Of a DNA stretch of 64,000 bases, positions 1-64,000 are shown piece after piece. The stretch covers positions 1,825,501 through 1,889,500 of the forward strand of contig NC_014365.1 in assembly GCF_000143965.1 (NCBI RefSeq), read 5' to 3'. The notes under the pieces were generated by a model. That model made no database searches. It worked only from the letters and a program-made list of their open reading frames with translations, and had not been told where the DNA came from. A program made the translations under genes and the position numbers. Position 1 is the stretch's first letter. Every line of letters starts with the position of its first letter. This DNA is from Desulfarculus baarsii DSM 2075. GTDB lineage: Bacteria; Desulfobacterota; Desulfarculia; Desulfarculales; Desulfarculaceae.

Positions 1-501
1 GGGCACGCTGGTGGTCAACACGCAGCTTATGCCGATCAGGTCGGGCTTGTGCTCGATGGCCTTTTCCAGGAACGTCTGGGGCGAGACGTCCACGCCCAGG
101 TCGACGACCTCGAACTGGTGGCAGCTCAGCAACAGCGAAAAGAGGTTCTTGCCCAGGTCGTGGATGTCGCCCTGGATGGTGCCGATGATGATCTTGCCGC
201 CGCCGCCGGTAGTGGCGCGTTGGCCCAGATGGGGGCTGAGCGCCTCCATGGCCGCGCGCATGATTTCGCCGGCCATGATCAGGGCGGCGATGAAATAGCG
301 TCCGGTTTCGAACATTTCGCCCACCCGGCGCATGCCTTCCATGAAGCAGGTCAGCAGTTCGGTGGGATCGACGCCCTCGTCCAGCAGTCGTTTCAGTTCG
401 GCCAGGCAGGCGTCCTCGTTGAGCTCGGCGATCTGGCCGACCAGGCGTTGCAGGCGCAGATCCTTGGCGCCGGCCGCGGGGTTTTGCGCTTGCTCAGTCA
501 T
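1..501 (-). CDS. Corrinoid (B12-binding) methyltransferase protein, partial
   Basis: This gene is cut by the window edge, so only its first 167 codons are visible. The protein should carry a cobamide and shuttle a methyl group between a substrate methyltransferase and a tetrahydrofolate methyltransferase. The N-terminal helical cap spans about residues 15-95. The B12 lower-ligand motif GDIHDLGKN is at 111-119, with His114 as the expected cobalt ligand, followed by the start of the Rossmann fold. The start ATG at 501 lies inside the end of the upstream GntR gene, so the two are probably translationally coupled. It resembles the complete corrinoid protein at 3092-3733, giving two paralogues in one cluster. 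Its substrate methyltransferase partner is probably outside the window. Confidence 0.9.
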   Translation of the reverse strand, partial: MTEQAQNPAAGAKDLRLQRLVGQIAELNEDACLAELKRLLDEGVDPTELLTCFMEGMRRVGEMFETGRYFIAALIMAGEIMRAAMEALSPHLGQRATTGGGGKIIIGTIQGDIHDLGKNLFSLLLSCHQFEVVDLGVDVSPQTFLEKAIEHKPDLIGISCVLTTSVP

Positions 502-1315
502 GCCACACCCCCACCCGGCTGACCAGGGGCATCTTTTCGTGGCTGACGATAAACCAGCCAAAGGCCGCCGGCCGGTCGTCGAAGTCGTGGAACAAGTGCT
601 CGAGCTTGAACACGCTGCGGCCCGGCTCCATGCGCAGCAGCCTGGCCTCGCGCGGGCCGAGGATGGTGGGGATCAAGCGCAATTCGCCTTTTTTGAAGTT
701 GGAGTAGCCTTCCTGGAAAATCAGCCCGGTGAGAACCACGGTGTCGAGCATGGCCTCGACGGTGGGCGAGGCTGGATCGAAGCTGGTGAAGGACACATGC
801 AGGGTGAAGGGCTCGTCGCGGTGCATGATCACCCGCTCGACCAGAATAACCGGGTCGGAGTCCTTCAGGCCCAACAGGGTTTTTTCCAGGCCGGGCGTGC
901 GCTTGACCGAGGCGTTGACGATGCGCACGGCCAGGTTTGCCTCGTCGGCCAGCACCTGGCCCAAGGCGTCCAGGCCGAAATAGCTGGCCGCCACGCCGAT
1001 CTTGCGCACGAAGGTGCCGCTGCCCTGCACCCGCCGCACCAGGCCTTCTTCCTCCAGCACGGTGACGGCCTGGCGGGCGGTCATGGCGCTGACGCCGAAA
1101 GTCTTGGCCAGGGCCGATTCGGCCGGCAGCCTGTCGCCGGGGGCGTAAGCGCCGGTGGAAATCTTCTGGCGCAGGATGTTGGCCATCTGGGCGTAGGCGG
1201 GCAGGCTGGACGACTTGTCGATCTTGTGCTCGGCTATGGCTTGCGCTCCAGATTTATTTAGTAAATACGCCTGGTTATTCCGGGCTGCATTTTTGGGCAT
1301 GACCATGGCGACCAC
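494..1315 (-). CDS. GntR/HutC-family transcriptional regulator with UTRA domain
   Basis: The 273-residue protein has a winged helix-turn-helix at about residues 35-105 (LPAYAQMANILRQKI, then the recognition region around MTARQAVTVLEEEGLV and RRVQGSGTFV). An effector-binding UTRA-like domain fills about 125-265. Family knowledge: HutC-type GntR proteins are usually ligand-released repressors of neighbouring catabolic genes. It is transcribed away from the methyltransferase genes that start at 1584 and overlaps the downstream corrinoid gene by 8 bases. It is therefore a likely local regulator of both arms. Starts at Met4 or Met6 are also possible. The ligand is unknown. Confidence 0.88.
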   Translation of the reverse strand: MVAMVMPKNAARNNQAYLLNKSGAQAIAEHKIDKSSSLPAYAQMANILRQKISTGAYAPGDRLPAESALAKTFGVSAMTARQAVTVLEEEGLVRRVQGSGTFVRKIGVAASYFGLDALGQVLADEANLAVRIVNASVKRTPGLEKTLLGLKDSDPVILVERVIMHRDEPFTLHVSFTSFDPASPTVEAMLDTVVLTGLIFQEGYSNFKKGELRLIPTILGPREARLLRMEPGRSVFKLEHLFHDFDDRPAAFGWFIVSHEKMPLVSRVGVWHD

Positions 1316-1583
1316 TTGTGACTGAGTTGATTGCCGTTTTAAAAATATATTGCACGCCGTCGGATCGCGTCAACGGCCCTTGGCCCCCAACGCCGCCGGC
1401 CCGACGGCCTGTCTTGTCACAGACTATAACGCAAACGCACCCATTTTAAAACTGCTTGGTTATCAGCTCGTTAAGCCGGGCTGGTGAAAATACGCGCAAA
1501 AAATCGAACCATGTTCATTTTTCTGTGGCGCTCTTCTATAAGACTATAATAATATATAGGCAGGACGGCAACAGGAGAATGAC
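1316..1583. promoter_or_regulatory. Divergent promoter region with repeated AGACTATAA
   Basis: This is the intergenic region between the GntR gene and the divergent methyltransferase operon. It is more AT-rich than the genes around it. The motif AGACTATAA occurs twice in direct orientation, at 1431-1439 and 1541-1549. The second copy overlaps a TATAAT (1545-1550) that could be the -10 box of the rightward operon, with a weak TTCTGT at 1521-1526 as -35. A repeated motif over a candidate promoter is what a GntR operator could look like, but assignment to this regulator is inference. Confidence 0.45.
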
Positions 1584-2234
1584 TTGACCGACGATCGCCT
1601 CAAAATTGTCACTTGCAACGCCCTGGCCCACGTGATGCAGGCCCTGGCCGGGGAAGGGGCTTCGTGCACGGTCATGGATATCGCCCTGCATCTGAAGCCC
1701 GAGCGCCTGCGCGAAAAGCTTCAGGAGACCGTGGCCGAGTTGGAGGAGCCGGGCCTGACCATCGCCTTTGGTTATGGCCTGTGCGGCCGGGGGCTGGAGG
1801 GCGTTTGTTCGGCCAAGAGCACACTGGTGCTGCCCCGGGTCGACGACTGCGTGGGCGCGTTGCTGGGCTCGCGGGCCAGGCATCGGCGCATCCTGGCCGA
1901 CAGGGCGGGCTGCTATTTCCTGGAGCCCCGCTGGCTCGACACCGAGCTCAACATCTTCGAGCAGATGAAAAAAGGCCTGGATCGCATCCCGCCCCAGCGG
2001 CGCAAGGGGCTGATCAAGGCGGCGCTGCACCACTACGACGCCCTGGTGCTGCTGGCCGGCCACGGCGACGAGGGCCAGGCCCGCCAGCGTTGCCAGGCCC
2101 TGGCCGAGGAATACGACTTGGAACTGATGCGGCGGCAAACCGATCTGGGGCTGTTGACGCGCCTGCTGCGCGGGCCGTGGAGCGAGGACGAGTTTGTCAT
2201 CGCGCCGCCGGGCAGCCCGATACCGTTGTTCTAG
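1584..2234 (+). CDS. DUF1638-family protein
   Basis: The 216-residue soluble protein starts at TTG with an AGGAG about 8 bases upstream. Conserved-looking stretches are FGYGLCGRGLEG (about 60-72) and the Cys-containing run near residues 86-90. The sequence resembles DUF1638 proteins, which are often encoded beside methylamine or other corrinoid methyltransferase genes; their biochemical role is not established to my knowledge. It is the first gene of the rightward methyltransferase operon and is followed after 27 bases by the pterin-binding methyltransferase. No signal peptide or membrane segment is visible. Function beyond the genomic association is unknown. Confidence 0.72.
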   Translation: MTDDRLKIVTCNALAHVMQALAGEGASCTVMDIALHLKPERLREKLQETVAELEEPGLTIAFGYGLCGRGLEGVCSAKSTLVLPRVDDCVGALLGSRARHRRILADRAGCYFLEPRWLDTELNIFEQMKKGLDRIPPQRRKGLIKAALHHYDALVLLAGHGDEGQARQRCQALAEEYDLELMRRQTDLGLLTRLLRGPWSEDEFVIAPPGSPIPLF

Positions 2235-2261
2235 ATAAGATTTAAGAAAACAGGTGAAGAC

Positions 2262-3071
2262 ATGATAATTATTGGAGAAAAAATCAACGGCACGCGCAAG
2301 GCGGTGGCCCAGGCCATCCGCGAACGCGACGCGGCCTTCATCAAGGAACTGGCCCAGAGCCAGGCCCAGGCCGGCAGCCACTACCTGGATGTCAACGCCG
2401 GCACCTCGCCCGAGCGCGAGCCCGATGACATGGCTTGGCTGGTCGAGACCATCCAAGAGGCCTGTGAACTGCCCCTGTGCCTGGACAGCGCCAACCCCAA
2501 GGCCCTCAAGGCCGGCCTGGCCCTGGTGAACAAAACGCCCATCATCAACTCCGTCAGCGGCGAGCAACCGCGCATCGACGGCGTTTTGCCCCTGGCCCTG
2601 GAGCACAAGACCGGCCTGATCCTGCTGGCCCTCGACGACAAGGTGGGCATCCCGGCCACCAGCGAAGGCCGCCTGGAGATCGTCCACCGCCTGGTGGGCC
2701 TGGCCAAGGACGGCGGCCTGGCCGAGGATCAACTGCACGTCGACCCCCTGGTGACGGCCATCAGCACCGGCACCAACAACGGCCTGATCACCTTCGACGC
2801 CATCGCCAAGACCCGCCAGGCCTATCCGGCGGCCCACATCACCTGTGGGCTGAGCAACATCTCCTTTGGCATGCCCCTGCGGCCGCTGATCAACCAGACC
2901 TTTTTGGGCATGTGCATCATGCACGGGCTCGACAGCGCCATTGTCGACCCCAACGACCACCAGTTGCTGGGGGTGATGCTGGCCGCCGAGATGCTGGTGG
3001 GCAAGGACAAATTCTGCCAAAACTTCAGTCGGGCCTACCGGTCCGGCCGAATCGGCCCTAAAACCAATTAG
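2262..3071 (+). CDS. Methyltetrahydrofolate:corrinoid methyltransferase (pterin-binding domain)
   Basis: The 269-residue protein is a single pterin-binding TIM barrel like AcsE and MtgA-type methyltransferases. Visible motifs are IIGEKINGT at the N-terminus, HYLDVNAGTSP (about 40-50), CLDSANPKAL (about 73-82), INSVSGE (about 96-102) and the GLSNISFGMP stretch (about 198-207). Such enzymes move a methyl group between methylcobalamin and tetrahydrofolate, so this is the methyltransferase II of a demethylation system. It lies 20 bases upstream of its probable corrinoid partner. Length is normal for the family. The direction in vivo is probably toward tetrahydrofolate, inferred from the RACo and UroD-family genes downstream. 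Confidence 0.9.
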   Translation: MIIIGEKINGTRKAVAQAIRERDAAFIKELAQSQAQAGSHYLDVNAGTSPEREPDDMAWLVETIQEACELPLCLDSANPKALKAGLALVNKTPIINSVSGEQPRIDGVLPLALEHKTGLILLALDDKVGIPATSEGRLEIVHRLVGLAKDGGLAEDQLHVDPLVTAISTGTNNGLITFDAIAKTRQAYPAAHITCGLSNISFGMPLRPLINQTFLGMCIMHGLDSAIVDPNDHQLLGVMLAAEMLVGKDKFCQNFSRAYRSGRIGPKTN

Positions 3072-3091
3072 CCAGTTAAGGAGGCCCATAA

Positions 3092-3733
3092 ATGGCTGAT
3101 TTGAAAGAACTTGTAAGTGCAGTCGTCGAGATGCGCGAGGACGAGGCCATGGCCTTGACCAAGAAGCTCCTGGCCGACGGAACGCCGCCCTTGGCGGTCT
3201 TCGACGCCTATCAGGCCGCCCTGGAGGAGATCGGCAAGCGCTTCGAGCAACAGCTTTACTTCATCCCCGAGCTGATCATGTCCGGCGAGATGATGAAGGC
3301 CGCTTCCGAGATCATCAAGCCCCTGTTGGCCGACCAGAGCGGCGGCCAGGGCAAGCAACGCCTGGGCAAGGTGGTCATCGCCACCGTCGAAGGCGACATC
3401 CACGACATCGGCAAGAATATCGTGGCCATGATGATGGACCTGGGCGGCCTGGAAGTGCGAGACTTGGGCGTGGATGTGCCCGCCGATCGCATCATCGCCG
3501 AGGCCAAGGATTTCGGGGCCGACATCATCGGCCTCAGCGGCCTGCTGACCCTGGCTTTCGATCCCATGAAGCAGGTGGTCGAAAAGCTCCAGGCCGAGGG
3601 CCTGCGCGACAAGATCAAGGTGATCATCGGCGGCGGCCAGATGGACGAGCAGGTGTGCAAGTACGTGGGCGCCGACGCCTTTGTCACCGACGCGGTGGCC
3701 GGCGTCAACTACTGCAAGGGCTGGCTGGCCTGA
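3092..3733 (+). CDS. Corrinoid protein (MtbC/MtaC-like B12 carrier)
   Basis: The complete 213-residue corrinoid protein has a helical methionine-synthase-like cap at about residues 5-85 and a B12-binding Rossmann domain from about residue 90. The GDIHDIGKN motif is at 101-109, with His104 as the cobalt ligand. A GLSGLLTLAF stretch and a GGGQMDEQ loop near the C-terminus fit the nucleotide-loop contacts of this fold. An AAGGAGG ribosome site precedes the ATG. It sits between methyltransferase II and the UroD-family methyltransferase, as expected for the methyl carrier shared by both. Confidence 0.93.
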   Translation: MADLKELVSAVVEMREDEAMALTKKLLADGTPPLAVFDAYQAALEEIGKRFEQQLYFIPELIMSGEMMKAASEIIKPLLADQSGGQGKQRLGKVVIATVEGDIHDIGKNIVAMMMDLGGLEVRDLGVDVPADRIIAEAKDFGADIIGLSGLLTLAFDPMKQVVEKLQAEGLRDKIKVIIGGGQMDEQVCKYVGADAFVTDAVAGVNYCKGWLA

Positions 3734-3813
3734 CCGGCGACGCCAATGGCCGTCATCCCAAGGCCCGTGGATGACGCGCAATGCCCCGCTTATGGCAGAG
3801 AGGGAGAAAAACC

Positions 3814-5148
3814 ATGACTGACGGTTGGGACAAGATGACCCCGGCGCAACGACAGGACGCCTTTTTGGCCCAATGGGCCAGCGGTGAAGGCGTGCCCTTT
3901 GTCGACGAAAAGGCCAAGGCCGGTTACCAGGCCCGCGCCAAACTGATGTGCGACGCCTTCCAGTTGGTGAAGTCGCCCCAGCGCGTGCCGATCGTGCCGC
4001 TGACCACCTTCGCGCCGACCATGCTGGCCGGCTATGGCGGCAAGCAGGCCATGTACGACCCCCACGCGGTGGGCAAGGCCTTTTTGGATTTCGCGCTGAA
4101 GTATGACGCCGACGCCGCTGGCGCCGCGCCCATGATCATGTACGGCCCCACCCTGGAGGCGCTGGGCTATCAACTCTACAAGTGGCCCGGCCACGGCGTG
4201 CCCGAGCACCTGTCGTACCAGTTTGTCGAAAAAGAATACATGAAGGCCGACGAGTACGACCATCTGATCACCGACCCCACCGACTTTTGGCTGCGTTCGT
4301 GGATCCCCAAGACCCACGCCGCCCTGGCCGCCCTGGCCGACATGGCCCCGATCTATGGCACGATGGAGCTGCCCATGAGTTCGTCGTGGCTGATCTCGCT
4401 GGGAACGCCGCCGGCCCAGGAGGCCCTCAAGGCCCTGATGGAGGCCAGCCGCCTGTGCTTCGAGTGGATCAATGCGCTTGGCCCCTATCTGGGCCAGATC
4501 ATGGGCCACGGCTATCCGTTCTACGCCGGCGGCGCGACCAAGGCCCCCTTTGACGTGCTCAGCGACTCTTTCCGTGGCACCACGCCCCTGATGATGGACC
4601 TCTACCGCCGGCCGCAAAAGGTGCTGGAGGCCGTCGAACGCCTGGTGCGGCCGATGATCACCACCGGCGTCAGCGGCGCGGTGGCCAACAACAACCCCAT
4701 GGTCTTCATCCCCCTGCACAAGGGGGCCGACGGCTTCATGTCCGACGAGCAGTTCCAGAAGTATTATTGGCCCACCCTCAAGGCCGTGATGTACGGCCTG
4801 GCCGAGCACGGTTGCGTGCCTTGCTGCTTCGTGGAGGGCGGCTACAACCAGCGTCTGGAGTATCTGGCCGAAACCTCCGACATCCGCTGCCTCTATCTGT
4901 TCGACCGCACCGACATGGCCAAGGCCCGCCAGATCCTGGGCGGCAAGGTCTGCATCGGCGGCGGCTTCTCGGTGTCGTTGCTCCTCACCGGCACGCCCGA
5001 GCAGGTCCGCGAGGAGACCAAGAAGCTGCTGGACGTGGCGGCCGGCGACGGTGGCTACATGCTCAGCATCGGCTGCGCCCTGGATGAGGCCAAGGATGCG
5101 ACGATGAAGGCTTTTGTTGACGCGGGCATGGAGTTTGGCAAATATTGA
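3814..5148 (+). CDS. Uroporphyrinogen decarboxylase-family methyltransferase (substrate:corrinoid, methyltransferase I)
   Basis: The reading frame extends upstream to 3781, but the ATG at 3814 follows a GGGAGA ribosome site and gives 444 residues. The protein has the UroD/MtaA/CmuA barrel fold. The HGCVPC segment about three quarters along and a later GGKVCIGGGFS carry His and Cys residues of the kind that bind zinc in MtaA-type methyltransferases. Next to a corrinoid protein, a pterin methyltransferase and a RACo-like activator, a methyltransferase acting on an external methyl donor is far more likely than haem biosynthesis. The donor is unknown. The neighbouring outer-membrane channel hints at an aromatic methyl ether. 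Confidence 0.85.
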   Translation: MTDGWDKMTPAQRQDAFLAQWASGEGVPFVDEKAKAGYQARAKLMCDAFQLVKSPQRVPIVPLTTFAPTMLAGYGGKQAMYDPHAVGKAFLDFALKYDADAAGAAPMIMYGPTLEALGYQLYKWPGHGVPEHLSYQFVEKEYMKADEYDHLITDPTDFWLRSWIPKTHAALAALADMAPIYGTMELPMSSSWLISLGTPPAQEALKALMEASRLCFEWINALGPYLGQIMGHGYPFYAGGATKAPFDVLSDSFRGTTPLMMDLYRRPQKVLEAVERLVRPMITTGVSGAVANNNPMVFIPLHKGADGFMSDEQFQKYYWPTLKAVMYGLAEHGCVPCCFVEGGYNQRLEYLAETSDIRCLYLFDRTDMAKARQILGGKVCIGGGFSVSLLLTGTPEQVREETKKLLDVAAGDGGYMLSIGCALDEAKDATMKAFVDAGMEFGKY

Positions 5149-5340
5149 CGGCCGGCCGCGCCCGCGCGGGGCGGTCGTCCCTTGCGGTAGGCCATGGGCA
5201 TGCTTTCCCGCGTGGGCGCGACGGGCAAAGGTTGACCTTGGCCTGGCGATAAGCCGGGTCAAGGGGGCTGGGCGTCGGTTGGCGATTCCGACCACCAGCC
5301 TGAACGCGGCAAGATCAACACGGGAGAGAGAGGGTTAGAG
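5149..5340 (+). other. 192-bp intergenic spacer before the outer-membrane channel
   Basis: This gap lies between the UroD-family gene and the outer-membrane channel gene. It is GC-rich with some self-complementary stretches near the start (around CCCGCGCGGGG at 5160-5170). A GGGAGAGAGAGGG purine run sits just before the ATG at 5341 and serves as ribosome site. I see no convincing riboswitch, terminator U-run or sigma-54 box. Confidence 0.4.
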
Positions 5341-6249
5341 ATGATCAACGCGATAAAGAAGATGGCCCTGGGCGTCGCCGCGGCGGCGCTGGTGCTGGCC
5401 GCCTCCGGCGCGGCCATGGCCTTTGGCCACTACACCCCCGGCGCGCTGGGCCTTGGCGCGGCCACCCTGCCGCCGCCGGGCTTTCACTACACCATCTACA
5501 ACATTTTCTACAACGCCGACACCATGATCGACGACAACGGCAACGAGTCCAACGTCGGCCTGGACCTCAACGTCTTCGCCAGCGCCCATCAGTTCACCTA
5601 CATGACCGACTACAAGTTCCTGGGCGCCGAGTTCGGCTTCGACATGATCGTGCCCCTGGTCTCGACCAACATCGAGATCCGCGCCGCCGGCGTCGACGAC
5701 AGCCAGTTCGGCATTGGCGACCTCTACTTCGAGCCCTTCGTGCTGGCCTGGCGCAAGCCCCAATGGGACGTGGCCTTCGCCCTGGGCTTCTACGCCCCCA
5801 CCGCCGACAGCGGCGGGTCGGCCTCGCCCGGCCTGGGCTACTGGTCGTTCATGGAGACCCTGGGCGCGACCTACTACTTTGACCAGGCCCGCACCTGGTC
5901 GGTCTCGCTGCTCACCCGCTGGCTGCAAAACACCGAATCCCGCGACAGCGACGTGACCCAGGGGGCCAACGTCGTGGCCGAGTACGGCGCGGGCAAGACC
6001 ATTTCCCTCAGTCGGGATCTGCTGTTCCAGTTCGGCGTTTCGGGCTACACCAACCTGCAACTGACCGACAACAGCGGCACGACCAACGACGACGTCCGCG
6101 CCCGCTCCAACGCCGTGGGCCCGGAGATCCATTTCACGCTGCTCAAGCCGCTGGTGTTGCAGGCCTATCTGCGCTACCTGTTCGAGTATGGCACGGAGGC
6201 CACCAGCGAGGGCCAGACGTTGTGTCTGACCTTGATCGGCTCTTTCTAA
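5341..6249 (+). CDS. Outer-membrane channel, phenol MetA-pathway (SphA-like) family
   Basis: The 302-residue protein starts with a clear signal peptide (two Lys, a hydrophobic stretch, ASGAAMA cleavage region near residue 28). The rest has alternating aromatic and polar residues typical of beta strands and ends in Phe, as outer-membrane barrels do. The pattern (PPPGFHYTIYNIFYNAD, GIGDLYFEPFVLAWR, DVAFALGFYAPTAD, LGYWSFMETLGATYYFD) fits the family linked to phenol degradation operons, thought to import hydrophobic aromatics. Its place between methyltransferase I and the activator suggests that it brings the methylated substrate through the outer membrane. The substrate is inference. Confidence 0.8.
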   Translation: MINAIKKMALGVAAAALVLAASGAAMAFGHYTPGALGLGAATLPPPGFHYTIYNIFYNADTMIDDNGNESNVGLDLNVFASAHQFTYMTDYKFLGAEFGFDMIVPLVSTNIEIRAAGVDDSQFGIGDLYFEPFVLAWRKPQWDVAFALGFYAPTADSGGSASPGLGYWSFMETLGATYYFDQARTWSVSLLTRWLQNTESRDSDVTQGANVVAEYGAGKTISLSRDLLFQFGVSGYTNLQLTDNSGTTNDDVRARSNAVGPEIHFTLLKPLVLQAYLRYLFEYGTEATSEGQTLCLTLIGSF

Positions 6250-6260
6250 AGGGCCGGCAC

Positions 6261-6289
6261 GGCGCGCGGGGCCGCTTTGGCCTCGCGCC
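6261..6289 (+). other. GC-rich hairpin between channel gene and RACo gene
   Basis: GGCGCG at 6261-6266 pairs with CGCGCC at 6284-6289, and an inner GGCC/GGCC stem leaves a small loop. No U-run follows, so it is not a standard intrinsic terminator. It could stabilise the upstream message or reduce read-through into the activator gene. Confidence 0.35.
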
Positions 6290-6391
6290 GCTCAGTTGAG
6301 AAAAAGCGGGGCGGGGAGGATTGTCCCTCCTTTGCCAACCAACCGGAATCTCTTCTCTCCGCCCCGCCATCCAGCCCCCCGGAGGATCGAC

Positions 6392-8260
6392 TTGCCAGCC
6401 CAAACCAGCGCAACGGTTCACGTCTTGCCCGATGGCCCCACGATCATCGCGCCTCTGGGGGCCAAATTGTCCGACGTGCTTGTCGAGGCCGGCCTGAGCC
6501 TGGCCATGGACTGTGGCGGCAAGGGCCTGTGCGGCCGCTGCCTGGTCTGGGTGGAGGGCGCGGTCTCGGCCGTGGAGCCCGAGGAGGCCAAGCAGATCGA
6601 CCCGGCGCTGTTGGCGCGGGGCCATCGCCTGGCCTGTCAGGCCAGGGTGGCCGGGGAGTTGAACGTGCGCCTGCCCGAGCCCGAGCGCCTGGACGCCAAG
6701 GCCTGGCGCATCGAGGGCGACGAGGACGGCCCGCCGGCCATGACCGAGCCGGCGCTGAACGGCATTGATCTGCATCTCCCGGCCCCCAGCCTGCAAGACC
6801 CGCGCTCCGACCAGCGCCGCCTGGAGGACGCGCTCGCCGCCGCCGGTCGGCCCGAGGCCCGCCTCGACGATCCACTGGCCGCCGGGCAGCTCTCGCGCCT
6901 GGCCCGCGAGGCGGGCTGGCGTCTGCGGGCGGTTTTGCGCGGTCGGCGCGTGGTGGGCGTGGGGCCGTGGGGTCAGCCGGCCCTGGGCCTGGCCGTGGAC
7001 CTGGGCTCGACCAAGCTGGCGGCCTATCTCTGCGACATGGAAAACGGGGCCATCCTGGCGGCCAAGGGCATGCTCAACCCCCAGGCCAGCTTCGGGGCCG
7101 ACGTGGTCACCCGCCTGCAACGGGCCATCGCCAAGCCCGACGACGGCCGGCGCTTGACGGCGATGATCCGCCAGGCCATCGACGATCTGGCCGGCGAGAT
7201 GACCCGCCAGGCCGGCGTTGAACGCCAGCGCGTCATGGCCATGAGCCTGGTGGGCAATAGCGTCATGACTCATCTTTTCCTTGGCCTGCCCCTGGCCCAA
7301 CTGGCCGCGCCGCCCTTCGTGGCCTGCCTGGATCAACCCCTGGATCTGCCGGCCGAACGTCTGGGCCTGCGCCTGGCCCCGGGGGCGCTCGTCCACCTGC
7401 CGCCGCTGGTGGGCGGCTTTGTCGGCTCCGACAACGTGGCCATGATCATGGGCGCGGGCCTGGACGGGGCCGAGCGCTGTCGGCTGGGCCTGGATATCGG
7501 CACCAACACCGAGGTGACCCTGAGCGTGCCCGGCCGCGACAAGCCGCTGCTCATCGCCTCGGCGCCCTCGGGCCCCACCTTCGAGGGCGCCCACCTCAGC
7601 GCGGGCATGCGGGCCATGGCCGGTGCCATCCATCGCGTTGGCGTCGAGGGCGGACGCTTGGCGGTCCAGACCATCGACGGCTCGCCGCCGGCCGGCGTCT
7701 GCGGCTCGGGCGTCATCGACGCCGTGGCCGAGCTCAACCGCCACGGCCTGATCAACAAGCTGGGCCACCTGGACCGCGGCCACCCGTTGGTGCGCGTCGA
7801 CGGCACGGGCGCACGCTTCGTGCTGGCTGGGGCCGATCAGTCGGCCCACGGCGCGGAGGTGGCCATCAGCCAGGCCGATATCGGCCAGGTGCAACTGGCC
7901 AAGGCGGCCATCCGCGCGGCGGGGCAGACGCTTCTGGCCCTGGCCGGCCTGAGCGAAAGCGACCTGGAGGAGGTGGTGCTGGCCGGTTCCTTCGGCAGCA
8001 ATTTCGGGGTGGAAAACGCCAAGGCCATGGGTTTGATCCCCGACGTGGCCGGCGCGGTCTATCGCCAGGTGGGCAACGCCGCCGGCGTGGGCGCGCGCTG
8101 GGCACTGCTGGACATGGCCGCCCGCCGCCGCGCCCTGGCCATCCCGGCCAAGGCCCAATACGTGGAGTTGACAGGCGAAAGCCGCTTCAACGGCCTGTTC
8201 GCCCGCAACTTGGCCTTTCCCGCCCTGGCCGACCGCTCAGTCCAGGCCCAGGCGCTTTAG
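6392..8260 (+). CDS. Reductive activator of corrinoid proteins (RACo-like, 2Fe-2S plus ASKHA ATPase)
   Basis: The frame is open from 6296, but TTG at 6392 follows GGAGGA by 5 bases and gives 622 residues starting at the ferredoxin domain. Cys41, Cys47, Cys50 and Cys82 form the plant-type 2Fe-2S motif (CGGKGLCGRC, then C after 31 residues). A linker follows, then the ASKHA-fold DUF4445 domain with AVDLGSTKLAAY and GLDIGTNTEVTLS nucleotide-binding stretches. These proteins use ATP to reduce inactive Co(II) corrinoid back to Co(I). This one should serve one or both corrinoid proteins here. Its 3' end overlaps the convergent regulator gene by 24 bases. Confidence 0.93.
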   Translation: MPAQTSATVHVLPDGPTIIAPLGAKLSDVLVEAGLSLAMDCGGKGLCGRCLVWVEGAVSAVEPEEAKQIDPALLARGHRLACQARVAGELNVRLPEPERLDAKAWRIEGDEDGPPAMTEPALNGIDLHLPAPSLQDPRSDQRRLEDALAAAGRPEARLDDPLAAGQLSRLAREAGWRLRAVLRGRRVVGVGPWGQPALGLAVDLGSTKLAAYLCDMENGAILAAKGMLNPQASFGADVVTRLQRAIAKPDDGRRLTAMIRQAIDDLAGEMTRQAGVERQRVMAMSLVGNSVMTHLFLGLPLAQLAAPPFVACLDQPLDLPAERLGLRLAPGALVHLPPLVGGFVGSDNVAMIMGAGLDGAERCRLGLDIGTNTEVTLSVPGRDKPLLIASAPSGPTFEGAHLSAGMRAMAGAIHRVGVEGGRLAVQTIDGSPPAGVCGSGVIDAVAELNRHGLINKLGHLDRGHPLVRVDGTGARFVLAGADQSAHGAEVAISQADIGQVQLAKAAIRAAGQTLLALAGLSESDLEEVVLAGSFGSNFGVENAKAMGLIPDVAGAVYRQVGNAAGVGARWALLDMAARRRALAIPAKAQYVELTGESRFNGLFARNLAFPALADRSVQAQAL

Positions 8261-9568
8261 TTTGTAGATCAACCCCCGCCGGGTGATGCCCAGGATATCG
8301 GCCGCCTTGGTGCGGTTGCCGCCGGTCTGGGCCAAGGCCAGGCGGATGGCCTCCACCTCGCTTTGCTCCAAGGTCTTGACGGCCGGCGGCGTGGCTGTTG
8401 CCGGCGGCGCTGGGCCGGGCGACGCGCTTGCCGCGCCCTGGCGCACGGCCGGGGGCAGGTGCTCGGGCAGGATCACGTCGGTCTGGCTGAGCAGGCCGGC
8501 TCGCTCCATGGCGTTGGCCAACTCGCGCACGTTGCCGGGCCAGTGGTGGGCTTGCAGGGCTTGGGCCGCCGCCCGCGAAAGGCGTTTGTCGCCGCCGGCC
8601 AAAAAACGTCGCGCCAGGGGCAGGATGTCCTCGGGCCGCTGGCGCAGGGGCGGCGCTTCGATGGCCACCACGTTGAGCCGATAATAGAGGTCTTGCCGAA
8701 AACGCCCCGCCGCCGCCTCGGCCTGGATGTCGTGGTTGGTGGCGGCGATCAGCCGAAAATCCGAGGCCAGCTCGCGGTCGCCGCCCACCGGCGTCACCCG
8801 GCCGGTCTCGATGGCCCGCAACAGGGCCGGCTGCAACTCCAGGGGCATGTCGCCGATTTCATCCAAAAACAGCGTGCCGCCGTCGGCCTCGCGAAAGCGG
8901 CCCAGCCGCCGGGCCGATGCGCCGGTGAAAGAGCCGCGTTCGTGGCCGAAAAGTTCGCTGGCCAGCAGGCCGGCCGGGATGGCCGCACAGTTGACGGCCA
9001 CCAGGGGCTTGGCGGCGCGCGGGCTGTGGCGATGGATCAAGCGGGCCAGCACCTCCTTGCCCGCGCCGCTTTCACCGGTGATCAGCACGCTGGCCGTGCT
9101 GGCGGCGGCCTTCAGGGCCTGGGCCAGGGCCGCCCGCCAGGCCGGGGCCTGGGCCACCAGGCCGTGCAGGGCCTGGGGCGGCAGGTCGTCGTCGGCGGTT
9201 TGCTCGGCCGGGCCGACGACCTCGGCCACGGCGGCCAAGAGTTGGTCGCTGTCGACCGGCTTGGCCAGGTAATCCACCGCGCCCAGCTTGAGGGCGCGCA
9301 CGGCCTGGCCCACCTCGGCATGGGCGGTTATCAGCAAAAATGGCAGGTCCGGGCGCTCGCGGCGGCCGCGGCGCAATAGCTCCAGGCCGTCCAGGCCGGG
9401 CAGGCGCACGTCGCAGAGCACCAGCTCCGGCCGTTTGGCTTCGATCATTTGCAGGGCCTGGAGGCCATCGGCGGCGGCGATGGTTTCGTAGCCGGCCCTG
9501 GACAGGGCCTGGGCGTAAAGCTGGCGATAGCCCGCCTCGTCATCGACGATCAGCACCAGTTTACTCAC
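8237..9568 (-). CDS. Sigma-54-dependent response regulator (NtrC family)
   Basis: The 443-residue protein has a receiver domain (about 1-120, phosphoacceptor Asp53 in LCDVRLPG), an AAA+ domain (Walker A GESGAGKE) and a Fis-type helix-turn-helix at the end (NRTKAADILGITRRGLIYKL). The sigma-54 contact loop reads GSFTGA rather than the usual GAFTGA. It starts at GTG, and its first bases overlap the stop of the kinase gene upstream (GTGA), so the pair is one operon. It converges on the RACo gene and is likely to control some of the methyltransferase or channel genes, although I found no convincing -24/-12 promoter. Confidence 0.93.
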   Translation of the reverse strand: MSKLVLIVDDEAGYRQLYAQALSRAGYETIAAADGLQALQMIEAKRPELVLCDVRLPGLDGLELLRRGRRERPDLPFLLITAHAEVGQAVRALKLGAVDYLAKPVDSDQLLAAVAEVVGPAEQTADDDLPPQALHGLVAQAPAWRAALAQALKAAASTASVLITGESGAGKEVLARLIHRHSPRAAKPLVAVNCAAIPAGLLASELFGHERGSFTGASARRLGRFREADGGTLFLDEIGDMPLELQPALLRAIETGRVTPVGGDRELASDFRLIAATNHDIQAEAAAGRFRQDLYYRLNVVAIEAPPLRQRPEDILPLARRFLAGGDKRLSRAAAQALQAHHWPGNVRELANAMERAGLLSQTDVILPEHLPPAVRQGAASASPGPAPPATATPPAVKTLEQSEVEAIRLALAQTGGNRTKAADILGITRRGLIYKLKRLGLD

Positions 9569-10833
9569 TGGCCCTCGCCTCGGCCCGGGGCCGGTTTGAC
9601 GCCCTGGATCGTCACCGTCGCGCCCTGGCCCGGTTGCGATTCCATGGCCACGCTCCAGCCGTGCTCCTCGACAAAACGCTTGACAATGGCCAGGCCCAGG
9701 CCATGACCAGAGGCGTCACCAGATACATATGGCTTGAATATCTTTGGCAAAAGATCGGATGGCACGCCCGCGCCGCGATCCTTGACCATAAGCGTGGCCG
9801 TCTCGCCCTGGCGGACTAGGGCGACGCTTATCTCATCACCGGGCCGGGAGGCGCGCAGGCTGTTGAGCAACAGGTTGACCAGCACCTGGCGCAGCATCTC
9901 TTCGTCGGCCAGGATGGGCCAAGGCGGGCAGTCGATGCGCGTGACGACCCCGGCGGCCTCCAGGTCGGGCTTGATGAGCTGGGTGACTTTTTCGGCCAGG
10001 GCGGCCAAGTCGACCGGGGCGATGTTGGGTTGTCGTCGGCTGGCGAAGGTCATGAAGCCGCCCAAGCGGGCGCTGGCCTTGTCGGCCTCGTCGATGATGT
10101 CGATGAGCATCTGGCGGCTTTGAGCCGGCTGATCGGGCTGGTCGGCGATCTGCTGGGCCAGGCCCAGGATGATGCCCAGGGGGTTTTTGGTCTCATGGGC
10201 CAGGCCGGCGGCGGCCAGGCCAAGGTCTTCGAGGTGTTCGCGGCGGGCTCGTTCGGCCTTGAGCTGCTCGGCCAAAAGCGCCCCGCGAATGGCCATGACC
10301 CAGGCCGCCAGACTGGCTACGATGAAGCACAGGGCGATGGTTACGGTGATGAAAAGCGCCGTGATGGCGCGGGGATGGCCAGGGCGTTCCGGCGGCGGGC
10401 GAAAGCCCACCAGCAAGGTTTGGCCGGCCGGGTCGTGGCCGGGCAGATGAAGCCTGCGCCAGATCAACAGGCGGCCGTCGACGGTCATGTCGCCTTCAGG
10501 GGTGGGCAGATTTTGAGGGCGGGGGCCGCCGCCGGCGCTGAAAATCGCCTCGTCGCCTTGGCGCAGCTCGACAAAGCTGATGGGCGAGGCGCTGATGAAG
10601 CTTTTGAGCAGATTGTTGGCTTGCGTGCGGTTTTCCGGCTTGTATTCGGCCAGCGCCGCGAAAGCGCCGTCCATGGCGTCGACCAGGCCCATGACGCGCT
10701 GGTGGGCCAGGCGGTCAAAGGTCTGGTTGATGTCGCTCCAGCGGTGCCAGGCCCACAGAAAAAGGGCGCTGACCATCAGGATGGTGACGATGATTGGCGT
10801 GCGGTATGTCGTCAGTATGGCGGGCGTTTTCAC
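9565..10833 (-). CDS. Membrane sensor histidine kinase
   Basis: The 422-residue kinase has two membrane segments (about 12-30 and 162-185) enclosing a roughly 130-residue periplasmic sensor region. A dimerisation/phosphoacceptor domain follows (LAAAGLAHETKNPLGIIL, phosphorylated His in HETKNP), then a HATPase domain with N box (LVNLLLNSLRAS), DRGAGVP and GHGLGLAIVKRF. It overlaps the response regulator by 4 bases and should be its partner. The periplasmic domain shows no family I can name. A role in sensing the substrate of the adjacent methyltransferase system is inference from position. Confidence 0.92.
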   Translation of the reverse strand: MKTPAILTTYRTPIIVTILMVSALFLWAWHRWSDINQTFDRLAHQRVMGLVDAMDGAFAALAEYKPENRTQANNLLKSFISASPISFVELRQGDEAIFSAGGGPRPQNLPTPEGDMTVDGRLLIWRRLHLPGHDPAGQTLLVGFRPPPERPGHPRAITALFITVTIALCFIVASLAAWVMAIRGALLAEQLKAERARREHLEDLGLAAAGLAHETKNPLGIILGLAQQIADQPDQPAQSRQMLIDIIDEADKASARLGGFMTFASRRQPNIAPVDLAALAEKVTQLIKPDLEAAGVVTRIDCPPWPILADEEMLRQVLVNLLLNSLRASRPGDEISVALVRQGETATLMVKDRGAGVPSDLLPKIFKPYVSGDASGHGLGLAIVKRFVEEHGWSVAMESQPGQGATVTIQGVKPAPGRGEGQ

Positions 10834-10911
10834 GGATAAAGGCTCGTTGTCGGCCGGCTTCGTTCGCCGGCGCGGGGCCGGGGAGCGAATGCCTGGCCGT
10901 TGGGGGGCCGG

Positions 10912-11238
10912 TTATTCGGAGATGCCGATTTCCTTGGCCACTTCCAGCAGGTTGCGATCGGGTTGGTTGCCGCAGGCGTCGACGATGTTGTTGGAGAAAT
11001 CGTCGATGGTCTGCCAACGAATGACCGTATCGCCCGAAACGCCGCTCAGGTAGCCGTCCAACCACAACAGGACCAGGCCGGCGGTCTCCTCGTCACTCTT
11101 GGCCAGGCCCATGATGAAGTCCTGGCAGGTGAGGGCCCCGAAGTCCACGTCGTCGACGTTTTGCTTTTGGGCCATTGCCGCCGAGGAAAAAATCGCCAAC
11201 AGACTCAGACACATGACAAGCGCCACGATCTTTTTCAT
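10912..11238 (-). CDS. HdeA/HdeB-like periplasmic acid-stress chaperone family protein
   Basis: The frame opens at 11292, but Met at 11238 begins a classic signal peptide (MKKIVALVMC, cleavage after SSAAMA), giving 108 residues. The mature part reads LTCQDFIMGL, LLWLDGYLSG and IVDACGNQPD, with two cysteines placed like the single disulfide of HdeA. Family members are small periplasmic chaperones, and some relatives have other stress roles. It lies between the kinase operon and the divergent cas operon and does not obviously belong to either. Confidence 0.75.
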   Translation of the reverse strand: MKKIVALVMCLSLLAIFSSAAMAQKQNVDDVDFGALTCQDFIMGLAKSDEETAGLVLLWLDGYLSGVSGDTVIRWQTIDDFSNNIVDACGNQPDRNLLEVAKEIGISE

Positions 11239-11388
11239 TGTTTTTCGCTTTCTTAAATTATGCGTAACGGTCAATTGGCAGGCGCTGTTCAAATAAAAAC
11301 CGCACTCGATTCAATGTTCATCATGCCAGGCCCAAAGTCAATGCTTATCGCCGGCCGCCGCGCCTTGGCCCGCCCCCATAAAAAAACA

Positions 11389-11418
11389 TTGTCATGATCA
11401 ACAAAAGTATATGATAAT
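11389..11418 (+). promoter_or_regulatory. Candidate promoter of the cas operon
   Basis: In the 229-bp region between the HdeA-like gene and cas3, TTGTCA at 11389-11394 is followed by the AT-rich TATGATAAT at 11410-11418. Read as TATGAT the spacing is 15; read as GATAAT it is 18. It is the most AT-rich and promoter-like stretch before cas3 and lies about 100 bases upstream of its ATG. Weak to moderate support. Confidence 0.4.
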
Positions 11419-11521
11419 AGCGGCGCGGCAAGTTAGTCACCCAAACGTCAGCGCGGTGGGCCGTGGCGGGCAATGTCGCCCGTCGCCGGGCGTGGCCGCG
11501 CGCGCAAAAAAGGGGGGATGA

Positions 11522-13747
11522 ATGGCGGGCGAGTTTTACGCGCGGCCCAAGGACGGCGCGCCCGAGGATCAGTGGCAAACCATCGAGGAGCACCTGACCA
11601 ACGTGGCCGAGGAGGCCGGGCGCATGGCCTTGGCCTTTGGCGCGGGGCCGTGGGGCCGGGCGGCGGGGCTGCTGCACGATCTGGGCAAATATTCCGAGGC
11701 CTTTCAACGGCGGCTGCGCGGCGGCCCAAAGGTCGATCACTCCACGGCCGGGGCCCGGCGGGCGCGGGCGCTGTTCGGCCCTGGCTGGGGCAAGCTGCTG
11801 GCCTACGCCATCGCCGGCCACCACGCCGGTTTGGCCAACGGCAATGATGGCTCGCCATCCGATTTGGTCAGCCGTTTGGGCGAAAGCCGTCGCAAACGCC
11901 AGATCGAACCATACGAGCGTTTCGACCCGCGCTTGCTGGCCGATTTGTCGCTGGTCGCGCCGCCGCTCAAGCGCGACGACGAGCGAAGCGGTTTTCAGGC
12001 GGCCTTTTTCGCGCGGATGATTTTTTCGTGCTTGGTCGACGCCGACCGCCTGGATTCCGAGCGCTTCACCAGCCCGGACAAGGCCGCCTGGCGCGACGGC
12101 TGGCCCGACGTCGATCAGCTATGGACCCGGTTGGAGGCCTTTTTGGCCGGGCTGCGGGCCAAGGCCGCGGCCTCGCCGCTCAACAAGCGCCGCAACGAGA
12201 TCCTCGACGCTTGCCTGGCCGCCGCCGATCAGCCGCCGGGCCTGTTTTCGCTGACCGTGCCCACCGGCGGCGGCAAGACCTATTCGTCGCTGGCCTTCGC
12301 CCTGCGCCACGCCCACGGGCACGGCCTGCGCCGGGTCATTTACGTGATCCCCTACACCAGCATCATCGACCAGAACGCCAGCGTGATGCGCGACGCCCTG
12401 GGCGACGACGCCGTGTTGGAGCATCACTCCAGCCTGCCCGTCAACGACGACCAGAAAGACGACGGCGCGGCCTTCCGGCGCGGCGACCTGGCCGCCGAAA
12501 ACTGGGACGCGCCGCTGGTGATCACCACCAACGTGCAGTTTTTCGAATCGCTGTTCGCCAACAAGCCGGGCAAGTGCCGCAAGTTGCACAACATCGCCGG
12601 CAGCGTGATCATCCTCGACGAGGCGCAGATGCTGCCCCGCGACCAACTGCGGCCTTGCCTGGCGGCCCTGCGCGAGCTGACGCTGAATTATGGTTGCAGC
12701 GTGGTGCTCTGCACGGCCACCCAGCCGGCCTTTGGCGACGCCGAGACCTTCGACTCCCTGGCCATGCGCCCGCGCGAGCTGGCCCCCGACCCGGAGCGGC
12801 TTTACGACGAGTTCCGGCGGGTGAGGGTGGTGTTGGAGGGCATGCTCTCCGCCGACGAACTGGCTGGCCGCCTGGCCGCCCACGATCAAGTCTTGTGCGT
12901 GGTCAACACCCGCCGCCACGCCCGCGACGTCTTTCGCCGGCTGGCCGCCGGGCGGCCCACGGGCCAGGTTTATCATTTGAGCACCCTGATGCACGCCACC
13001 CACCGCCGGGCCAAGCTGGAGGCGATCCGCGCCGATCTGGCCGCCGGACGGCCTTGCCTGGCAGTCAGCACCCAGCTGGTGGAGGCTGGCGTGGACGTGG
13101 ACTTCCCCCACGTTTACCGGGCCATGGCCGGCCTGGATTCGCTGGCCCAGGCCGCCGGCCGCTGCAACCGCGAGGGCCGCCTGGCCGAGCTGGGCCTGCT
13201 GCACGTGTTTGATTGTGACAAACAAGAATATAAGCCGCCCCACAGCCTGATCGCGCCGATGGAGGAGGGCCGCGGGGTGCTGCGCCGTTGCGCGGCGGGC
13301 GACGACCTTTTGTCGTTGGCCAACATCGGCGACTATTTCGCGGGGCTGTATCACCGGCACAAAGACCGGCTAGACGTGGGTGATATCTTGGCCGAGTTGG
13401 CCCCAGGGGCAAAGAACGCCGACTTTCCCTTCGCCACCGTGGCCGATTTGTTCAAGTATTTCGACAGCCCCGGTCAGCCACTGTTGGTCTGCGACGAAAA
13501 CCTGCGCCGGAGAATCGTTGACGGCCTGCGCCACGCGCCCAACCCCGGGCTTTTTCTGCGCCGGGCCCAGCCCTGGCTGGTGCAGATCTACGATCACGAG
13601 ATCGGGCAACTGGAGCGCAAGGGCGCGGTTTCGCGGGTGGTGGAGGGCGGTCTGGCCGTGCTGGAAGAGCCAGCGCTCTACCGCGATGACGTGGGCCTGG
13701 ATATCGACCTTGACGCGCCAGGCGATCCCAACAAGACATATTATTGA
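11522..13747 (+). CDS. cas3: CRISPR-associated helicase-nuclease Cas3 (type I-C)
   Basis: The 741-residue protein starts at ATG 11522 after a GGGGGG purine run. The N-terminal HD nuclease domain shows EHLTNVAEEA, LLHDLGKYS and AGHHAGLANG. The superfamily 2 helicase part has Walker A PTGGGKTYSS, DEAQ (in place of DEAH) with MLPRDQL, motif III CTATQPAFG, then STQLVEAGVDVDFP and QAAGRCNREG near the end. Cas3 is recruited by Cascade to the R-loop, nicks the displaced strand and degrades the target processively. All catalytic motifs look intact. It is the first gene of the operon, 47 bases before cas5c. Confidence 0.97.
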   Translation: MAGEFYARPKDGAPEDQWQTIEEHLTNVAEEAGRMALAFGAGPWGRAAGLLHDLGKYSEAFQRRLRGGPKVDHSTAGARRARALFGPGWGKLLAYAIAGHHAGLANGNDGSPSDLVSRLGESRRKRQIEPYERFDPRLLADLSLVAPPLKRDDERSGFQAAFFARMIFSCLVDADRLDSERFTSPDKAAWRDGWPDVDQLWTRLEAFLAGLRAKAAASPLNKRRNEILDACLAAADQPPGLFSLTVPTGGGKTYSSLAFALRHAHGHGLRRVIYVIPYTSIIDQNASVMRDALGDDAVLEHHSSLPVNDDQKDDGAAFRRGDLAAENWDAPLVITTNVQFFESLFANKPGKCRKLHNIAGSVIILDEAQMLPRDQLRPCLAALRELTLNYGCSVVLCTATQPAFGDAETFDSLAMRPRELAPDPERLYDEFRRVRVVLEGMLSADELAGRLAAHDQVLCVVNTRRHARDVFRRLAAGRPTGQVYHLSTLMHATHRRAKLEAIRADLAAGRPCLAVSTQLVEAGVDVDFPHVYRAMAGLDSLAQAAGRCNREGRLAELGLLHVFDCDKQEYKPPHSLIAPMEEGRGVLRRCAAGDDLLSLANIGDYFAGLYHRHKDRLDVGDILAELAPGAKNADFPFATVADLFKYFDSPGQPLLVCDENLRRRIVDGLRHAPNPGLFLRRAQPWLVQIYDHEIGQLERKGAVSRVVEGGLAVLEEPALYRDDVGLDIDLDAPGDPNKTYY

Positions 13748-13764
13748 AACCCGTCCTGGTTTGA

Positions 13765-16247
<2,483 letters not shown>

Positions 16248-16248
16248 C

Positions 16249-17127
16249 ATGAGCCAGGTTCTGGAAAATCGCTACGAGTTTGTCTATCTGTTCGACGTGG
16301 AAAACGGCAACCCCAACGGCGACCCCGACGCCGGCAACATGCCCCGCCTGGACCCCGAGACCAACCACGGCCTGGTCACCGACGTGTGCCTCAAGCGCAA
16401 GGTGCGCAATTACGTGCAGTTGGCCAAGGAAGAAGCCGCCGGCTTCAAGATCTACGTCAAGGAAAAAGCCCTGCTCAATCAGCTCCACGAGCTGGCCTAT
16501 GTCAACAACCCCGACATCGAGCGGCCCGACAAAAAGAAGCTGCCCAAAAAGCAAGAGGAAGCCCAGAAAATCACCCGCTGGATGTGCGACAATTTTTACG
16601 ATATCCGCACCTTTGGCGCGGTCATGAGCACCGAGATCAACGCCGGCCAGGTGCGCGGGCCGGTGCAGTTCAACTTCTCGCGCAGCGTCGAGCCCATCCT
16701 GCCCATGGAGATCAGCATCACCCGCATGGCCGTGACCAACGAGGCCGATCTGCAAAAAGAGCGCACCATGGGCCGCAAGCACATCGTGCCCTACGCCCTT
16801 TATCGCGGCGAAGGCTATGTCTCGGCCCCGCTGGCCCAGCAGACCGGCTTTGGCCCCGACGACCTGGAGCTTTTGTGGGAGGCGCTGTGCAACATGTTCG
16901 AGCACGACCGCTCGGCGGCCCGGGGCAAGATGAGCGCCCGGCGGCTCTATGTCTTCAAGCACGATTCGCGCTTGGGCAGCGCCCCGGCCCAGAAGCTCTT
17001 CGACCTGGTGCGCGTGGCGCGTAAAGACGCCGAGGCCAAAGCGCCGGCCCGGTCTTTCGGCGACTACCAGGTGAGCGTCGACCGCGCCGGCCTGCCCCAG
17101 GGCGTGACCGTGGAAGAGATGCTCTAG
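16249..17127 (+). CDS. cas7c: Cas7c Cascade backbone subunit (Csd2)
   Basis: The frame is open from 16174, but ATG 16249 follows GAGGAGG and lies one base after the cas8c stop, giving 292 residues. The start [25 protein letters not shown] is the Csd2 signature. Later [16 protein letters not shown] and [18 protein letters not shown] are also typical. Six or more copies coat the crRNA along the spacer. Nothing is missing compared with the family. Confidence 0.97.
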
Positions 17128-17131
17128 GGCC

Positions 17132-17773
17132 ATGTGGGACGAAGCCGACCTCGTGCCGCTGAGCGCCTTGCAGCACTGGATCTATTGCCCGCGCCAATGC
17201 GGCTTGATCTACCTGGAGCGGGTCTGGGCCGAGAATCGCTTCACCGCCGAGGGCCGGCTGCTGCACGAAAAGGCCCACGAGGCCGGCTATGAAACGCGGG
17301 GACAGGTCCGCATCGCGCGCGGCCTGTCCCTGCGCTCCGAGGCCCACGGCCTGGTGGGCGTGGCCGATGTGGTGGAGTTTCATCGGGCTGACGGCCACTG
17401 GCTAGCCTTTCCGGTGGAGTACAAACGCGGCCGGAGTAAGGATCACGCCGCCGACCGCGCGCAGCTTTGCGCCCAGGCCCTGTGCCTGGAGGAAATGCTG
17501 GGCCAACATATCGCCGCTGGGGCGCTTTTTTACGGCCAAAGCCGTCGCCGGCAAGACGTGGATTTTGACGCGGCCCTGCGCGGCCAGACCATCGCCACCA
17601 TCGCCCAGGTGCGGGCCATGCTGCGCCTGGGCCGCACGCCACCGCCGCCCAACGACAAGCGCTGCCCACAATGCTCGCTGCGCCAGGCCTGCCTGCCCGC
17701 CATCTGCGGCACGGGCCTGGGTTCGGCCGCCTGGCTGGCGCGCAAGATCAGCCGAGCCTTGGAGGAGCCATGA
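17132..17773 (+). CDS. cas4: Cas4 adaptation nuclease
   Basis: The 213-residue RecB-like nuclease has the N-terminal YCPRQCGLIY cysteines and the C-terminal CPQCSLRQAC cysteines that bind an iron-sulfur cluster. RLLHEKAHEAGYE, ADVVEF and VEYKRGR carry the expected His, Asp, Glu and Lys of the nuclease site. In type I-C, Cas4 with Cas1 checks the PAM and trims prespacers so that spacers insert in the right direction. It overlaps cas1 by 4 bases. Confidence 0.96.
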   Translation: MWDEADLVPLSALQHWIYCPRQCGLIYLERVWAENRFTAEGRLLHEKAHEAGYETRGQVRIARGLSLRSEAHGLVGVADVVEFHRADGHWLAFPVEYKRGRSKDHAADRAQLCAQALCLEEMLGQHIAAGALFYGQSRRRQDVDFDAALRGQTIATIAQVRAMLRLGRTPPPPNDKRCPQCSLRQACLPAICGTGLGSAAWLARKISRALEEP

Positions 17774-18804
17774 AGCACCTGCTGAACACGCTGTTTCTGA
17801 CCCGTGACGACTTGCAATTGGTCAAGGACGGCCAGAGCCTTTTGGTCAAGCAGGGCAATGAAGTGCTCTTGCGCAAGCCCGTGCACATGCTGGGCGGGGT
17901 GATCAGCCTGGGCCGCTCGTACATAACGCCCCAGGCCATGGCCTTTTGCGCCGAAAACGATGTGGCCCTGAGCCTGCTTTCGCCCAACGGCCGTTTCCTG
18001 GCCCAGGTGCGCGGGCCGGTCTCGGGCAATGTCTTGCTGCGCCGGGCCCAGTTTCGCCTGGCCGACGACGACAAGGCGGCCAACAACATCGCCCAAGCAG
18101 TGGTGGCGGCCAAGCTGGTCAACTGCCGGGGATTGCTGCGGCGGGCGGCCCGCGATCAAACCCTGGAGGCCGACGCCGAGGCCCTGGCCCTGGCCGCCGA
18201 TCGGCTGGCCCAGGTGCTGCGCCGGCTGGAGGGCGCGCAATCGCTGGAGGAGACGCGGGGCCTGGAAGGCGAGGGCGCGGCCGCCTATTTTGGCGTGTTT
18301 GGCCGGCTGATCAGCGCCCAGGGCGATGGCTTCGCCTTTAACGGGCGCAATCGCCGCCCGCCGCGTGACGCGGTCAACGCCTTGCTTTCGTTCGCCTATA
18401 CGCTGCTGGCCCACGACATTTCCGGCGCGTGCCAGGCGGTTGGGTTGGATCCGCAAGTTGGCTTTCTGCACCGCGACCGCCCTGGCCGGCCCAGCCTGGC
18501 CCTGGATCTGATGGAGGAGATGCGGCCGATGATGGTCGATCGGCTGGTGCTGAACCTGATCAATCTGCGCCAGGTGCGGGCCAAGGGCTTTGCCATCGAG
18601 CCGGCGGGCGGCGTGCGCATGGATGACGACACGCGCAAGGGCCTGTTGGTGGCCTATCAAGAGCGCAAACAAAAAGAGATTCATCACCCGGTGTTGGACG
18701 AAAAAATCCCGTTGGGCCTGTTGCCGCACGTGCAGGCGATGTTGCTGGCGCGGCATATCCGGGGTGATCTGCCCGGTTATCCGGCGCATTTTCACAAGTT
18801 CTAG
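17770..18804 (+). CDS. cas1: Cas1 integrase
   Basis: The ATG at 17770 follows GGAGGAG and overlaps the cas4 stop (ATGA). It gives 344 residues beginning MKHLLNTLFLTRDDLQLVKD. The C-terminal helical domain has the metal-binding residues in EGEGAAAYFGVFG, the His/Asp region LLAHDISGACQAVGLDP and HRDRPGRPSLALDLMEEMRP. With Cas2 it integrates new spacers at the leader-first repeat. All expected motifs are present, so adaptation is probably functional, in line with the very long array. Confidence 0.97.
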   Translation: MKHLLNTLFLTRDDLQLVKDGQSLLVKQGNEVLLRKPVHMLGGVISLGRSYITPQAMAFCAENDVALSLLSPNGRFLAQVRGPVSGNVLLRRAQFRLADDDKAANNIAQAVVAAKLVNCRGLLRRAARDQTLEADAEALALAADRLAQVLRRLEGAQSLEETRGLEGEGAAAYFGVFGRLISAQGDGFAFNGRNRRPPRDAVNALLSFAYTLLAHDISGACQAVGLDPQVGFLHRDRPGRPSLALDLMEEMRPMMVDRLVLNLINLRQVRAKGFAIEPAGGVRMDDDTRKGLLVAYQERKQKEIHHPVLDEKIPLGLLPHVQAMLLARHIRGDLPGYPAHFHKF

Positions 18805-18813
18805 GAGCGGCCG

Positions 18814-19104
18814 ATGATGATTTTGGTCTGCTACGACGTGGAGACGGTTTCGCCGGGCGGCCAGCGGCGTCTGCGGCGGGTGGCGCGGCATTGCATGAAT
18901 TATGGCGAGCGCGTGCAAAATTCGGTGTTCGAGTGTCTGTTGGACCCGGCGCAGTGGGTGCGTTTCAAGGCCAAGCTGGAGGGTGAGGCGGACTTGCAGC
19001 GCGACAGTCTGCGCTACTATTTTTTGGGCGCCAACTGGCGACGGCGGGTGGAGCACGTGGGGGCCAAGCCGGTTTTGGACCCTGACGCGCCGCTGGTGCT
19101 TTAG
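18814..19104 (+). CDS. cas2: Cas2 adaptation protein
   Basis: The 96-residue ferredoxin-fold protein starts MMILVCYDVETVSPGGQRRL, the usual Cas2 beginning (YDVET). The GGAG nine bases before the first ATG supports this start, and the second ATG is three bases on. It ends with DPDAPLVL. Cas2 dimers bridge two Cas1 dimers in the integrase. It is the last cas gene, 176 bases before the first repeat. Confidence 0.96.
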   Translation: MMILVCYDVETVSPGGQRRLRRVARHCMNYGERVQNSVFECLLDPAQWVRFKAKLEGEADLQRDSLRYYFLGANWRRRVEHVGAKPVLDPDAPLVL

Positions 19105-19280
19105 CGCGAAGCGCAAGTGATGGGCAAAATGCCGGTGGGTTCGCGCATGGCTATTGAGCTGAAATCGTGGCTGTTTTGCGTTGCGCTGTTTTGCTGCGGC
19201 CGCTTTTTGCGTCTGAATGATGTCGGTTCGCGGTTTCGGCTTGATATGTTCATAAGTTTTAGTGTGTTATGATGGTGTAT
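19105..19280 (+). promoter_or_regulatory. CRISPR leader
   Basis: This 176-bp non-coding region between cas2 and the first repeat is T-rich and less GC-rich than its surroundings. Its last 40 bases are AT-rich, with TTGATA at 19241-19246 and TATGAT at 19268-19273. That spacing (21) is too long for a standard promoter, so the array promoter is not pinned down. Position, base composition and the intact first repeat make this the leader where Cas1-Cas2 inserts new spacers. The array is then transcribed on the + strand. Confidence 0.8.
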
Positions 19281-22200
19281 GTCGCCCCTCACGCAGGGGC
19301 GTGGATTGAAACGCCAGCCTGACGGCGGACCTGAAAGAGGTCCAGGGTCGCCCCTCACGCAGGGGCGTGGATTGAAACCCCGGACTGCGGCGCGTATCAG
19401 GTGATGACATTCGAGTCGCCCCTCACGCAGGGGCGTGGATTGAAACTCGAGCTCGATCTGCTTGAGCTTGGCCGTGTCGCCGGTCGCCCCTCACGCAGGG
19501 GCGTGGATTGAAACACCGCGGCTACGAGAAGGCCCCGCAGCAGCCGGGTCGCCCCTCACGCAGGGGCGTGGATTGAAACGGATACACTCTGCCGCCGGCG
19601 GCCGTGCCGGCGGGTCGCCCCTCACGCAGGGGCGTGGATTGAAACTTTGGTGCGCACTGCCTGGACGCCGCGGCATGCAGTCGCCCCTCACGCAGGGGCG
19701 TGGATTGAAACAATATCTGGTCCTCGCGGCGATCCGTGGCCCAGTGTCGCCCCTCACGCAGGGGCGTGGATTGAAACCCCCATCCTGCTCAGCAGATCGG
19801 CCACGATGGCGTCGCCCCTCACGCAGGGGCGTGGATTGAAACCGGGTCTCAATCGCTGCCATGCGCGCCGCCCAGGCGTCGCCCCTCACGCAGGGGCGTG
19901 GATTGAAACTGGAAGGTCGCCAGCCTTGGCGGCGGGCTTGAGGTCGCCCCTCACGCAGGGGCGTGGATTGAAACGCTGGCGTTGGCAAGGCCCTGATGGC
20001 CCATCCCTTGGTCGCCCCTCACGCAGGGGCGTGGATTGAAACCAGCGTCAACGCCGACACGTTGCCGGCGCTGCGGGTCGCCCCTCACGCAGGGGCGTGG
20101 ATTGAAACGGTCCAGCAGATGTACAAATCAGTGTGTGCCGCGTCGCCCCTCACGCAGGGGCGTGGATTGAAACCGGTGACGGTGTAGCCCTCCTCCTCGG
20201 GCTGCAAGTCGCCCCTCACGCAGGGGCGTGGATTGAAACCCGCCTAACTGGTACTGGGCGGGACGGCCGATCAGGTCGCCCCTCACGCAGGGGCGTGGAT
20301 TGAAACTGGTAGCCCCTGGCGGCCTTGACCCGACCGCCGGGTCGCCCCTCACGCAGGGGCGTGGATTGAAACTTTAGAGGGGAGCCTCCTGCTGTGAGAT
20401 GTTACGGTCGCCCCTCACGCAGGGGCGTGGATTGAAACGATCAGGTGGCCCATAAGCTGAATGGAGACAAGTCGCCCCTCACGCAGGGGCGTGGATTGAA
20501 ACGCCACGTCCGCCGAGGCCGGGCCCAGCAGGCTCGGTCGCCCCTCACGCAGGGGCGTGGATTGAAACGGAGCCCGCGCCCTTGCGGCGCGCGCATAAAA
20601 GCCGGTCGCCCCTCACGCAGGGGCGTGGATTGAAACCCAACTGATCGGCCGCCGACCGCGCGACAAACGCGTCGCCCCTCACGCAGGGGCGTGGATTGAA
20701 ACTCTTCATGCGCTGGCCTCCTTCACAAGCCGGTATGTCGCCCCTCACGCAGGGGCGTGGATTGAAACACGAGTTGTGCCACCTCATGCCCGACGAGGGT
20801 GGGTCGCCCCTCACGCAGGGGCGTGGATTGAAACGAAGATGGTGCAGCCGCTTAAGCTGGTGGACGCGTCGCCCCTCACGCAGGGGCGTGGATTGAAACT
20901 TGGCGGTGGTTGAGGCCGCCGCGTGGCGGCAGTCGCCCCTCACGCAGGGGCGTGGATTGAAACGGCATCATGCCAGAGGCGGCCAGCACTTCGGACAGTC
21001 GCCCCTCACGCAGGGGCGTGGATTGAAACGACGCCTGGGTCAAGATGACCACCGATTACATCCAGTCGCCCCTCACGCAGGGGCGTGGATTGAAACCTTC
21101 ATGGTCGTCACCAGCTCTTGCATGGTGGCGTCGCCCCTCACGCAGGGGCGTGGATTGAAACGCGTTTGGGGTGTCGCTTGATCGACTTTGAAAACGTCGC
21201 CCCTCACGCAGGGGCGTGGATTGAAACTGATCGATCGGGTCGTGTACCCACAAATGCTTAAGTCGCCCCTCACGCAGGGGCGTGGATTGAAACGGCGGGA
21301 CGGGGTCGTCTGGCTCTGGCCTCAATGTCGCCCCTCACGCAGGGGCGTGGATTGAAACGATGGTAAGCCCTATGACGACGACTTCGCGGCCGGTCGCCCC
21401 TCACGCAGGGGCGTGGATTGAAACTCGTGTATACAATGCGCCAATTGGTGGCGGCCTCGTCGCCCCTCACGCAGGGGCGTGGATTGAAACACAACAAGAC
21501 CAAGAACTATCACAACACCAACGGGTCGCCCCTCACGCAGGGGCGTGGATTGAAACGAGACAGCATTTCCGCTGTCGCACATGCAAGACCCGTCGCCCCT
21601 CACGCAGGGGCGTGGATTGAAACGGCCACGTTCGCCGACGCCCAAGCGGTCGGGTCGTCGCCCCTCACGCAGGGGCGTGGATTGAAACTGCAGTTCGTTC
21701 TGGATCAGATACGCCGGGTTGAGTCGCCCCTCACGCAGGGGCGTGGATTGAAACGGGTGCACCCCGACACCATGCGGGAGTGGCTGCGGTCGCCCCTCAC
21801 GCAGGGGCGTGGATTGAAACTGCGCGAGATTCACGACAGCCTGGACATGACCCCGTCGCCCCTCACGCAGGGGCGTGGATTGAAACCGATTAATCGTAAT
21901 TATTGGTTGACTTATTGCGGTGTCGCCCCTCACGCAGGGGCGTGGATTGAAACGCTGGAAGACCCCAATTCGTGGGGCCGGCCCAGTCGCCCCTCACGCA
22001 GGGGCGTGGATTGAAACCCCACGGCCCAACACAGATTGGCGGCCAGGACGGGTCGCCCCTCACGCAGGGGCGTGGATTGAAACCGCTCCTTCCCGCCCGC
22101 CAGGACGGCGGGCGCTGGGTCGCCCCTCACGCAGGGGCGTGGATTGAAACGTAGTATTTTGTTGACACGTGATTACTGCTATGTGTCGCCCCTCACGCAG

Positions 22201-25200
22201 GGGCGTGGATTGAAACCGCGGCGGGGGCGGCGGCCAGCTTGGCGCTGGAAAGTCGCCCCTCACGCAGGGGCGTGGATTGAAACTCGGCGCGGGTTGGCGG
22301 CGGCGTGGGCTGGGCGGGTCGCCCCTCACGCAGGGGCGTGGATTGAAACATCAGCCGGGCGCTCAATCCGGCGCGCTTGCCCGTCGCCCCTCACGCAGGG
22401 GCGTGGATTGAAACATGTGGGAGTCGATCGATCGCGGCACCCTATGCGGGTCGCCCCTCACGCAGGGGCGTGGATTGAAACGCATTGAAAAGCGGCGGGG
22501 CCAGCCAAAGCTGACCGTCGCCCCTCACGCAGGGGCGTGGATTGAAACGGTTCCAATCGTATCTATTGAGTGTGTTGGTGTAGTCGCCCCTCACGCAGGG
22601 GCGTGGATTGAAACCAACGTGAGCAAGGCGGCCGCCGTCAACAACACCGGTCGCCCCTCACGCAGGGGCGTGGATTGAAACTGGTCTGGCCGGCTGCGCC
22701 GTCACCGCCGCGCCGAGTCGCCCCTCACGCAGGGGCGTGGATTGAAACGCGTTGACCTCCGTTCACCGATCGTGCGTTAATAGGTCGCCCCTCACGCAGG
22801 GGCGTGGATTGAAACTCGATTTAGGCCAACGCTCGTGGCCACCGTCTTGGTCGCCCCTCACGCAGGGGCGTGGATTGAAACTAGGCCCAATGGAGATGAC
22901 TGGATGAAGATCAAGTCGCCCCTCACGCAGGGGCGTGGATTGAAACCCACGAACACACGCTTGGGGGTTTTGATCTTCGCGTCGCCCCTCACGCAGGGGC
23001 GTGGATTGAAACAAGATATAAATCAAGCACTTAGAGATAAATATGGAGTCGCCCCTCACGCAGGGGCGTGGATTGAAACAGGCGCTGACGTCGGCCCGCC
23101 GCATGGATATCTGGTCGCCCCTCACGCAGGGGCGTGGATTGAAACGGCTACTTCCAGCAGAACCTTCAGAAGATCACCAGTCGCCCCTCACGCAGGGGCG
23201 TGGATTGAAACTGTTCCTCCGTTTTCGCCCCCAGCAGGGGGGCGAGTCGCCCCTCACGCAGGGGCGTGGATTGAAACGAGGAACTGGCCAGCGCATCAAA
23301 AATCAGCCTCAGTCGCCCCTCACGCAGGGGCGTGGATTGAAACCAACCCTCCAGCCGCGCGAGCAGCCGCGCGATGGGTCGCCCCTCACGCAGGGGCGTG
23401 GATTGAAACGTTGCTCCATCAGGTGACGGTGTAAAAGTTTAGTGTCGCCCCTCACGCAGGGGCGTGGATTGAAACTTTTCAGGTTCGCGGCGGCATAGGC
23501 GTCCACCGCGTCGCCCCTCACGCAGGGGCGTGGATTGAAACCGCGGCCCGGGTGAAGATGGGGAAGTCGCGCACCGTCGCCCCTCACGCAGGGGCGTGGA
23601 TTGAAACTGTGGCTTGCCTCATCGGCGCTGGGGGTGCCACCCGTCGCCCCTCACGCAGGGGCGTGGATTGAAACCGCCCCCTGCAAAACACCAAGCAGGG
23701 ACGTGCCAGTCGCCCCTCACGCAGGGGCGTGGATTGAAACTTTGTTCGTGCGGCGAAGGCCTCTGCCAGCAGAGGTCGCCCCTCACGCAGGGGCGTGGAT
23801 TGAAACTTCAAGTGGGTGTTGGTGAGCCGCGAGGAGTTCGGTCGCCCCTCACGCAGGGGCGTGGATTGAAACGCCTACCCGCCAGCCGGCGTCGGTCAGG
23901 TGCTCCGTCGCCCCTCACGCAGGGGCGTGGATTGAAACTCGTTGCCGGCGAAGGTGTCGCTGGCGCGGCGTTGGTCGCCCCTCACGCAGGGGCGTGGATT
24001 GAAACTGTTCCGCCATGCGGCCGAAAAATGCCCAAAAAGTCGCCCCTCACGCAGGGGCGTGGATTGAAACATATTTCAGATTATGGGGAAAATGAAAATG
24101 AATAAGTCGCCCCTCACGCAGGGGCGTGGATTGAAACAAGAGAAGATGAAGATGAAGATGAAGAAGGGGGCGTCGCCCCTCACGCAGGGGCGTGGATTGA
24201 AACGGTTCCGGACGGTGTTCCGCGCAGGCCGGTCATGGTCGCCCCCTCACGCAGGGGCGTGGATTGAAACGCAGCATCTTTCATCACGTCATTCAAAGAC
24301 GCCAAGTCGCCCCTCACGCAGGGGCGTGGATTGAAACACCTGTATTCGGCCGCCGATTCCGCAACCGAAGTTAGTCGCCCCTCACGCAGGGGCGTGGATT
24401 GAAACACCCTTATCCTTTGATTGAACATCAATGTAAATAGGTCGCCCCTCACGCAGGGGCGTGGATTGAAACGTTTTGACCTCCTATACATCCGGCAGTC
24501 GTGTTCGTGTCGCCCCTCACGCAGGGGCGTGGATTGAAACCAAGAGGCGGTGAAAGACCTGCGTGTAGCCATCGGGTCGCCCCTCACGCAGGGGCGTGGA
24601 TTGAAACTCCCAGCATTCGCCGGAGCAAACCCACGTGCCGTCGTCGCCCCTCACGCAGGGGCGTGGATTGAAACGCTGAAAGGCCAGCAGCATGCCGCCC
24701 GTGCGCTCGGTCGCCCCTCACGCAGGGGCGTGGATTGAAACTTGACGGCATGGCCATCTACAACGCCCTGAAGTGTCGCCCCTCACGCAGGGGCGTGGAT
24801 TGAAACCTGCCTGGGCCGTGGCGCTCTGCTGCAGCATGGGTCGCCCCTCACGCAGGGGCGTGGATTGAAACGTCTCATTGCTAGAGATATCGCCCCAGAA
24901 TTGCCGTCGCCCCTCACGCAGGGGCGTGGATTGAAACGGTTACCCTGGCTGTGGCCACCATGCTATCAACGTCGCCCCTCACGCAGGGGCGTGGATTGAA
25001 ACTACAGTACTAGTCCATATCCTTCTACTTTGCTTATGTCGCCCCTCACGCAGGGGCGTGGATTGAAACTCCCGGAGTCGGCAAAATGGTCAGAACGGGA
25101 TGTCGTCGCCCCTCACGCAGGGGCGTGGATTGAAACCATCGCAAATGGCTTGACTATGGAAGTAATCGCGGGTCGCCCCTCACGCAGGGGCGTGGATTGA

Positions 25201-28200
25201 AACGCCACACGTACCAGCACCGGATTCGGTGTTGGGCGTCGCCCCTCACGCAGGGGCGTGGATTGAAACTTGATCGTTGACCGCCGTGTCCAGCGCGGCT
25301 TGCGTCGCCCCTCACGCAGGGGCGTGGATTGAAACTTCCTGTTCAGCCTCTGCCTCTGTCACCTCGGCAGTCGCCCCTCACGCAGGGGCGTGGATTGAAA
25401 CTGGCGTTGGCGGCCACAATGCGCAGGTTGTCCGGTCGCCCCTCACGCAGGGGCGTGGATTGAAACGTGACCACCAGCACCTGTTCCATTTTCTCTCTCC
25501 CGTCGCCCCTCACGCAGGGGCGTGGATTGAAACTGGCCCCATTTAACTACGGCCCCAACTGGGGCCATGTCGCCCCTCACGCAGGGGCGTGGATTGAAAC
25601 GGCAGGTCAGGGTCAGCATCGCCTGGCCCGGATAGTCGCCCCTCACGCAGGGGCGTGGATTGAAACCGTCATGCCGTGGCATGACGGGGATAATTATTTG
25701 GTCGCCCCTCACGCAGGGGCGTGGATTGAAACCGCCGTGACAACGCGGCTTACTTCCGCGATGGCGTCGCCCCTCACGCAGGGGCGTGGATTGAAACCGC
25801 GGCGGGGGCGGCGGCCAGCTTGGCGCTGGAAAAGTCGCCCCTCACGCAGGGGCGTGGATTGAAACCTAATTAAATTCAATTTATTGATAAACTTAATTGT
25901 CGCCCCTCACGCAGGGGCGTGGATTGAAACGATCTTGATTGTGTATTATATGGCCACCTACGCACGTCGCCCCTCACGCAGGGGCGTGGATTGAAACGGA
26001 AAATCGCTTGCGGTTGGCGCGTCAGGATACAGTCGCCCCTCACGCAGGGGCGTGGATTGAAACGGGCTCGCACTTTTTGGCATGGCCATGAGCCAACCGG
26101 TCGCCCCTCACGCAGGGGCGTGGATTGAAACCACCACGACTGGCGCAGTACGTCGAGCATGCCGGGTCGCCCCTCACGCAGGGGCGTGGATTGAAACATA
26201 TCGGGACTATCCCGCATTCCACGGCCGCCTCCAGTCGCCCCTCACGCAGGGGCGTGGATTGAAACGTCGAGTTCCTTGCCGGCCAGCACATCGCCCGCGT
26301 GTCGCCCCTCACGCAGGGGCGTGGATTGAAACTTCAGTTCTCGCGTCTTCAGCGCCCGCAGCCGCTCGTCGCCCCTCACGCAGGGGCGTGGATTGAAACA
26401 GCGACATCGAGGCGCTAAAAACGCTCAACGTGCGTCGCCCCTCACGCAGGGGCGTGGATTGAAACGCCGCGCTGCGTAAGGCTGCCGCCGAGGCGCCCGA
26501 GTCGCCCCTCACGCAGGGGCGTGGATTGAAACGCAGGACGCAAAGCGCGAAGCCGAGGATGGCCCACGTCGCCCCTCACGCAGGGGCGTGGATTGAAACT
26601 GAATCTGGGGCCGTCGGCACGCCAAACGGCATAAAGTCGCCCCTCACGCAGGGGCGTGGATTGAAACCAGCACCGTGATAATGTGCCATTTGACCTGCTC
26701 CGTCGCCCCTCACGCAGGGGCGTGGATTGAAACTTCGCCAGGCCGCGCGGATAAATGGACAGTCGCGTCGCCCCTCACGCAGGGGCGTGGATTGAAACGC
26801 TCATTGGCGATCGGCCAATGGTTGGCGGATCGCGTCGCCCCTCACGCAGGGGCGTGGATTGAAACATGGGGTACACCTCAGCATAGTGCTTGTACACACG
26901 TCGCCCCTCACGCAGGGGCGTGGATTGAAACCCCACGTCCACGCTGCTGGGCGTCAACGCCGCCGGGTCGCCCCTCACGCAGGGGCGTGGATTGAAACCC
27001 GAGGTATTGCGTGTTCAACGAGCGCGGCGAAAAGTCGCCCCTCACGCAGGGGCGTGGATTGAAACCGGCTGCTAAATCACACTCAACACGGCCTTTCCGG
27101 GTCGCCCCTCACGCAGGGGCGTGGACTGAAACTGGTACTTTTCGTTCCGGCGGGTCTATCCCCATGGGTCGCCCCTCACGCAGGGGCGTGGATTGAAACA
27201 CAAATGGTTTTGAATATGAATAATCTAAATAGGTGGTCGCCCCTCACGCAGGGGCGTGGATTGAAACAGGGCCTCGTGCGTGGCCTCGTTGTCGTTGTCT
27301 GTGTCGCCCCTCACGCAGGGGCGTGGATTGAAACGGGGCAATCCGCCGTCGTGGAACCCAATGTAGCCATCGTCGCCCCTCACGCAGGGGCGTGGATTGA
27401 AACAGCGCAATGAGCGTCGACGCCTCGGTCTGGGCCAGGTCGCCCCTCACGCAGGGGCGTGGATTGAAACACCTGCTGTGGGCCAGCCCGGATTGCAAGC
27501 ACTTGTCGCCCCTCACGCAGGGGCGTGGATTGAAACGCCGTTGGGGCGGGCTTATGCCGCTGACATGAAGTCGCCCCTCACGCAGGGGCGTGGATTGAAA
27601 CCTCATCATCGCCTCACTGCTTCTGGCCACGGCGGGTCGCCCCTCACGCAGGGGCGTGGATTGAAACACCGCCGCCATCAGCGTGTCGGCAGGAAGATAA
27701 GGTCGCCCCTCACGCAGGGGCGTGGATTGAAACCTATATAGAGTAGGTAGTAAATATGCTGTATATAGTCGCCCCTCACGCAGGGGCGTGGATTGAAACC
27801 ACTAGTACAAACAATCCATAGAAAGGATAAGAGTCGCCCCTCACGCAGGGGCGTGGATTGAAACGCCGTCAGGTCGGCCACGGAGCCGCTCTCCCTCATG
27901 TCGCCCCTCACGCAGGGGCGTGGATTGAAACTCCTGCGCGCCGACGGCTAGCGTAACCTTCCTGAGTCGCCCCTCACGCAGGGGCGTGGATTGAAACATA
28001 AATGCTGCATGGGCCGAACCGCATTACGTCATGTCGCCCCTCACGCAGGGGCGTGGATTGAAACACGGGCGGATTGCACGACATAGTCATAGCCCACGTC
28101 GCCCCTCACGCAGGGGCGTGGATTGAAACTGAATACGCGCAACCTGAGTGGGGGCGGAAACCCGTCGCCCCTCACGCAGGGGCGTGGATTGAAACGCCGC

Positions 28201-29227
28201 CGTCGCCGTGGGGACTCATGGCCTTGGCGTCGCCCCTCACGCAGGGGCGTGGATTGAAACCATGCCATACGCCCGCGTGTACCACGCCTTGATTAGTCGC
28301 CCCTCACGCAGGGGCGTGGATTGAAACACTTGCGGTTGCGGATCGAGCGCGGGGAGGCTCGCGGTCGCCCCTCACGCAGGGGCGTGGATTGAAACGCGGG
28401 CCATTCGCTGGTTTTGCGAATGGCACCAGACGTCGCCCCTCACGCAGGGGCGTGGATTGAAACGCGCGTCACGCCGGACGGCCACGCCACGGTTGTGGTC
28501 GCCCCTCACGCAGGGGCGTGGATTGAAACTTTTTGATGGGGCCGGTTGGATCGTGCATGATCCCGTCGCCCCTCACGCAGGGGCGTGGATTGAAACTTAT
28601 AGTACTAGTCCATATAAGCAAAGTAGAAGGAGTCGCCCCTCACGCAGGGGCGTGGATTGAAACATGGTCATGCTCCTGTACGGCCCAACCGGCACACCGT
28701 CGCCCCTCACGCAGGGGCGTGGATTGAAACTGCTTCTGGACGGGCGCTTGACGATGACGCGCAAGGGTCGCCCCTCACGCAGGGGCGTGGATTGAAACCG
28801 TTTCGTGGACCCACCTCGGGACAGGCGCTTGGGTCGCCCCTCACGCAGGGGCGTGGATTGAAACGGGATGGTGAAAAATGAACGTGGTTGCAATCCGGTC
28901 GCCCCTCACGCAGGGGCGTGGATTGAAACGTCAACGAGCGCCCGGTGCGGCAAAAGATTTCATGTCGCCCCTCACGCAGGGGCGTGGATTGAAACACACG
29001 ATGGCCGTCAACCCCAGGTGGGAGCTTGGTCGCCCCTCACGCAGGGGCGTGGATTGAAACACTATTCCTCCACTTCTGGCCATTTCACGCCAAGTCGCCC
29101 CTCACGCAGGGGCGTGGATTGAAACATGCCGTCCTCGTTCAGGCCCAGGGCTTTGTAGTGGTCGCCCCTCACGCAGGGGCGTGGATTGAAACGCCCTCGT
29201 GGCTGCTGGTGCTGCCCTGCTGATTAG

Positions 29228-29419
<192 letters not shown>

Positions 29420-29948
29420 TAGAGCAGGTCGCCCCTCACGCAGGGGCGTGGATTGAAACGGAGGAAATGTTTGCCAAGCGTGTTCGGCAATTCGTCGCCC
29501 CTCACGCAGGGGCGTGGATTGAAACTCGAATGCCGTAGGCGATGTTGCCCCAGTAGCGGGTCGCCCCTCACGCAGGGGCGTGGATTGAAACCCCACGCAA
29601 GAGCAAATTTATCCACCAGCGACAGGTCGCCCCTCACGCAGGGGCGTGGATTGAAACGCGGTGGCGAGCAACCCCTTAGCCTGAACCAACGGGTCGCCCC
29701 TCACGCAGGGGCGTGGATTGAAACCCTTGCCAGCCGCTCGATCATCTCCCGCGCCGCCGTCGCCCCTCACGCAGGGGCGTGGATTGAAACCCTCTCCCCG
29801 CACGGCCATCACGGTCAAAACGTGGTCGCCCCTCACGCAGGGGCGTGGATTGAAACGAGCAGACCGGCATCAGCATGGTGGCCGCCCGCGGTCGCCCCTC
29901 ACGCAGGGGCGTGGATTGAAACAACGGCCCAGTCTGGCAACGAAGTAA

Positions 29949-30068
<120 letters not shown>

Positions 30069-30947
30069 TAACCAACCCTTGTACCTACGGGGTCGCCCCT
30101 CACGCAGGGGCGTGGATTGAAACATAAACAACAGTCTGCCCCAAAGGAGTCCAAGTGTCGCCCCTCACGCAGGGGCGTGGATTGAAACGTTGAAACTATC
30201 GGTGAATGTGTTGCCGCCCACGCGGTCGCCCCTCACGCAGGGGCGTGGATTGAAACCGGCCACAACCTGGCTCTACGCCGAGCCGGCCCAGTCGCCCCTC
30301 ACGCAGGGGCGTGGATTGAAACCGGTGGTGGGAGGGCTGGTCGTGTCAATGATCAGGTCGCCCCTCACGCAGGGGCGTGGATTGAAACGCACCCACGGGC
30401 GTTGATCCGAGCCAACATCGTCGCGTCGCCCCTCACGCAGGGGCGTGGATTGAAACTCGACTGCCGCCTGGGAAAGAGCGGCCGATGACGGTCGCCCCTC
30501 ACGCAGGGGCGTGGATTGAAACCATTCGTCACTCTCCTCTCCTCCAAATCCGCCAACAGTCGCCCCTCACGCAGGGGCGTGGATTGAAACCGGCCGCGCG
30601 GCGGCTAGCCTCGCGCGCCGTCAGCGTCGCCCCTCACGCAGGGGCGTGGATTGAAACCGATGCTGTTGCCTGGCTCTGCGTTAGGAGCAGGGTCGCCCCT
30701 CACGCAGGGGCGTGGATTGAAACACGCCGCCGGGAATCTCCGCCTTAATGGCGAAGTTGTCGCCCCTCACGCAGGGGCGTGGATTGAAACGACGACTGGT
30801 CCGCCGTCGGCACGGTGACGGTGTTGGTCGCCCCTCACGCAGGGGCGTGGATTGAAACATTGCCACCCCGTCCCAGCCGGTGGTATCTGGATGGTCGCCC
30901 CTCACGCAGGGGCGTGGATTGAAACTGGCGCACGCTGGGCAAGGTGA

Positions 30948-31118
<171 letters not shown>

Positions 31119-32253
31119 TGAAACAGTGACCTGGCGGCCCTGGTCGTCGAAATATGTTTGTCGCCCCTCACGCAGGGGCGTGGATTGAAACGCCCCAGAG
31201 ATCACGGTATCGCTGGGCAACGTGGTCGCCCCTCACGCAGGGGCGTGGATTGAAACGACGCCGACAACAAAATCGAGTTCAAGCTGACCCGTCGCCCCTC
31301 ACGCAGGGGCGTGGATTGAAACCTGGATGGACGGCGCGGCAATGGCGGCCGTGGCCAGTCGCCCCTCACGCAGGGGCGTGGATTGAAACTGCAGTTCGTT
31401 CTGGATCAGATACGCCGGGTTGAGTCGCCCCTCACGCAGGGGCGTGGATTGAAACGCCCAGGGTCGCGCCGGCGGCCGACGGCATGCCGAGTCGCCCCTC
31501 ACGCAGGGGCGTGGATTGAAACGCCCACGGCGTGCGGCGCGAGATGGATATCCGCGGTCGCCCCTCACGCAGGGGCGTGGATTGAAACGGGGCATGCACT
31601 GCCCCGAGGAGGCCGTGGCCGGAGTCGCCCCTCACGCAGGGGCGTGGATTGAAACTGCTTGTATATTCCTCGCCGCTGTCTTTGATCAGGTCGCCCCTCA
31701 CGCAGGGGCGTGGATTGAAACTGGTGCCGGCGGAGGGCTTGGCCATCGTGCCGGGTCGCCCCTCACGCAGGGGCGTGGATTGAAACCTGGACGCACGGGC
31801 CGAGTTGCAGCCGGCCTACAGTCGCCCCTCACGCAGGGGCGTGGATTGAAACCGCCCTATGTCTATCAAGTGCGCAAGGATGAGTGCGTCGCCCCTCACG
31901 CAGGGGCGTGGATTGAAACCAGGGTCTACGACCACCAATTTCGCAAGGGACTGGGTCGCCCCTCACGCAGGGGCGTGGATTGAAACAAAAACTCCTGGCC
32001 CAGGCGCACACGATGACCAAGTCGCCCCTCACGCAGGGGCGTGGATTGAAACGCTTCGGTAAAATCAGCTAACCGCTAATAATTACAGTCGCCCCTCACG
32101 CAGGGGCGTGGATTGAAACCTGGAGATGGGCAAGGAATACCTGGGGCAGTTCCTGTCGCCCCTCACGCAGGGGCGTGGATTGAAACTGATCCGCCGGCCA
32201 TTGACCCTACGCTCCTCGAACGTCGCCCCTCACGCAGGGGCGTGGATTGAAAC

Positions 32254-32355
32254 ATGGGCTTTGATCAAGCGGAAGAACCGCTGTGCATGTCGCCCCTCAC
32301 GCAGGGGCGTGGATTGAAACATGGGCTTTGATCAAGCGGAAGAACCGCTGTGCAT
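32254..32355 (+). repeat. Tandem duplicate of one spacer
   Basis: Two adjacent spacers beginning at 32254 and 32321 are identical (both begin ATGGGCTTTGATC). This is a 67-bp tandem duplication of one repeat-spacer unit, as expected from slippage or unequal crossing-over. Confidence 0.95.
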
Positions 32356-33287
32356 GTCGCCCCTCACGCAGGGGCGTGGATTGAAACGGCCGTCAACCGC
32401 ATCCTGGCGCGGTCTTGGCGCGGTCGCCCCTCACGCAGGGGCGTGGATTGAAACCCCTGTCGTTCCGGGTGTGTTCCGCCCGCCGGCTACGTCGCCCCTC
32501 ACGCAGGGGCGTGGATTGAAACGGATACACCCTGCCGCCGGCGGCCGTGCCGGCGGGTCGCCCCTCACGCAGGGGCGTGGATTGAAACGCCCTGGTGGAG
32601 TCGGAGACGCGCCGGGGCCGGCGTCGCCCCTCACGCAGGGGCGTGGATTGAAACATGGCGAAGTTGAACCGGGAGTCCGACTTCCGGTTGTCGCCCCTCA
32701 CGCAGGGGCGTGGATTGAAACGCGCAGCGGGTGATAGTCCAGGAATGCCACGTCCGTCGCCCCTCACGCAGGGGCGTGGATTGAAACTTGGCCAGGTCGG
32801 CGTGCAGGGCCAGCCTGCGCGCGTCGCCCCTCACGCAGGGGCGTGGATTGAAACTGGCCGGGTTGGTGGGCGAGGAGCGGTGCTCCAGTCGCCCCTCACG
32901 CAGGGGCGTGGATTGAAACGAAATTCGACCGATATCGTTCACCCAACAGCGACGTCGCCCCTCACGCAGGGGCGTGGATTGAAACCCGGCGGCGTTGCTG
33001 ACGATCTGGGCCGCGCCCCGTCGCCCCTCACGCAGGGGCGTGGATTGAAACCCATGTCGGCGGGGCGTCTGGCCCCGGCGTGGGCGTCGCCCCTCACGCA
33101 GGGGCGTGGATTGAAACCGGTGGTGGGGGGGCTGGTCGTGTCAATGATCAGCGCGTCGCCCCTCACGCAGGGGCGTGGATTGAAACTGGGTTGAGCAGAG
33201 GACCCGTCGTCCTTCGCCACGTCGCCCCTCACGCAGGGGCGTGGATTGAAACTCGCCAGCGTCCGGGGGGCGGAGTAGATGTCCCAC

Positions 33288-33848
33288 GTCGCCCCTCACG
33301 CAGGGGCGTGGATTGAAACTTTGTCGTCTGGGTCTGACCCTCGCGCCAGAAGGTCGCCCCTCACGCAGGGGCGTGGATTGAAACCCTGCCAAAGTCGTAG
33401 ATAATGCGCGGATTTTCGGGTCGCCCCTCACGCAGGGGCGTGGATTGAAACATGGCCAACCTGGTGGGCGACTTGGCCGAGATCGAGTCGCCCCTCACGC
33501 AGGGGCGTGGATTGAAACCTGCCATATCGGACAGAGTTCTCAGAGCCGTTCTGTCGCCCCTCACGCAGGGGCGTGGATTGAAACTGCCCTGGTCGATTTA
33601 AGCATCGTATCCCTCCTCGGTCGCCCCTCACGCAGGGGCGTGGATTGAAACGTCGGTATACACTTTCGTGATAGTGCTGGTCGTGTCGCCCCTCACGCAG
33701 GGGCGTGGATTGAAACTTTGTCGTCTGGGTCTGACCCTCGCGCCAGAAGGTCGCCCCTCACGCAGGGGCGTGGATTGAAACCCTGCCAAAGTCGTAGATA
33801 ATGCGCGGATTTTCGGGTCGCCCCTCACGCAGGGGCGTGGATTGAAAC
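33288..33848 (+). repeat. Direct duplication of a two-spacer block inside the array
   Basis: Segment 33288-33451 (two spacers with flanking repeats) recurs at 33685-33848, offset 397 bp, with four units in between. The identical pair in the same order points to recombination within the array. Confidence 0.93.
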
Positions 33849-36800
33849 TTGTCACCAAAACATCGTTATCCCATGTCGTGCCGTCGCCCCTCACGCAGGG
33901 GCGTGGATTGAAACTCACGCGCGCGTACGTGCGCACGTGCCTTACGCGTCGCCCCTCACGCAGGGGCGTGGATTGAAACTTCTGACCTGACACTTGTGAA
34001 GTATTGCACTTAGTCGCCCCTCACGCAGGGGCGTGGATTGAAACTCAATCGGTTGTTTTTTGGCCGCCACGCTTTTCGCGTCGCCCCTCACGCAGGGGCG
34101 TGGATTGAAACATGGATATGACGCGCTATGCAAAAAACCTGATGAGTCGCCCCTCACGCAGGGGCGTGGATTGAAACATTAATGACTGTTATGCAGGCAT
34201 TCAAAGTGTTAAGTCGCCCCTCACGCAGGGGCGTGGATTGAAACGCCAACCGCGGACTTCGGTCCATGCAGAGGAGGGTCGCCCCTCACGCAGGGGCGTG
34301 GATTGAAACTCGTATAGCTTAGTTAACCTCTTTCCCTCACCTTGTCGCCCCTCACGCAGGGGCGTGGATTGAAACACAGCCTGGACAGCACGGGCGTCTC
34401 GTGGTACAAGTCGCCCCTCACGCAGGGGCGTGGATTGAAACTCTATTATCGATTCTAGCATGTGAGGTGCTTAGGGTCGCCCCTCACGCAGGGGCGTGGA
34501 TTGAAACATTACCTGATCCAGTAACCACACCGCCCTCTCTTCGGTCGCCCCTCACGCAGGGGCGTGGATTGAAACTTGTGGTTCCGTTTCCGACCGCGAC
34601 AATCACGCTTGGTCGCCCCTCACGCAGGGGCGTGGATTGAAACCTGCAACCACTATCGGCGCGTCGCCGCCGGCCAAGTCGCCCCTCACGCAGGGGCGTG
34701 GATTGAAACGTCGCCGCGCTCACGCCGCCCGAGTTGGCCGCCGTGTCGCCCCTCACGCAGGGGCGTGGATTGAAACTCGTTGGGGTTGAGTTTGGCGTAA
34801 AGGGTCGAAACGTCGCCCCTCACGCAGGGGCGTGGATTGAAACCACAATGGCGGTTTGTCGCAGCCCGGCGCTACATGTCGCCCCTCACGCAGGGGCGTG
34901 GATTGAAACCTCGTTGATAGTATTCATCTCCCGCGCGCCAACGGGTCGCCCCTCACGCAGGGGCGTGGATTGAAACCAAACCAAAGACACGCCGGTGCAG
35001 GGCCTAATTCGGTCGCCCCTCACGCAGGGGCGTGGATTGAAACCCGATGACTGCGCCGGGAACAGAGCCCGGCCCGTGTCGCCCCTCACGCAGGGGCGTG
35101 GATTGAAACTCGCCGGGGCTACAAGATCGTGGACCGCATGGGCACGTCGCCCCTCACGCAGGGGCGTGGATTGAAACCTTCGCGGGAAGCGGAAGACGAC
35201 GCTGCCGGGGCGTCGCCCCTCACGCAGGGGCGTGGATTGAAACGCCTACCTGCGCCTTGGCTTGGACGGTGCCACCACGTCGCCCCTCACGCAGGGGCGT
35301 GGATTGAAACTACCGCACGGCCTGGGCCGTGATGTCGAAGCCAGTCGCCCCTCACGCAGGGGCGTGGATTGAAACGCACCCACGGGCGCTGATCCGAGCC
35401 AACATCGTCGCGGTCGCCCCTCACGCAGGGGCGTGGATTGAAACCCCACGCAAGGGCGAATTTATCCACCAGCGACAGGTCGCCCCTCACGCAGGGGCGT
35501 GGATTGAAACTTGGGGAATGGTGCGCCGGACACGACCCCTGGCGAGTCGCCCCTCACGCAGGGGCGTGGATTGAAACCGTGCGGGCAGACGACTCCAGCG
35601 CATTTGGGGAGGTCGCCCCTCACGCAGGGGCGTGGATTGAAACAAGTCACCAACGGCGGCACCACCGGCACGCCGAAGTCGCCCCTCACGCAGGGGCGTG
35701 GATTGAAACTATCAATATTTGGCCCCGACACCCGGTGCGGGATGAGTCGCCCCTCACGCAGGGGCGTGGATTGAAACACGGCGACCAGCCAGCGCCGCTG
35801 GTGGGCGTCGTCGTCGCCCCTCACGCAGGGGCGTGGATTGAAACAGGTGCACCTTGTCGCGGCCCAGGGCCTCGGCCATGTCGCCCCTCACGCAGGGGCG
35901 TGGATTGAAACACTTGAGCGCGGCTGGCGGGGCCGACAACTTGACGTCGCCCCTCACGCAGGGGCGTGGATTGAAACTTGGGTCAGGCCAATGGCCTCGC
36001 GGATGGCCCGGTCGCCCCTCACGCAGGGGCGTGGATTGAAACGTTTTTTCCGAACCTCACTGGCTTGAGTCTTCGGTCGCCCCTCACGCAGGGGCGTGGA
36101 TTGAAACGTGCTGGTGTTGCTCCCGCGCCAGTTTGAGCAGCAGTCGCCCCTCACGCAGGGGCGTGGATTGAAACGCATCACAGCCTACACGCCCCTCCGG
36201 CGCAGTCCGGTCGCCCCTCACGCAGGGGCGTGGATTGAAACCATGCTCACACCCTCATTGGCATGACGACGTGCTTGTCGCCCCTCACGCAGGGGCGTGG
36301 ATTGAAACATGCCCACGGCAAGGCATGGTCCGCTGGATTCCACGTCGCCCCTCACGCAGGGGCGTGGATTGAAACTTAGCGCCTCGATGTCGCTGAACAC
36401 CGCTACGCGCGTCGCCCCTCACGCAGGGGCGTGGATTGAAACAACCGCGGGCGGCCGCGATCCGAGCGCTTGCCGGTCGCCCCTCACGCAGGGGCGTGGA
36501 TTGAAACAGGAAACGCTGTCCAAGGCCGTTGACGGACTTGGGTCGCCCCTCACGCAGGGGCGTGGATTGAAACTCGGGCCGTAACGCTGACTGATGTCGT
36601 CGGCCACGGTCGCCCCTCACGCAGGGGCGTGGATTGAAACTGCAATCCGAATCCGCCAGCGATAACCGTGAATTGTCGCCCCTCACGCAGGGGCGTGGAT
36701 TGAAACGCCGGCAACATCGTGGACTGGCGGGGCATGACCCTGGTCGCCCCTCACGCAGGGGCGTGGATTGAAACGTTGGGCCTAATGACGGCCAAAACTG

Positions 36801-38668
36801 CCCCGCCTTGTCGCCCCTCACGCAGGGGCGTGGATTGAAACTTCGCCGCCCGCCCGCGGCCCGAGCGCCTGGCGGCGTCGCCCCTCACGCAGGGGCGTGG
36901 ATTGAAACTCAGCCATACGCGGCCCATTGCCAAGGCCTTCCTGGTCGCCCCTCACGCAGGGGCGTGGATTGAAACTGGGCGATGTCCAGCGAGTTGCGGA
37001 TCACCACGTCGCCCCTCACGCAGGGGCGTGGATTGAAACTCCAGCCACAGCTCGCGGATGGCGCTCATCGCCGTCGCCCCTCACGCAGGGGCGTGGATTG
37101 AAACAGGTGCACCTTGTCGCGGCCCAGGGCCTCGGCCATGTCGCCCCTCACGCAGGGGCGTGGATTGAAACGTTGTGAACGAAAACCACATTTTGCGCGT
37201 TATGCGTCGCCCCTCACGCAGGGGCGTGGATTGAAACTGGTTGACCGCTACGAGGGCGACGTCCGCGACATGGTCGCCCCTCACGCAGGGGCGTGGATTG
37301 AAACAAGGACAGGTCTGGCAAGCTGCGGCGAAGCATTCGAGTCGCCCCTCACGCAGGGGCGTGGATTGAAACTCGGGCGGGTTTATGACTCGCTGCATGG
37401 CCGGTGTCGCCCCTCACGCAGGGGCGTGGATTGAAACTCCGATGACTGCGCCGGGAACAGAGCCCGGCCCGTGTCGCCCCTCACGCAGGGGCGTGGATTG
37501 AAACAGCAACTCCATCACCGGGTTGAGTTTGAGCGGGGGTCGCCCCTCACGCAGGGGCGTGGATTGAAACGCGCAGATGGTGGCGCAGATTGCCAGCATT
37601 TGGGTCGCCCCTCACGCAGGGGCGTGGATTGAAACGGCGACGAAGAAGAGGACGACGCCGAGACGGCGCTCGTCGCCCCTCACGCAGGGGCGTGGATTGA
37701 AACTTCTTCAAGTCCTGGGGCGACTTTTTCCGCGCCAGGTCGCCCCTCACGCAGGGGCGTGGATTGAAACTCTGCGACATGGCCGGGGTGAAGCACGGCG
37801 ACAGGTCGCCCCTCACGCAGGGGCGTGGATTGAAACACGAGCGTCAACGCTCAAGGGGCTGGGGGCAAAGGGTCGCCCCTCACGCAGGGGCGTGGATTGA
37901 AACTTATTGGAGGTGCGGCCATGTTCAAAAAGATCGCCGTCGCCCCTCACGCAGGGGCGTGGATTGAAACATGGACATGGGCACAGGCAAAAGCCGCACG
38001 CTGATGTCGCCCCTCACGCAGGGGCGTGGATTGAAACTTCCAACGGACCTGACCAACCATTTTGTGATCGGGTCGCCCCTCACGCAGGGGCGTGGATTGA
38101 AACCCTTAATCATATCAACTACTTTTGTTGGCCTGTCGTCGCCCCTCACGCAGGGGCGTGGATCGAAACTTTTGGGGGGGGCTAGCCCTGGGCCGCGTCT
38201 GGGTCGCCCCTCACGCAGGGGCGTGGATTGAAACTTTTGTCGTTCGCCTGCGTGAGGGGCTATATTGGTCGCCCCTCACGCAGGGGCGTGGATTGAAACC
38301 CGTGACTACAAGAGCGCCCCCGGCTTTTGGACGTCGCCCCTCACGCAGGGGCGTGGATTGAAACGGATAGACGTCTGCCGGGTCATCTCGCCGAAAGTGC
38401 GTCGCCCCTCACGCAGGGGCGTGGATTGAAACCGCGATGTAGGCCAGCAGCGCGGCAATTTCGCCCCAGTCGCCCCTCACGCAGGGGCGTGGATTGAAAC
38501 CCCGAACCCGTGTTGATCGTCCGGGCTCATCTTACGTCGCCCCTCACGCAGGGGCGTGGATTGAAACCGCGCCAAGTACGGGCGGAAGCACGTCGTCAGC
38601 GTCGCCCCTCACGCAGGGGCGTGGATTGAAACTCGCCACCAAAGGCCCTCGTCGGCAGGCGGCGTCAG

Positions 38669-39293
38669 GTCGCCCCTCACGCAGGGGCGTGGATTGAAAC
38701 GTGGTATTCGGCCAAGGCCTCGGGCATGCTGTCGTCGCCCCTCACGCAGGGGCGTGGATTGAAACATAGGCCGCCTGGATGCTGTCGCCAGCCGTGACGG
38801 TCGCCCCTCACGCAGGGGCGTGGATTGAAACTTCGTTTGATCATGGGAGGATAGCGGGCGTCCCAGTCGCCCCTCACGCAGGGGCGTGGATTGAAACAAC
38901 GAAGAACTGGGAGACGAAAACAGCGCCCTCCGTCGCCCCTCACGCAGGGGCGTGGATTGAAACGTCGTTCATGGCCGTGACGGTGTGCATCGGCTCCCGT
39001 CGCCCCTCACGCAGGGGCGTGGATTGAAACGTGGTATTCGGCCAAGGCCTCGGGCATGCTGTCGTCGCCCCTCACGCAGGGGCGTGGATTGAAACATAGG
39101 CCGCCTGGATGCTGTCGCCAGCCGTGACGGTCGCCCCTCACGCAGGGGCGTGGATTGAAACTTCGTTTGATCATGGGAGGATAGCGGGCGTCCCAGTCGC
39201 CCCTCACGCAGGGGCGTGGATTGAAACAACGAAGAACTGGGAGACGAAAACAGCGCCCTCCGTCGCCCCTCACGCAGGGGCGTGGATTGAAAC
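38669..39293 (+). repeat. Direct duplication of a four-spacer block inside the array
   Basis: The segment 38669-38963 (five repeats, four spacers) recurs at 38999-39293, an exact offset of 330 bp. One unrelated spacer lies between the copies. Spacer order and lengths are identical, which fits unequal recombination between repeats rather than new acquisition. Confidence 0.95.
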
Positions 39294-40480
39294 AACCACG
39301 ATAGCCCCTTGGTTGAGCTTCTCCTCCAGTCGCCCCTCACGCAGGGGCGTGGATTGAAACTGTGGTAGCTCAATTGGTCAGAGCAGGCGACTTAGTCGCC
39401 CCTCACGCAGGGGCGTGGATTGAAACTTGCGGTAGATGTTTCATGGGCCCCCCCCCCACCACGTCGCCCCTCACGCAGGGGCGTGGATTGAAACCATGGC
39501 GACACGCCGCAAACCGCGCCGGCATCTGAGTCGCCCCTCACGCAGGGGCGTGGATTGAAACATTGCCATGCTTGTTTTGGGCGCGGCCGCCCTTTTGTCG
39601 CCCCTCACGCAGGGGCGTGGATTGAAACGCCGCCGAAATGCCATACGAGATCGTCTACTTAGTCGCCCCTCACGCAGGGGCGTGGATTGAAACTAAAGCT
39701 CGACCCTCGGCAAATGTTCCCTGAGCGAGTCGCCCCTCACGCAGGGGCGTGGATTGAAACACTTGAGCGCGGCTGGCGGGGCCGACAACTTGAGTCGCCC
39801 CTCACGCAGGGGCGTGGATTGAAACTTACCGGCCGCCGTCGCCCTTCGCCGCCCACAGCGGTCGCCCCTCACGCAGGGGCGTGGATTGAAACCTGGTGGG
39901 GGCCATTGTCGGCGGCGGCATGGGCGGTCGCCCCTCACGCAGGGGCGTGGATTGAAACTCGGCCGCGCGGCGGCTAGCCTCGCGCGCCGTCAGGTCGCCC
40001 CTCACGCAGGGGCGTGGATTGAAACCAGACCGGCGAGTGGGTGATCCAACGCCGCGCCGTGTCGCCCCTCACGCAGGGGCGTGGATTGAAACTCGAATTC
40101 AAGGGTCACCGTGTCCATGTCGGGGCGTCGCCCCTCACGCAGGGGCGTGGATTGAAACAGAAAGGCTTGGAAGTCGCGGGCGGAATCGAGCCGTCGCCCC
40201 TCACGCAGGGGCGTGGATTGAAACACCGATCTGCAATTACGGTTCATGACGCCACAGACGTCGCCCCTCACGCAGGGGCGTGGATTGAAACGCCCCGTGC
40301 GGTCTGGGGAATCGCCGATAATGGCTAGTCGCCTCTCACGCAGGGGCGTGGATTGAAACTTCGCGCGCGCGTGTACGCATATATTTGGTATTCTGGGTCG
40401 CCCCTCACGCAGGGGCGCGGATTGAAACCGGCGATAGAAAACAAGCGCCGGCCCGCATCCAGAGGTCGCCCCTCATTGAA

Positions 40481-40783
40481 TGTTTTGTGGGGGGCGGCGC
40501 ACGCCTTCGACTATGATTGGGTCTCCACAACGAAGGGCGTACAGGAAGCGAAACATTAGCTAGAAAGCCACGGCGCACGGGGGCTTGTCCCGTGCAATGA
40601 ATCGTTCAGCTACCGCTGCTGTGGCATCATCGCGGTGATATATGTCGGACAAAACGGATTAGGCAAGCCGGGCATAATGCCGAGGGCCAAGTTTGCCCAC
40701 CCCTAGACGGTAGTTTTGAGCATATAGTAATGCGACATGATTTTTTGCCACATATGAGGCTCAACCAAAATAGAGAGGACCAA
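40481..40783. other. Intergenic region between array end and autotransporter
   Basis: After the truncated last repeat comes about 300 bp without a recognised gene. The frame from 40474 to 40559 is open but tiny and has no known features. A hairpin (GCACGGG at 40575-40581 with CCCGTGC at 40589-40595) lacks a U-run. The stretch before 40784 is more AT-rich than the average and probably holds the autotransporter promoter; GAGAGGA at about 40773 is its ribosome site. Confidence 0.5.
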
Positions 40784-42625
40784 ATGTCTAAACGATTTGC
40801 CCTGGCGATTGTATTGCTTGCCTTCATCGCGCTGTGCACGTCCGGCGCGGCTGGCGCGGCTGGGTTCAGCCAGTTTGTCGGACTTGGCGACAGCACCCTG
40901 GACACCGGGTATCTCCGCTATCACACCTCGGGAGACGCGGAATTAGATAGCGCGATCGCCGACGCCGTTGCTCTGGGCGCCAATGGTGGATGGGCTGGCA
41001 ACGGGGTGATGAACACCACCATCCTGGCGGGCAAGTTTGGCCTTGACGCCGCCACGATCGGCGACGGCGGAACCAACTACGCCGTCGGCGGAGCCTACAC
41101 CACGATGGCCAGGCTAGGCCTCGTCCCCTCTACCCAACAGGTCGCCAACTATCTCGCATCCGTGGGCGGCGTCGCCAATCCCTCCGCGCTCTACATCGTA
41201 AGTTCCGGCAACAACGATCTGATTTATGCTTCCCAGAACGTCGTCTCCCCCAACTTTCTGCACGAGCAAGCAATCGCCTGGGCGGCGGCGGTGGCGCGTC
41301 TGCAAGCGGCTGGCGCCCGCGTCATCTTGGCGCCCAATTCTTACTATTGCTGCACCCTCGCGGGCTTGGGTGGCGTGATTCCCAGCGACAAAGCCGCCGC
41401 TTACGCGCAGGCAACGCTTTACGGGGTGGATATATGGCGGAGCATGACCGCGGCTGGCGTGCGCTACATCCCCGCCGATCAGAAAAGCCTGATCGAATAT
41501 GTGATAAAAAACCCCACTCTTTTTGGGTTTACCGCAACTTCGGTGTTGTCGTCCAGTGCGCCCGCTTCCGTGCCAGCCGTTTTGGCCATTCTCACCCCTC
41601 TCCAGCAGCAAACCTTCCTATTTATAGATGGTCACCATCTAACCACGGCTGGCCAAACCATTGTCGCCGATTACAACTACAACCTGCTGGCCGCGCCCAG
41701 CCAGATATCCTTGATCACCGAAGGCGCGGTGCAGGGTGGTTTGGCGCGCACGGCCACTATTCAGCGACAGATCGATCTGTCCTGGCGACATCGCGGACCA
41801 GGCGGCGTCAATGTGTGGACCAGCGTCGGAGCCTATAGACAGAAAATCAAGAACGCCTCGGGCTTCCCCACCGCTTCGGGCGTCCCCTTCAGCGGGTCGG
41901 CGGGCGTGGATTATCAGACCACGCGCGGTCTTATCATGGGCGCGGCCCTTACGGCGGGCAGTCAGAGGCAGGACTTTTCCACCGGTGGCCATTTCGATCA
42001 GACAGACGGGGCCCTGAGCCTGTATGCCGCCTACAAGATCGGCTGGTTATGGGGAAACGCCGTGGCTTCCTACGGCCAGTTTAGCGACAAAATCACGCGT
42101 CAAGCGCCTCTTGGAATCTTAATCGATCATAACGACTCCGACACCGACGGGCATTCTCAAGCGCTCGCCTTGCGCGCCGGCGGCGATATAAAGATCGGAC
42201 CTTTCACCACCGGCCCAGTGGCGGGCGTGGTGATGCAAAAAGTGTGGCTCGACAGCTTCAGGGAAACCGGCGGCACCGGGGTCACGGCCCTGTGGTTTGA
42301 CAGCATCACGCGGGATTCCCTTGTCAGCCAGCTAGGCTGGCGCTTATCGCTGGAACTGGGTGATTGGCAACCATTCGCGGAAGCGAACTGGAGCCACGAA
42401 TGGGCCGAAAGGGACCGCAGCGTAACGGCCGCGCTCACCACCGTGGAGGCCCCGTCCTATTCCATGGCCGCCGTACCGGTGGCTTCCGATTGGGCCACCA
42501 TGTTGCTAGGCGCTTCTTATAGGCTCAATTCGCGGGTGATGCTGCAAGGCTCGGCTTCGGCGGTGGCCTTCAATCACGAGGTGACAAGCTACGGTGGGGA
42601 GTTGAGCGTGAACTTCAATTTCTAG
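40784..42625 (+). CDS. GDSL/SGNH esterase autotransporter (EstA-like)
   Basis: ATG 40784 after GAGAGGA gives 613 residues; the open frame begins at 40730. A signal peptide ends near GAAGAA (about residue 26). The SGNH hydrolase passenger has block I GDSTLDTGY (nucleophile Ser37), GGTNYAVGG, SSGNNDLIY (Asn) and IDGHHLTTAGQ (Asp and His). From about residue 330 the protein becomes a 12-strand-type autotransporter barrel and ends SVNFNF with terminal Phe. The esterase should be displayed on the outer membrane. Base composition is somewhat less GC-skewed than in neighbouring genes, and it sits between two pieces of CRISPR repeat, so insertion at this site is possible. Confidence 0.9.
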   Translation: MSKRFALAIVLLAFIALCTSGAAGAAGFSQFVGLGDSTLDTGYLRYHTSGDAELDSAIADAVALGANGGWAGNGVMNTTILAGKFGLDAATIGDGGTNYAVGGAYTTMARLGLVPSTQQVANYLASVGGVANPSALYIVSSGNNDLIYASQNVVSPNFLHEQAIAWAAAVARLQAAGARVILAPNSYYCCTLAGLGGVIPSDKAAAYAQATLYGVDIWRSMTAAGVRYIPADQKSLIEYVIKNPTLFGFTATSVLSSSAPASVPAVLAILTPLQQQTFLFIDGHHLTTAGQTIVADYNYNLLAAPSQISLITEGAVQGGLARTATIQRQIDLSWRHRGPGGVNVWTSVGAYRQKIKNASGFPTASGVPFSGSAGVDYQTTRGLIMGAALTAGSQRQDFSTGGHFDQTDGALSLYAAYKIGWLWGNAVASYGQFSDKITRQAPLGILIDHNDSDTDGHSQALALRAGGDIKIGPFTTGPVAGVVMQKVWLDSFRETGGTGVTALWFDSITRDSLVSQLGWRLSLELGDWQPFAEANWSHEWAERDRSVTAALTTVEAPSYSMAAVPVASDWATMLLGASYRLNSRVMLQGSASAVAFNHEVTSYGGELSVNFNF

Positions 42626-43310
42626 GCCTACCCCCGTGGTTGGTTCATATTTGCCTCCGTAGGAGCGACTTGCCCGCCAAGTCCTTGTCCGGCTGGACGT
42701 TGCGCGGATTGAAAACGTCAAGGAAAAACAGGCAAACCTGGCCGGCGCGGCCCAGGTCGCCCCTCACGCGGGGGCGTGGATTGAAACGGGGGTCAAGGTG
42801 TGTGTGGCTTGGCAGGTCATGGCCACGCCCAGCGCCTTGACGCCTTCCGCGCCATCTTTTAAAATATCTAATAGATCAGAGCGTATCCCGTCGAAAGGCG
42901 GAGTAGGACGCCTGGGCGGTCGAACGGCTGTAGTCGTGGACTTCCCAGGAACGGAGGAGCTGACCGGCCTCCCGCTCTGGTCGTTTTTTTGGTTTTGTAC
43001 CAACATTCGGGTCCAGCGCGGCCAGCATGGCGTCAAGTCGGCTTCACCGTCCGCCATTGGCGCCAACGAAATTTTCCGGTGACGCCGTTGACAAAACACG
43101 GCGATTATTTATGATATCAACTAGCGCCTGACGTTGAGCGTGCCCAGCCGACCCTTTGGGCGCGGCCCGACATGCGAGTCCCGTCGGGCGCAACTTTTTT
43201 GGCGTTCGGGGGGGGCGCCGAATCTGGCCTGGGCCGGCGTAAAAACGCGCTTGACGCCCCCCATCGACGGTCGGCCTTGGCCGCCTGGTCGTCGCTCCCT
43301 CGGCAGCCCG
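42626..43310. other. Non-coding interval with CRISPR remnants
   Basis: This interval of about 690 bp separates the autotransporter from the terminator of the next operon. It contains the eroded and relic CRISPR repeats described separately (42703-42787). Open frames at 42764-43099 (minus) and 42798-43082 (plus) have no recognisable domain and the minus one runs through the relic repeat, so I do not call them genes. Confidence 0.5.
42703..42787 (+). CRISPR. Relic CRISPR unit: eroded half repeat, spacer and one repeat
   Basis: A 32-bp repeat at 42756-42787 matches the array repeat with one change (A to G in the loop). Upstream, 42703-42716 resembles the 3' part of a repeat (GCGCGGATTGAAA), followed by a 39-base spacer-like stretch. 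It lies 2.3 kb beyond the truncated last repeat of the main array and in the same orientation, so it is probably a leftover of its trailer end. Confidence 0.85.
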
Positions 43311-43314
43311 AGCG

Positions 43315-43394
43315 AAAAAAAGAAACCCGCCGTAGGCCCAGGGGTCCCCGCCGATGTGGCGGCATATTCGTGGGAGAGACCGGCGGGTTTCTTT
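43315..43394 (-). terminator. Intrinsic terminator of the TonB-ABC operon
   Basis: Read on the minus strand, AAAGAAACCCGCCG (43394-43381) pairs perfectly with CGGCGGGTTTCTTT (43332-43319), and the U-run continues to 43315. The 48-base loop contains another small CCGCC/GGCGG hairpin. It starts 7 bases after the stop of the last ATPase gene. Confidence 0.85.
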
Positions 43395-43401
43395 ACTGGC
43401 G

Positions 43402-44172
43402 TTAACGCCGGGGCATGGGCTCGCCAGCCAAAAGCCGCTTGGTCAATTCACGCCGTGGAGTATCCAACACCCGCGCCACGGGGCCAGACTCGATCACCGC
43501 GCCCCGGTCCATGACGTGAACCTCGGCGCACAGCCGCGCCAAGATACCCAGATCGTGGCTGATGAACAGCACCGACAGGCCTCCCACGACCAACTCGTCC
43601 AGCAGATCGACGATTTGCAGTTGACCGGGCAGATCCAGGCTGGCCACGGCCTCGTCGCAGATCAACAGCCGTGGCCCCAGGGCCAGGGCCCGGGCAATGG
43701 CCACGCGCTGGCATTGCCCGCCGCTGAGCTGGTGCGGCCGGCGCTCGGCCAGGCCGGGCTCCAGGCCGACGCGGGCCAGCAAGTCGCGCGCTTGGGCTTG
43801 GGCGCGCGGCTTCGCTCGCCCGGCGATGGCCCACAACGGCTCGGCCACGGCTTGGCTGGCGCTCATGCGCGGGTTGAGATGAACCTGGGGGTCTTGCCAG
43901 ATCATCTGGACCAGGCGGGCCAGGCGGGGCCTGTCGCCCTTGCCTCGGCCATATTCCACGCCGGCCAGGCGCAGTTGTCCGACGTCGAGGGGCTCCAGGC
44001 CCAGGATCAGCCGGCCCAGGGTCGATTTGCCCGAGCCGCTGGGTCCGGCCACGCCCACGGCTTGGCCAGGCAGGATTGTCAGGCTCACCCCGTCCACGGC
44101 CCGGCGCGCGCCGCCGCCCGACGCCGCGTAGGCCTTGGTCAGCCCTTGGGCGCGCAACAACGGCTCAGGCAC
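43402..44172 (-). CDS. ABC transporter ATP-binding protein (DppF/NikE type)
   Basis: GTG at 44172 with GAGG six bases upstream is preferred over TTG at 44184, giving 256 residues and an 8-base overlap with the preceding ATPase gene. It has Walker A GPSGSGKST, the Q loop in MIWQDP, signature LSGGQCQRVAIARAL, Walker B LLICDEAV (with Val-Ala rather than Glu-Pro after DE) and the switch His in FISHDLG. The VHLNPRMS stretch after the Q loop is typical of oligopeptide/nickel importers. It is the last gene of the operon and pairs with the ATPase at 44165-44944. Confidence 0.9.
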   Translation of the reverse strand: MPEPLLRAQGLTKAYAASGGGARRAVDGVSLTILPGQAVGVAGPSGSGKSTLGRLILGLEPLDVGQLRLAGVEYGRGKGDRPRLARLVQMIWQDPQVHLNPRMSASQAVAEPLWAIAGRAKPRAQAQARDLLARVGLEPGLAERRPHQLSGGQCQRVAIARALALGPRLLICDEAVASLDLPGQLQIVDLLDELVVGGLSVLFISHDLGILARLCAEVHVMDRGAVIESGPVARVLDTPRRELTKRLLAGEPMPRR

Positions 44173-44944
44173 GGGCGGCCTCAAGCTCGCGCAGGGCGGC
44201 CATGGCCAGGCGCGTGGTGGGGTGACGCGGGCTGGCCATGAGTTGGGCCGTGGGCCCGCTTTCGACGATCGCGCCGCGTTCCATCACCGCCACCCGCGCG
44301 GCCATGGCCGCGATCACTCGCCAGTCGTGGCTGATGAGCATCATGGCCGAGCCGTGCCGCGCGTTCATCAGGCGCAGCAGACGCAATATTTCCGCTTGCA
44401 TGATCGGGTCCAGGCCGGTGGTGGGTTCGTCGGCGATGAGCAGGCGCGGCCGCAGGCCCAGGGCCATGGCCAGTTGCACGCGTTGGCGCATGCCGCCGCT
44501 TAGCTGGTGGGGATAGGCGCGCTGGAGGCCGGGCTCCAGCCCGACTTGCGCCAAGAGCCCACCCGTGGCGTCGCGGGCCTGTTTGGGGGCCATCACGCCG
44601 TTGGCGCTCAGGGCCTCGGCCACCTGGCGGCCGATGGTCATGGTCGGGTCCAGGGCGGCGGCCGAGCTTTGCATCAGCAAGAACACGCCGCGACCGCGCA
44701 GGCCGCGCCACTGCCGTGGGTCGGTCATATTCAGCGTTCGGCCGTCGAAATCCATGCGGCCGGCCCGCGCCAATGCCGGCGGCGGGATCAAGCCGGCCAT
44801 GGCCGCCGCCACCAGCGACTTGCCCGCGCCGCTGGGGCCCACCAAGCCCAGGATCTCCGTCGGCTCGACGCGCAAATCAACCCCCCGCACCAGCGGCGCG
44901 CCGCCCGGACCCTCGACGCAAAGTCCCCGCACAGTAACGCCCAT
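44165..44944 (-). CDS. ABC transporter ATP-binding protein (DppD/NikD type)
   Basis: ATG 44944 is preferred (259 residues); TTG at 44950 would overlap the permease stop. Walker A is GPSGAGKSL, the Q loop lies in FLLMQSSAAALDP, signature LSGGMRQRVQLAMAL, Walker B LLIADEPTTGLDP and switch His in LISHDWR. The AALDPTMTIGRQVAE stretch is typical of the D-subunit of peptide/nickel importers. It forms the nucleotide-binding pair with the downstream gene product. Confidence 0.92.
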   Translation of the reverse strand: MGVTVRGLCVEGPGGAPLVRGVDLRVEPTEILGLVGPSGAGKSLVAAAMAGLIPPPALARAGRMDFDGRTLNMTDPRQWRGLRGRGVFLLMQSSAAALDPTMTIGRQVAEALSANGVMAPKQARDATGGLLAQVGLEPGLQRAYPHQLSGGMRQRVQLAMALGLRPRLLIADEPTTGLDPIMQAEILRLLRLMNARHGSAMMLISHDWRVIAAMAARVAVMERGAIVESGPTAQLMASPRHPTTRLAMAALRELEAARA

Positions 44945-44946
44945 GC

Positions 44947-45747
44947 TCAAAAATCCCTATCCTGGCGCACTTGCAACCTGTCGCGCAGGCCTTCGGCCAG
45001 CAGGTTGCAGCCCAGCACAGTGGCCGTGATGGCCAGGCCCGGCGCCAGCATCAGCCATGGCGCGCGAGCCAGGTTGGCCCGCGCCTCGTGAAGCATGGCC
45101 CCCCATTCCGGCGTGGGCGGCTGGGCCCCCAGGCCAAGATAGCCCAGCCCCGAGATGGCCACGATCATCCAGCCGGTTTTCAGCGAGGCCGCCACCAAAA
45201 TCGGCGCGGCGATCTCGGGCAGGACGTAACGCCGCGCGATGGCCCATCGGCCCAGGCCCAGGGCCTGGCCGGCCACGACAAAGCGCCGCGCCAGGGCGGC
45301 CACGGCCAGGCCCCGCGTGAAACGCGCCCACCAGGCCCAACCCGCCGCCGCCGCGCCCAGGCACACGCTCAAAAGCGATGGCCCCATGGCCCCGGCCAAG
45401 GCCAAGGCCAGCACCAGGCCGGGAAAGGCCAGGCCCACGTCCACCAGGCGCATCAAAAAGCCGTCCCAACGGCCGCCCAGCATGGCCGCCAAGAGCCCCA
45501 GGCCCAGGCCCAGGCCCAGGGCCAGGCCCGAGGCCAGCATTGCCGCGCCCAACGAATTGCGCGCGCCATAAATAATGCGCGATAGCTGATCGCGACCCAG
45601 GCGGTCGGCGCCCAGCGGGCGCTCCAGGCTGGGCGGGCGAAGGCGTTGGCCCAGATCAACGGCGTTGGGATCGTGGGGCGCCAGCCACGGCGCGGCCACG
45701 GCGACCAGCATCAAAAGCGCCACGATGGCGCCGCCAAGACGGATCAT
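44947..45747 (-). CDS. ABC transporter permease (DppC/NikC type)
   Basis: The frame is open far upstream, but ATG at 45747 overlaps the preceding permease stop (ATGA) and starts a normal permease of 266 residues. The N-terminus has one membrane segment then APHDPNAVDLGQRLRPPS and HPLGADRLGRDQLSR-type motif (PLGADRLGRD), which marks DppC/NikC proteins. The coupling region ARRYVLPEIAAPILV lies about two thirds along. Together with the upstream permease it forms the inner-membrane channel. Confidence 0.93.
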   Translation of the reverse strand: MIRLGGAIVALLMLVAVAAPWLAPHDPNAVDLGQRLRPPSLERPLGADRLGRDQLSRIIYGARNSLGAAMLASGLALGLGLGLGLLAAMLGGRWDGFLMRLVDVGLAFPGLVLALALAGAMGPSLLSVCLGAAAAGWAWWARFTRGLAVAALARRFVVAGQALGLGRWAIARRYVLPEIAAPILVAASLKTGWMIVAISGLGYLGLGAQPPTPEWGAMLHEARANLARAPWLMLAPGLAITATVLGCNLLAEGLRDRLQVRQDRDF

Positions 45748-46727
45748 GGCTGGGGCTCCGGGCAAGATTCGCCGGCCGGCGCGGCTTGCCGCAGACGCGG
45801 ATCGACCAGGCGATAAAGCGCGTCCACGCCCAGATTGGCCACGACGTAAAACAGGGCCATCAGCATCACCGCCGCTTGCAAAACCGGCATGTCGCGGGCC
45901 AGGATGGCCTGGGCCGCCAGTTGGCCAAGGCCCGGCCACGAAAAAACCGACTCGACGATCACCGAGCCGCCCAGCAAATGCCCCAGGCACAGGCCCCACA
46001 TCGTCAGCGCCGGCAGCAGCGAGTTTTTGACCACGTGCCGCGTGAAGGTTTGCCAACGCCCAAGGCCCTTGGCCATGGCCAAGCGCACGTAGTCGCGGCT
46101 TTTGGTCTCGATGACGCTGGCCCGCAGCACCCTGGCCTGCATGGCCGCCACGGCCAGGGCCAGGGTCAGCGCCGGCAAGATCAAGTGCTCCGGCCCGCCC
46201 CGGCCCATCACCGGCAGCCAGCCGGCCTCCACGGCGAAAAGCCAGATCAAGAGCATGCCCAGCCAATAATTGGGCGCGCTCATGGCCAAGATGGCGGCCA
46301 GGCGGCCCAGACGATCGATGAGCCGGCCGTGAAACAAACCGCCCAGCAGGCCGCCGGCCAGCGATAAGGCCACCACCAGCCCAAAGGCCGTCAGGGCCAG
46401 TTCGGCCGTGGCCAGGGCCCGGGGGCCCAGCTCCTGGCTGACGGGTCGGCCGCTGACGTAGGACAGGCCAAAATCCAGCCGCGCCGCCCGGCCCAGCCAG
46501 CGCAGGTATTGCAGGGCCAAGGCGTCGTCCAGGCCCATCTCGGCGCGGACCTGGGCCAGCTTCTGGGCCGTGGGGGCCTCGTAGCGGTCGCGCAGCAGGA
46601 TCTCGGCCGGGTCGCCGGGGGCCAGCCAGGTCAGGCCAAAGGTCAACACCGAGACGCCAAGCATGGTCAGCGCCAGCCGCCAGGCCTGGCCCCACAGGCC
46701 GGACAGGACGCGCCAGGGGCCGCTCAA
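45744..46727 (-). CDS. ABC transporter permease (DppB/NikB type)
   Basis: The frame extends to GTG 46763, but TTG at 46727 makes a 4-base TTGA overlap with the methyltransferase stop, the same junction style as elsewhere in this operon, giving 327 residues. Motifs fit the B-type permease: LTFGLTWLAPGDPAEILL, MGLDDALALQYLRWL, GGLFHGRLIDRLGRL and the EAA-like loop RDYVRLAMAKGLGRWQTFTRHVVKNSLLP. Several membrane segments are evident. The start choice is moderately certain only. Confidence 0.9.
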   Translation of the reverse strand: MSGPWRVLSGLWGQAWRLALTMLGVSVLTFGLTWLAPGDPAEILLRDRYEAPTAQKLAQVRAEMGLDDALALQYLRWLGRAARLDFGLSYVSGRPVSQELGPRALATAELALTAFGLVVALSLAGGLLGGLFHGRLIDRLGRLAAILAMSAPNYWLGMLLIWLFAVEAGWLPVMGRGGPEHLILPALTLALAVAAMQARVLRASVIETKSRDYVRLAMAKGLGRWQTFTRHVVKNSLLPALTMWGLCLGHLLGGSVIVESVFSWPGLGQLAAQAILARDMPVLQAAVMLMALFYVVANLGVDALYRLVDPRLRQAAPAGESCPEPQP

Positions 46728-47623
46728 GCCAGGGCCGCCAAACGGCGGGGACAGGCCCACCACAGCACGGCCACCTGCACCGAGCCCTGGGCGAGCACCA
46801 TGCCGTCATGGCAATGACGCCGCAAGACCGAGGCGATCTTGCCGTCCACTTCGGGGCCTCGCCGGCCAAAGATGCCGAAATAGCTGCGATAAAACCGGGC
46901 CACCTTTTCCACGGGCTGACAAAAGCGGCTTGTCCAATGCAGATGGCGCAAATTTGGCCGGCGTTCGGCGGCGATGAGATAGTTCACCGCGCAGCTAAGG
47001 TGGTGGCTGCCCTTGTGAAAGGGCATTTGCAGCACCTCGCCCCACAGCTCCCGCCGAAACTCGTATGGCTCGTGGCCAGTGCCCAGGGTCAGGGCGCAGT
47101 GGCCGCTCGACCAGCTTTCCAAGCGGGCCAGGCCCTCGGGCGACAGGGCCGGCGGGAAAAATCCGGCCAGGGCCAGAGCGCTTTTGCGCGCGGGTCGGTG
47201 ATCGCGCCAGTTGCTGTTAATCGTCGTTATTTCAAGCTGCTGGCTGAAAGATTGGCGCTTCAGGGCCGCCAACATGCCAGCGGAGTTGTCCAGCGCCGTC
47301 ACCCGCGCCCCGGCCTTGGCCAGCGGGATGGCCAGCGTGCCCGGCCCACAGCCCACGTCCAGCACGCTCGCGCCGGGACCGACCACGCCATTGGCCAGCA
47401 ACTCGTCGACCACCGCGCGGCCCAGGGTCTCGGGTTGGCCCCACAGGTCCAGGTAGATGTCGCTGACTTCGTCGTAGAAGCGATCCCAGGCCTTGGGGTC
47501 GATCTCCTGGGTTGTCTTGAGAAACGACGCCTCGTTGGCCCGCCGCCAGGCATCCTCCCAAAACTGGCGGCCGAGGGGGGCCATCTCCACGGCCAGATCT
47601 TGCATTTTCACTGCGGGTATCAT
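46724..47623 (-). CDS. Class I SAM-dependent methyltransferase inside the importer operon
   Basis: The 299-residue protein has the SAM-binding motif I VLDVGCGPGTLAIPLAKAG (about 89-107) and the acidic residue in TALDNSAGML. The N-terminal WEDAWRRANEAS and WDRFYDEVSDIYLD helices form a lid. ATG at 47623 overlaps the binding-protein stop by 4 bases, with GGGAGG in front, so it is co-translated with the importer. It has no signal peptide and should act in the cytoplasm. A role in modifying the imported ligand or its metal carrier is inference. I cannot name the substrate. Confidence 0.85.
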   Translation of the reverse strand: MIPAVKMQDLAVEMAPLGRQFWEDAWRRANEASFLKTTQEIDPKAWDRFYDEVSDIYLDLWGQPETLGRAVVDELLANGVVGPGASVLDVGCGPGTLAIPLAKAGARVTALDNSAGMLAALKRQSFSQQLEITTINSNWRDHRPARKSALALAGFFPPALSPEGLARLESWSSGHCALTLGTGHEPYEFRRELWGEVLQMPFHKGSHHLSCAVNYLIAAERRPNLRHLHWTSRFCQPVEKVARFYRSYFGIFGRRGPEVDGKIASVLRRHCHDGMVLAQGSVQVAVLWWACPRRLAALA

Positions 47624-49140
47624 TGGGCCTCCCAGGGCCCGCGCTCGGTGAGCAGGGGCCGGAAGTTCTGGTCCAGCTCCAGGGCCGGGGCCAGGCCGCG
47701 GCGTTGGGCGTGGATGCTGTGTTCGTGATAAAGGGCTAGCAGCGGCAGTTCGGCGCCGAAGATCTGGGCCAGCTGGCGGTAGATTTCGCGTCTGGCGCGG
47801 GGGTCCATTTCGTGGCGGCCGGCCTCGATGAGCTTTTGCGCCCGCTGGTTGCGCCAGCCCTGATTGGCCGCGCCGTGCTGGTCCAGGTAATACGAATAAA
47901 AAAAGTCCGGGTCGCCGGTCATGAGGGTGTTTGGTTGCAGGCTCAGGTCAAACTGGCTCTTGCGCAGGGCCTCGTAATAGCCGCCGGCCTCGCTGACGAC
48001 GATCTCGGCGGGCCAGCCGGCCTGGCGCAAGCGGTCTTGGATGATCTGGGCCATGTCCAGGTAGGGCCAGCGTTCGGTCGTGCCGGCGTGCAGCAGGATC
48101 AGCAGGGGCCGATTTGGGGCGGCCGGTTGCTCCGCCGCCGGCGGCGCGGCCAGGCCAAAGGCCCAGTCCACGGCCAGGTTGGTGTATGGGGCGCTGGCTG
48201 GCTCGCCGCTGTCGCCGGCCAGGGCCGCCACCAACGCGCGACGATCGACGAGCTCGGCCAGCCAACGTCTGGCCCGAACATCGGCGAATGGCGGCCGGCG
48301 GCAGTTGAAGAGCAGATAGTGGGTGGTGGCCACCTCGCGGCGCTTGAGCTCGACCCTGGGATCGTCGGCCAGTTCGGCGGCCTGCTCGGGCAGGATGGCC
48401 CCCACGTCGGCCACGGCGTCGATCGCGCCGGCCAAGAGGGCCATGACCCGCGTGTGGGCGTCGGGGATGTGGCGGAACTCCACCCGCCGATAGCGGGGTT
48501 TGGGGCCCCAATAATCACCAAAAGCCGTCAGCTCCACGCTCTGGTTGGGCCGGGCCAGCTCCAGGCGATAGGGCCCGGTGGCGATGAATTTTTGGATGCG
48601 CCCGGCTTGATCGAAGCCGCTGGGTTTGAGGATGGGCCCGCCGTAATAGGCCACCAAGCTGGCCAGATTGGGCGAGGGACGCTTCAGGCTGAAAACGACC
48701 TCGTCGCCCACGGCCTCCAGCTTGGCCACCTCGCGGTAGGCCCCGCCGGCGTCGTAGCGGGGATGATTCATGATCCGCCGCAGCGCCTGGGCCGCCTCGG
48801 CGGCGGTCAGGTCCGTGCCGTCGTGAAACTTCACCCCCGGCCGCAGCTTGAAGCGCCAGCGGCGGCCGCCGTCCTCCACCCGCCACGAACTGGCCAGCCA
48901 GGGCAGGGGCCGCATGTCCGGGCCCAGGTAGGTCAGGGCTTCCCAGGCGTTGGTCGAGCCGTGCACAAAGGCCCGGCTGTCGGGGCCGTCGAGGAAATCG
49001 CGGCCCACGCCGATGACAAGGCTGGCGTCGCCGCCGGCCCAGGCGGGCTGGGGCGAAGACGCCAGCATCAAAAGCGTCATAAGCGCGGCGATGATGGCCA
49101 GGGCCGTCAGGCCCCGGCGTTCGGGCAGGGATGCGTTCAA
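47620..49140 (-). CDS. Periplasmic substrate-binding protein (SBP family 5, peptide/nickel type)
   Basis: The 506-residue protein begins with a signal peptide (hydrophobic stretch about 12-30, cleavage near QPAWA). It then follows the family 5 pattern: LTYLGPDMRPLPWLASSW, WRFKLRPGVKFHDGT, RIMNHPRYD, TGPYRLE, and the lobe residues FNCRRPPFADVRARRWL. Start is TTG at 49140, 4 bases after the TonB receptor stop. It should deliver ligand from the periplasm to the two permeases. Peptide, nickel chelate or another metallophore are all possible. Adjacency to a TonB receptor favours a chelate. Confidence 0.88.
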   Translation of the reverse strand: MNASLPERRGLTALAIIAALMTLLMLASSPQPAWAGGDASLVIGVGRDFLDGPDSRAFVHGSTNAWEALTYLGPDMRPLPWLASSWRVEDGGRRWRFKLRPGVKFHDGTDLTAAEAAQALRRIMNHPRYDAGGAYREVAKLEAVGDEVVFSLKRPSPNLASLVAYYGGPILKPSGFDQAGRIQKFIATGPYRLELARPNQSVELTAFGDYWGPKPRYRRVEFRHIPDAHTRVMALLAGAIDAVADVGAILPEQAAELADDPRVELKRREVATTHYLLFNCRRPPFADVRARRWLAELVDRRALVAALAGDSGEPASAPYTNLAVDWAFGLAAPPAAEQPAAPNRPLLILLHAGTTERWPYLDMAQIIQDRLRQAGWPAEIVVSEAGGYYEALRKSQFDLSLQPNTLMTGDPDFFYSYYLDQHGAANQGWRNQRAQKLIEAGRHEMDPRARREIYRQLAQIFGAELPLLALYHEHSIHAQRRGLAPALELDQNFRPLLTERGPWEAQ

Positions 49141-49144
49141 GCTC

Positions 49145-51274
49145 TCACCACGTGTAGCGCAGGCCGATCATGCCTTCCATGTAGAAGCCCTGGTTGACGT
49201 AGACGATCTCGGTGGCGTAGCGCTCGTTGAAGATGTTGACCGCCGAGAGACAGGCGCTCAGCGCCCAGTTTTTGTCCAGCCGCCAATCGCGCCAGATCTT
49301 GGCGTCGACGGTCTGGTAGGCGTCCATGTGGAAGTAGGGCAGATCCTCGTTGTTGTCGGTGTAGTAACGGTCGCCGGAGTAGCGGAAAACCACCTCGCCG
49401 TTGAGTACCGCCGCGTTGGCGTAGCGCAGACCCACGCTGCCCCAATAATCGGGCGAGTTGAGCAGTTGGTTGCCTACGTTTTGCGGATTGACGTCGTCCT
49501 TGGTGATGCGCGAGTGATTGAGCGTGGCCGCCGCGAAGAACAGGAAATGCTCGGTGATGGGCTGATCCAGCGAAAGCTCAAGGCCGTAAATCTCGGCCTC
49601 GCCGATGTTTCTGGTGTGGATCAAAATCGTGTTGGGTAAGGTCGGGTGCTGGTCATAGGAATAGGCCATGATGTCTTTGATCTTGCCGTAGTAGGTGGTG
49701 GCCTTGAACAGGGTCTTCCACTGATTCAGGGTCACGTCGGTTCCCAGGTCGACCATCCAGGTTTGCTCGGGCTCCAGGTTGGGGTTGGCCTCGCGCTGGG
49801 TGGCGCCCACGTTCTGGTTCTGGAAGTACCACTTGGCGTTGCCGGGCCAATAGGCCGTGCCGGCGTTGGCCCGCACGGCGATGGTGTCGTTGAAGCGATA
49901 CTTCACGCCGCCGCGATAGGTCACGTGGTCCTTGCTGACCGCGCCGGGCTCCTTGTCGCTGGAGCCCGAGTCGTAGATGTCGTGATAGCGCCAATAATCG
50001 TAGCGCACGCCGGCCAGGATGCTCAACTTGTCGTCGAGCAGGAACTGCTGGTCTTGCATGTAGACGGCGGCCATGTCGGTGGTGATGTCGGAGCGATAGG
50101 TCTGGTTGGAGCTTGTGCCCTGATAATATCTGGTCTTTTCTTTTTCCTGGGCCAGGGAGGCGCCGGTGGTGAGCACGTTGTTTTCGCCAAGGTAAAAGTC
50201 GGTTTGCAGCTCCAGGGGCAGGCGCTGGCGGTCCCAGGTGGTGGTCTGGGTGATGGTGTCGTTGAGCACGACCCTGCCGTTGACCAGGCTCAGGCCGGTG
50301 GTCTCCTGGGAAGGGATGGACTGGAACTGATAGCCGGTGGTGGCCGTCAGCTTGCCCCAGTCGCTCAGCGGCGAGACGAACCGCACGCTGTTGACCACGG
50401 TGTCGCCGTTGTCGTTGATAATGTAGTTGGACTGGCCGCCGTAGAGATAGCGCTGCTGGTAGTTGATGGCCACCGTCAGGCCCATGCCGTTGTCGGCCTC
50501 CCAGCCGGCCTTGCCGGTGAGGTAGGTGTAGTTGTATTTGTTGTTTTCCAACGAGGCCTGGCGCACGTATTGCTTTTGGCCGCGGTTGAAAAGATCGACC
50601 ATGCCGTCCAGGGGCTTCATCTGGAAGCCGTCGGAGTAGTCGCCGCTGTAGCTGAAGTAATAGTTGAACTTGCCGTCGCGGTCGCCCACGGCGGTGTAGG
50701 GCCGGAAGGTGTTCATCGAGCCGTAGCTCATCTTGGCCACCGCGCCCATGCCCTCGTGGCCGCTCCTGGTGATGATGTTGACCGCGCCGCCGGCGGCGCT
50801 GGCCCCGTAGAGAGCCGATGACGGACCCAACACCACGTCCACCCGCTCGATGTCGTTGGGGTTGATGGCCGCCGACATGAAATGGTGAGCCGGCACGCCG
50901 TCGATGAGGTAGACCGTGCGCTGCAAAAAGTGGCCCGTGCCGCGCAGATGGACCCACGGCGGGCCCCAGGGATAATATTGGGCCACGTGCACGCCGGGGA
51001 TGTCGCGGATCAGCTCGCCGAAGTTGTTCATGTAGTAGTTGGGCTGGAAGTCGATGTCCACCCGATCGACCGAGTAGGCGTCCACCGGTGAGAGGTCGGC
51101 CTTGACGTCGGTCTTGGTGGCGGTGACGGTGATGTCCGACATTTCAGTCTTGTCGGCTTCCCAGTTGCGTTTGGCGCTTTGCCCGTCGTCGGCGGCCCAG
51201 GCCGGCGGGCAGCCCAGGGCCAGGGCCGCGACCAGGGCCACGGCGGCGATGAAGCCTCTTCCCCTTTTCTCCAT
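49145..51274 (-). CDS. TonB-dependent outer-membrane receptor
   Basis: The 709-residue receptor has a signal peptide ending PPAWA (about residue 27), a plausible TonB box in MSDITVTATKTD, a plug domain (IRDIPGVHV, VHLRGTG, LIDGVPAHHF, VDVVLGPSSALYGASAAGG, AVNIITRSG) and a beta barrel ending GMIGLRYTW with terminal aromatic. AAGGAA precedes the ATG. It is first in a seven-gene operon with a complete peptide/nickel-type importer and a methyltransferase, so the ligand is probably a metal chelate or similar molecule scarce outside the cell. Upstream lies a promoter and a terminator-like hairpin in the leader. Confidence 0.95.
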   Translation of the reverse strand: MEKRGRGFIAAVALVAALALGCPPAWAADDGQSAKRNWEADKTEMSDITVTATKTDVKADLSPVDAYSVDRVDIDFQPNYYMNNFGELIRDIPGVHVAQYYPWGPPWVHLRGTGHFLQRTVYLIDGVPAHHFMSAAINPNDIERVDVVLGPSSALYGASAAGGAVNIITRSGHEGMGAVAKMSYGSMNTFRPYTAVGDRDGKFNYYFSYSGDYSDGFQMKPLDGMVDLFNRGQKQYVRQASLENNKYNYTYLTGKAGWEADNGMGLTVAINYQQRYLYGGQSNYIINDNGDTVVNSVRFVSPLSDWGKLTATTGYQFQSIPSQETTGLSLVNGRVVLNDTITQTTTWDRQRLPLELQTDFYLGENNVLTTGASLAQEKEKTRYYQGTSSNQTYRSDITTDMAAVYMQDQQFLLDDKLSILAGVRYDYWRYHDIYDSGSSDKEPGAVSKDHVTYRGGVKYRFNDTIAVRANAGTAYWPGNAKWYFQNQNVGATQREANPNLEPEQTWMVDLGTDVTLNQWKTLFKATTYYGKIKDIMAYSYDQHPTLPNTILIHTRNIGEAEIYGLELSLDQPITEHFLFFAAATLNHSRITKDDVNPQNVGNQLLNSPDYWGSVGLRYANAAVLNGEVVFRYSGDRYYTDNNEDLPYFHMDAYQTVDAKIWRDWRLDKNWALSACLSAVNIFNERYATEIVYVNQGFYMEGMIGLRYTW

Positions 51275-51310
51275 TTGCTTTTTTCCTTTGCGACCGGCGC
51301 GCGAAAACGC

Positions 51311-51345
51311 AAAAAGGCCGATCCCCTGCCCTGGGGTTCGGCCTT
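51311..51345 (-). terminator. Terminator hairpin in the leader of the TonB-ABC operon
   Basis: On the minus strand AAGGCCGAACCCC pairs with GGGGATCGGCCTT around a 6-base loop, followed by a U-run (51315-51311). It stands only about 40 bases before the receptor ATG and about 90 bases after the predicted start of transcription. It must be read through for the operon to be expressed, so transcription attenuation is likely. A GAGCG-AAAA-CGCTC hairpin lies just upstream. Confidence 0.7.
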
Positions 51346-51443
51346 CTTGACCAGCGTTCTGCCGAGCGTTTTCGCTCTAACTCATAAAATGTGCGTGCCT
51401 GGATTTTTTCGCGCCGGCTTCTGCGCGGCGATTGCCTTGGCCG

Positions 51444-51472
51444 TTTCTAGCCAACGGCGTGCGTCGTGTCAA
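51444..51472 (-). promoter_or_regulatory. Predicted sigma-70 promoter of the TonB-ABC operon
   Basis: On the minus strand, TTGACA (51472-51467) is followed after exactly 17 bases by TAGAAA (51449-51444). The -35 box is perfect and the -10 box is fair. It lies between the lipoprotein gene end (51510) and the receptor start (51274) and would give a leader of about 160 nucleotides. Confidence 0.65.
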
Positions 51473-51509
51473 GCCCAATCAATGCGAAAGCCATTTTCGC
51501 GGACCAAGC

Positions 51510-52022
51510 TCAGCGATAAGGCCGCGGCGGGCGGTGATGGCCGTCTGGGCGATGGTGGTGCTCTGGCGGGCGGTGATAGCCGCCGGGGCGATGGTGATGT
51601 TCCGGCGGGCGGTGATAGCCGCCGCGCGGGTGATGGTCGTGCCGACGCGGGCCGCCGCCCGATTGCTGGTAGTAATAAAACGTGGCCGATGGCGGCGGGC
51701 TGTAGTACGACGGCGCTGGCGAATAGTAGCCGGGTGATGGCTGTTGATAATATGGTTGCGCGCCGTATTGCGCCGCCTGGGCGTTGGATTCGCCGATGGC
51801 CCCGCCAAAGAGCGCGCCCAGCCCCGCGCCGATGGCCCCGCCCCGCCAGGGATTGTCGTGATCGATGAGCGCGCCGGCCACCGCGCCCACGCCAGCGCCC
51901 ACGGCCCCGCCTTGATAGCCATAATAGCTGGGCGCGCCGCCCGGCCCGGCGCAGCCGGCCGCCAATAGGCCAAATATGGCCAGCGCCGTCAGCGCCGCGC
52001 CGCGAGTGGTCTTTTTGAACAT
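51510..52022 (-). CDS. Glycine-zipper lipoprotein with His-rich C-terminal tail
   Basis: The 170-residue protein has a lipoprotein signal (LFGLLAAGC-like lipobox, lipid-anchored Cys24). A glycine zipper follows at about 38-80 (GGAVGAGVGAVAGALI and GGAIGAGLGALFGGAIGE). The rest is Tyr/Pro-rich and the last 40 residues repeat GGYHRPPEHHHRP units with about a dozen histidines. Glycine-zipper domains associate with membranes; His-rich tails often bind nickel, zinc or copper. It sits just upstream of the TonB-ABC operon, so a link to metal handling is plausible but unproven. Confidence 0.75.
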   Translation of the reverse strand: MFKKTTRGAALTALAIFGLLAAGCAGPGGAPSYYGYQGGAVGAGVGAVAGALIDHDNPWRGGAIGAGLGALFGGAIGESNAQAAQYGAQPYYQQPSPGYYSPAPSYYSPPPSATFYYYQQSGGGPRRHDHHPRGGYHRPPEHHHRPGGYHRPPEHHHRPDGHHRPPRPYR

Positions 52023-52073
52023 CGCAAGCCTCCTTTGGAAGCGACGAAATCGTGAAGATGGCCTCCGGCCGAT

Positions 52074-52511
52074 TCAGCGCCCAGACGGCCAGCGGTCAGG
52101 GCGGCCGGGGCGCTCCCAGCCCGTGGCCACGGCGTAGCGCTCCGGGCCCAGGATGCGCCGGATCTTGAGCTGATAGCGATAGCGCCCGGAGGCGACTTCG
52201 GCGCTGGCCCGCTCCAAGGCGTTCAACTCCATCTCGACGGCGGCCATGTTCAGGTGGCGCTCGCGCATGAGCCTGTCCAGGCGATGGCGGGCCACGTTGA
52301 CGGCCGATTGGGCCTGTTGAAGATCCATGCGCATGCGTTGATGGGCCTGATCGAGGCGGCCTACCTCGTGGCGGGTCAGTTGCAGGCGCTCTATCGTGCC
52401 CCGGTCGCGCCACCACTGGGCCTCCCAAAACGGCCCGTCCGCCGGGCAGACCGACGGCGCGGCCAGGGTCAGCAAAACCAATGTGAAGGCTGCGTATATC
52501 TTTTTGCTCAC
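52074..52511 (-). CDS. Periplasmic ZraP/CpxP/Spy-like (heavy-metal resistance family) protein
   Basis: GTG at 52511 has GGAG about 8 bases upstream and begins right at the signal peptide (SKKIYAAFTLVLLTLAAPSVCPA); ATG at 52526 is an alternative. The mature protein is mostly helical and charged, with WRDRGTIERLQLTRHEVGRLDQAHQ, a heptad-like middle and a final LGPERYAVATG, as in ZraP/CpxP-like periplasmic proteins. Such proteins sense or buffer metals or bind misfolded proteins. It follows the same strand as the His-rich lipoprotein, 51 bases upstream of it, so the two may be co-expressed. Confidence 0.68.
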   Translation of the reverse strand: MSKKIYAAFTLVLLTLAAPSVCPADGPFWEAQWWRDRGTIERLQLTRHEVGRLDQAHQRMRMDLQQAQSAVNVARHRLDRLMRERHLNMAAVEMELNALERASAEVASGRYRYQLKIRRILGPERYAVATGWERPGRPDRWPSGR

Positions 52512-52616
52512 GGCTTTAAACTCCATGGTGATCACTGGCCCAGGCGGACGGCCCATGGCCTTTTGCGCCTAAGACGCTGGCCCTCGGGCCTTTGTTTACA
52601 AAAAAAGCGCGGACGC

Positions 52617-52660
52617 CAAAAAAAACAAGCCCGCGACGCTTTTGTGGCGTCGCGGGCTTG
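52617..52660 (-). terminator. Intrinsic terminator of the acyl-CoA synthetase operon
   Basis: On the minus strand CAAGCCCGCGACGC (52660-52647) pairs with GCGTCGCGGGCTTG (52639-52626) around a 7-base loop, then about 8 U residues. It begins 28 bases after the end of the alpha-subunit gene. Confidence 0.9.
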
Positions 52661-52687
52661 GGCCGCTGAGGCCGCGCGGGTTTTGAT

Positions 52688-54157
52688 TCAGGCCGTCTGG
52701 CCCTGCGCGATGAGCTTTTGGCGCAGGCGCGCGTATTGGCTCATGGCCGCCACCGCCCTGGCCGCCCGCTGGGGGCTGGATAAAACAGGCATGCCCCGGG
52801 CGATCAACCCGCGCAAGGGCTCCTGCTCCAGGCTGTTGAACGAATAGCCCACCACCGGCTTGCCGTGGACGTCGATCAGGGAGCGGGTCTGGTCCAGCAG
52901 GCCCGACACCAACTCCACGGCCTGGCGTTTGGCCTCGGAGACGGGCAGGCCCTGGGCGGCGATGGAGGGGTAGATCAGCTCCACGGGCAGGACGAAGTAG
53001 ATCAGCAGGGCGTGGATGTTTTCATCGCGCAGCAATGCGTCGGGGATATCCCAATAGTAGTTGCGAAACTCGCGGGGGAAGGTGATGTCGACGGGGTTGC
53101 CCAGGCTGCCGGTGTGGGGCACCAGCGGCCGCAGCAGCTCGATGGTCGACGGGCCCAAGGGCGGCAGCTTGAGCCCGCTACGCTCGCAGGCGTCGGCCGC
53201 GGCCGCGCCCGGCCCGCCCGAGTCGGTCTGGATGACCGCGTTGGGCCCGGCCGGCAGGGGCAGGCTGCCCAGGGCCCAGCAGAAATCAAATAGCTCGGTG
53301 ATGGTCTGGGCGCGAATCACGCCGGCCTGGCGCAGGATGCCGTCGTAGAGCTTGTCCGGGCCGGCCAGGGCCCCGGTGTGCGAAAGGGCCGCCCGCCGGC
53401 CAGTCTCCGAGCCGCCCACGTAAAAGGCCACGATGGGTTTTTTCAGCGCCACGCGGCGGGCGACCTCCACGAAGCGCCGGCCGCGGCGGATCGTCTCCAC
53501 GTACATGCCGATGACCTTGGTGTGGGGGTCGTCGCCCAGATACTCCAGGCAGTCGACCAGGTCCACGTTGGCCTCGTTGCCCACGCTCAGGGCCGTGCTG
53601 AAGCCCAGGGACAGACGGCGCAGTTGGTCGTACATCTGGGTGACGAAACTGCCGCTCTGCGAGGCCAGGCCGATGAAGCCGGGGCCGCATTCGTAGGGCA
53701 GGGGGGTGGTGTTGATCTTGCAGTGGGGGTTGGCCACGCCCAGGCAGTTGGGCCCCAGAAAACGCATGCCGTATTGCTCGGCGATGCGCATCAGGCGCTC
53801 CTGCATGGCCGCGCCCTCGGGTCCGCTTTCCTGGAAGCCGCCCGAGACCACCACGGCGTTTTTGACCCCTCGCCGGCCGCATTGCTCCAACACGTCGCCG
53901 ACGATCTTGGTGGGCAGCACCAAAATGGCCAGATCCGGCGCTTGAGGCGTCTGGTCGATGGCGGTGTAGGCCGTCAGCCCCAACACGGTGCTTTCCTTGG
54001 GGTGGATGGGATAGATCTGACCCTCGTAGCCCATGTTGAGCACCGAGTTGAGGATCATCGTGCCCATGTTGATGAAGTTGTTGGACGCGCCGAAAAAGGC
54101 GATGCCACGAGGATTGATCAGATAATAAAGCGGATTTTGCGTGATCGACGACGACAC
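52688..54157 (-). CDS. NDP-forming acyl-CoA synthetase alpha subunit
   Basis: The frame is open to 54298, but GTG at 54157 follows AAGGAG by 7 bases and gives 489 residues beginning VSSSITQNPLYY. The CoA-binding Rossmann domain starts GIAFFGASNN. LVLPTKIVGDVLEQC, GPNCLGVAN and the ligase domain with ALSHTGALAG (His of the phosphohistidine region) and TDSGGPGAAAAD follow. With the beta subunit it should interconvert an acyl-CoA and the free acid while making ATP or GTP (acetyl-CoA synthetase family). It lies 2 bases downstream of the beta gene. Confidence 0.9.
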   Translation of the reverse strand: MSSSITQNPLYYLINPRGIAFFGASNNFINMGTMILNSVLNMGYEGQIYPIHPKESTVLGLTAYTAIDQTPQAPDLAILVLPTKIVGDVLEQCGRRGVKNAVVVSGGFQESGPEGAAMQERLMRIAEQYGMRFLGPNCLGVANPHCKINTTPLPYECGPGFIGLASQSGSFVTQMYDQLRRLSLGFSTALSVGNEANVDLVDCLEYLGDDPHTKVIGMYVETIRRGRRFVEVARRVALKKPIVAFYVGGSETGRRAALSHTGALAGPDKLYDGILRQAGVIRAQTITELFDFCWALGSLPLPAGPNAVIQTDSGGPGAAAADACERSGLKLPPLGPSTIELLRPLVPHTGSLGNPVDITFPREFRNYYWDIPDALLRDENIHALLIYFVLPVELIYPSIAAQGLPVSEAKRQAVELVSGLLDQTRSLIDVHGKPVVGYSFNSLEQEPLRGLIARGMPVLSSPQRAARAVAAMSQYARLRQKLIAQGQTA

Positions 54158-54159
54158 TG

Positions 54160-54855
54160 CTAACTCCTTGCCAGCACGACCAGCCCGTCGACGGCCTTGA
54201 CCCGGCCCCGGGCGGTGATGATCAGGGGGTTTACGTCGACCTCGACCACGGCGTCGTGCTCCAGGCCCAGGCGGCCCAGGCCGATGACGGCGGCGCACAG
54301 GGCCTCAAGGTCGGCCGGGCTTTGGCCACGAAAGGCCGCCAGCATGGGCCGACAACGCAGTTGCTCCAGCATGTCCAAGACCTCCAGGCGCTCCAGCGGG
54401 GCCATGCGAAAGACCGTGTCGGCCAGCGCCTCGGCCAGCACGCCGCCCAGGCCCAGCATCACGCAGGGGCCGAACTGCGGATCGCGGCTCAGGCCCAGCA
54501 CCAACTCGCGGTTGCCGCCGACCATCTCCTGAACCAACACGCCGTCCAAGGCCAGCCCGGCCCGGGCCGCCCGGCCGGCGATGTCGTCATAAGCCGCGCG
54601 CACGGCTGTCTCGTCGCCCAGGCCCAGACGCACCCAGCCGCCCTCGCTCTTGTGCATCAGCGAGGCCGCGCAGGCCTTCAGCGCCACCGGAAAGCCCAAT
54701 TCACGGGCCAGTTCCACGGCCTGGTCGGCGCTTTGGGCCAGGCCCTCGGCGCTGACTGGCACGCCATGGGCCGCCAACGCCAGCTTGGATTCATGCTCGT
54801 TAAGGGCCGCCTGGCCTTTTGCTCGGGCCGTGGCGATCAACCGACCTACGTCCAT
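54160..54855 (-). CDS. NDP-forming acyl-CoA synthetase beta subunit (ATP-grasp)
   Basis: The 231-residue ATP-grasp protein matches the beta subunit: LNEHESKLALAAHGVPV, FPVALKACAASLMHKSEGGWVRLGL, VLVQEMVGGNRELVLGLSRDPQFGP, MLGLGGVLAEALAD and the metal-binding end EVDVNPLIITARG. Length is normal for a stand-alone beta subunit. Upstream, the MarR gene ends 2 bases away, so MarR, beta and alpha form one operon. The acyl substrate is not evident. Confidence 0.92.
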   Translation of the reverse strand: MDVGRLIATARAKGQAALNEHESKLALAAHGVPVSAEGLAQSADQAVELARELGFPVALKACAASLMHKSEGGWVRLGLGDETAVRAAYDDIAGRAARAGLALDGVLVQEMVGGNRELVLGLSRDPQFGPCVMLGLGGVLAEALADTVFRMAPLERLEVLDMLEQLRCRPMLAAFRGQSPADLEALCAAVIGLGRLGLEHDAVVEVDVNPLIITARGRVKAVDGLVVLARS

Positions 54856-54857
54856 CG

Positions 54858-55319
54858 TCAGTCTTCCTTTTCGTATATCTTATTAATATTATTGGCGATA
54901 ATCTTGTTTATCCGCGTCAGTTCGTCCAGCTCGCCCTGGCCGAGCCCGGCAAAGGCCGCCCGGGTGAAGCCTTCGGCCACGGCGGTCAGCCGTTGGTGGG
55001 CCTGGCGGCCGGCGGCGGTGATGAAAACCTGGTTGCAACGGCGATCGCTGGGATGGGCCCGCCGCTGGACCAGCCCGGCCGCCTCCAAGGCGTCGATGAT
55101 GCGCGTGATGTTTTGGCGGTCCTTGGTGACGTTTTGGCTGACTTCGGTCTGCGATTGGCCATCTCGGCCCATCAGGGCCGAAAGCACCGACCAGTGCTCG
55201 GCGGTGTGCTCCAACCCGGCGGCGGCGAAGGCCCGGTTGAGCCCGCTTTTCATGCGGTTGGCGGCCAAACGCATGATGAATCCGTGGGATTGCTCGATGG
55301 GAAACAGTTGCAGCTTCAT
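54858..55319 (-). CDS. MarR-family transcriptional regulator
   Basis: The 153-residue protein has the MarR winged helix (EHWSVLSALMGRDGQSQTEVSQNV, TKDRQNITRIIDALEAAGLVQRRAHPSDRRCNQVFIT). The KD-QN-R recognition helix and the DRR wing motif are clear. It heads an operon with the two acyl-CoA synthetase subunits, 2 bases apart, and a palindrome between its promoter boxes suggests autorepression. The ligand is possibly the acyl or aromatic-acid substrate; this is inference. Confidence 0.93.
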   Translation of the reverse strand: MKLQLFPIEQSHGFIMRLAANRMKSGLNRAFAAAGLEHTAEHWSVLSALMGRDGQSQTEVSQNVTKDRQNITRIIDALEAAGLVQRRAHPSDRRCNQVFITAAGRQAHQRLTAVAEGFTRAAFAGLGQGELDELTRINKIIANNINKIYEKED

Positions 55320-55353
55320 CGGCCCCGCCTTGGTGATTGTCTACGTGAAGAAT

Positions 55354-55381
55354 GTTGTAATATTGACAATATCAAAGTCAA
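55354..55381 (-). promoter_or_regulatory. MarR operon promoter with operator palindrome
   Basis: On the minus strand TTGACT (55381-55376) and TACAAC (55359-55354) are 16 bases apart, and the spacer contains the perfect 13-bp palindrome ATATTGACAATAT (55360-55372, + strand). An operator between -35 and -10, about 40 bases before the MarR start, fits autorepression. Confidence 0.65.
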
Positions 55382-55492
55382 GTCATAATTGATCAGCCGA
55401 TCAGCCAGCCGGCGGACGCGCTTTGCCAGGGGCCGGCGGGGCCGCGCCGTGCTAAAATCACGGGCGTGAGGCGGGCGCACGGAGGCGAGGCG

Positions 55493-56191
55493 ATGAGCAA
55501 TTGTCAATGTGAGGAACTGGCCCAGGGCCAGATCGCGCTATCCAACGTCTGTCTGGGCCAGTTGTGGTTGTTCGAAGACCTGGACGCCGCCGATCAGGCC
55601 GCCCTGACCCAAGCGGCCCGGCGGCGGGTCTATCAGCCGGGCCAGGCGGTGTTTCGCCAGGGCGATCCGGCCCAGACGCTGTTTCTGATCAAGGGCGGCC
55701 GGGTCAAGCTGGCCAAGCTGGGCCAGGACGGCGCGGAGATCATCCTCGATTTTCGCAAGGCTGGCGACTTCTTGGGCGAAAACATGCTGAATGACGCCGG
55801 TGCGTTGCCGGTTTCGGCGGTGGCCGTCGAGCCCACTCTGACCTGTGGCTTTTCGCGCCAGGGCTTCGAGCGCCTGGTGTTGGAGCGGCCCAGGCTGGGC
55901 CTTCAGGTGATCAAAAACCTCTCGCGGCGCATCGATTGGCTTTCGTCCCAGGTCGACTCGCTGGCCCAGGTCAGCCTGGAGCAGCGGCTCTATCAGGCCC
56001 TGCAAAACGTGGCCCGCGAACACGGCCGGCCCACGGAGGGCGGCTTGGCCATCGAGATGCCCCTGACCCACGAGGAGCTGGGTTTTTTGGTGGGGGCCCA
56101 CCGGGTCAGCATCACCCGGGCGCTCAAAAGCCTGCGTCAGGCCGGCAAGGTGTTGCAAGACGGCCGGCGGTTGATCGTGGCCGAGGCGTGA
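55493..56191 (+). CDS. Crp/Fnr-family transcriptional regulator
   Basis: ATG 55493 with GGAGG ten bases upstream gives 232 residues (open frame from 55466). The cyclic-nucleotide-binding fold spans about 30-145 (PGQAVFRQGDPAQTLFLIKGGRVKLAK). A long dimerisation helix and a winged helix with MPLTHEELGFLVGAHRVSITRALKSLRQAG follow. Cysteines at residues 4, 6 and about 20, plus one in LTCGF, could hold an iron-sulfur cluster as in FNR, but the spacing differs from classical FNR. It diverges from the MarR operon. Target genes are unknown. Confidence 0.9.
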   Translation: MSNCQCEELAQGQIALSNVCLGQLWLFEDLDAADQAALTQAARRRVYQPGQAVFRQGDPAQTLFLIKGGRVKLAKLGQDGAEIILDFRKAGDFLGENMLNDAGALPVSAVAVEPTLTCGFSRQGFERLVLERPRLGLQVIKNLSRRIDWLSSQVDSLAQVSLEQRLYQALQNVAREHGRPTEGGLAIEMPLTHEELGFLVGAHRVSITRALKSLRQAGKVLQDGRRLIVAEA

Positions 56192-56314
56192 GGCCCGGCC
56201 GGCGCGCTGGACGAAGGCGTCCCGCCTGGGGCATACTGCGTCAAACGACCGCCGCGCCGAAAACCCCGTGCCCCGCGATCTCGCGGGCGATGCGCATGAA
56301 CGCAAGGAAACGCT
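56192..56314 (+). other. Short spacer between regulator and flippase
   Basis: The 123 bases hold an AAGGAA ribosome site at about 56304 before TTG 56315. I see no terminator with a U-run and no other gene. Confidence 0.4.
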
Positions 56315-57817
56315 TTGCCGCGCTTTAGCTCCACCGTCAACACCCTCTTCAACTGGACGGCCATGCTTGTGGCCATCGCCACGGGCTTGGTGGTCACGCC
56401 CCTGATCATCTCCCACCTGGGCAAGCCGCTCTACGGCGCGTGGAGCCTGGTGTTGACGATCGTGGGTTATTCGGCGCTGTTGAACGTGGGGGTGACCCCG
56501 GCCATTTCCCACTACGTGGCCATCTACCGGGGCCAGAAGGACACGGCGGCCATGGCCGGGGTGATCAGCAACGGCCTGATCCTCTTGGCCCTGCTCTGCG
56601 CGCTGGTGGTCGGCGGGGCCTGGCTGGCCGCCGAACCGGTGTCCGAGCTGCTGGACCCTTCGGGCCAGATGCGGCAGACTTTCGCGACCATGCTGCGCCT
56701 GGGCGGCCTGGGCGCGGCTTGCAGTTTTCTGGGCGTCTATTTCATGTCCATCCTGCAGGCCTACGAGCTGTTTTTACCCAACAACGCCGTGGTGGCCTTT
56801 TATCACGTCTATCGCACGGTGGCCATCGCCGTGGTTTTGGGCCTGGGCCATGGGCCCATCGGCCTGATGGCCGCCCACATCAGCGCCGAGGCCCTGAAGG
56901 CCCTGCTGCACGCGGTGTTGTGCTATCGCTTGCTGCCCCATCTGCGGCCGGACTGGCGGGCCTTTTCACCACGCACGGGCCTGATGCTGATCAGCTTCGG
57001 GGCGCTGAGCACGTTGCTGAGCGTGGGCGATTTGCTGCGTTTTCAGCTCGACCAGGCGGTGATCGGCAAGTTTTTGGATTTCACGCAGATAGCCATCTAC
57101 GCCGTGGCGGCGATGCTGGTGCGCTATATGCTGCGCATCGTGGGGGCGTTCGTGGACGTGCTGACGCCACGGCTAACCTCGCTGACCGGCGGCGGCCACG
57201 CGGCGATGACGACCGAGCTTTTTTTGCGGTCGCTGACGATCAGCTCGACCATCAGCCTGATCCTCTGCGCGGGGCTGGTGTTGTTGGGCTGGCCGTTTTT
57301 GCGCCTGTGGCTGGGCCAGGGCTTCCAGGGCTCGGTGGCGGTGTTGTGGATTCTGGCCGTGTCCTTCACCGCCGACCTGATGCAGGCCCCGGCCGTTTCG
57401 GTGATGTTCGCCCGCGAGCGGCACGGGCTGCTGGCGGCCATAAATATGATCGAGGGCGCGTGCAACCTGGCCCTTAGCATCTACCTGGCCCCGCGGATGG
57501 GCATCGTGGGCGTGGCCCTGGGCACGGCCGCGCCGATGCTGGTCAACAAGCTGCTTGTCCAGCCGCTGGTGGTCTCGCGCGAGCTGGGCCTGTCGTACTG
57601 GCGCTATTGGCGGCCGGTGGGCCTGCCGCTGGTGCTGATGGCGTTGGTGACGGCCGCCGGTTTCGCCCTGGGCCTGCCTTATGACAACACCATGGGCTGG
57701 CTGGGCTTTCTGGGCTGGGCCGTGGCCGTGGCCGCGCCGTTCGCGGCCTTCATGGTCTTCACGCTGGTGCGCCACGGCGTGGACTTGACCCGTGGCGCGG
57801 GCCAACCGACGCCCTAG
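56315..57817 (+). CDS. Polysaccharide flippase-like MOP-family transporter
   Basis: The 500-residue protein starts at TTG after AAGGAAA and has about 12-14 membrane segments throughout. The N-terminus TLFNWTAMLVAIATGLVVTPLIISHLGKPLYGAWSLVLT is typical of Wzx/lipid-linked oligosaccharide flippases (conserved Gly-Leu-x-Tyr-Gly-like GKPLYG). A matching ILDLMQAPAVSVMFA region and GMIGVALGTA-like GMGIVGVALGTAAP follow. It should move lipid-linked sugars or similar amphiphiles across the inner membrane. No glycosyltransferases flank it, so its partner pathway is not visible here. Confidence 0.82.
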   Translation: MPRFSSTVNTLFNWTAMLVAIATGLVVTPLIISHLGKPLYGAWSLVLTIVGYSALLNVGVTPAISHYVAIYRGQKDTAAMAGVISNGLILLALLCALVVGGAWLAAEPVSELLDPSGQMRQTFATMLRLGGLGAACSFLGVYFMSILQAYELFLPNNAVVAFYHVYRTVAIAVVLGLGHGPIGLMAAHISAEALKALLHAVLCYRLLPHLRPDWRAFSPRTGLMLISFGALSTLLSVGDLLRFQLDQAVIGKFLDFTQIAIYAVAAMLVRYMLRIVGAFVDVLTPRLTSLTGGGHAAMTTELFLRSLTISSTISLILCAGLVLLGWPFLRLWLGQGFQGSVAVLWILAVSFTADLMQAPAVSVMFARERHGLLAAINMIEGACNLALSIYLAPRMGIVGVALGTAAPMLVNKLLVQPLVVSRELGLSYWRYWRPVGLPLVLMALVTAAGFALGLPYDNTMGWLGFLGWAVAVAAPFAAFMVFTLVRHGVDLTRGAGQPTP

Positions 57818-58000
57818 CGGGCCCCGCCGCCGCGCGCCGCGCTTTCGTCGGCTTTTGCGCCTCCCCCAACACGCCCGCGACCTCGCCACGCCCCAAAACG
57901 TCCGCTCGCCGGCCTGAGCCAGGCCGTGGCCACGCCGCGCTTTCGCGCCGGCGGGGCAAGCCATTTTTGTTTGACCTACCCCCTCTGACGCCTCACGCCC
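57818..58000. other. Non-coding spacer after flippase
   Basis: This gap holds no gene I can support. Its end contains a TTTTTGT..ACCTACCC stretch (57964-57982) that recurs in similar form at 58587-58605, on the far side of the small gene pair. Confidence 0.4.
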
Positions 58001-58034
58001 CACAACCCAAGCCGACTTGGATACCCCTTTTGGG
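58001..58034 (+). repeat. 34-bp direct repeat, left copy
   Basis: This copy begins CACAACCCAAGCC and ends CCCCTTTTGGG. It matches 58510-58543 at 33 of 34 positions, 509 bp apart. The core CCAAGCCGGCTTGG is a perfect palindrome in the right copy. It starts a few bases after the stop of the small 47-codon gene. Confidence 0.85.
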
Positions 58035-58038
58035 ATCA

Positions 58039-58182
58039 CTATGCCGCCTTGACGAAATGGAGCAGCGAGCCCTCGGCCAGGGCGTAGTCCTCGGCCTCCA
58101 GCATGGCCAAAAGCATGGCCTCGTCTCTGGCCGACGCGCGGCCCGTCAGTTGGGCGCGGTCGGAGGTCGGCGGCAGGGTCAC
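58039..58182 (-). CDS. Small hypothetical protein, second of an overlapping pair
   Basis: This 47-residue frame starts GTG 58182 and overlaps the stop of the 65-residue gene upstream by 3 bases (GTGA). The product is acidic and helical in its middle (ASARDEAMLLAMLEAEDYALAEG). It is not in known families I can recall. The tight overlap with a gene that has a very good ribosome site supports it. A toxin-antitoxin pair or a small phage-derived module are guesses only. Confidence 0.5.
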   Translation of the reverse strand: MTLPPTSDRAQLTGRASARDEAMLLAMLEAEDYALAEGSLLHFVKAA

Positions 58183-58376
58183 TTCACGCCCAGTTTCTTG
58201 CGCAATTCGTCAATTTCTTTCTCCGTCCGCACCATCTCTTCGCGCCATTTGGCCGGCAGGGAATCAAAGTCCTTGGCGGCGCAGACCGCTTTGACAAATT
58301 CCTCTCGATCATTGCGTTCGAGAAAGGTTGACATGTTTATCACTATGGCCGCCCTACGGCTTAACTCGGCGTTCAC
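58179..58376 (-). CDS. Small hypothetical protein, first of an overlapping pair
   Basis: GTG 58376 follows AAGGAGG with 7 bases between, an excellent ribosome site. The 65-residue product is charged and helical, with SRRAAIVINMSTFLERNDREEF, DFDSLPAKWREEMVR and a coiled-coil-like end TEKEIDELRKKLG. No family recognised. Met at residue 15 is another possible start. It is the first gene of a two-gene unit bounded by 34-bp direct repeats. Confidence 0.6.
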   Translation of the reverse strand: MNAELSRRAAIVINMSTFLERNDREEFVKAVCAAKDFDSLPAKWREEMVRTEKEIDELRKKLGVK

Positions 58377-58845
58377 TTTATTCCTCCTTGGGGCCAAGCA
58401 GATCGGCGGAAACAACCACTGCTTTACGGTTCAACACAATGATATATCCCTCTTTTTCAATTTAATTGCGTTATACCCCTGGGCAATGGTTGAACGTCCT
58501 GGCTTGGGTCACAACCCAAGCCGGCTTGGATACCCCTTTTGGGTAGTGCCAAAAATTAGCACGTTTTTCCGGCTGGTTGTAAGGCGTTTTTGTATAACCT
58601 ACCCTGAAAGGGGCGTGCGGCGGGCCATGTTTTGTGGGGGGGTGTACGGCGCTCTAGGTTTTCAGGGATTTTGGGGCGCGCCGGGCTCGGCAAGCCAGAT
58701 GTCGGACTCGCTAGTTTGAGCGTTTCGCTCCAGAGTGTATCGCCAGCTTCAATAAATTAGAATGATCGTAGAAGTTTATTGCCAGCAAAGAAAATCCCTG
58801 CTACATTCGCGGTGACAACGGACCAAAGGCGCGCCCGAACCGCCC
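58377..58845. other. Regulatory and repeat region upstream of the small gene pair and AraC gene
   Basis: This interval of about 470 bp is AT-richer than its surroundings. It contains the right direct repeat, a hairpin (GGCTTGGGT at 58501-58509 with ACCCAAGCC at 58514-58522) and probably the promoters of the minus-strand pair and of the AraC gene. I see no coding frame with good support. Confidence 0.5.
58510..58543 (+). repeat. 34-bp direct repeat, right copy
   Basis: Partner of 58001-58034 with one mismatch. Its first part also pairs with the preceding bases to form a hairpin. Confidence 0.85.
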
Positions 58846-59862
58846 ATGCCTCTGCCTCGATCACCGCGCGGGGTCATCGTGAAGTACGTCATCAATCTGC
58901 AAACGCCCGATCCAGCCAGACGTTCGGCCAGCATCGACTACCGCCTGGAGGACGCCCCGCCGGCCGCCCGCAGCGTGGTGGAGATCTGGCGCTTGCGGCC
59001 GGGGCTGATCCTCAACGTGGCGCGCCTGGCGCCGCACGCCACTGAGCGCGACAGTTTCGACATCGACCAGGGGCCGGTGCAGTTCGGCTTCACCGTGGCT
59101 GGCCAAAATCGTTGCTCCTACGCCAACGGCCGCCTGGCCGGCCAGAGCCACGAGCTGACTCCCGGTTGCAACAGCATTTTTCATCTATCGAAAACCAAAG
59201 GCAATATCGACCACGCCCCCGACAAGGCCATGTGCGTTGTCGGCGTCATGGCCACGCCGGAGTTTTTGAGCCAATACCTGGACGACGCGCAGAGCCCGCC
59301 GCCCAAGCTTCTGTGGCCGACCCTGGACGGCCGGGCCGACAGCCAGTTCGCCTGGTATGGCCGGCCCCATCCGCGCAAGGACGCCCTGGTGCGCGAGCTG
59401 CTGAGCCACCCCCATCAGGGCGGCCTGGAGCGCATGCGCCTGGAGGGCCTGGTGCTGCAACTGGTCGGCGGGCAACTGGCCGAGCTGGCCATGGCCGAAC
59501 GCCAGCGCCCGACGGCGGCGCCGCTGCTGCGCGGTGACGACCTGGAGCGCGTGGGCCTGGCCCGGCGCATCCTGCTCCAGCGGGCCGAAGACCCGCCCAG
59601 CCTGCGCCAACTGGCCCGCGAGGCCGGCCTCAACGAAAAAAAGCTCAAGTACGGCTTTCGTCAGGTCTTCGGGACGTCGGTTTTCGCCTATCTGCGCGAT
59701 CATCGCCTGGAAACGGCCAAGGGCCTGCTGGAGTCGGGCCGCATGAACGTCAGCGAGGCGGCCTTTTGCGTGGGCTACGCCAGCCTCAGCCACTTCAGCC
59801 GCGCCTTCAAGCGGCGCTTTGGCCTCAATCCCAGCGATTGCCTCCAGGCCCCGCCGCTCTGA
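58846..59862 (+). CDS. AraC-family regulator (PchR/YbtA-like)
   Basis: The 338-residue protein has a long N-terminal ligand domain (about 1-225) and a C-terminal double helix-turn-helix (RRILLQRAEDPPSLRQLA, NEKKLKYGFRQVFGTSVFAYL, then VSEAAFCVGYASLSHFSRAF and KRRFGLNPSDC). The NEKKLKYGF-type first HTH is typical of PchR/YbtA-like regulators that activate siderophore-receptor genes when the chelate is bound. It is directly upstream of a TonB receptor, as in those systems. Start may be ATG 58846 or GTG 58879. Confidence 0.9.
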   Translation: MPLPRSPRGVIVKYVINLQTPDPARRSASIDYRLEDAPPAARSVVEIWRLRPGLILNVARLAPHATERDSFDIDQGPVQFGFTVAGQNRCSYANGRLAGQSHELTPGCNSIFHLSKTKGNIDHAPDKAMCVVGVMATPEFLSQYLDDAQSPPPKLLWPTLDGRADSQFAWYGRPHPRKDALVRELLSHPHQGGLERMRLEGLVLQLVGGQLAELAMAERQRPTAAPLLRGDDLERVGLARRILLQRAEDPPSLRQLAREAGLNEKKLKYGFRQVFGTSVFAYLRDHRLETAKGLLESGRMNVSEAAFCVGYASLSHFSRAFKRRFGLNPSDCLQAPPL

Positions 59863-59879
59863 GCCTTGGCCCGCAGGCC

Positions 59880-59918
59880 GCAAAAAGTCCGTCCAAGGCA
59901 AAAATGGTCCCCGCCAAG
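59880..59918 (+). promoter_or_regulatory. Candidate AraC operator: direct repeats before the second TonB receptor
   Basis: GCAAAAA occurs at 59880-59886 and 59898-59904, and CCAAG at 59893-59897 and 59914-59918, giving two tandem near-copies about 18-21 bases apart. AraC-family proteins commonly bind such tandem half-sites just upstream of -35. The receptor ATG is at 60072. Confidence 0.4.
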
Positions 59919-60071
59919 ATTAGACGCTTCTAACAAAATCCGCTATTAGGGGTGCAAGCGTCTTGCGTCGCCCCGCCCAGGCCAAGGATCGGCGGGGCCG
60001 TCTTGGATCGAATCTCCGGCCGGGGCCGTCTGGTCTTTTTCGCGCTCCGGCCGCCTGGAAAGGGCCATGCC

Positions 60072-62126
60072 ATGAAAAAAGCCGTTTTCATCGCCGCCTG
60101 GCTGTTGTTGTTGCCGGCCCCGTGCCTGGCCGCCGACAACCAATCGGCCGTGGTTCTGGAACAAGTCACGGTCAGCGCCGGCAAGCGCGAGAGCGCCTTG
60201 CAGGATTTCGCGGGCAGCGTCTCGGTGGTCGATGAAGCCACCCTGGAGGAAAAAGGGGCCTGGACCTTGGGCGAGGCCCTGCAACTGACGCCCAACGCCT
60301 ATATGAAAACGGCCCTTTCGGGCAACACCGTGGTCATTCGCGGCCTGTCGACCATCGACACGTCGCTGTTCAGCCCGGCCGGGCTCTACGTCGATGACGT
60401 GGCCTATCCGCTGACCTACATGCAGAACCTGGATTTTCTGGACGTCGAGCGGCTGGAGGTCTTGCGCGGGCCCCAGGGCGCGCTCTACGGGGCCAACAGC
60501 GAGGCGGGCGTGGTCAACGTGACGCTCAACCAGCCCGGCCCCCAGGTCAAGGCCAAGGCCCAGCTCGATTACGGCGATTATGACACCCTGCGCATGGTGG
60601 GCCAGGCCTCCGGCCCGGTCTACGCCGACAAGGTCTTTTTCGGCGCGTCACTGTTGCGCGCCAGCAGCGACGGCTACGTGGAAAACCTCTACAAGCACGA
60701 CGACCGGGCCTCCAAGGAGGAGCTGACCGGCGCGCGGGGCGTGCTGCGCCTGACGCCCGGCCCGGACTGGGACGTCTCACTGGCCGTTGACGGCAGCCGC
60801 CAGAACCTGGGCCTGGGCATTATGCGTTATCTGGACGGGCCCAACCGCACCGAGGCCTTCGAGGTGCGCTCCAACGCCGCCGACGTGGCCCACGAGGACG
60901 CGCTGGGTCAGTCGCTGCGCGTCAAATACGCCGGACGCTGGGCCGATCTGCTTTCGATCACCGCCCACCGCGACTATGCCTACGATTTCGAGATGGACGC
61001 CGACCGCACCTCCCTGCCCGTGGCCCGCTCCAACATGGACCTGGACCAGTCTTCGTGGAGCCAGGAGTTGCGCCTTAGCTCCAAGGCGGCCGGGCCCCTT
61101 TCCTGGCTGGCCGGCGTCTATGGCAAGCGCGACGAACTGGACGTGAGCATGGACTGGACCAGGGCCGTGGCGGCGATGTCCAGCAAGCTCAAAACCGACT
61201 CGACCCTGGAAAACTACGCCGCCTTTGGCCAGGCCACCTACGCCATCATCGAGGGCCTGCGCCTGAGCGCCGGCCTGCGCGCCGAGGCCTGGCGGACCTC
61301 GGGCCAGCAGCGCTATCGCACCATTAGCCTGGACCGCTCCTACGAAAAAGATCTCGACGACGTGGAGATCTTGCCCATGGCCACCCTGGCCTACGATCTT
61401 CGCGCCGGCGTCATGGCCTACGCCACCATCTCCACCGGCTTTTTGGCCGGCGGCTACAATTACTTCTCGTCCAACTGCCTAGACACCTTCACCTATCAGC
61501 CCGAGCACACCGTCAACTACGAACTGGGCCTCAAGACGTCCTGGCTCGACGACAGGCTGACGGCCAACGTCGCCCTGTTTTACACCCAGATCCGCGACAA
61601 GCAGGTGCGCGAGGAGGCCCCCGGCGGCGGCATCGGGGCCTGGAGCTTCACCAACGCCGCCGAGGCCCACTCCAGCGGCGGCGAGATCGAGCTGGCCGCC
61701 CGGCCCATCCAGGGCCTGACCCTCTCGGCCGGCCTGGGCTACGCCGCCACCGAGGTCGACGACTGGACCACCACCAGCGGCGGCGTCACCTACGATTATC
61801 AGGGCAAGCAACTGCCCTGGGCCCCCGAGTTGACCTACAACCTGGCCGCTGATTATCACCACGCCTCGGGCCTGTTCGCCAGGGCCGATCTCTTTGGCGC
61901 GGGCAAGCAATATTTCGACGCCGAAAACACCCTCTCCGACAACGGCTACCAACTGGTGGGCCTGCGCCTGGGCTACGAGGCCGCCCACTACAACGTCTCC
62001 CTGTGGTGCAAAAACCTCTTTGACGCCGACTACGCCAACAAAAAGGTCACCGACGCCTCGGGTTACACCCTCATCGAAGACGGCGCGCCCCGCACCTACG
62101 GGGTCAGCCTGGGCTGGAGGTTCTAG
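60072..62126 (+). CDS. TonB-dependent outer-membrane receptor (second)
   Basis: The frame opens at 59952, but ATG 60072 after GAAAGGG starts the signal peptide (MKKAVFIAAW..APCLA), giving 684 residues. A TonB box may lie in VVLEQVTVSAGKRE. The plug has LGEALQLTPNAYM, NTVVIRGLSTID, LYVDDVAYP and VLRGPQGALYGANSEAG; the barrel ends SLGWRF. It is not closely similar to the receptor at 49145 in the plug, so it probably takes a different ligand. Regulation by the upstream AraC protein is likely. Confidence 0.95.
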   Translation: MKKAVFIAAWLLLLPAPCLAADNQSAVVLEQVTVSAGKRESALQDFAGSVSVVDEATLEEKGAWTLGEALQLTPNAYMKTALSGNTVVIRGLSTIDTSLFSPAGLYVDDVAYPLTYMQNLDFLDVERLEVLRGPQGALYGANSEAGVVNVTLNQPGPQVKAKAQLDYGDYDTLRMVGQASGPVYADKVFFGASLLRASSDGYVENLYKHDDRASKEELTGARGVLRLTPGPDWDVSLAVDGSRQNLGLGIMRYLDGPNRTEAFEVRSNAADVAHEDALGQSLRVKYAGRWADLLSITAHRDYAYDFEMDADRTSLPVARSNMDLDQSSWSQELRLSSKAAGPLSWLAGVYGKRDELDVSMDWTRAVAAMSSKLKTDSTLENYAAFGQATYAIIEGLRLSAGLRAEAWRTSGQQRYRTISLDRSYEKDLDDVEILPMATLAYDLRAGVMAYATISTGFLAGGYNYFSSNCLDTFTYQPEHTVNYELGLKTSWLDDRLTANVALFYTQIRDKQVREEAPGGGIGAWSFTNAAEAHSSGGEIELAARPIQGLTLSAGLGYAATEVDDWTTTSGGVTYDYQGKQLPWAPELTYNLAADYHHASGLFARADLFGAGKQYFDAENTLSDNGYQLVGLRLGYEAAHYNVSLWCKNLFDADYANKKVTDASGYTLIEDGAPRTYGVSLGWRF

Positions 62127-62129
62127 CAA

Positions 62130-63167
62130 ATGCCGTGCGAAATCAACGACGACGCCCAGAGTTTCGGCCCCCTGGCCCAGTGGTTGCAGGGCCCGGTGCT
62201 CCTGGCCCTGGCCGAGGCGGCCATCGAACTGGATCTGCCGGAGTTGCTGGCCCAGACCGGCGACCTCGACGCCTTGGCCCGAATGCTGGGGGCCCATCGG
62301 GTCAATCTGGGCCTGCTTCTGGACGCCATGACGGCCATGGGCCTGGCCGTCAAGCAAGACGGCCGCTACGCCAACACGGCCCTTGGCGAGATGTATCTGC
62401 GCCGCCAGCGCGACACCTATCTTGGTGATATGCTGATTAATCTCAAGCAGATGCAGCATCGCCACCTGGACAAGCTGGCCGAGTTGGTCCGTAGCGGCCC
62501 GCCCGAGGTCCACGGGGCGCAACGCCTGAGCTCCCCGGAGCGCTGGCGGGCCTCGGCCGGTCATCTGGCCAATTATCAGCGGGCCTACCTGGCCCCGCTG
62601 GCCGTGGAGCTGGTCGAGGCCCTGCCCGAGTTTCCGGCCATGAAGCGCGCCCTGGACCTGGGCGGCGGGCCGGGCCTGGTGATCATGGCCCTGCTGGAAC
62701 GTCGACCGGATCTGCGCGGGGCGCTCTGCGACCTGCCGCCGCTGGCGGAGGTGGCCCGCGAGCACGCCGCCGCCCGCAACCTGGAGGGCCGCCTGGCGTT
62801 TATCGCCGGCGACTACAACCAGGTCGACCTGGGCCAAGGTTACGATCTGATCTGGGCCAGCCACACCCTCTATTACGCCAAGGACATGGACGCCTTCATG
62901 CAAAAGCTTTTGGCCGCCCTCAATCCCGGCGGGGTGTTCATCTGCCTGCACGAGGGCCTGACCGAGGCCCGCACGGCCCCGTCCCTGCACGTCCTGGCCC
63001 GGCTGTGCCTGGCCCTGGAGGGCCAGGACGTCTCGTTTGACCACGGTTTTTTGGCCGAAAACATGCGCCGGGCCGGTTTCGCCAGAGTGACCAGTCGGCC
63101 CATCGATGGGCCCATGGGCCTGGTGTGGCTGGACGTGGCCCGCAAGGCCCGCGCGGAGGAGCAATGA
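62130..63167 (+). CDS. SAM-dependent O-methyltransferase-like protein (Methyltransf_2 type)
   Basis: The 345-residue protein has an N-terminal winged dimerisation domain (LAEAAIELDLPELLAQTG, LGLLLDAMTAMGLAVKQDGRYANTALGE). The SAM fold follows with RALDLGGGPGLVIMALLERRP, CDLPPLAEVA, FIAGDYNQVDLGQGYDLIWAS and GGVFICLHEG. This is the architecture of hydroxyindole/caffeate-type O-methyltransferases, and also of some corrin or polyketide methylases. It begins 3 bases after the receptor stop and overlaps the next gene by 4 bases. Substrate unknown. Confidence 0.9.
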   Translation: MPCEINDDAQSFGPLAQWLQGPVLLALAEAAIELDLPELLAQTGDLDALARMLGAHRVNLGLLLDAMTAMGLAVKQDGRYANTALGEMYLRRQRDTYLGDMLINLKQMQHRHLDKLAELVRSGPPEVHGAQRLSSPERWRASAGHLANYQRAYLAPLAVELVEALPEFPAMKRALDLGGGPGLVIMALLERRPDLRGALCDLPPLAEVAREHAAARNLEGRLAFIAGDYNQVDLGQGYDLIWASHTLYYAKDMDAFMQKLLAALNPGGVFICLHEGLTEARTAPSLHVLARLCLALEGQDVSFDHGFLAENMRRAGFARVTSRPIDGPMGLVWLDVARKARAEEQ

Positions 63168-64000
63168 AACGCCTGATCTACTTGGTGGTGCTGTGCCTGC
63201 TGGCGGCCTCGCCGGTCGGCGCGGCCGAACCTCTGCGTCTGAGCGGCCCGCCGGTGGTGGAGAGCCTGCCGTTGATGGCCATGGCCAGCCAGGGTCGCTT
63301 GCCGGGGCTGGATCTGGCCGTGGAGTTCCGGCCCTGGCGCGGCCCGGATCAACTGCGGGCGATGATCGCCGGCGGCCAGGTCGACGGGGTGCTCATCACC
63401 ACGGCCATGGCCGCCGTGTTGCGGGCCAGGGGCCTGCCCTGCCGGGTGCTGGCGGTGATGTCGCCGCCGGTGTGGCTCGTGACCGCCAAGCCCCGCCTGG
63501 CCAGCCTGGCCGACATGGCCGATCGGCCGATCGTCTTGCCTTTCGGCCCCGGCGAGATGCCGGCCTTGCTGCTGCGGGCCGTGGCCGCCCAAAGTGGCGT
63601 GAGCCTGCGCACCAGCCAGGCCGGCAGCGCCCTGGAGGCGGTCAACCTCTTGGCCATGGGTCGGGCCGATGGCGCCGTGCTCAGCGAGCCGGCGGCCAGT
63701 CTGGCCGTGGCCAAGGCCGGCCTGGAGCGGCCGCTGCACAAAAGCCTCGATCTGCGCCAGGCCTGGGCCCTGGCCTTTCCCCAATGCCCCCAACTGGCCA
63801 GCACCGCCTTGGCTCTGGTCGGCCCCCGCGCCAATGATCCGGCCGTGGGCCAGGCCGTGGCCAGGGCCTTTGGCCAAAGCTGCCCGTGGGTGCAAGAGCA
63901 CGATGATCAGGCGCGGGCCCTGGCCGCCGCGATGTTTCCCGACCTGGCCGCCCAACTAACGCCGGGCGCGCGGCCGGTCATCAGCCTGTTGGACGGCCCC
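63164..64000 (+). CDS. Periplasmic ABC substrate-binding protein, NMT1/SsuA-like, partial
   Basis: ATG 63164 overlaps the methyltransferase stop (ATGA), and the frame stays open for 279 codons to the window end. A signal peptide (MKRLIYLVVLCLLAASPVGA) is followed by a type-2 periplasmic fold: LRLSGPPVVESLPLMAMA, VEFRPWRGPDQLRAMIAGGQVDGVLI, MAAVLRARGLP, RPIVLPFGPGEMPALLLRA and NLLAMGRADGAVLSEPAAS. This fits the NMT1/SsuA/TauA group that feeds ABC importers. Permease and ATPase genes probably follow beyond the window. Confidence 0.87.
   Translation, partial: MKRLIYLVVLCLLAASPVGAAEPLRLSGPPVVESLPLMAMASQGRLPGLDLAVEFRPWRGPDQLRAMIAGGQVDGVLITTAMAAVLRARGLPCRVLAVMSPPVWLVTAKPRLASLADMADRPIVLPFGPGEMPALLLRAVAAQSGVSLRTSQAGSALEAVNLLAMGRADGAVLSEPAASLAVAKAGLERPLHKSLDLRQAWALAFPQCPQLASTALALVGPRANDPAVGQAVARAFGQSCPWVQEHDDQARALAAAMFPDLAAQLTPGARPVISLLDGP

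Follow-up and report, generated by a model that had tools for sequence, protein, structure and literature searches.

A type I-C CRISPR array of 318 spacers with recurrent spacer pairs in Desulfarculus baarsii

Introduction

For the 164 bacterial type I-C arrays in a 2017 survey of 811 bacterial class I arrays, the main text gives a mean of 43 spacers, a median of 30, a third quartile of 56, and a maximum of 318 (PMC5575924). The longest array in CRISPRCasdb in 2019, with 587 spacers (PMC7145573), is that of Haliangium ochraceum DSM 14365, and a metagenomic maximum amounts to 1,131 spacers (PMC8026048). In the type I-C system of Legionella pneumophila Toronto-2005, interference and primed acquisition have both been shown to be active, and its spacers protect along the whole array, with a trend to weaker protection with distance from the start (PMC5071653).

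Here we describe the type I-C locus of Desulfarculus baarsii DSM 2075, analyzed in a window of 64,000 nucleotides (NC_014365.1, positions 1,825,501 to 1,889,500; the coordinates given below are those of the window unless indicated otherwise). This locus shares with Legionella the same seven cas genes, a 32-nt repeat ending in GTGGATTGAAAC, and possibly the type I-C PAM TTC, given as GAA on the other strand in Legionella (PMC5071653); the Legionella array differs in having 43 spacers and another repeat stem. Like H. ochraceum, D. baarsii carries a single very long array, although with 318 instead of 587 spacers.

Results

The array occupies positions 19281–40428 on the + strand and comprises, by direct count in the window, 319 full repeats of 32 nt (GTCGCCCCTCACGCAGGGGCGTGGATTGAAAC), 314 of them unchanged, four with one substitution, and one with a one-base insertion. 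The 318 spacers bounded by full repeats on both sides are 32–37 nt each and follow one another without a gap or an irregular unit; 309 are distinct, the remaining nine being additional copies. The trailer end (40429–40475) consists of a 36-nt last spacer (40429–40464) and the initial 11 nt of a truncated 320th repeat (40465–40475). The 320 repeats and 319 spacers of the original prediction are therefore obtained when the truncated terminal repeat is included, and become 319 and 318 when full repeats alone are counted. The array sits within a one-contig chromosome of 3,655,731 bases, and a chromosome-wide search tolerating up to three mismatches gave 319 repeats on the + strand, none on the − strand, and none with a reversed-pattern control; of these 319, 318 lie in the array and one is an orphan repeat at 42756, while the repeat with the insertion, at four mismatches, is missed. 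With 318 spacers, 309 of them distinct, the array is one of the exceptionally long arrays of more than 300 spacers.

Seven cas genes lie upstream of the array and co-directional with it, in the type I-C order cas3-5-8c-7-4-1-2 (11522–19104). They are cas3 (11522–13747), encoding Cas3c with HD and helicase domains (PADLOC Cas3c, E = 1.8e-217; Pfam HD, DEAD, and Cas3-like_C_2); cas5c (13789–14454; Pfam Cas_Cas5d, 6.7e-43; PADLOC Cas5c, 1.1e-71); cas8c/csd1 (14343–16247, the real start probably being at about 14457; Pfam Cas_Csd1, 5.7e-187, over the full profile, 1–559/559; PADLOC Cas8c, 1.4e-167); cas7c/csd2 (16174–17127, the real start probably being at about 16260; Pfam Cas_Cas7, 1.2e-110; PADLOC Cas7c, 2.9e-118); cas4 (17132–17773; Pfam Cas_Cas4, 1.5e-23; PADLOC Cas4c, 5.4e-82); cas1 (17767–18804; Pfam Cas_Cas1, 1.9e-94; PADLOC Cas1c, 4.4e-141); and cas2 (18814–19104), all on the + strand. 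The six genes from cas3 to cas1 match type I-C models of Pfam and PADLOC along their length. The 96-aa cas2 product was assigned from an open reading frame at the cas2 position and has tblastn matches, 58–76% identical and adjoining cas1, in six other I-C loci. The predicted intact type I-C set is thus complete, with six genes recognized by their profiles and cas2 by its position. The assignment to type I-C follows from the signature effector Cas8c (Csd1), the order of the seven genes with a Cas5c fitting I-C models and no space for cas6 in the operon, and a 32-nt palindromic repeat ending in GTGGATTGAAAC with spacers of about 34 nt, the same repeat form being present in other I-C loci and in Legionella I-C (PMC5071653). 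Between cas2 and the first repeat is a 176-bp leader (19105–19280, + strand), the expected entry point of new spacers, in which a scan for a sigma-70 consensus promoter found none.

A cas6 gene of the chromosome is located outside the operon, in a type III (III-D-like) locus about 5–18 kb beyond the window end (L067; G000:C1:1889400-1909000). This locus contains Cas10, several Csm3/Cas7 proteins, a CorA-like protein, a reverse transcriptase–Cas1 fusion, Cas6, and a TIR-domain protein, together with two arrays of 8 and 6 repeats. One chromosome therefore holds two systems, type I-C with 318 spacers versus type III with 12, and the spacers of the two have none in common.

A repeat of this form is found in 55 of 395 genomes spread over the phylum, among which D. 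baarsii ranks first with 315 strict repeat matches, followed by 132 and 115, a rough ranking as draft genomes break arrays. Set beside the published I-C figures in the main text of the survey (median 30, third quartile 56; PMC5575924), this bears out the prediction of a single, exceptionally long array. On the fitted curve of the array-length modelling paper (PMC8026048), the probability of an array of at least 318 is about 1e-5 to 7e-5. The I-C maximum in the 2017 survey is exactly 318 spacers, equal to the number of full spacers here, and is probably the D. baarsii array itself, the organism not being named in the main text (PMC5575924). The array is accordingly a size outlier with precedent, known already in kind and size.

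An independent I-C array of 313 repeats, 310 of them exact, is present in the metagenome-assembled genome 'Deltaproteobacteria bacterium 4_1_July_SF_Bin22' (G441; L010, L047, and L048). This genome resembles D. baarsii in its I-C cas set, near-perfect 32-nt repeat, block duplications, and recurrent spacers with anchored 5′ ends, but Cas5 and Cas7 are only about 28–31% identical, two repeat positions differ, and no spacers are in common; its I-C effector set is complete but diverged. At about 520–541 kb of its contig C4 (L047/L048), an eight-spacer block is duplicated with a 49-nt hybrid spacer at the junction. The identical 32-nt repeat of D. baarsii also occurs in two genomes from a different family of this phylum (L044:1-364 in G113:C9; L045:9559-9590 in G333:C1), where either the locus or the repeat may have been transferred horizontally.

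Comparison of all spacers with one another revealed 20 rows of spacer pairs with at least 15 shared nt, compared with 0.12 such rows on average for Markov-1 spacers. Local duplications account for seven of the rows; the 13 left are 11 distant pairs (5/200, 37/183, 45/99, 108/258, 156/244, 167/209, 168/243, 171/312, 238/274, 250/269, and 251/309) and the pair 87/141, which is counted twice as partly inverted. Spacers 87 and 141 have 15 nt in common, beyond which they carry one sequence in opposite orientations, as might be expected if their target had an invertible or palindromic segment. Nine of the 11 distant pairs show altered ends, point mutations, or opposite strands, and two (37/183 and 250/269) are exactly identical. 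In the same-strand distant pairs, the 5′ ends are equal or 1 nt apart and the 3′ ends are variable; four distant pairs have one or two point differences each. Spacers 108 and 258 come from opposite strands and overlap, each revealing the upstream flank of the other: in this one internal case, protospacer 108 is directly preceded by GTTC, which contains the TTC known as the I-C PAM, and protospacer 258 by TTT. Judged from these sequences, the distant pairs look as if related phages had been sampled repeatedly and independently at the same PAM-anchored sites, rather than as if units had been copied, because anchored 5′ ends with varying 3′ ends and point differences are what PAM-anchored re-sampling predicts.

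Could the like spacers instead be rearranged copies that mutated later, with no independent acquisition? Local block duplications do occur in the array, and the exact identity of 37/183 and 250/269 would suit such an origin. Rearrangement, however, should move each unit entire, its ends intact, and the block duplicates are indeed unaltered, whereas in most distant pairs the 3′ lengths are unequal or the 5′ end is shifted by 1 nt, with SNPs in some as well; the spacers next to the distant pairs are not in common, and the pair 108/258 overlaps on opposite strands. We therefore consider later-mutated copies unlikely, and independent re-sampling the better account of the distant pairs.

Search for targets gave no exact protospacer in the isolated phages, plasmids, IMG/VR, and related genomes, as searched. 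The whole array had no match in isolated phages and plasmids in a near search, and seven recurrent spacers used as exact patterns had none in IMG/VR. Targets are commonly missing in anaerobes, as few of their phages have been sampled. A distant search of the whole array against phages gave one 37-bp match (94.6%), between spacer 124 and a phage cytosine methyltransferase gene, which has no TTC upstream and was therefore taken as a homologue rather than the source. Matches of the array outside CRISPR loci in 63 genomes of the class are short, conserved-motif or GC-rich, and lie in host genes (the TGGTTGTPK motif of AMP-binding-like enzymes, topoisomerase, and others), and were rejected as protospacers. 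The match of spacer 74 in a probable phage replication gene is a low-complexity stretch and was likewise set aside, and two matches in the own genome outside the CRISPR region (25–30 nt, E of about 0.009) were taken as chance, self-targeting not being claimed. The spacers presumably originate from phages.

Past the array, 2.2 kb beyond the truncated repeat, is a remnant (42702–42787, + strand) composed of a degenerate half-repeat (42702), a 39-nt spacer-like stretch, and the orphan repeat (42756–42787, 1 mismatch) in the same orientation as the array. The gene of a GDSL-lipase autotransporter (40730–42625, + strand; Pfam Lipase_GDSL and Autotransporter) separates the truncated terminal repeat from the remnant; no full-length relative was found among 19 other genomes of the family. 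This gene was probably inserted into the old (trailer) end of the array, an empty site not having been found.

The decayed and apparently split trailer end, and the lack of exact matches in known phages, could be read as marks of a relic, that is, of a system past acquiring or interfering. Such a reading is quite improbable, since none of the seven cas genes is shortened, the repeats nearest the leader carry no change, and just five of 319 repeats are altered.

The five variant repeats are a repeat with a 1-nt insertion (24239–24270), two with one substitution each (27101–27132 and 38138–38169), and the final two full repeats, each mutated, within 40328–40428, all on the + strand. Each variant is private, none being found in a neighbour, and the final two full repeats are both mutated, as an age gradient would lead one to expect. 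Since the leader-proximal repeat is copied at every acquisition (PMC8047081), identical repeats are the default, and they are ordinary in long I-C arrays: 132 of 132 are exact in another genome (G001) and 310 of 313 in G441. The original prediction had taken repeat identity to imply active acquisition or continual homogenization by recombination. Ordinary polarized acquisition, whether past or present, is enough to explain the identity, and the need for homogenization is not supported. Continual gene conversion among repeats over 21 kb could appeal to the recombination or slippage that gives exact block duplications, but private singletons show that no variant has spread, the two at the trailer end are predicted by age without repair, and first-repeat copying already accounts for an identity that other long I-C arrays equally show; we thus judge homogenization very unlikely and unneeded.

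Recombination is visible in the array only as a few block duplications, namely those of spacers 293–296, repeated as 298–301 (38701–39261), and of 212–213, repeated as 218–219 (33320–33816), and a tandem duplication of a single unit, spacer 196 = 197 (32254–32355), all on the + strand. That misassembly expanded a much shorter array is hardly conceivable: arrays are difficult to assemble, and one 4-spacer and one 2-spacer block are exactly duplicated, but misassembly cannot invent the sequence of 309 distinct spacers among 318, the array is embedded in a one-contig chromosome, and a separate assembly (G441) holds its independent 313-repeat array. Because misassembly repeats or drops units and cannot create distinct spacers, the array has at least 309 units, and because just nine spacers are extra copies, its real length is at most nine below 318. 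The array of D. baarsii is real.

Discussion

With very high probability, the array is the memory of a complete type I-C (Cas8c) system and grew through ordinary polarized acquisition while phages attacked repeatedly. Its polarity, processing, and interference are inferred from established I-C biology, by which Cas4–Cas1–Cas2 would take about 34-nt pieces of invader DNA beside a 5′-TTC PAM and insert them at the leader end next to cas2, the first repeat being copied every time. The array would be transcribed rightward and the transcript cleaved by Cas5c into crRNAs, with which Cas5-8c-7 and Cas3 would destroy matching DNA. The array would have become so long because spacer gain exceeded loss over a long period while related phages attacked recurrently; local slippage or recombination added the few block duplications, and the oldest (trailer) end is decaying, probably having been split by the inserted gene.

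The recurrent spacers lead to a more tentative suggestion, that the array records, in readable order, one host's conflict with a few phage lineages over time, in which deep spacers no longer protect and old memory is largely dead weight. We regard this as possible but rather doubtful. The same PAM sites appear re-sampled after tens to about 150 later acquisitions, twice exactly, from which it would follow that the deep spacers no longer protected. The weaker distal protection in Legionella (PMC5071653) fits the re-acquisition of sites already deep in the D. baarsii array. If true, the loss of deep protection would be due either to too little crRNA or to escape.

As a discovery, the array contributes little, since published statistics already include an I-C array of exactly this size. 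It does offer a clean one-contig case close to the observed upper array size, and it suits the question of a length ceiling because the 21-kb locus exceeds the 18,651 nt that the array-length modelling paper (PMC8026048) cites for the longest prokaryotic transcript. The new detail of most use is the set of 11 distant recurrent spacer pairs, and two separate I-C arrays of 310 or more units with re-sampled protospacers would allow a direct test of functional memory depth and of the length ceiling.

Follow-up and report, generated by a model that had tools for sequence, protein, structure and literature searches.

An operon of Desulfarculus baarsii DSM 2075 (hereafter operon B) joins a FyuA-like TonB-dependent receptor to a class I SAM methyltransferase and a periplasmic binding protein, and may well import a foreign metallophore and methylate it once inside, to release the metal or dispose of the ligand. 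Gene order, receptor type and importer type can be read from the genes; a metallophore is the ligand that we infer from them. We found no description of a methyltransferase-carrying uptake operon in the open-licence literature.

Layout of operon B

The features of operon B in the window (the whole stretch of 64,000 nucleotides analysed) are as follows:

58846..59862, + strand: AraC-family transcriptional regulator (HTH_18, 83 bits; 59 per cent ortholog in L077)
59863..60071, no strand: 209-bp intergenic stretch, likely the operator/promoter
60072..62126, + strand: TonB-dependent outer-membrane receptor, FyuA-like (PF00593, 150 bits; Plug, 62 bits)
62130..63167, + strand: class I SAM methyltransferase, ASMT/COMT-like, with an N-terminal dimerisation domain (Pfam; model pLDDT 90)
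63164..64108, + strand: periplasmic substrate-binding protein with the SsuA/NMT1/PqqT fold (model and Foldseek); the window ends at 64000 and the gene at genome position 1889608

The open reading frames (58846–64108) and the sequence bear out the triplet of receptor, methyltransferase and binding protein with an ATGA overlap that the initial annotation had described, and place it behind the AraC gene, whose start is uncertain (58846 or 58879). The operon ends 108 bases beyond the window. Its AraC and receptor genes are separated by 209 bp, receptor and methyltransferase genes by 3 bp, and methyltransferase and binding-protein genes overlap by 4 bp (the ATGA, read directly). After the binding protein comes a fused permease-ATPase of 528 amino acids (ABC_tran and BPD_transp_1), with a gap of −19 bp. 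This tight spacing is preserved between species.

The AraC protein is the presumed regulator of operon B. The 209-bp stretch contains no significant Fur-box-like site, and none was significant upstream of the methyltransferase-linked operons of the source genome (best 12/19; P = 0.09). The same scan gave 14/19 once, in a Spirochaetia locus, and 13 at an unlinked receptor, L013 (P = 0.005).

The receptor and the binding protein

Both the plug (PF07715) and the beta-barrel (PF00593) of the operon B receptor score above cut-off, which identifies it as a TonB-dependent receptor. Compared as a profile (A3) with solved receptors, it matches FyuA (4epa) over its whole length at 175 bits, followed by PqqU/YncD at 93 bits, and FptA scores 72 bits. 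With the siderophore-type receptor family TIGR01783 it reaches 169 bits (cut-off 223.5), so it is related to that family but not a scored member. By these comparisons the receptor appears FyuA-like, the relation to FyuA being remote and visible by profile only. FyuA is likewise the best full-length solved match for four separate sets of methyltransferase-linked receptors, at a score roughly double that of the runner-up or higher, whereas it does not stand out in this way for a control set of receptors without a methyltransferase. A selenium system was also considered and rejected, because the NCBIfam selenoprotein receptor families (CU, PCPU and FCYXU) match only as distant receptors.

The binding protein had been labelled as NMT1 type. 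The label agrees with the fold but not with Pfam, in which the full protein scores 18 bits against NMT1_2 (cut-off 24.7). Its AlphaFold model (pLDDT 82.8) matches BDI_1369, PqqT, SsuA and Thi5 (Foldseek; PqqT, E = 6e-15; SsuA, E = 1e-12; probability 1.00). The PqqT match, together with PqqU/YncD as the second solved match of the receptor, would suit a ligand that is a quinone or another PQQ-like cofactor, salvaged and then methylated. We consider this decidedly improbable: FyuA scores far higher over the whole receptor, the unliganded structure 3hn0 ranks above PqqT for the binding-protein model with SsuA close, and the source genome has no match to the PQQ alcohol dehydrogenase family TIGR03075.

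The methyltransferase

The initial annotation's assignment of the methyltransferase to the Methyltransf_2 type holds: PF00891 scores 38.8 bits (cut-off 22.3) and PF08100 (Dimerisation) 30.9 bits (cut-off 25.6), with Methyltransf_12 slightly above Methyltransf_2. No signal peptide is apparent by eye. DtpM, DsyB, RedM and ASMT have the same fold and dimerisation domain, but they share only 20–26 per cent identity with the operon B enzyme, which differs in its import-linked context and in the substitution of Tyr/Asn for His. In ASMT-like enzymes the His after strand 4 is catalytic; in a 95-row alignment, the operon B enzyme has Tyr at this position, and the His is lost in the import-linked delta and archaeal group. 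A substrate could not be predicted from the fold, as its neighbors act on O, S, N and C.

One alternative is self-protection, in which the methyltransferase would detoxify an antibiotic-like chelator or thiol that has been imported, as DtpM does for holomycin, with metal gain secondary or absent. DtpM is indeed among the structural and sequence neighbors, and loss of the His might suit an acceptor that needs no base, such as a thiolate. DtpM is not the closest neighbor, however (3mcz, 2r3s, RedM and DsyB all score higher), and a dedicated receptor and importer would be odd for a poison unless it also brought metal, which leaves detoxification unlikely.

In a phylogeny of the methyltransferases, the import-linked enzymes cluster (38 rows; 10 changes vs. 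29.8 when shuffled). Loci with only a generic ABC match were scored as not import-linked, and L152 and L164, which lie on the same contigs as G146 and G372, were excluded. This clustering argues against the methyltransferase being passenger cargo or acting on a cell component (tRNA, lipid or quinone) when metal is short, as does the conservation of gene order across the source phylum, Spirochaetia and Alphaproteobacteria. Class I methyltransferases are nevertheless common (51 places in the source genome), and some of the linked ones resemble UbiE by Pfam; overall, we regard a passenger role as very improbable.

Pyrrolysine or selenocysteine, suggested by in-frame TAG or TGA in several methyltransferases, was rejected: in the three that were translated, the codon is the natural C-terminal stop, which the match had overrun, and those of G015 and G214 are complete open frames. 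TGA was also counted in the methyltransferase rows of G103, G221 and G284.

A second operon in the window

Operon A, at 43–51 kb, has the order receptor, SBP_bac_5 protein and methyltransferase, followed by Dpp-like permeases and ATPases:

49145..51274, − strand: TonB-dependent receptor, distant from the FyuA-like clade (Pfam; receptor tree)
47620..49140, − strand: SBP_bac_5 (NikA/Opp-like) binding protein (PF00496, 217 bits; Opp5A_nikA, 152 bits, below its cut-off of 600)
46724..47623, − strand: class I SAM methyltransferase (Methyltransf_25), overlapping the binding-protein gene by 4 bp
44947..46763, − strand: two Dpp-type permeases, by eye (the first at 45744–46763, the second inside the ORF ending at 44947)
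43402..44950, − strand: two Dpp-type ATPases, by eye (44165–44950 and 43402–44184)

The operon A methyltransferase has no Methyltransf_2 or Dimerisation match in Pfam and its receptor lies elsewhere in the receptor tree, in agreement with the initial annotation, which had placed the proteins of the two operons in different families. The convergent assembly that it proposed fits operon A compared with operon B, but in many other cases related receptors and one methyltransferase family have been reused.

How often receptors carry a methyltransferase

Nine of the 19 TonB receptors of the source genome have a class I methyltransferase on the same strand within 6 kb (null mean 1.43; none of 20000 random placements as high), and their operons include five importer types. 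With related operons collapsed, six independent cases remain (Poisson P = 0.0036). Because of this excess, and because gene order is kept in distant genomes, we conclude that the triplet is more than a chance arrangement.

Outside the source family, 4/41 receptors in six genomes are linked (3.1 expected), which is near chance, although the profile used there has a lower sensitivity than Pfam, and L104 and L117 escape the 6-kb rule because their methyltransferase lies beyond that distance on the same strand. A match to the methyltransferase family was the ground on which all seven other surveyed genomes were chosen, and one of them, G146, holds an ortholog of operon B; 24 of its 25 receptors were surveyed. 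Receptors shorter than 400 amino acids were left out of the survey, and those shorter than 550 out of the receptor tree. In that tree, 8 of the 16 FyuA-like receptors from three survey genomes have no methyltransferase within 6 kb, and a methyltransferase is therefore not required for uptake. Association between the FyuA-like clade and linkage is not significant (8/16 vs. 12/42; Fisher P = 0.14). Locus L151 pairs a receptor with an ABC pair and no methyltransferase seen by profile.

The general strategy that had been suggested is thus supported by the source genome and by recurrence of the triplet, but it is concentrated in the source family and in FyuA-like receptors. Its coupling of outer-membrane uptake to methylation stands genetically, in that methyltransferases occur in receptor operons with all five kinds of importer. 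The coupling may equally be to inner-membrane import: related methyltransferases also sit next to importer genes (of the FecCD/BtuF type) in some archaea, which lack an outer membrane. The imported ligand is the methyl acceptor that we infer.

Recurrence in other genomes

The initial annotation had made its reading depend on recurrence of the triplet, and the genome survey found it in unrelated genomes. Orthologous operons occur in 5 of the 395 genomes of a phylum sample, in one Spirochaetia MAG, and on plasmids of Rhodobacter capsulatus (pRCB133) and Rhodovulum; operon B orthologs are present in G146, G190, G014 and G372. Since R. capsulatus SB 1003 is genetically tractable and its plasmid carries the complete operon, with RCAP_RS17770 as the methyltransferase gene and RCAP_RS17775 as the receptor gene, the question is directly testable.

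A methyltransferase-based search of the genome contigs yielded at least 80 loci, which, being selected by methyltransferase, cannot measure how often receptors are linked; a single-protein search of the contigs gave no match. Of the 81 receptor places that scored above roughly 80 bits, the regions of G021, G161, G331, G371, G214, G325 and G146 were fetched. Around a similar module the importers are swapped: SsuBC-like, Dpp-like, FecCD/BtuF, ECF (CbiQ with two ABC proteins and Trep_Strep) or RhtX/FptX-like MFS. In G214, a related operon has an RhtX/FptX-like MFS protein and a YbtPQ-like ABC pair. The MFS proteins of five sister operons tested score 133–170 bits with TIGR02718, below its cut-off of 356; it is the top NCBIfam match in L010, L011 and L087 and the second in L081 and L147.

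Beta- and gammaproteobacterial relatives keep AraC, receptor, methyltransferase and MFS genes together. In Thauera (L179), genes for MoeZ, a JAMM protein and an AMP-ligase come after a methyltransferase–MFS pair, resembling the thioacid siderophore clusters described in PMC6006322. This likeness would suit a methyltransferase that makes the ligand instead of modifying it, either as a partner of a siderophore biosynthesis pathway or as what is left of one, and unfamiliar pathways could be missed by a gene search. Yet the Thauera group forms a separate branch that retains the His, and no MoeZ, JAMM or AMP-ligase genes were recognized among the ORFs read around operon B. The source genome has neither an NRPS condensation gene nor an IucA_IucC gene, and the ligand is therefore probably foreign. 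Among the listed neighbors of operon B and its orthologs, biosynthesis genes were recognized only at a distance. The R. capsulatus copy has a condensation-domain gene some 4 kb away; upstream of the Rhodovulum copy, also at about 4 kb, there are isochorismate/2,3-dihydroxybenzoate genes on the opposite strand, with a further receptor in between. A biosynthetic role is accordingly distinctly unlikely.

Proposed function

Under methylation of an imported foreign metallophore, the metal complex would enter the periplasm through the FyuA-like receptor and be passed by the SsuA-fold protein to the fused permease-ATPase; it would also be the signal to which the AraC regulator responds. In the cytoplasm, the methyltransferase would use SAM to methylate the ligand. 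The most economical purpose would be the capping of a donor group (phenolate, thiolate or nitrogen), leaving a chelator unable to rebind metal, so that the metal is released and the ligand disposed of. The same principle, built on different receptors, importers and methyltransferases, might operate in operon A and in the remaining methyltransferase-linked operons of the source genome. It is possible, though doubtful, that such methylation-coupled import is a widespread module, archaea included, in which capping of a donor atom by a cytoplasmic SAM methyltransferase makes metal release irreversible and in which receptors of various clades, importers of various types and methyltransferases of various families are freely mixed.

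The source organism is presumably anaerobic, judging from its relatives. How metal is recovered from foreign chelators that bind it very tightly has been worked out for few ligands, particularly under anoxic conditions; methylation would add a third release route to hydrolysis and reduction, and would offer a biochemical handle on orphan receptors. SAM-driven iron release without oxygen has a precedent in ChuW, which acts on haem and belongs to a different enzyme class (PMC6449446). When iron is limiting, P. gingivalis and P. intermedia strongly upregulate class I methyltransferases (PMC10434189), with no likeness to the operon B enzyme implied.

Comparison with known systems

Anaerobic haem degradation by ChuW shares with operon B a SAM-dependent step linked to anaerobic iron uptake; operon B, for which haem is not established as the ligand, has a class I methyltransferase, whereas ChuW belongs to the radical SAM enzymes. 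Thioacid siderophore clusters (PDTC, thioquinolobactin) resemble the beta/gamma relatives, and Thauera has thioacid-type genes; operon B differs in having no recognized thioacid genes, a different active-site residue and a separate branch.

Pyochelin uptake (PchR, FptA, FptX) has an AraC regulator, a TonB receptor and an RhtX/FptX-like MFS protein in common with the sister operons. To our knowledge, its operon contains no methyltransferase. Yersiniabactin uptake (FyuA, YbtPQ, YbtX, YbtA), whose genes likewise include no methyltransferase that we know of, shares a FyuA-like receptor and an AraC regulator with operon B, and the MFS protein and YbtPQ-like pair with the G214 operon. Operon B departs from it in combining an SsuABC-type importer with a methyltransferase.

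Organization of operon B

Operon B begins at the right end of the window (C1:1825501-1889500 of a closed genome of 3,655,731 bases) and comprises five genes in the same direction, the last of them beyond the window:

58846-59862, AraC regulator
60072-62126, TonB receptor
62130-63167, methyltransferase
63164-64108, binding protein, cut by the window edge
genome 1889590-1891176, permease-ATPase fusion of 528 aa

The gaps, in gene order, are 209, 3, -4 and -19 bp, and the spacing in the ortholog from G146, a genome of the same family, is identical except for the first gap. The coordinates, gene order and ATGA overlap of the initial annotation were correct; the AraC gene and the fused importer were absent from it.

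Directly after operon B, just right of the window, lies the gene of a 975-aa protein (locus L009, 11468-14395; genome 1891467-1894394). Its C-terminal part matches PADLOC CorA-like models (132 bits), a DHH-like motif is visible by eye in its N-terminal part, and three type III-D-like Cas7/Csm3 genes on the minus strand adjoin it (L009 15234-19999). The protein resembles an effector–phosphodiesterase fusion of the kind that belongs to type III CRISPR systems with CorA.

Protein families and probable ligand class

A receptor profile made from five operon B orthologs matches FyuA, the ferric yersiniabactin receptor (4epa), over nearly its full length at 175 bits, followed among solved receptors by PqqU (93 bits) and FptA (72 bits). 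FyuA is also the best solved match of four sets of linked receptors, i.e. those with a class I methyltransferase nearby (175, 234, 207 and 188 bits, in each set nearly twice the next match or more), and CirA that of an unlinked control set. The 'NMT1 type' initially assigned to the binding protein holds as a fold, its model being of the PqqT/SsuA/Thi5 kind, but not by Pfam, where the NMT1_2 score is under the cut-off. PqqU as second match and the PqqT-like fold speak for a PQQ-like cofactor, which is nevertheless an unlikely ligand beside the much higher FyuA score.

The methyltransferase has O-methyltransferase and dimerisation domains by domain search. Its AlphaFold model (pLDDT 90) has as structural neighbours 2r3s, 3mcz, RedM, DsyB, PigF, ASMT and DtpM, at 20–26 per cent identity; family membership therefore does not reveal which atom is methylated.

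Coupling of receptors and methyltransferases

The genome encodes 19 receptors (PF00593) and has 51 methyltransferase places (two methyltransferase families together). For nine of the 19 receptors, a methyltransferase lies on the same strand no more than 6 kb away; under random placement the mean was 1.43, and nine was reached in none of 20,000 trials. The nine cases are partly related, and six remain after related ones are collapsed (P = 0.0036). Two are operons A and B; the others, by locus, with the gene content of all nine assigned by reading, are:

L010 and L011a, receptor, methyltransferase, MFS
L011b, AraC, methyltransferase, receptor
L012, AraC, receptor, Trep_Strep, CbiQ, ABC pair, two methyltransferases
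L067, receptor, TrmO-like, FecCD, ABC, BtuF, methyltransferase
L069, described below
L076, methyltransferase, radical SAM, receptor, BtuF, FecC, ABC, DUF364

L069 (4699-12534, plus strand; genome about 1345.7-1353.5 kb) encodes a methyltransferase, a CobW-like GTPase, an ABC ATPase, an SBP_bac_6-like protein, a TonB receptor, a second binding protein, a permease and an ATPase; a single uptake locus thus combines a metal-chaperone-like GTPase with a pair of binding proteins.

Operon A (43-51 kb, minus strand) consists of a receptor, an SBP_bac_5 protein, a class I methyltransferase and, identified by eye, two permeases and two ATPases. Its order differs from that of operon B, because the binding protein precedes the methyltransferase. 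Its receptor gave no match to FyuA at E 1e-12 and is distant from the operon B receptor in the receptor tree. Similar sets occur in G146 (L135) and in G214 (L114), a further genome of the phylum sample, where the methyltransferase is placed first.

Recurrence

Relatives of the operon B methyltransferase occur in 212 of 395 phylum-sample genomes at E 1e-8. Only five (G000, G146, G190, G014 and G372) reach 200 bits, and all five have the AraC–receptor–methyltransferase–binding protein–permease/ATPase operon, with the binding-protein gene of G014 split by a transposase-like ORF. Across seven other genomes, 12 of 65 receptors are linked: 8 of 24 in G146 (expected 1.8) and 4 of 41 in the remaining six (expected 3.1; p = 0.37), expectations being calculated with the methyltransferase density of our genome. 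Coupling is therefore strong in this family and no rule for all receptors: the coupling is genuine and recurs, but less widely than the 'general strategy' initially proposed.

Following operon-B relatives, L078 (2493-6556), L153 (3993-9740) and L154 (8488-13309) share genes for a membrane protein, a sulfide/dihydroorotate dehydrogenase-like FAD/NAD protein and a PRK06851-like ATPase, possibly a ferric-ligand reductase set; L153 and L154 add a UbiE-like methyltransferase.

A profile search of genome contigs with the methyltransferase alignment found at least 80 loci. Among the 80 matches listed, 18 have a same-strand receptor within 6 kb (L152 and L164 duplicating G146 and G372), 8 an importer only and 33 neither; 21 others without receptor or importer lie within 3 kb of a contig end. 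MAGs of Spirochaetia (L154) and Desulfobacterales (L159) carry operon-B-like sets. One from Bacillota (L153) has SsuA–SsuC–ABC–methyltransferase on a contig that ends just upstream, so a receptor may lie beyond. In beta- and gammaproteobacterial relatives (Pseudomonas GM50, Delftia, Roseateles, Bisbaumannia, Paracidovorax and others), genes for a receptor, a methyltransferase and an MFS protein accompany a divergent AraC gene. The receptor-linked methyltransferase of Pseudomonas GM50 is followed, after ~3.7 kb, by a PigE-like aminotransferase (1431 bits; L181 12695-15232); PigF and RedM, among the structural neighbours of the operon B enzyme, are prodigiosin-type methyltransferases.

Five plasmid regions were opened among the 25 listed of 92 matching records. 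The full operon is present on Rhodobacter capsulatus SB 1003 pRCB133, whose proteins are 26–42 per cent identical to those of operon B, and in Rhodovulum sulfidophilum; two Azospirillum regions have AraC–MFS–receptor–methyltransferase, and the receptor is missing from that of Pantoea At-9b, where AraC and methyltransferase are present.

In Methanosaeta, Methanospirillum and Methanoregula, a methyltransferase relative stands beside BtuF and/or FecC genes. On ANME-1 contig L157, an ABC pair and two relatives occur together with a protein 47 per cent identical to the short L011 methyltransferase, so that two families that are separately receptor-linked in our genome meet in one archaeal cluster. 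Because other archaeal relatives had no importer nearby, this association is suggestive only. Clusters of five to seven methyltransferase-like genes on Methanosarcinales and ANME-1 contigs (L158 7971-14975; L165 2635-8889) include relatives of our receptor-linked methyltransferases. TrmO-like proteins (PF01980), usually responsible for tRNA methylation, are encoded in uptake-type operons of a bacterium (within L067, 9303-9857; 95 bits) and an ANME archaeon (L155 7467-7940; 107 bits), in the latter adjoining the methyltransferase relative.

Phylogenetic distribution

On the receptor tree (101 receptors, 37 linked), linkage requires 19 changes versus 30.1 when shuffled. In one branch (support 99), 25 of the 36 receptors are linked, a proportion inflated by loci fetched through their methyltransferase; within survey genomes G000, G146 and G214, 8 of 16 receptors in this clade are linked versus 12 of 42 outside (counted by hand from the tree; Fisher p = 0.14).

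On the methyltransferase tree (93 rows), import linkage requires 10 changes versus 29.8, with 36 of 52 rows import-linked on one side and 2 of 41 on the other. This clustering, like the gene order kept between distant genomes, speaks against action on an unrelated target, which is very unlikely. All 12 rows of the operon B branch are import-linked and have Tyr at the position that we take to be the catalytic His site of ASMT-like enzymes. Import-linked rows have there Tyr (15), His (11, nearly all from the beta/gamma group), Asn (10), Asp (1) and Ser (1); rows not linked have His (40), Asn (8), Gln (3), Tyr (2), Ser (1) and Gly (1).

Proposed function and comparison with known systems

Alongside the observed gene order, recurrence and families of these uptake–methyltransferase operons, we infer that operon B probably takes up a foreign metallophore, because the receptor is FyuA-like, importers are exchanged around the module (they include RhtX/FptX-like MFS and, in G214, a YbtPQ-like pair), and a search of this genome for NRPS condensation and IucA/IucC genes found none. 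With none of these genes found, a role of the methyltransferase in ligand biosynthesis is unlikely. Since no signal peptide is discernible by eye, the enzyme is expected to encounter its ligand on the cytoplasmic side. Detoxification of an imported compound is an unlikely alternative. Under metallophore uptake, a methyl group placed on one of the donor atoms of the ligand would release the metal and rid the cell of the chelator.

Full-text searches of open-licence PMC papers, among them PMC13188914, PMC2667541 and PMC5359404, found no methyltransferase described as part of such uptake operons. Related papers report class I methyltransferases induced under iron limitation in Bacteroidota (PMC10434189), a type-11 methyltransferase that P. 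putida up-regulates alongside iron receptors under chromate stress (PMC2996968), thioacid cassettes (PMC6006322) and ChuW (PMC6449446). Receptor–methyltransferase operons are probably a variant of metallophore-uptake operons and, if methylation-coupled release is the correct reading, would represent a new route of metal release.
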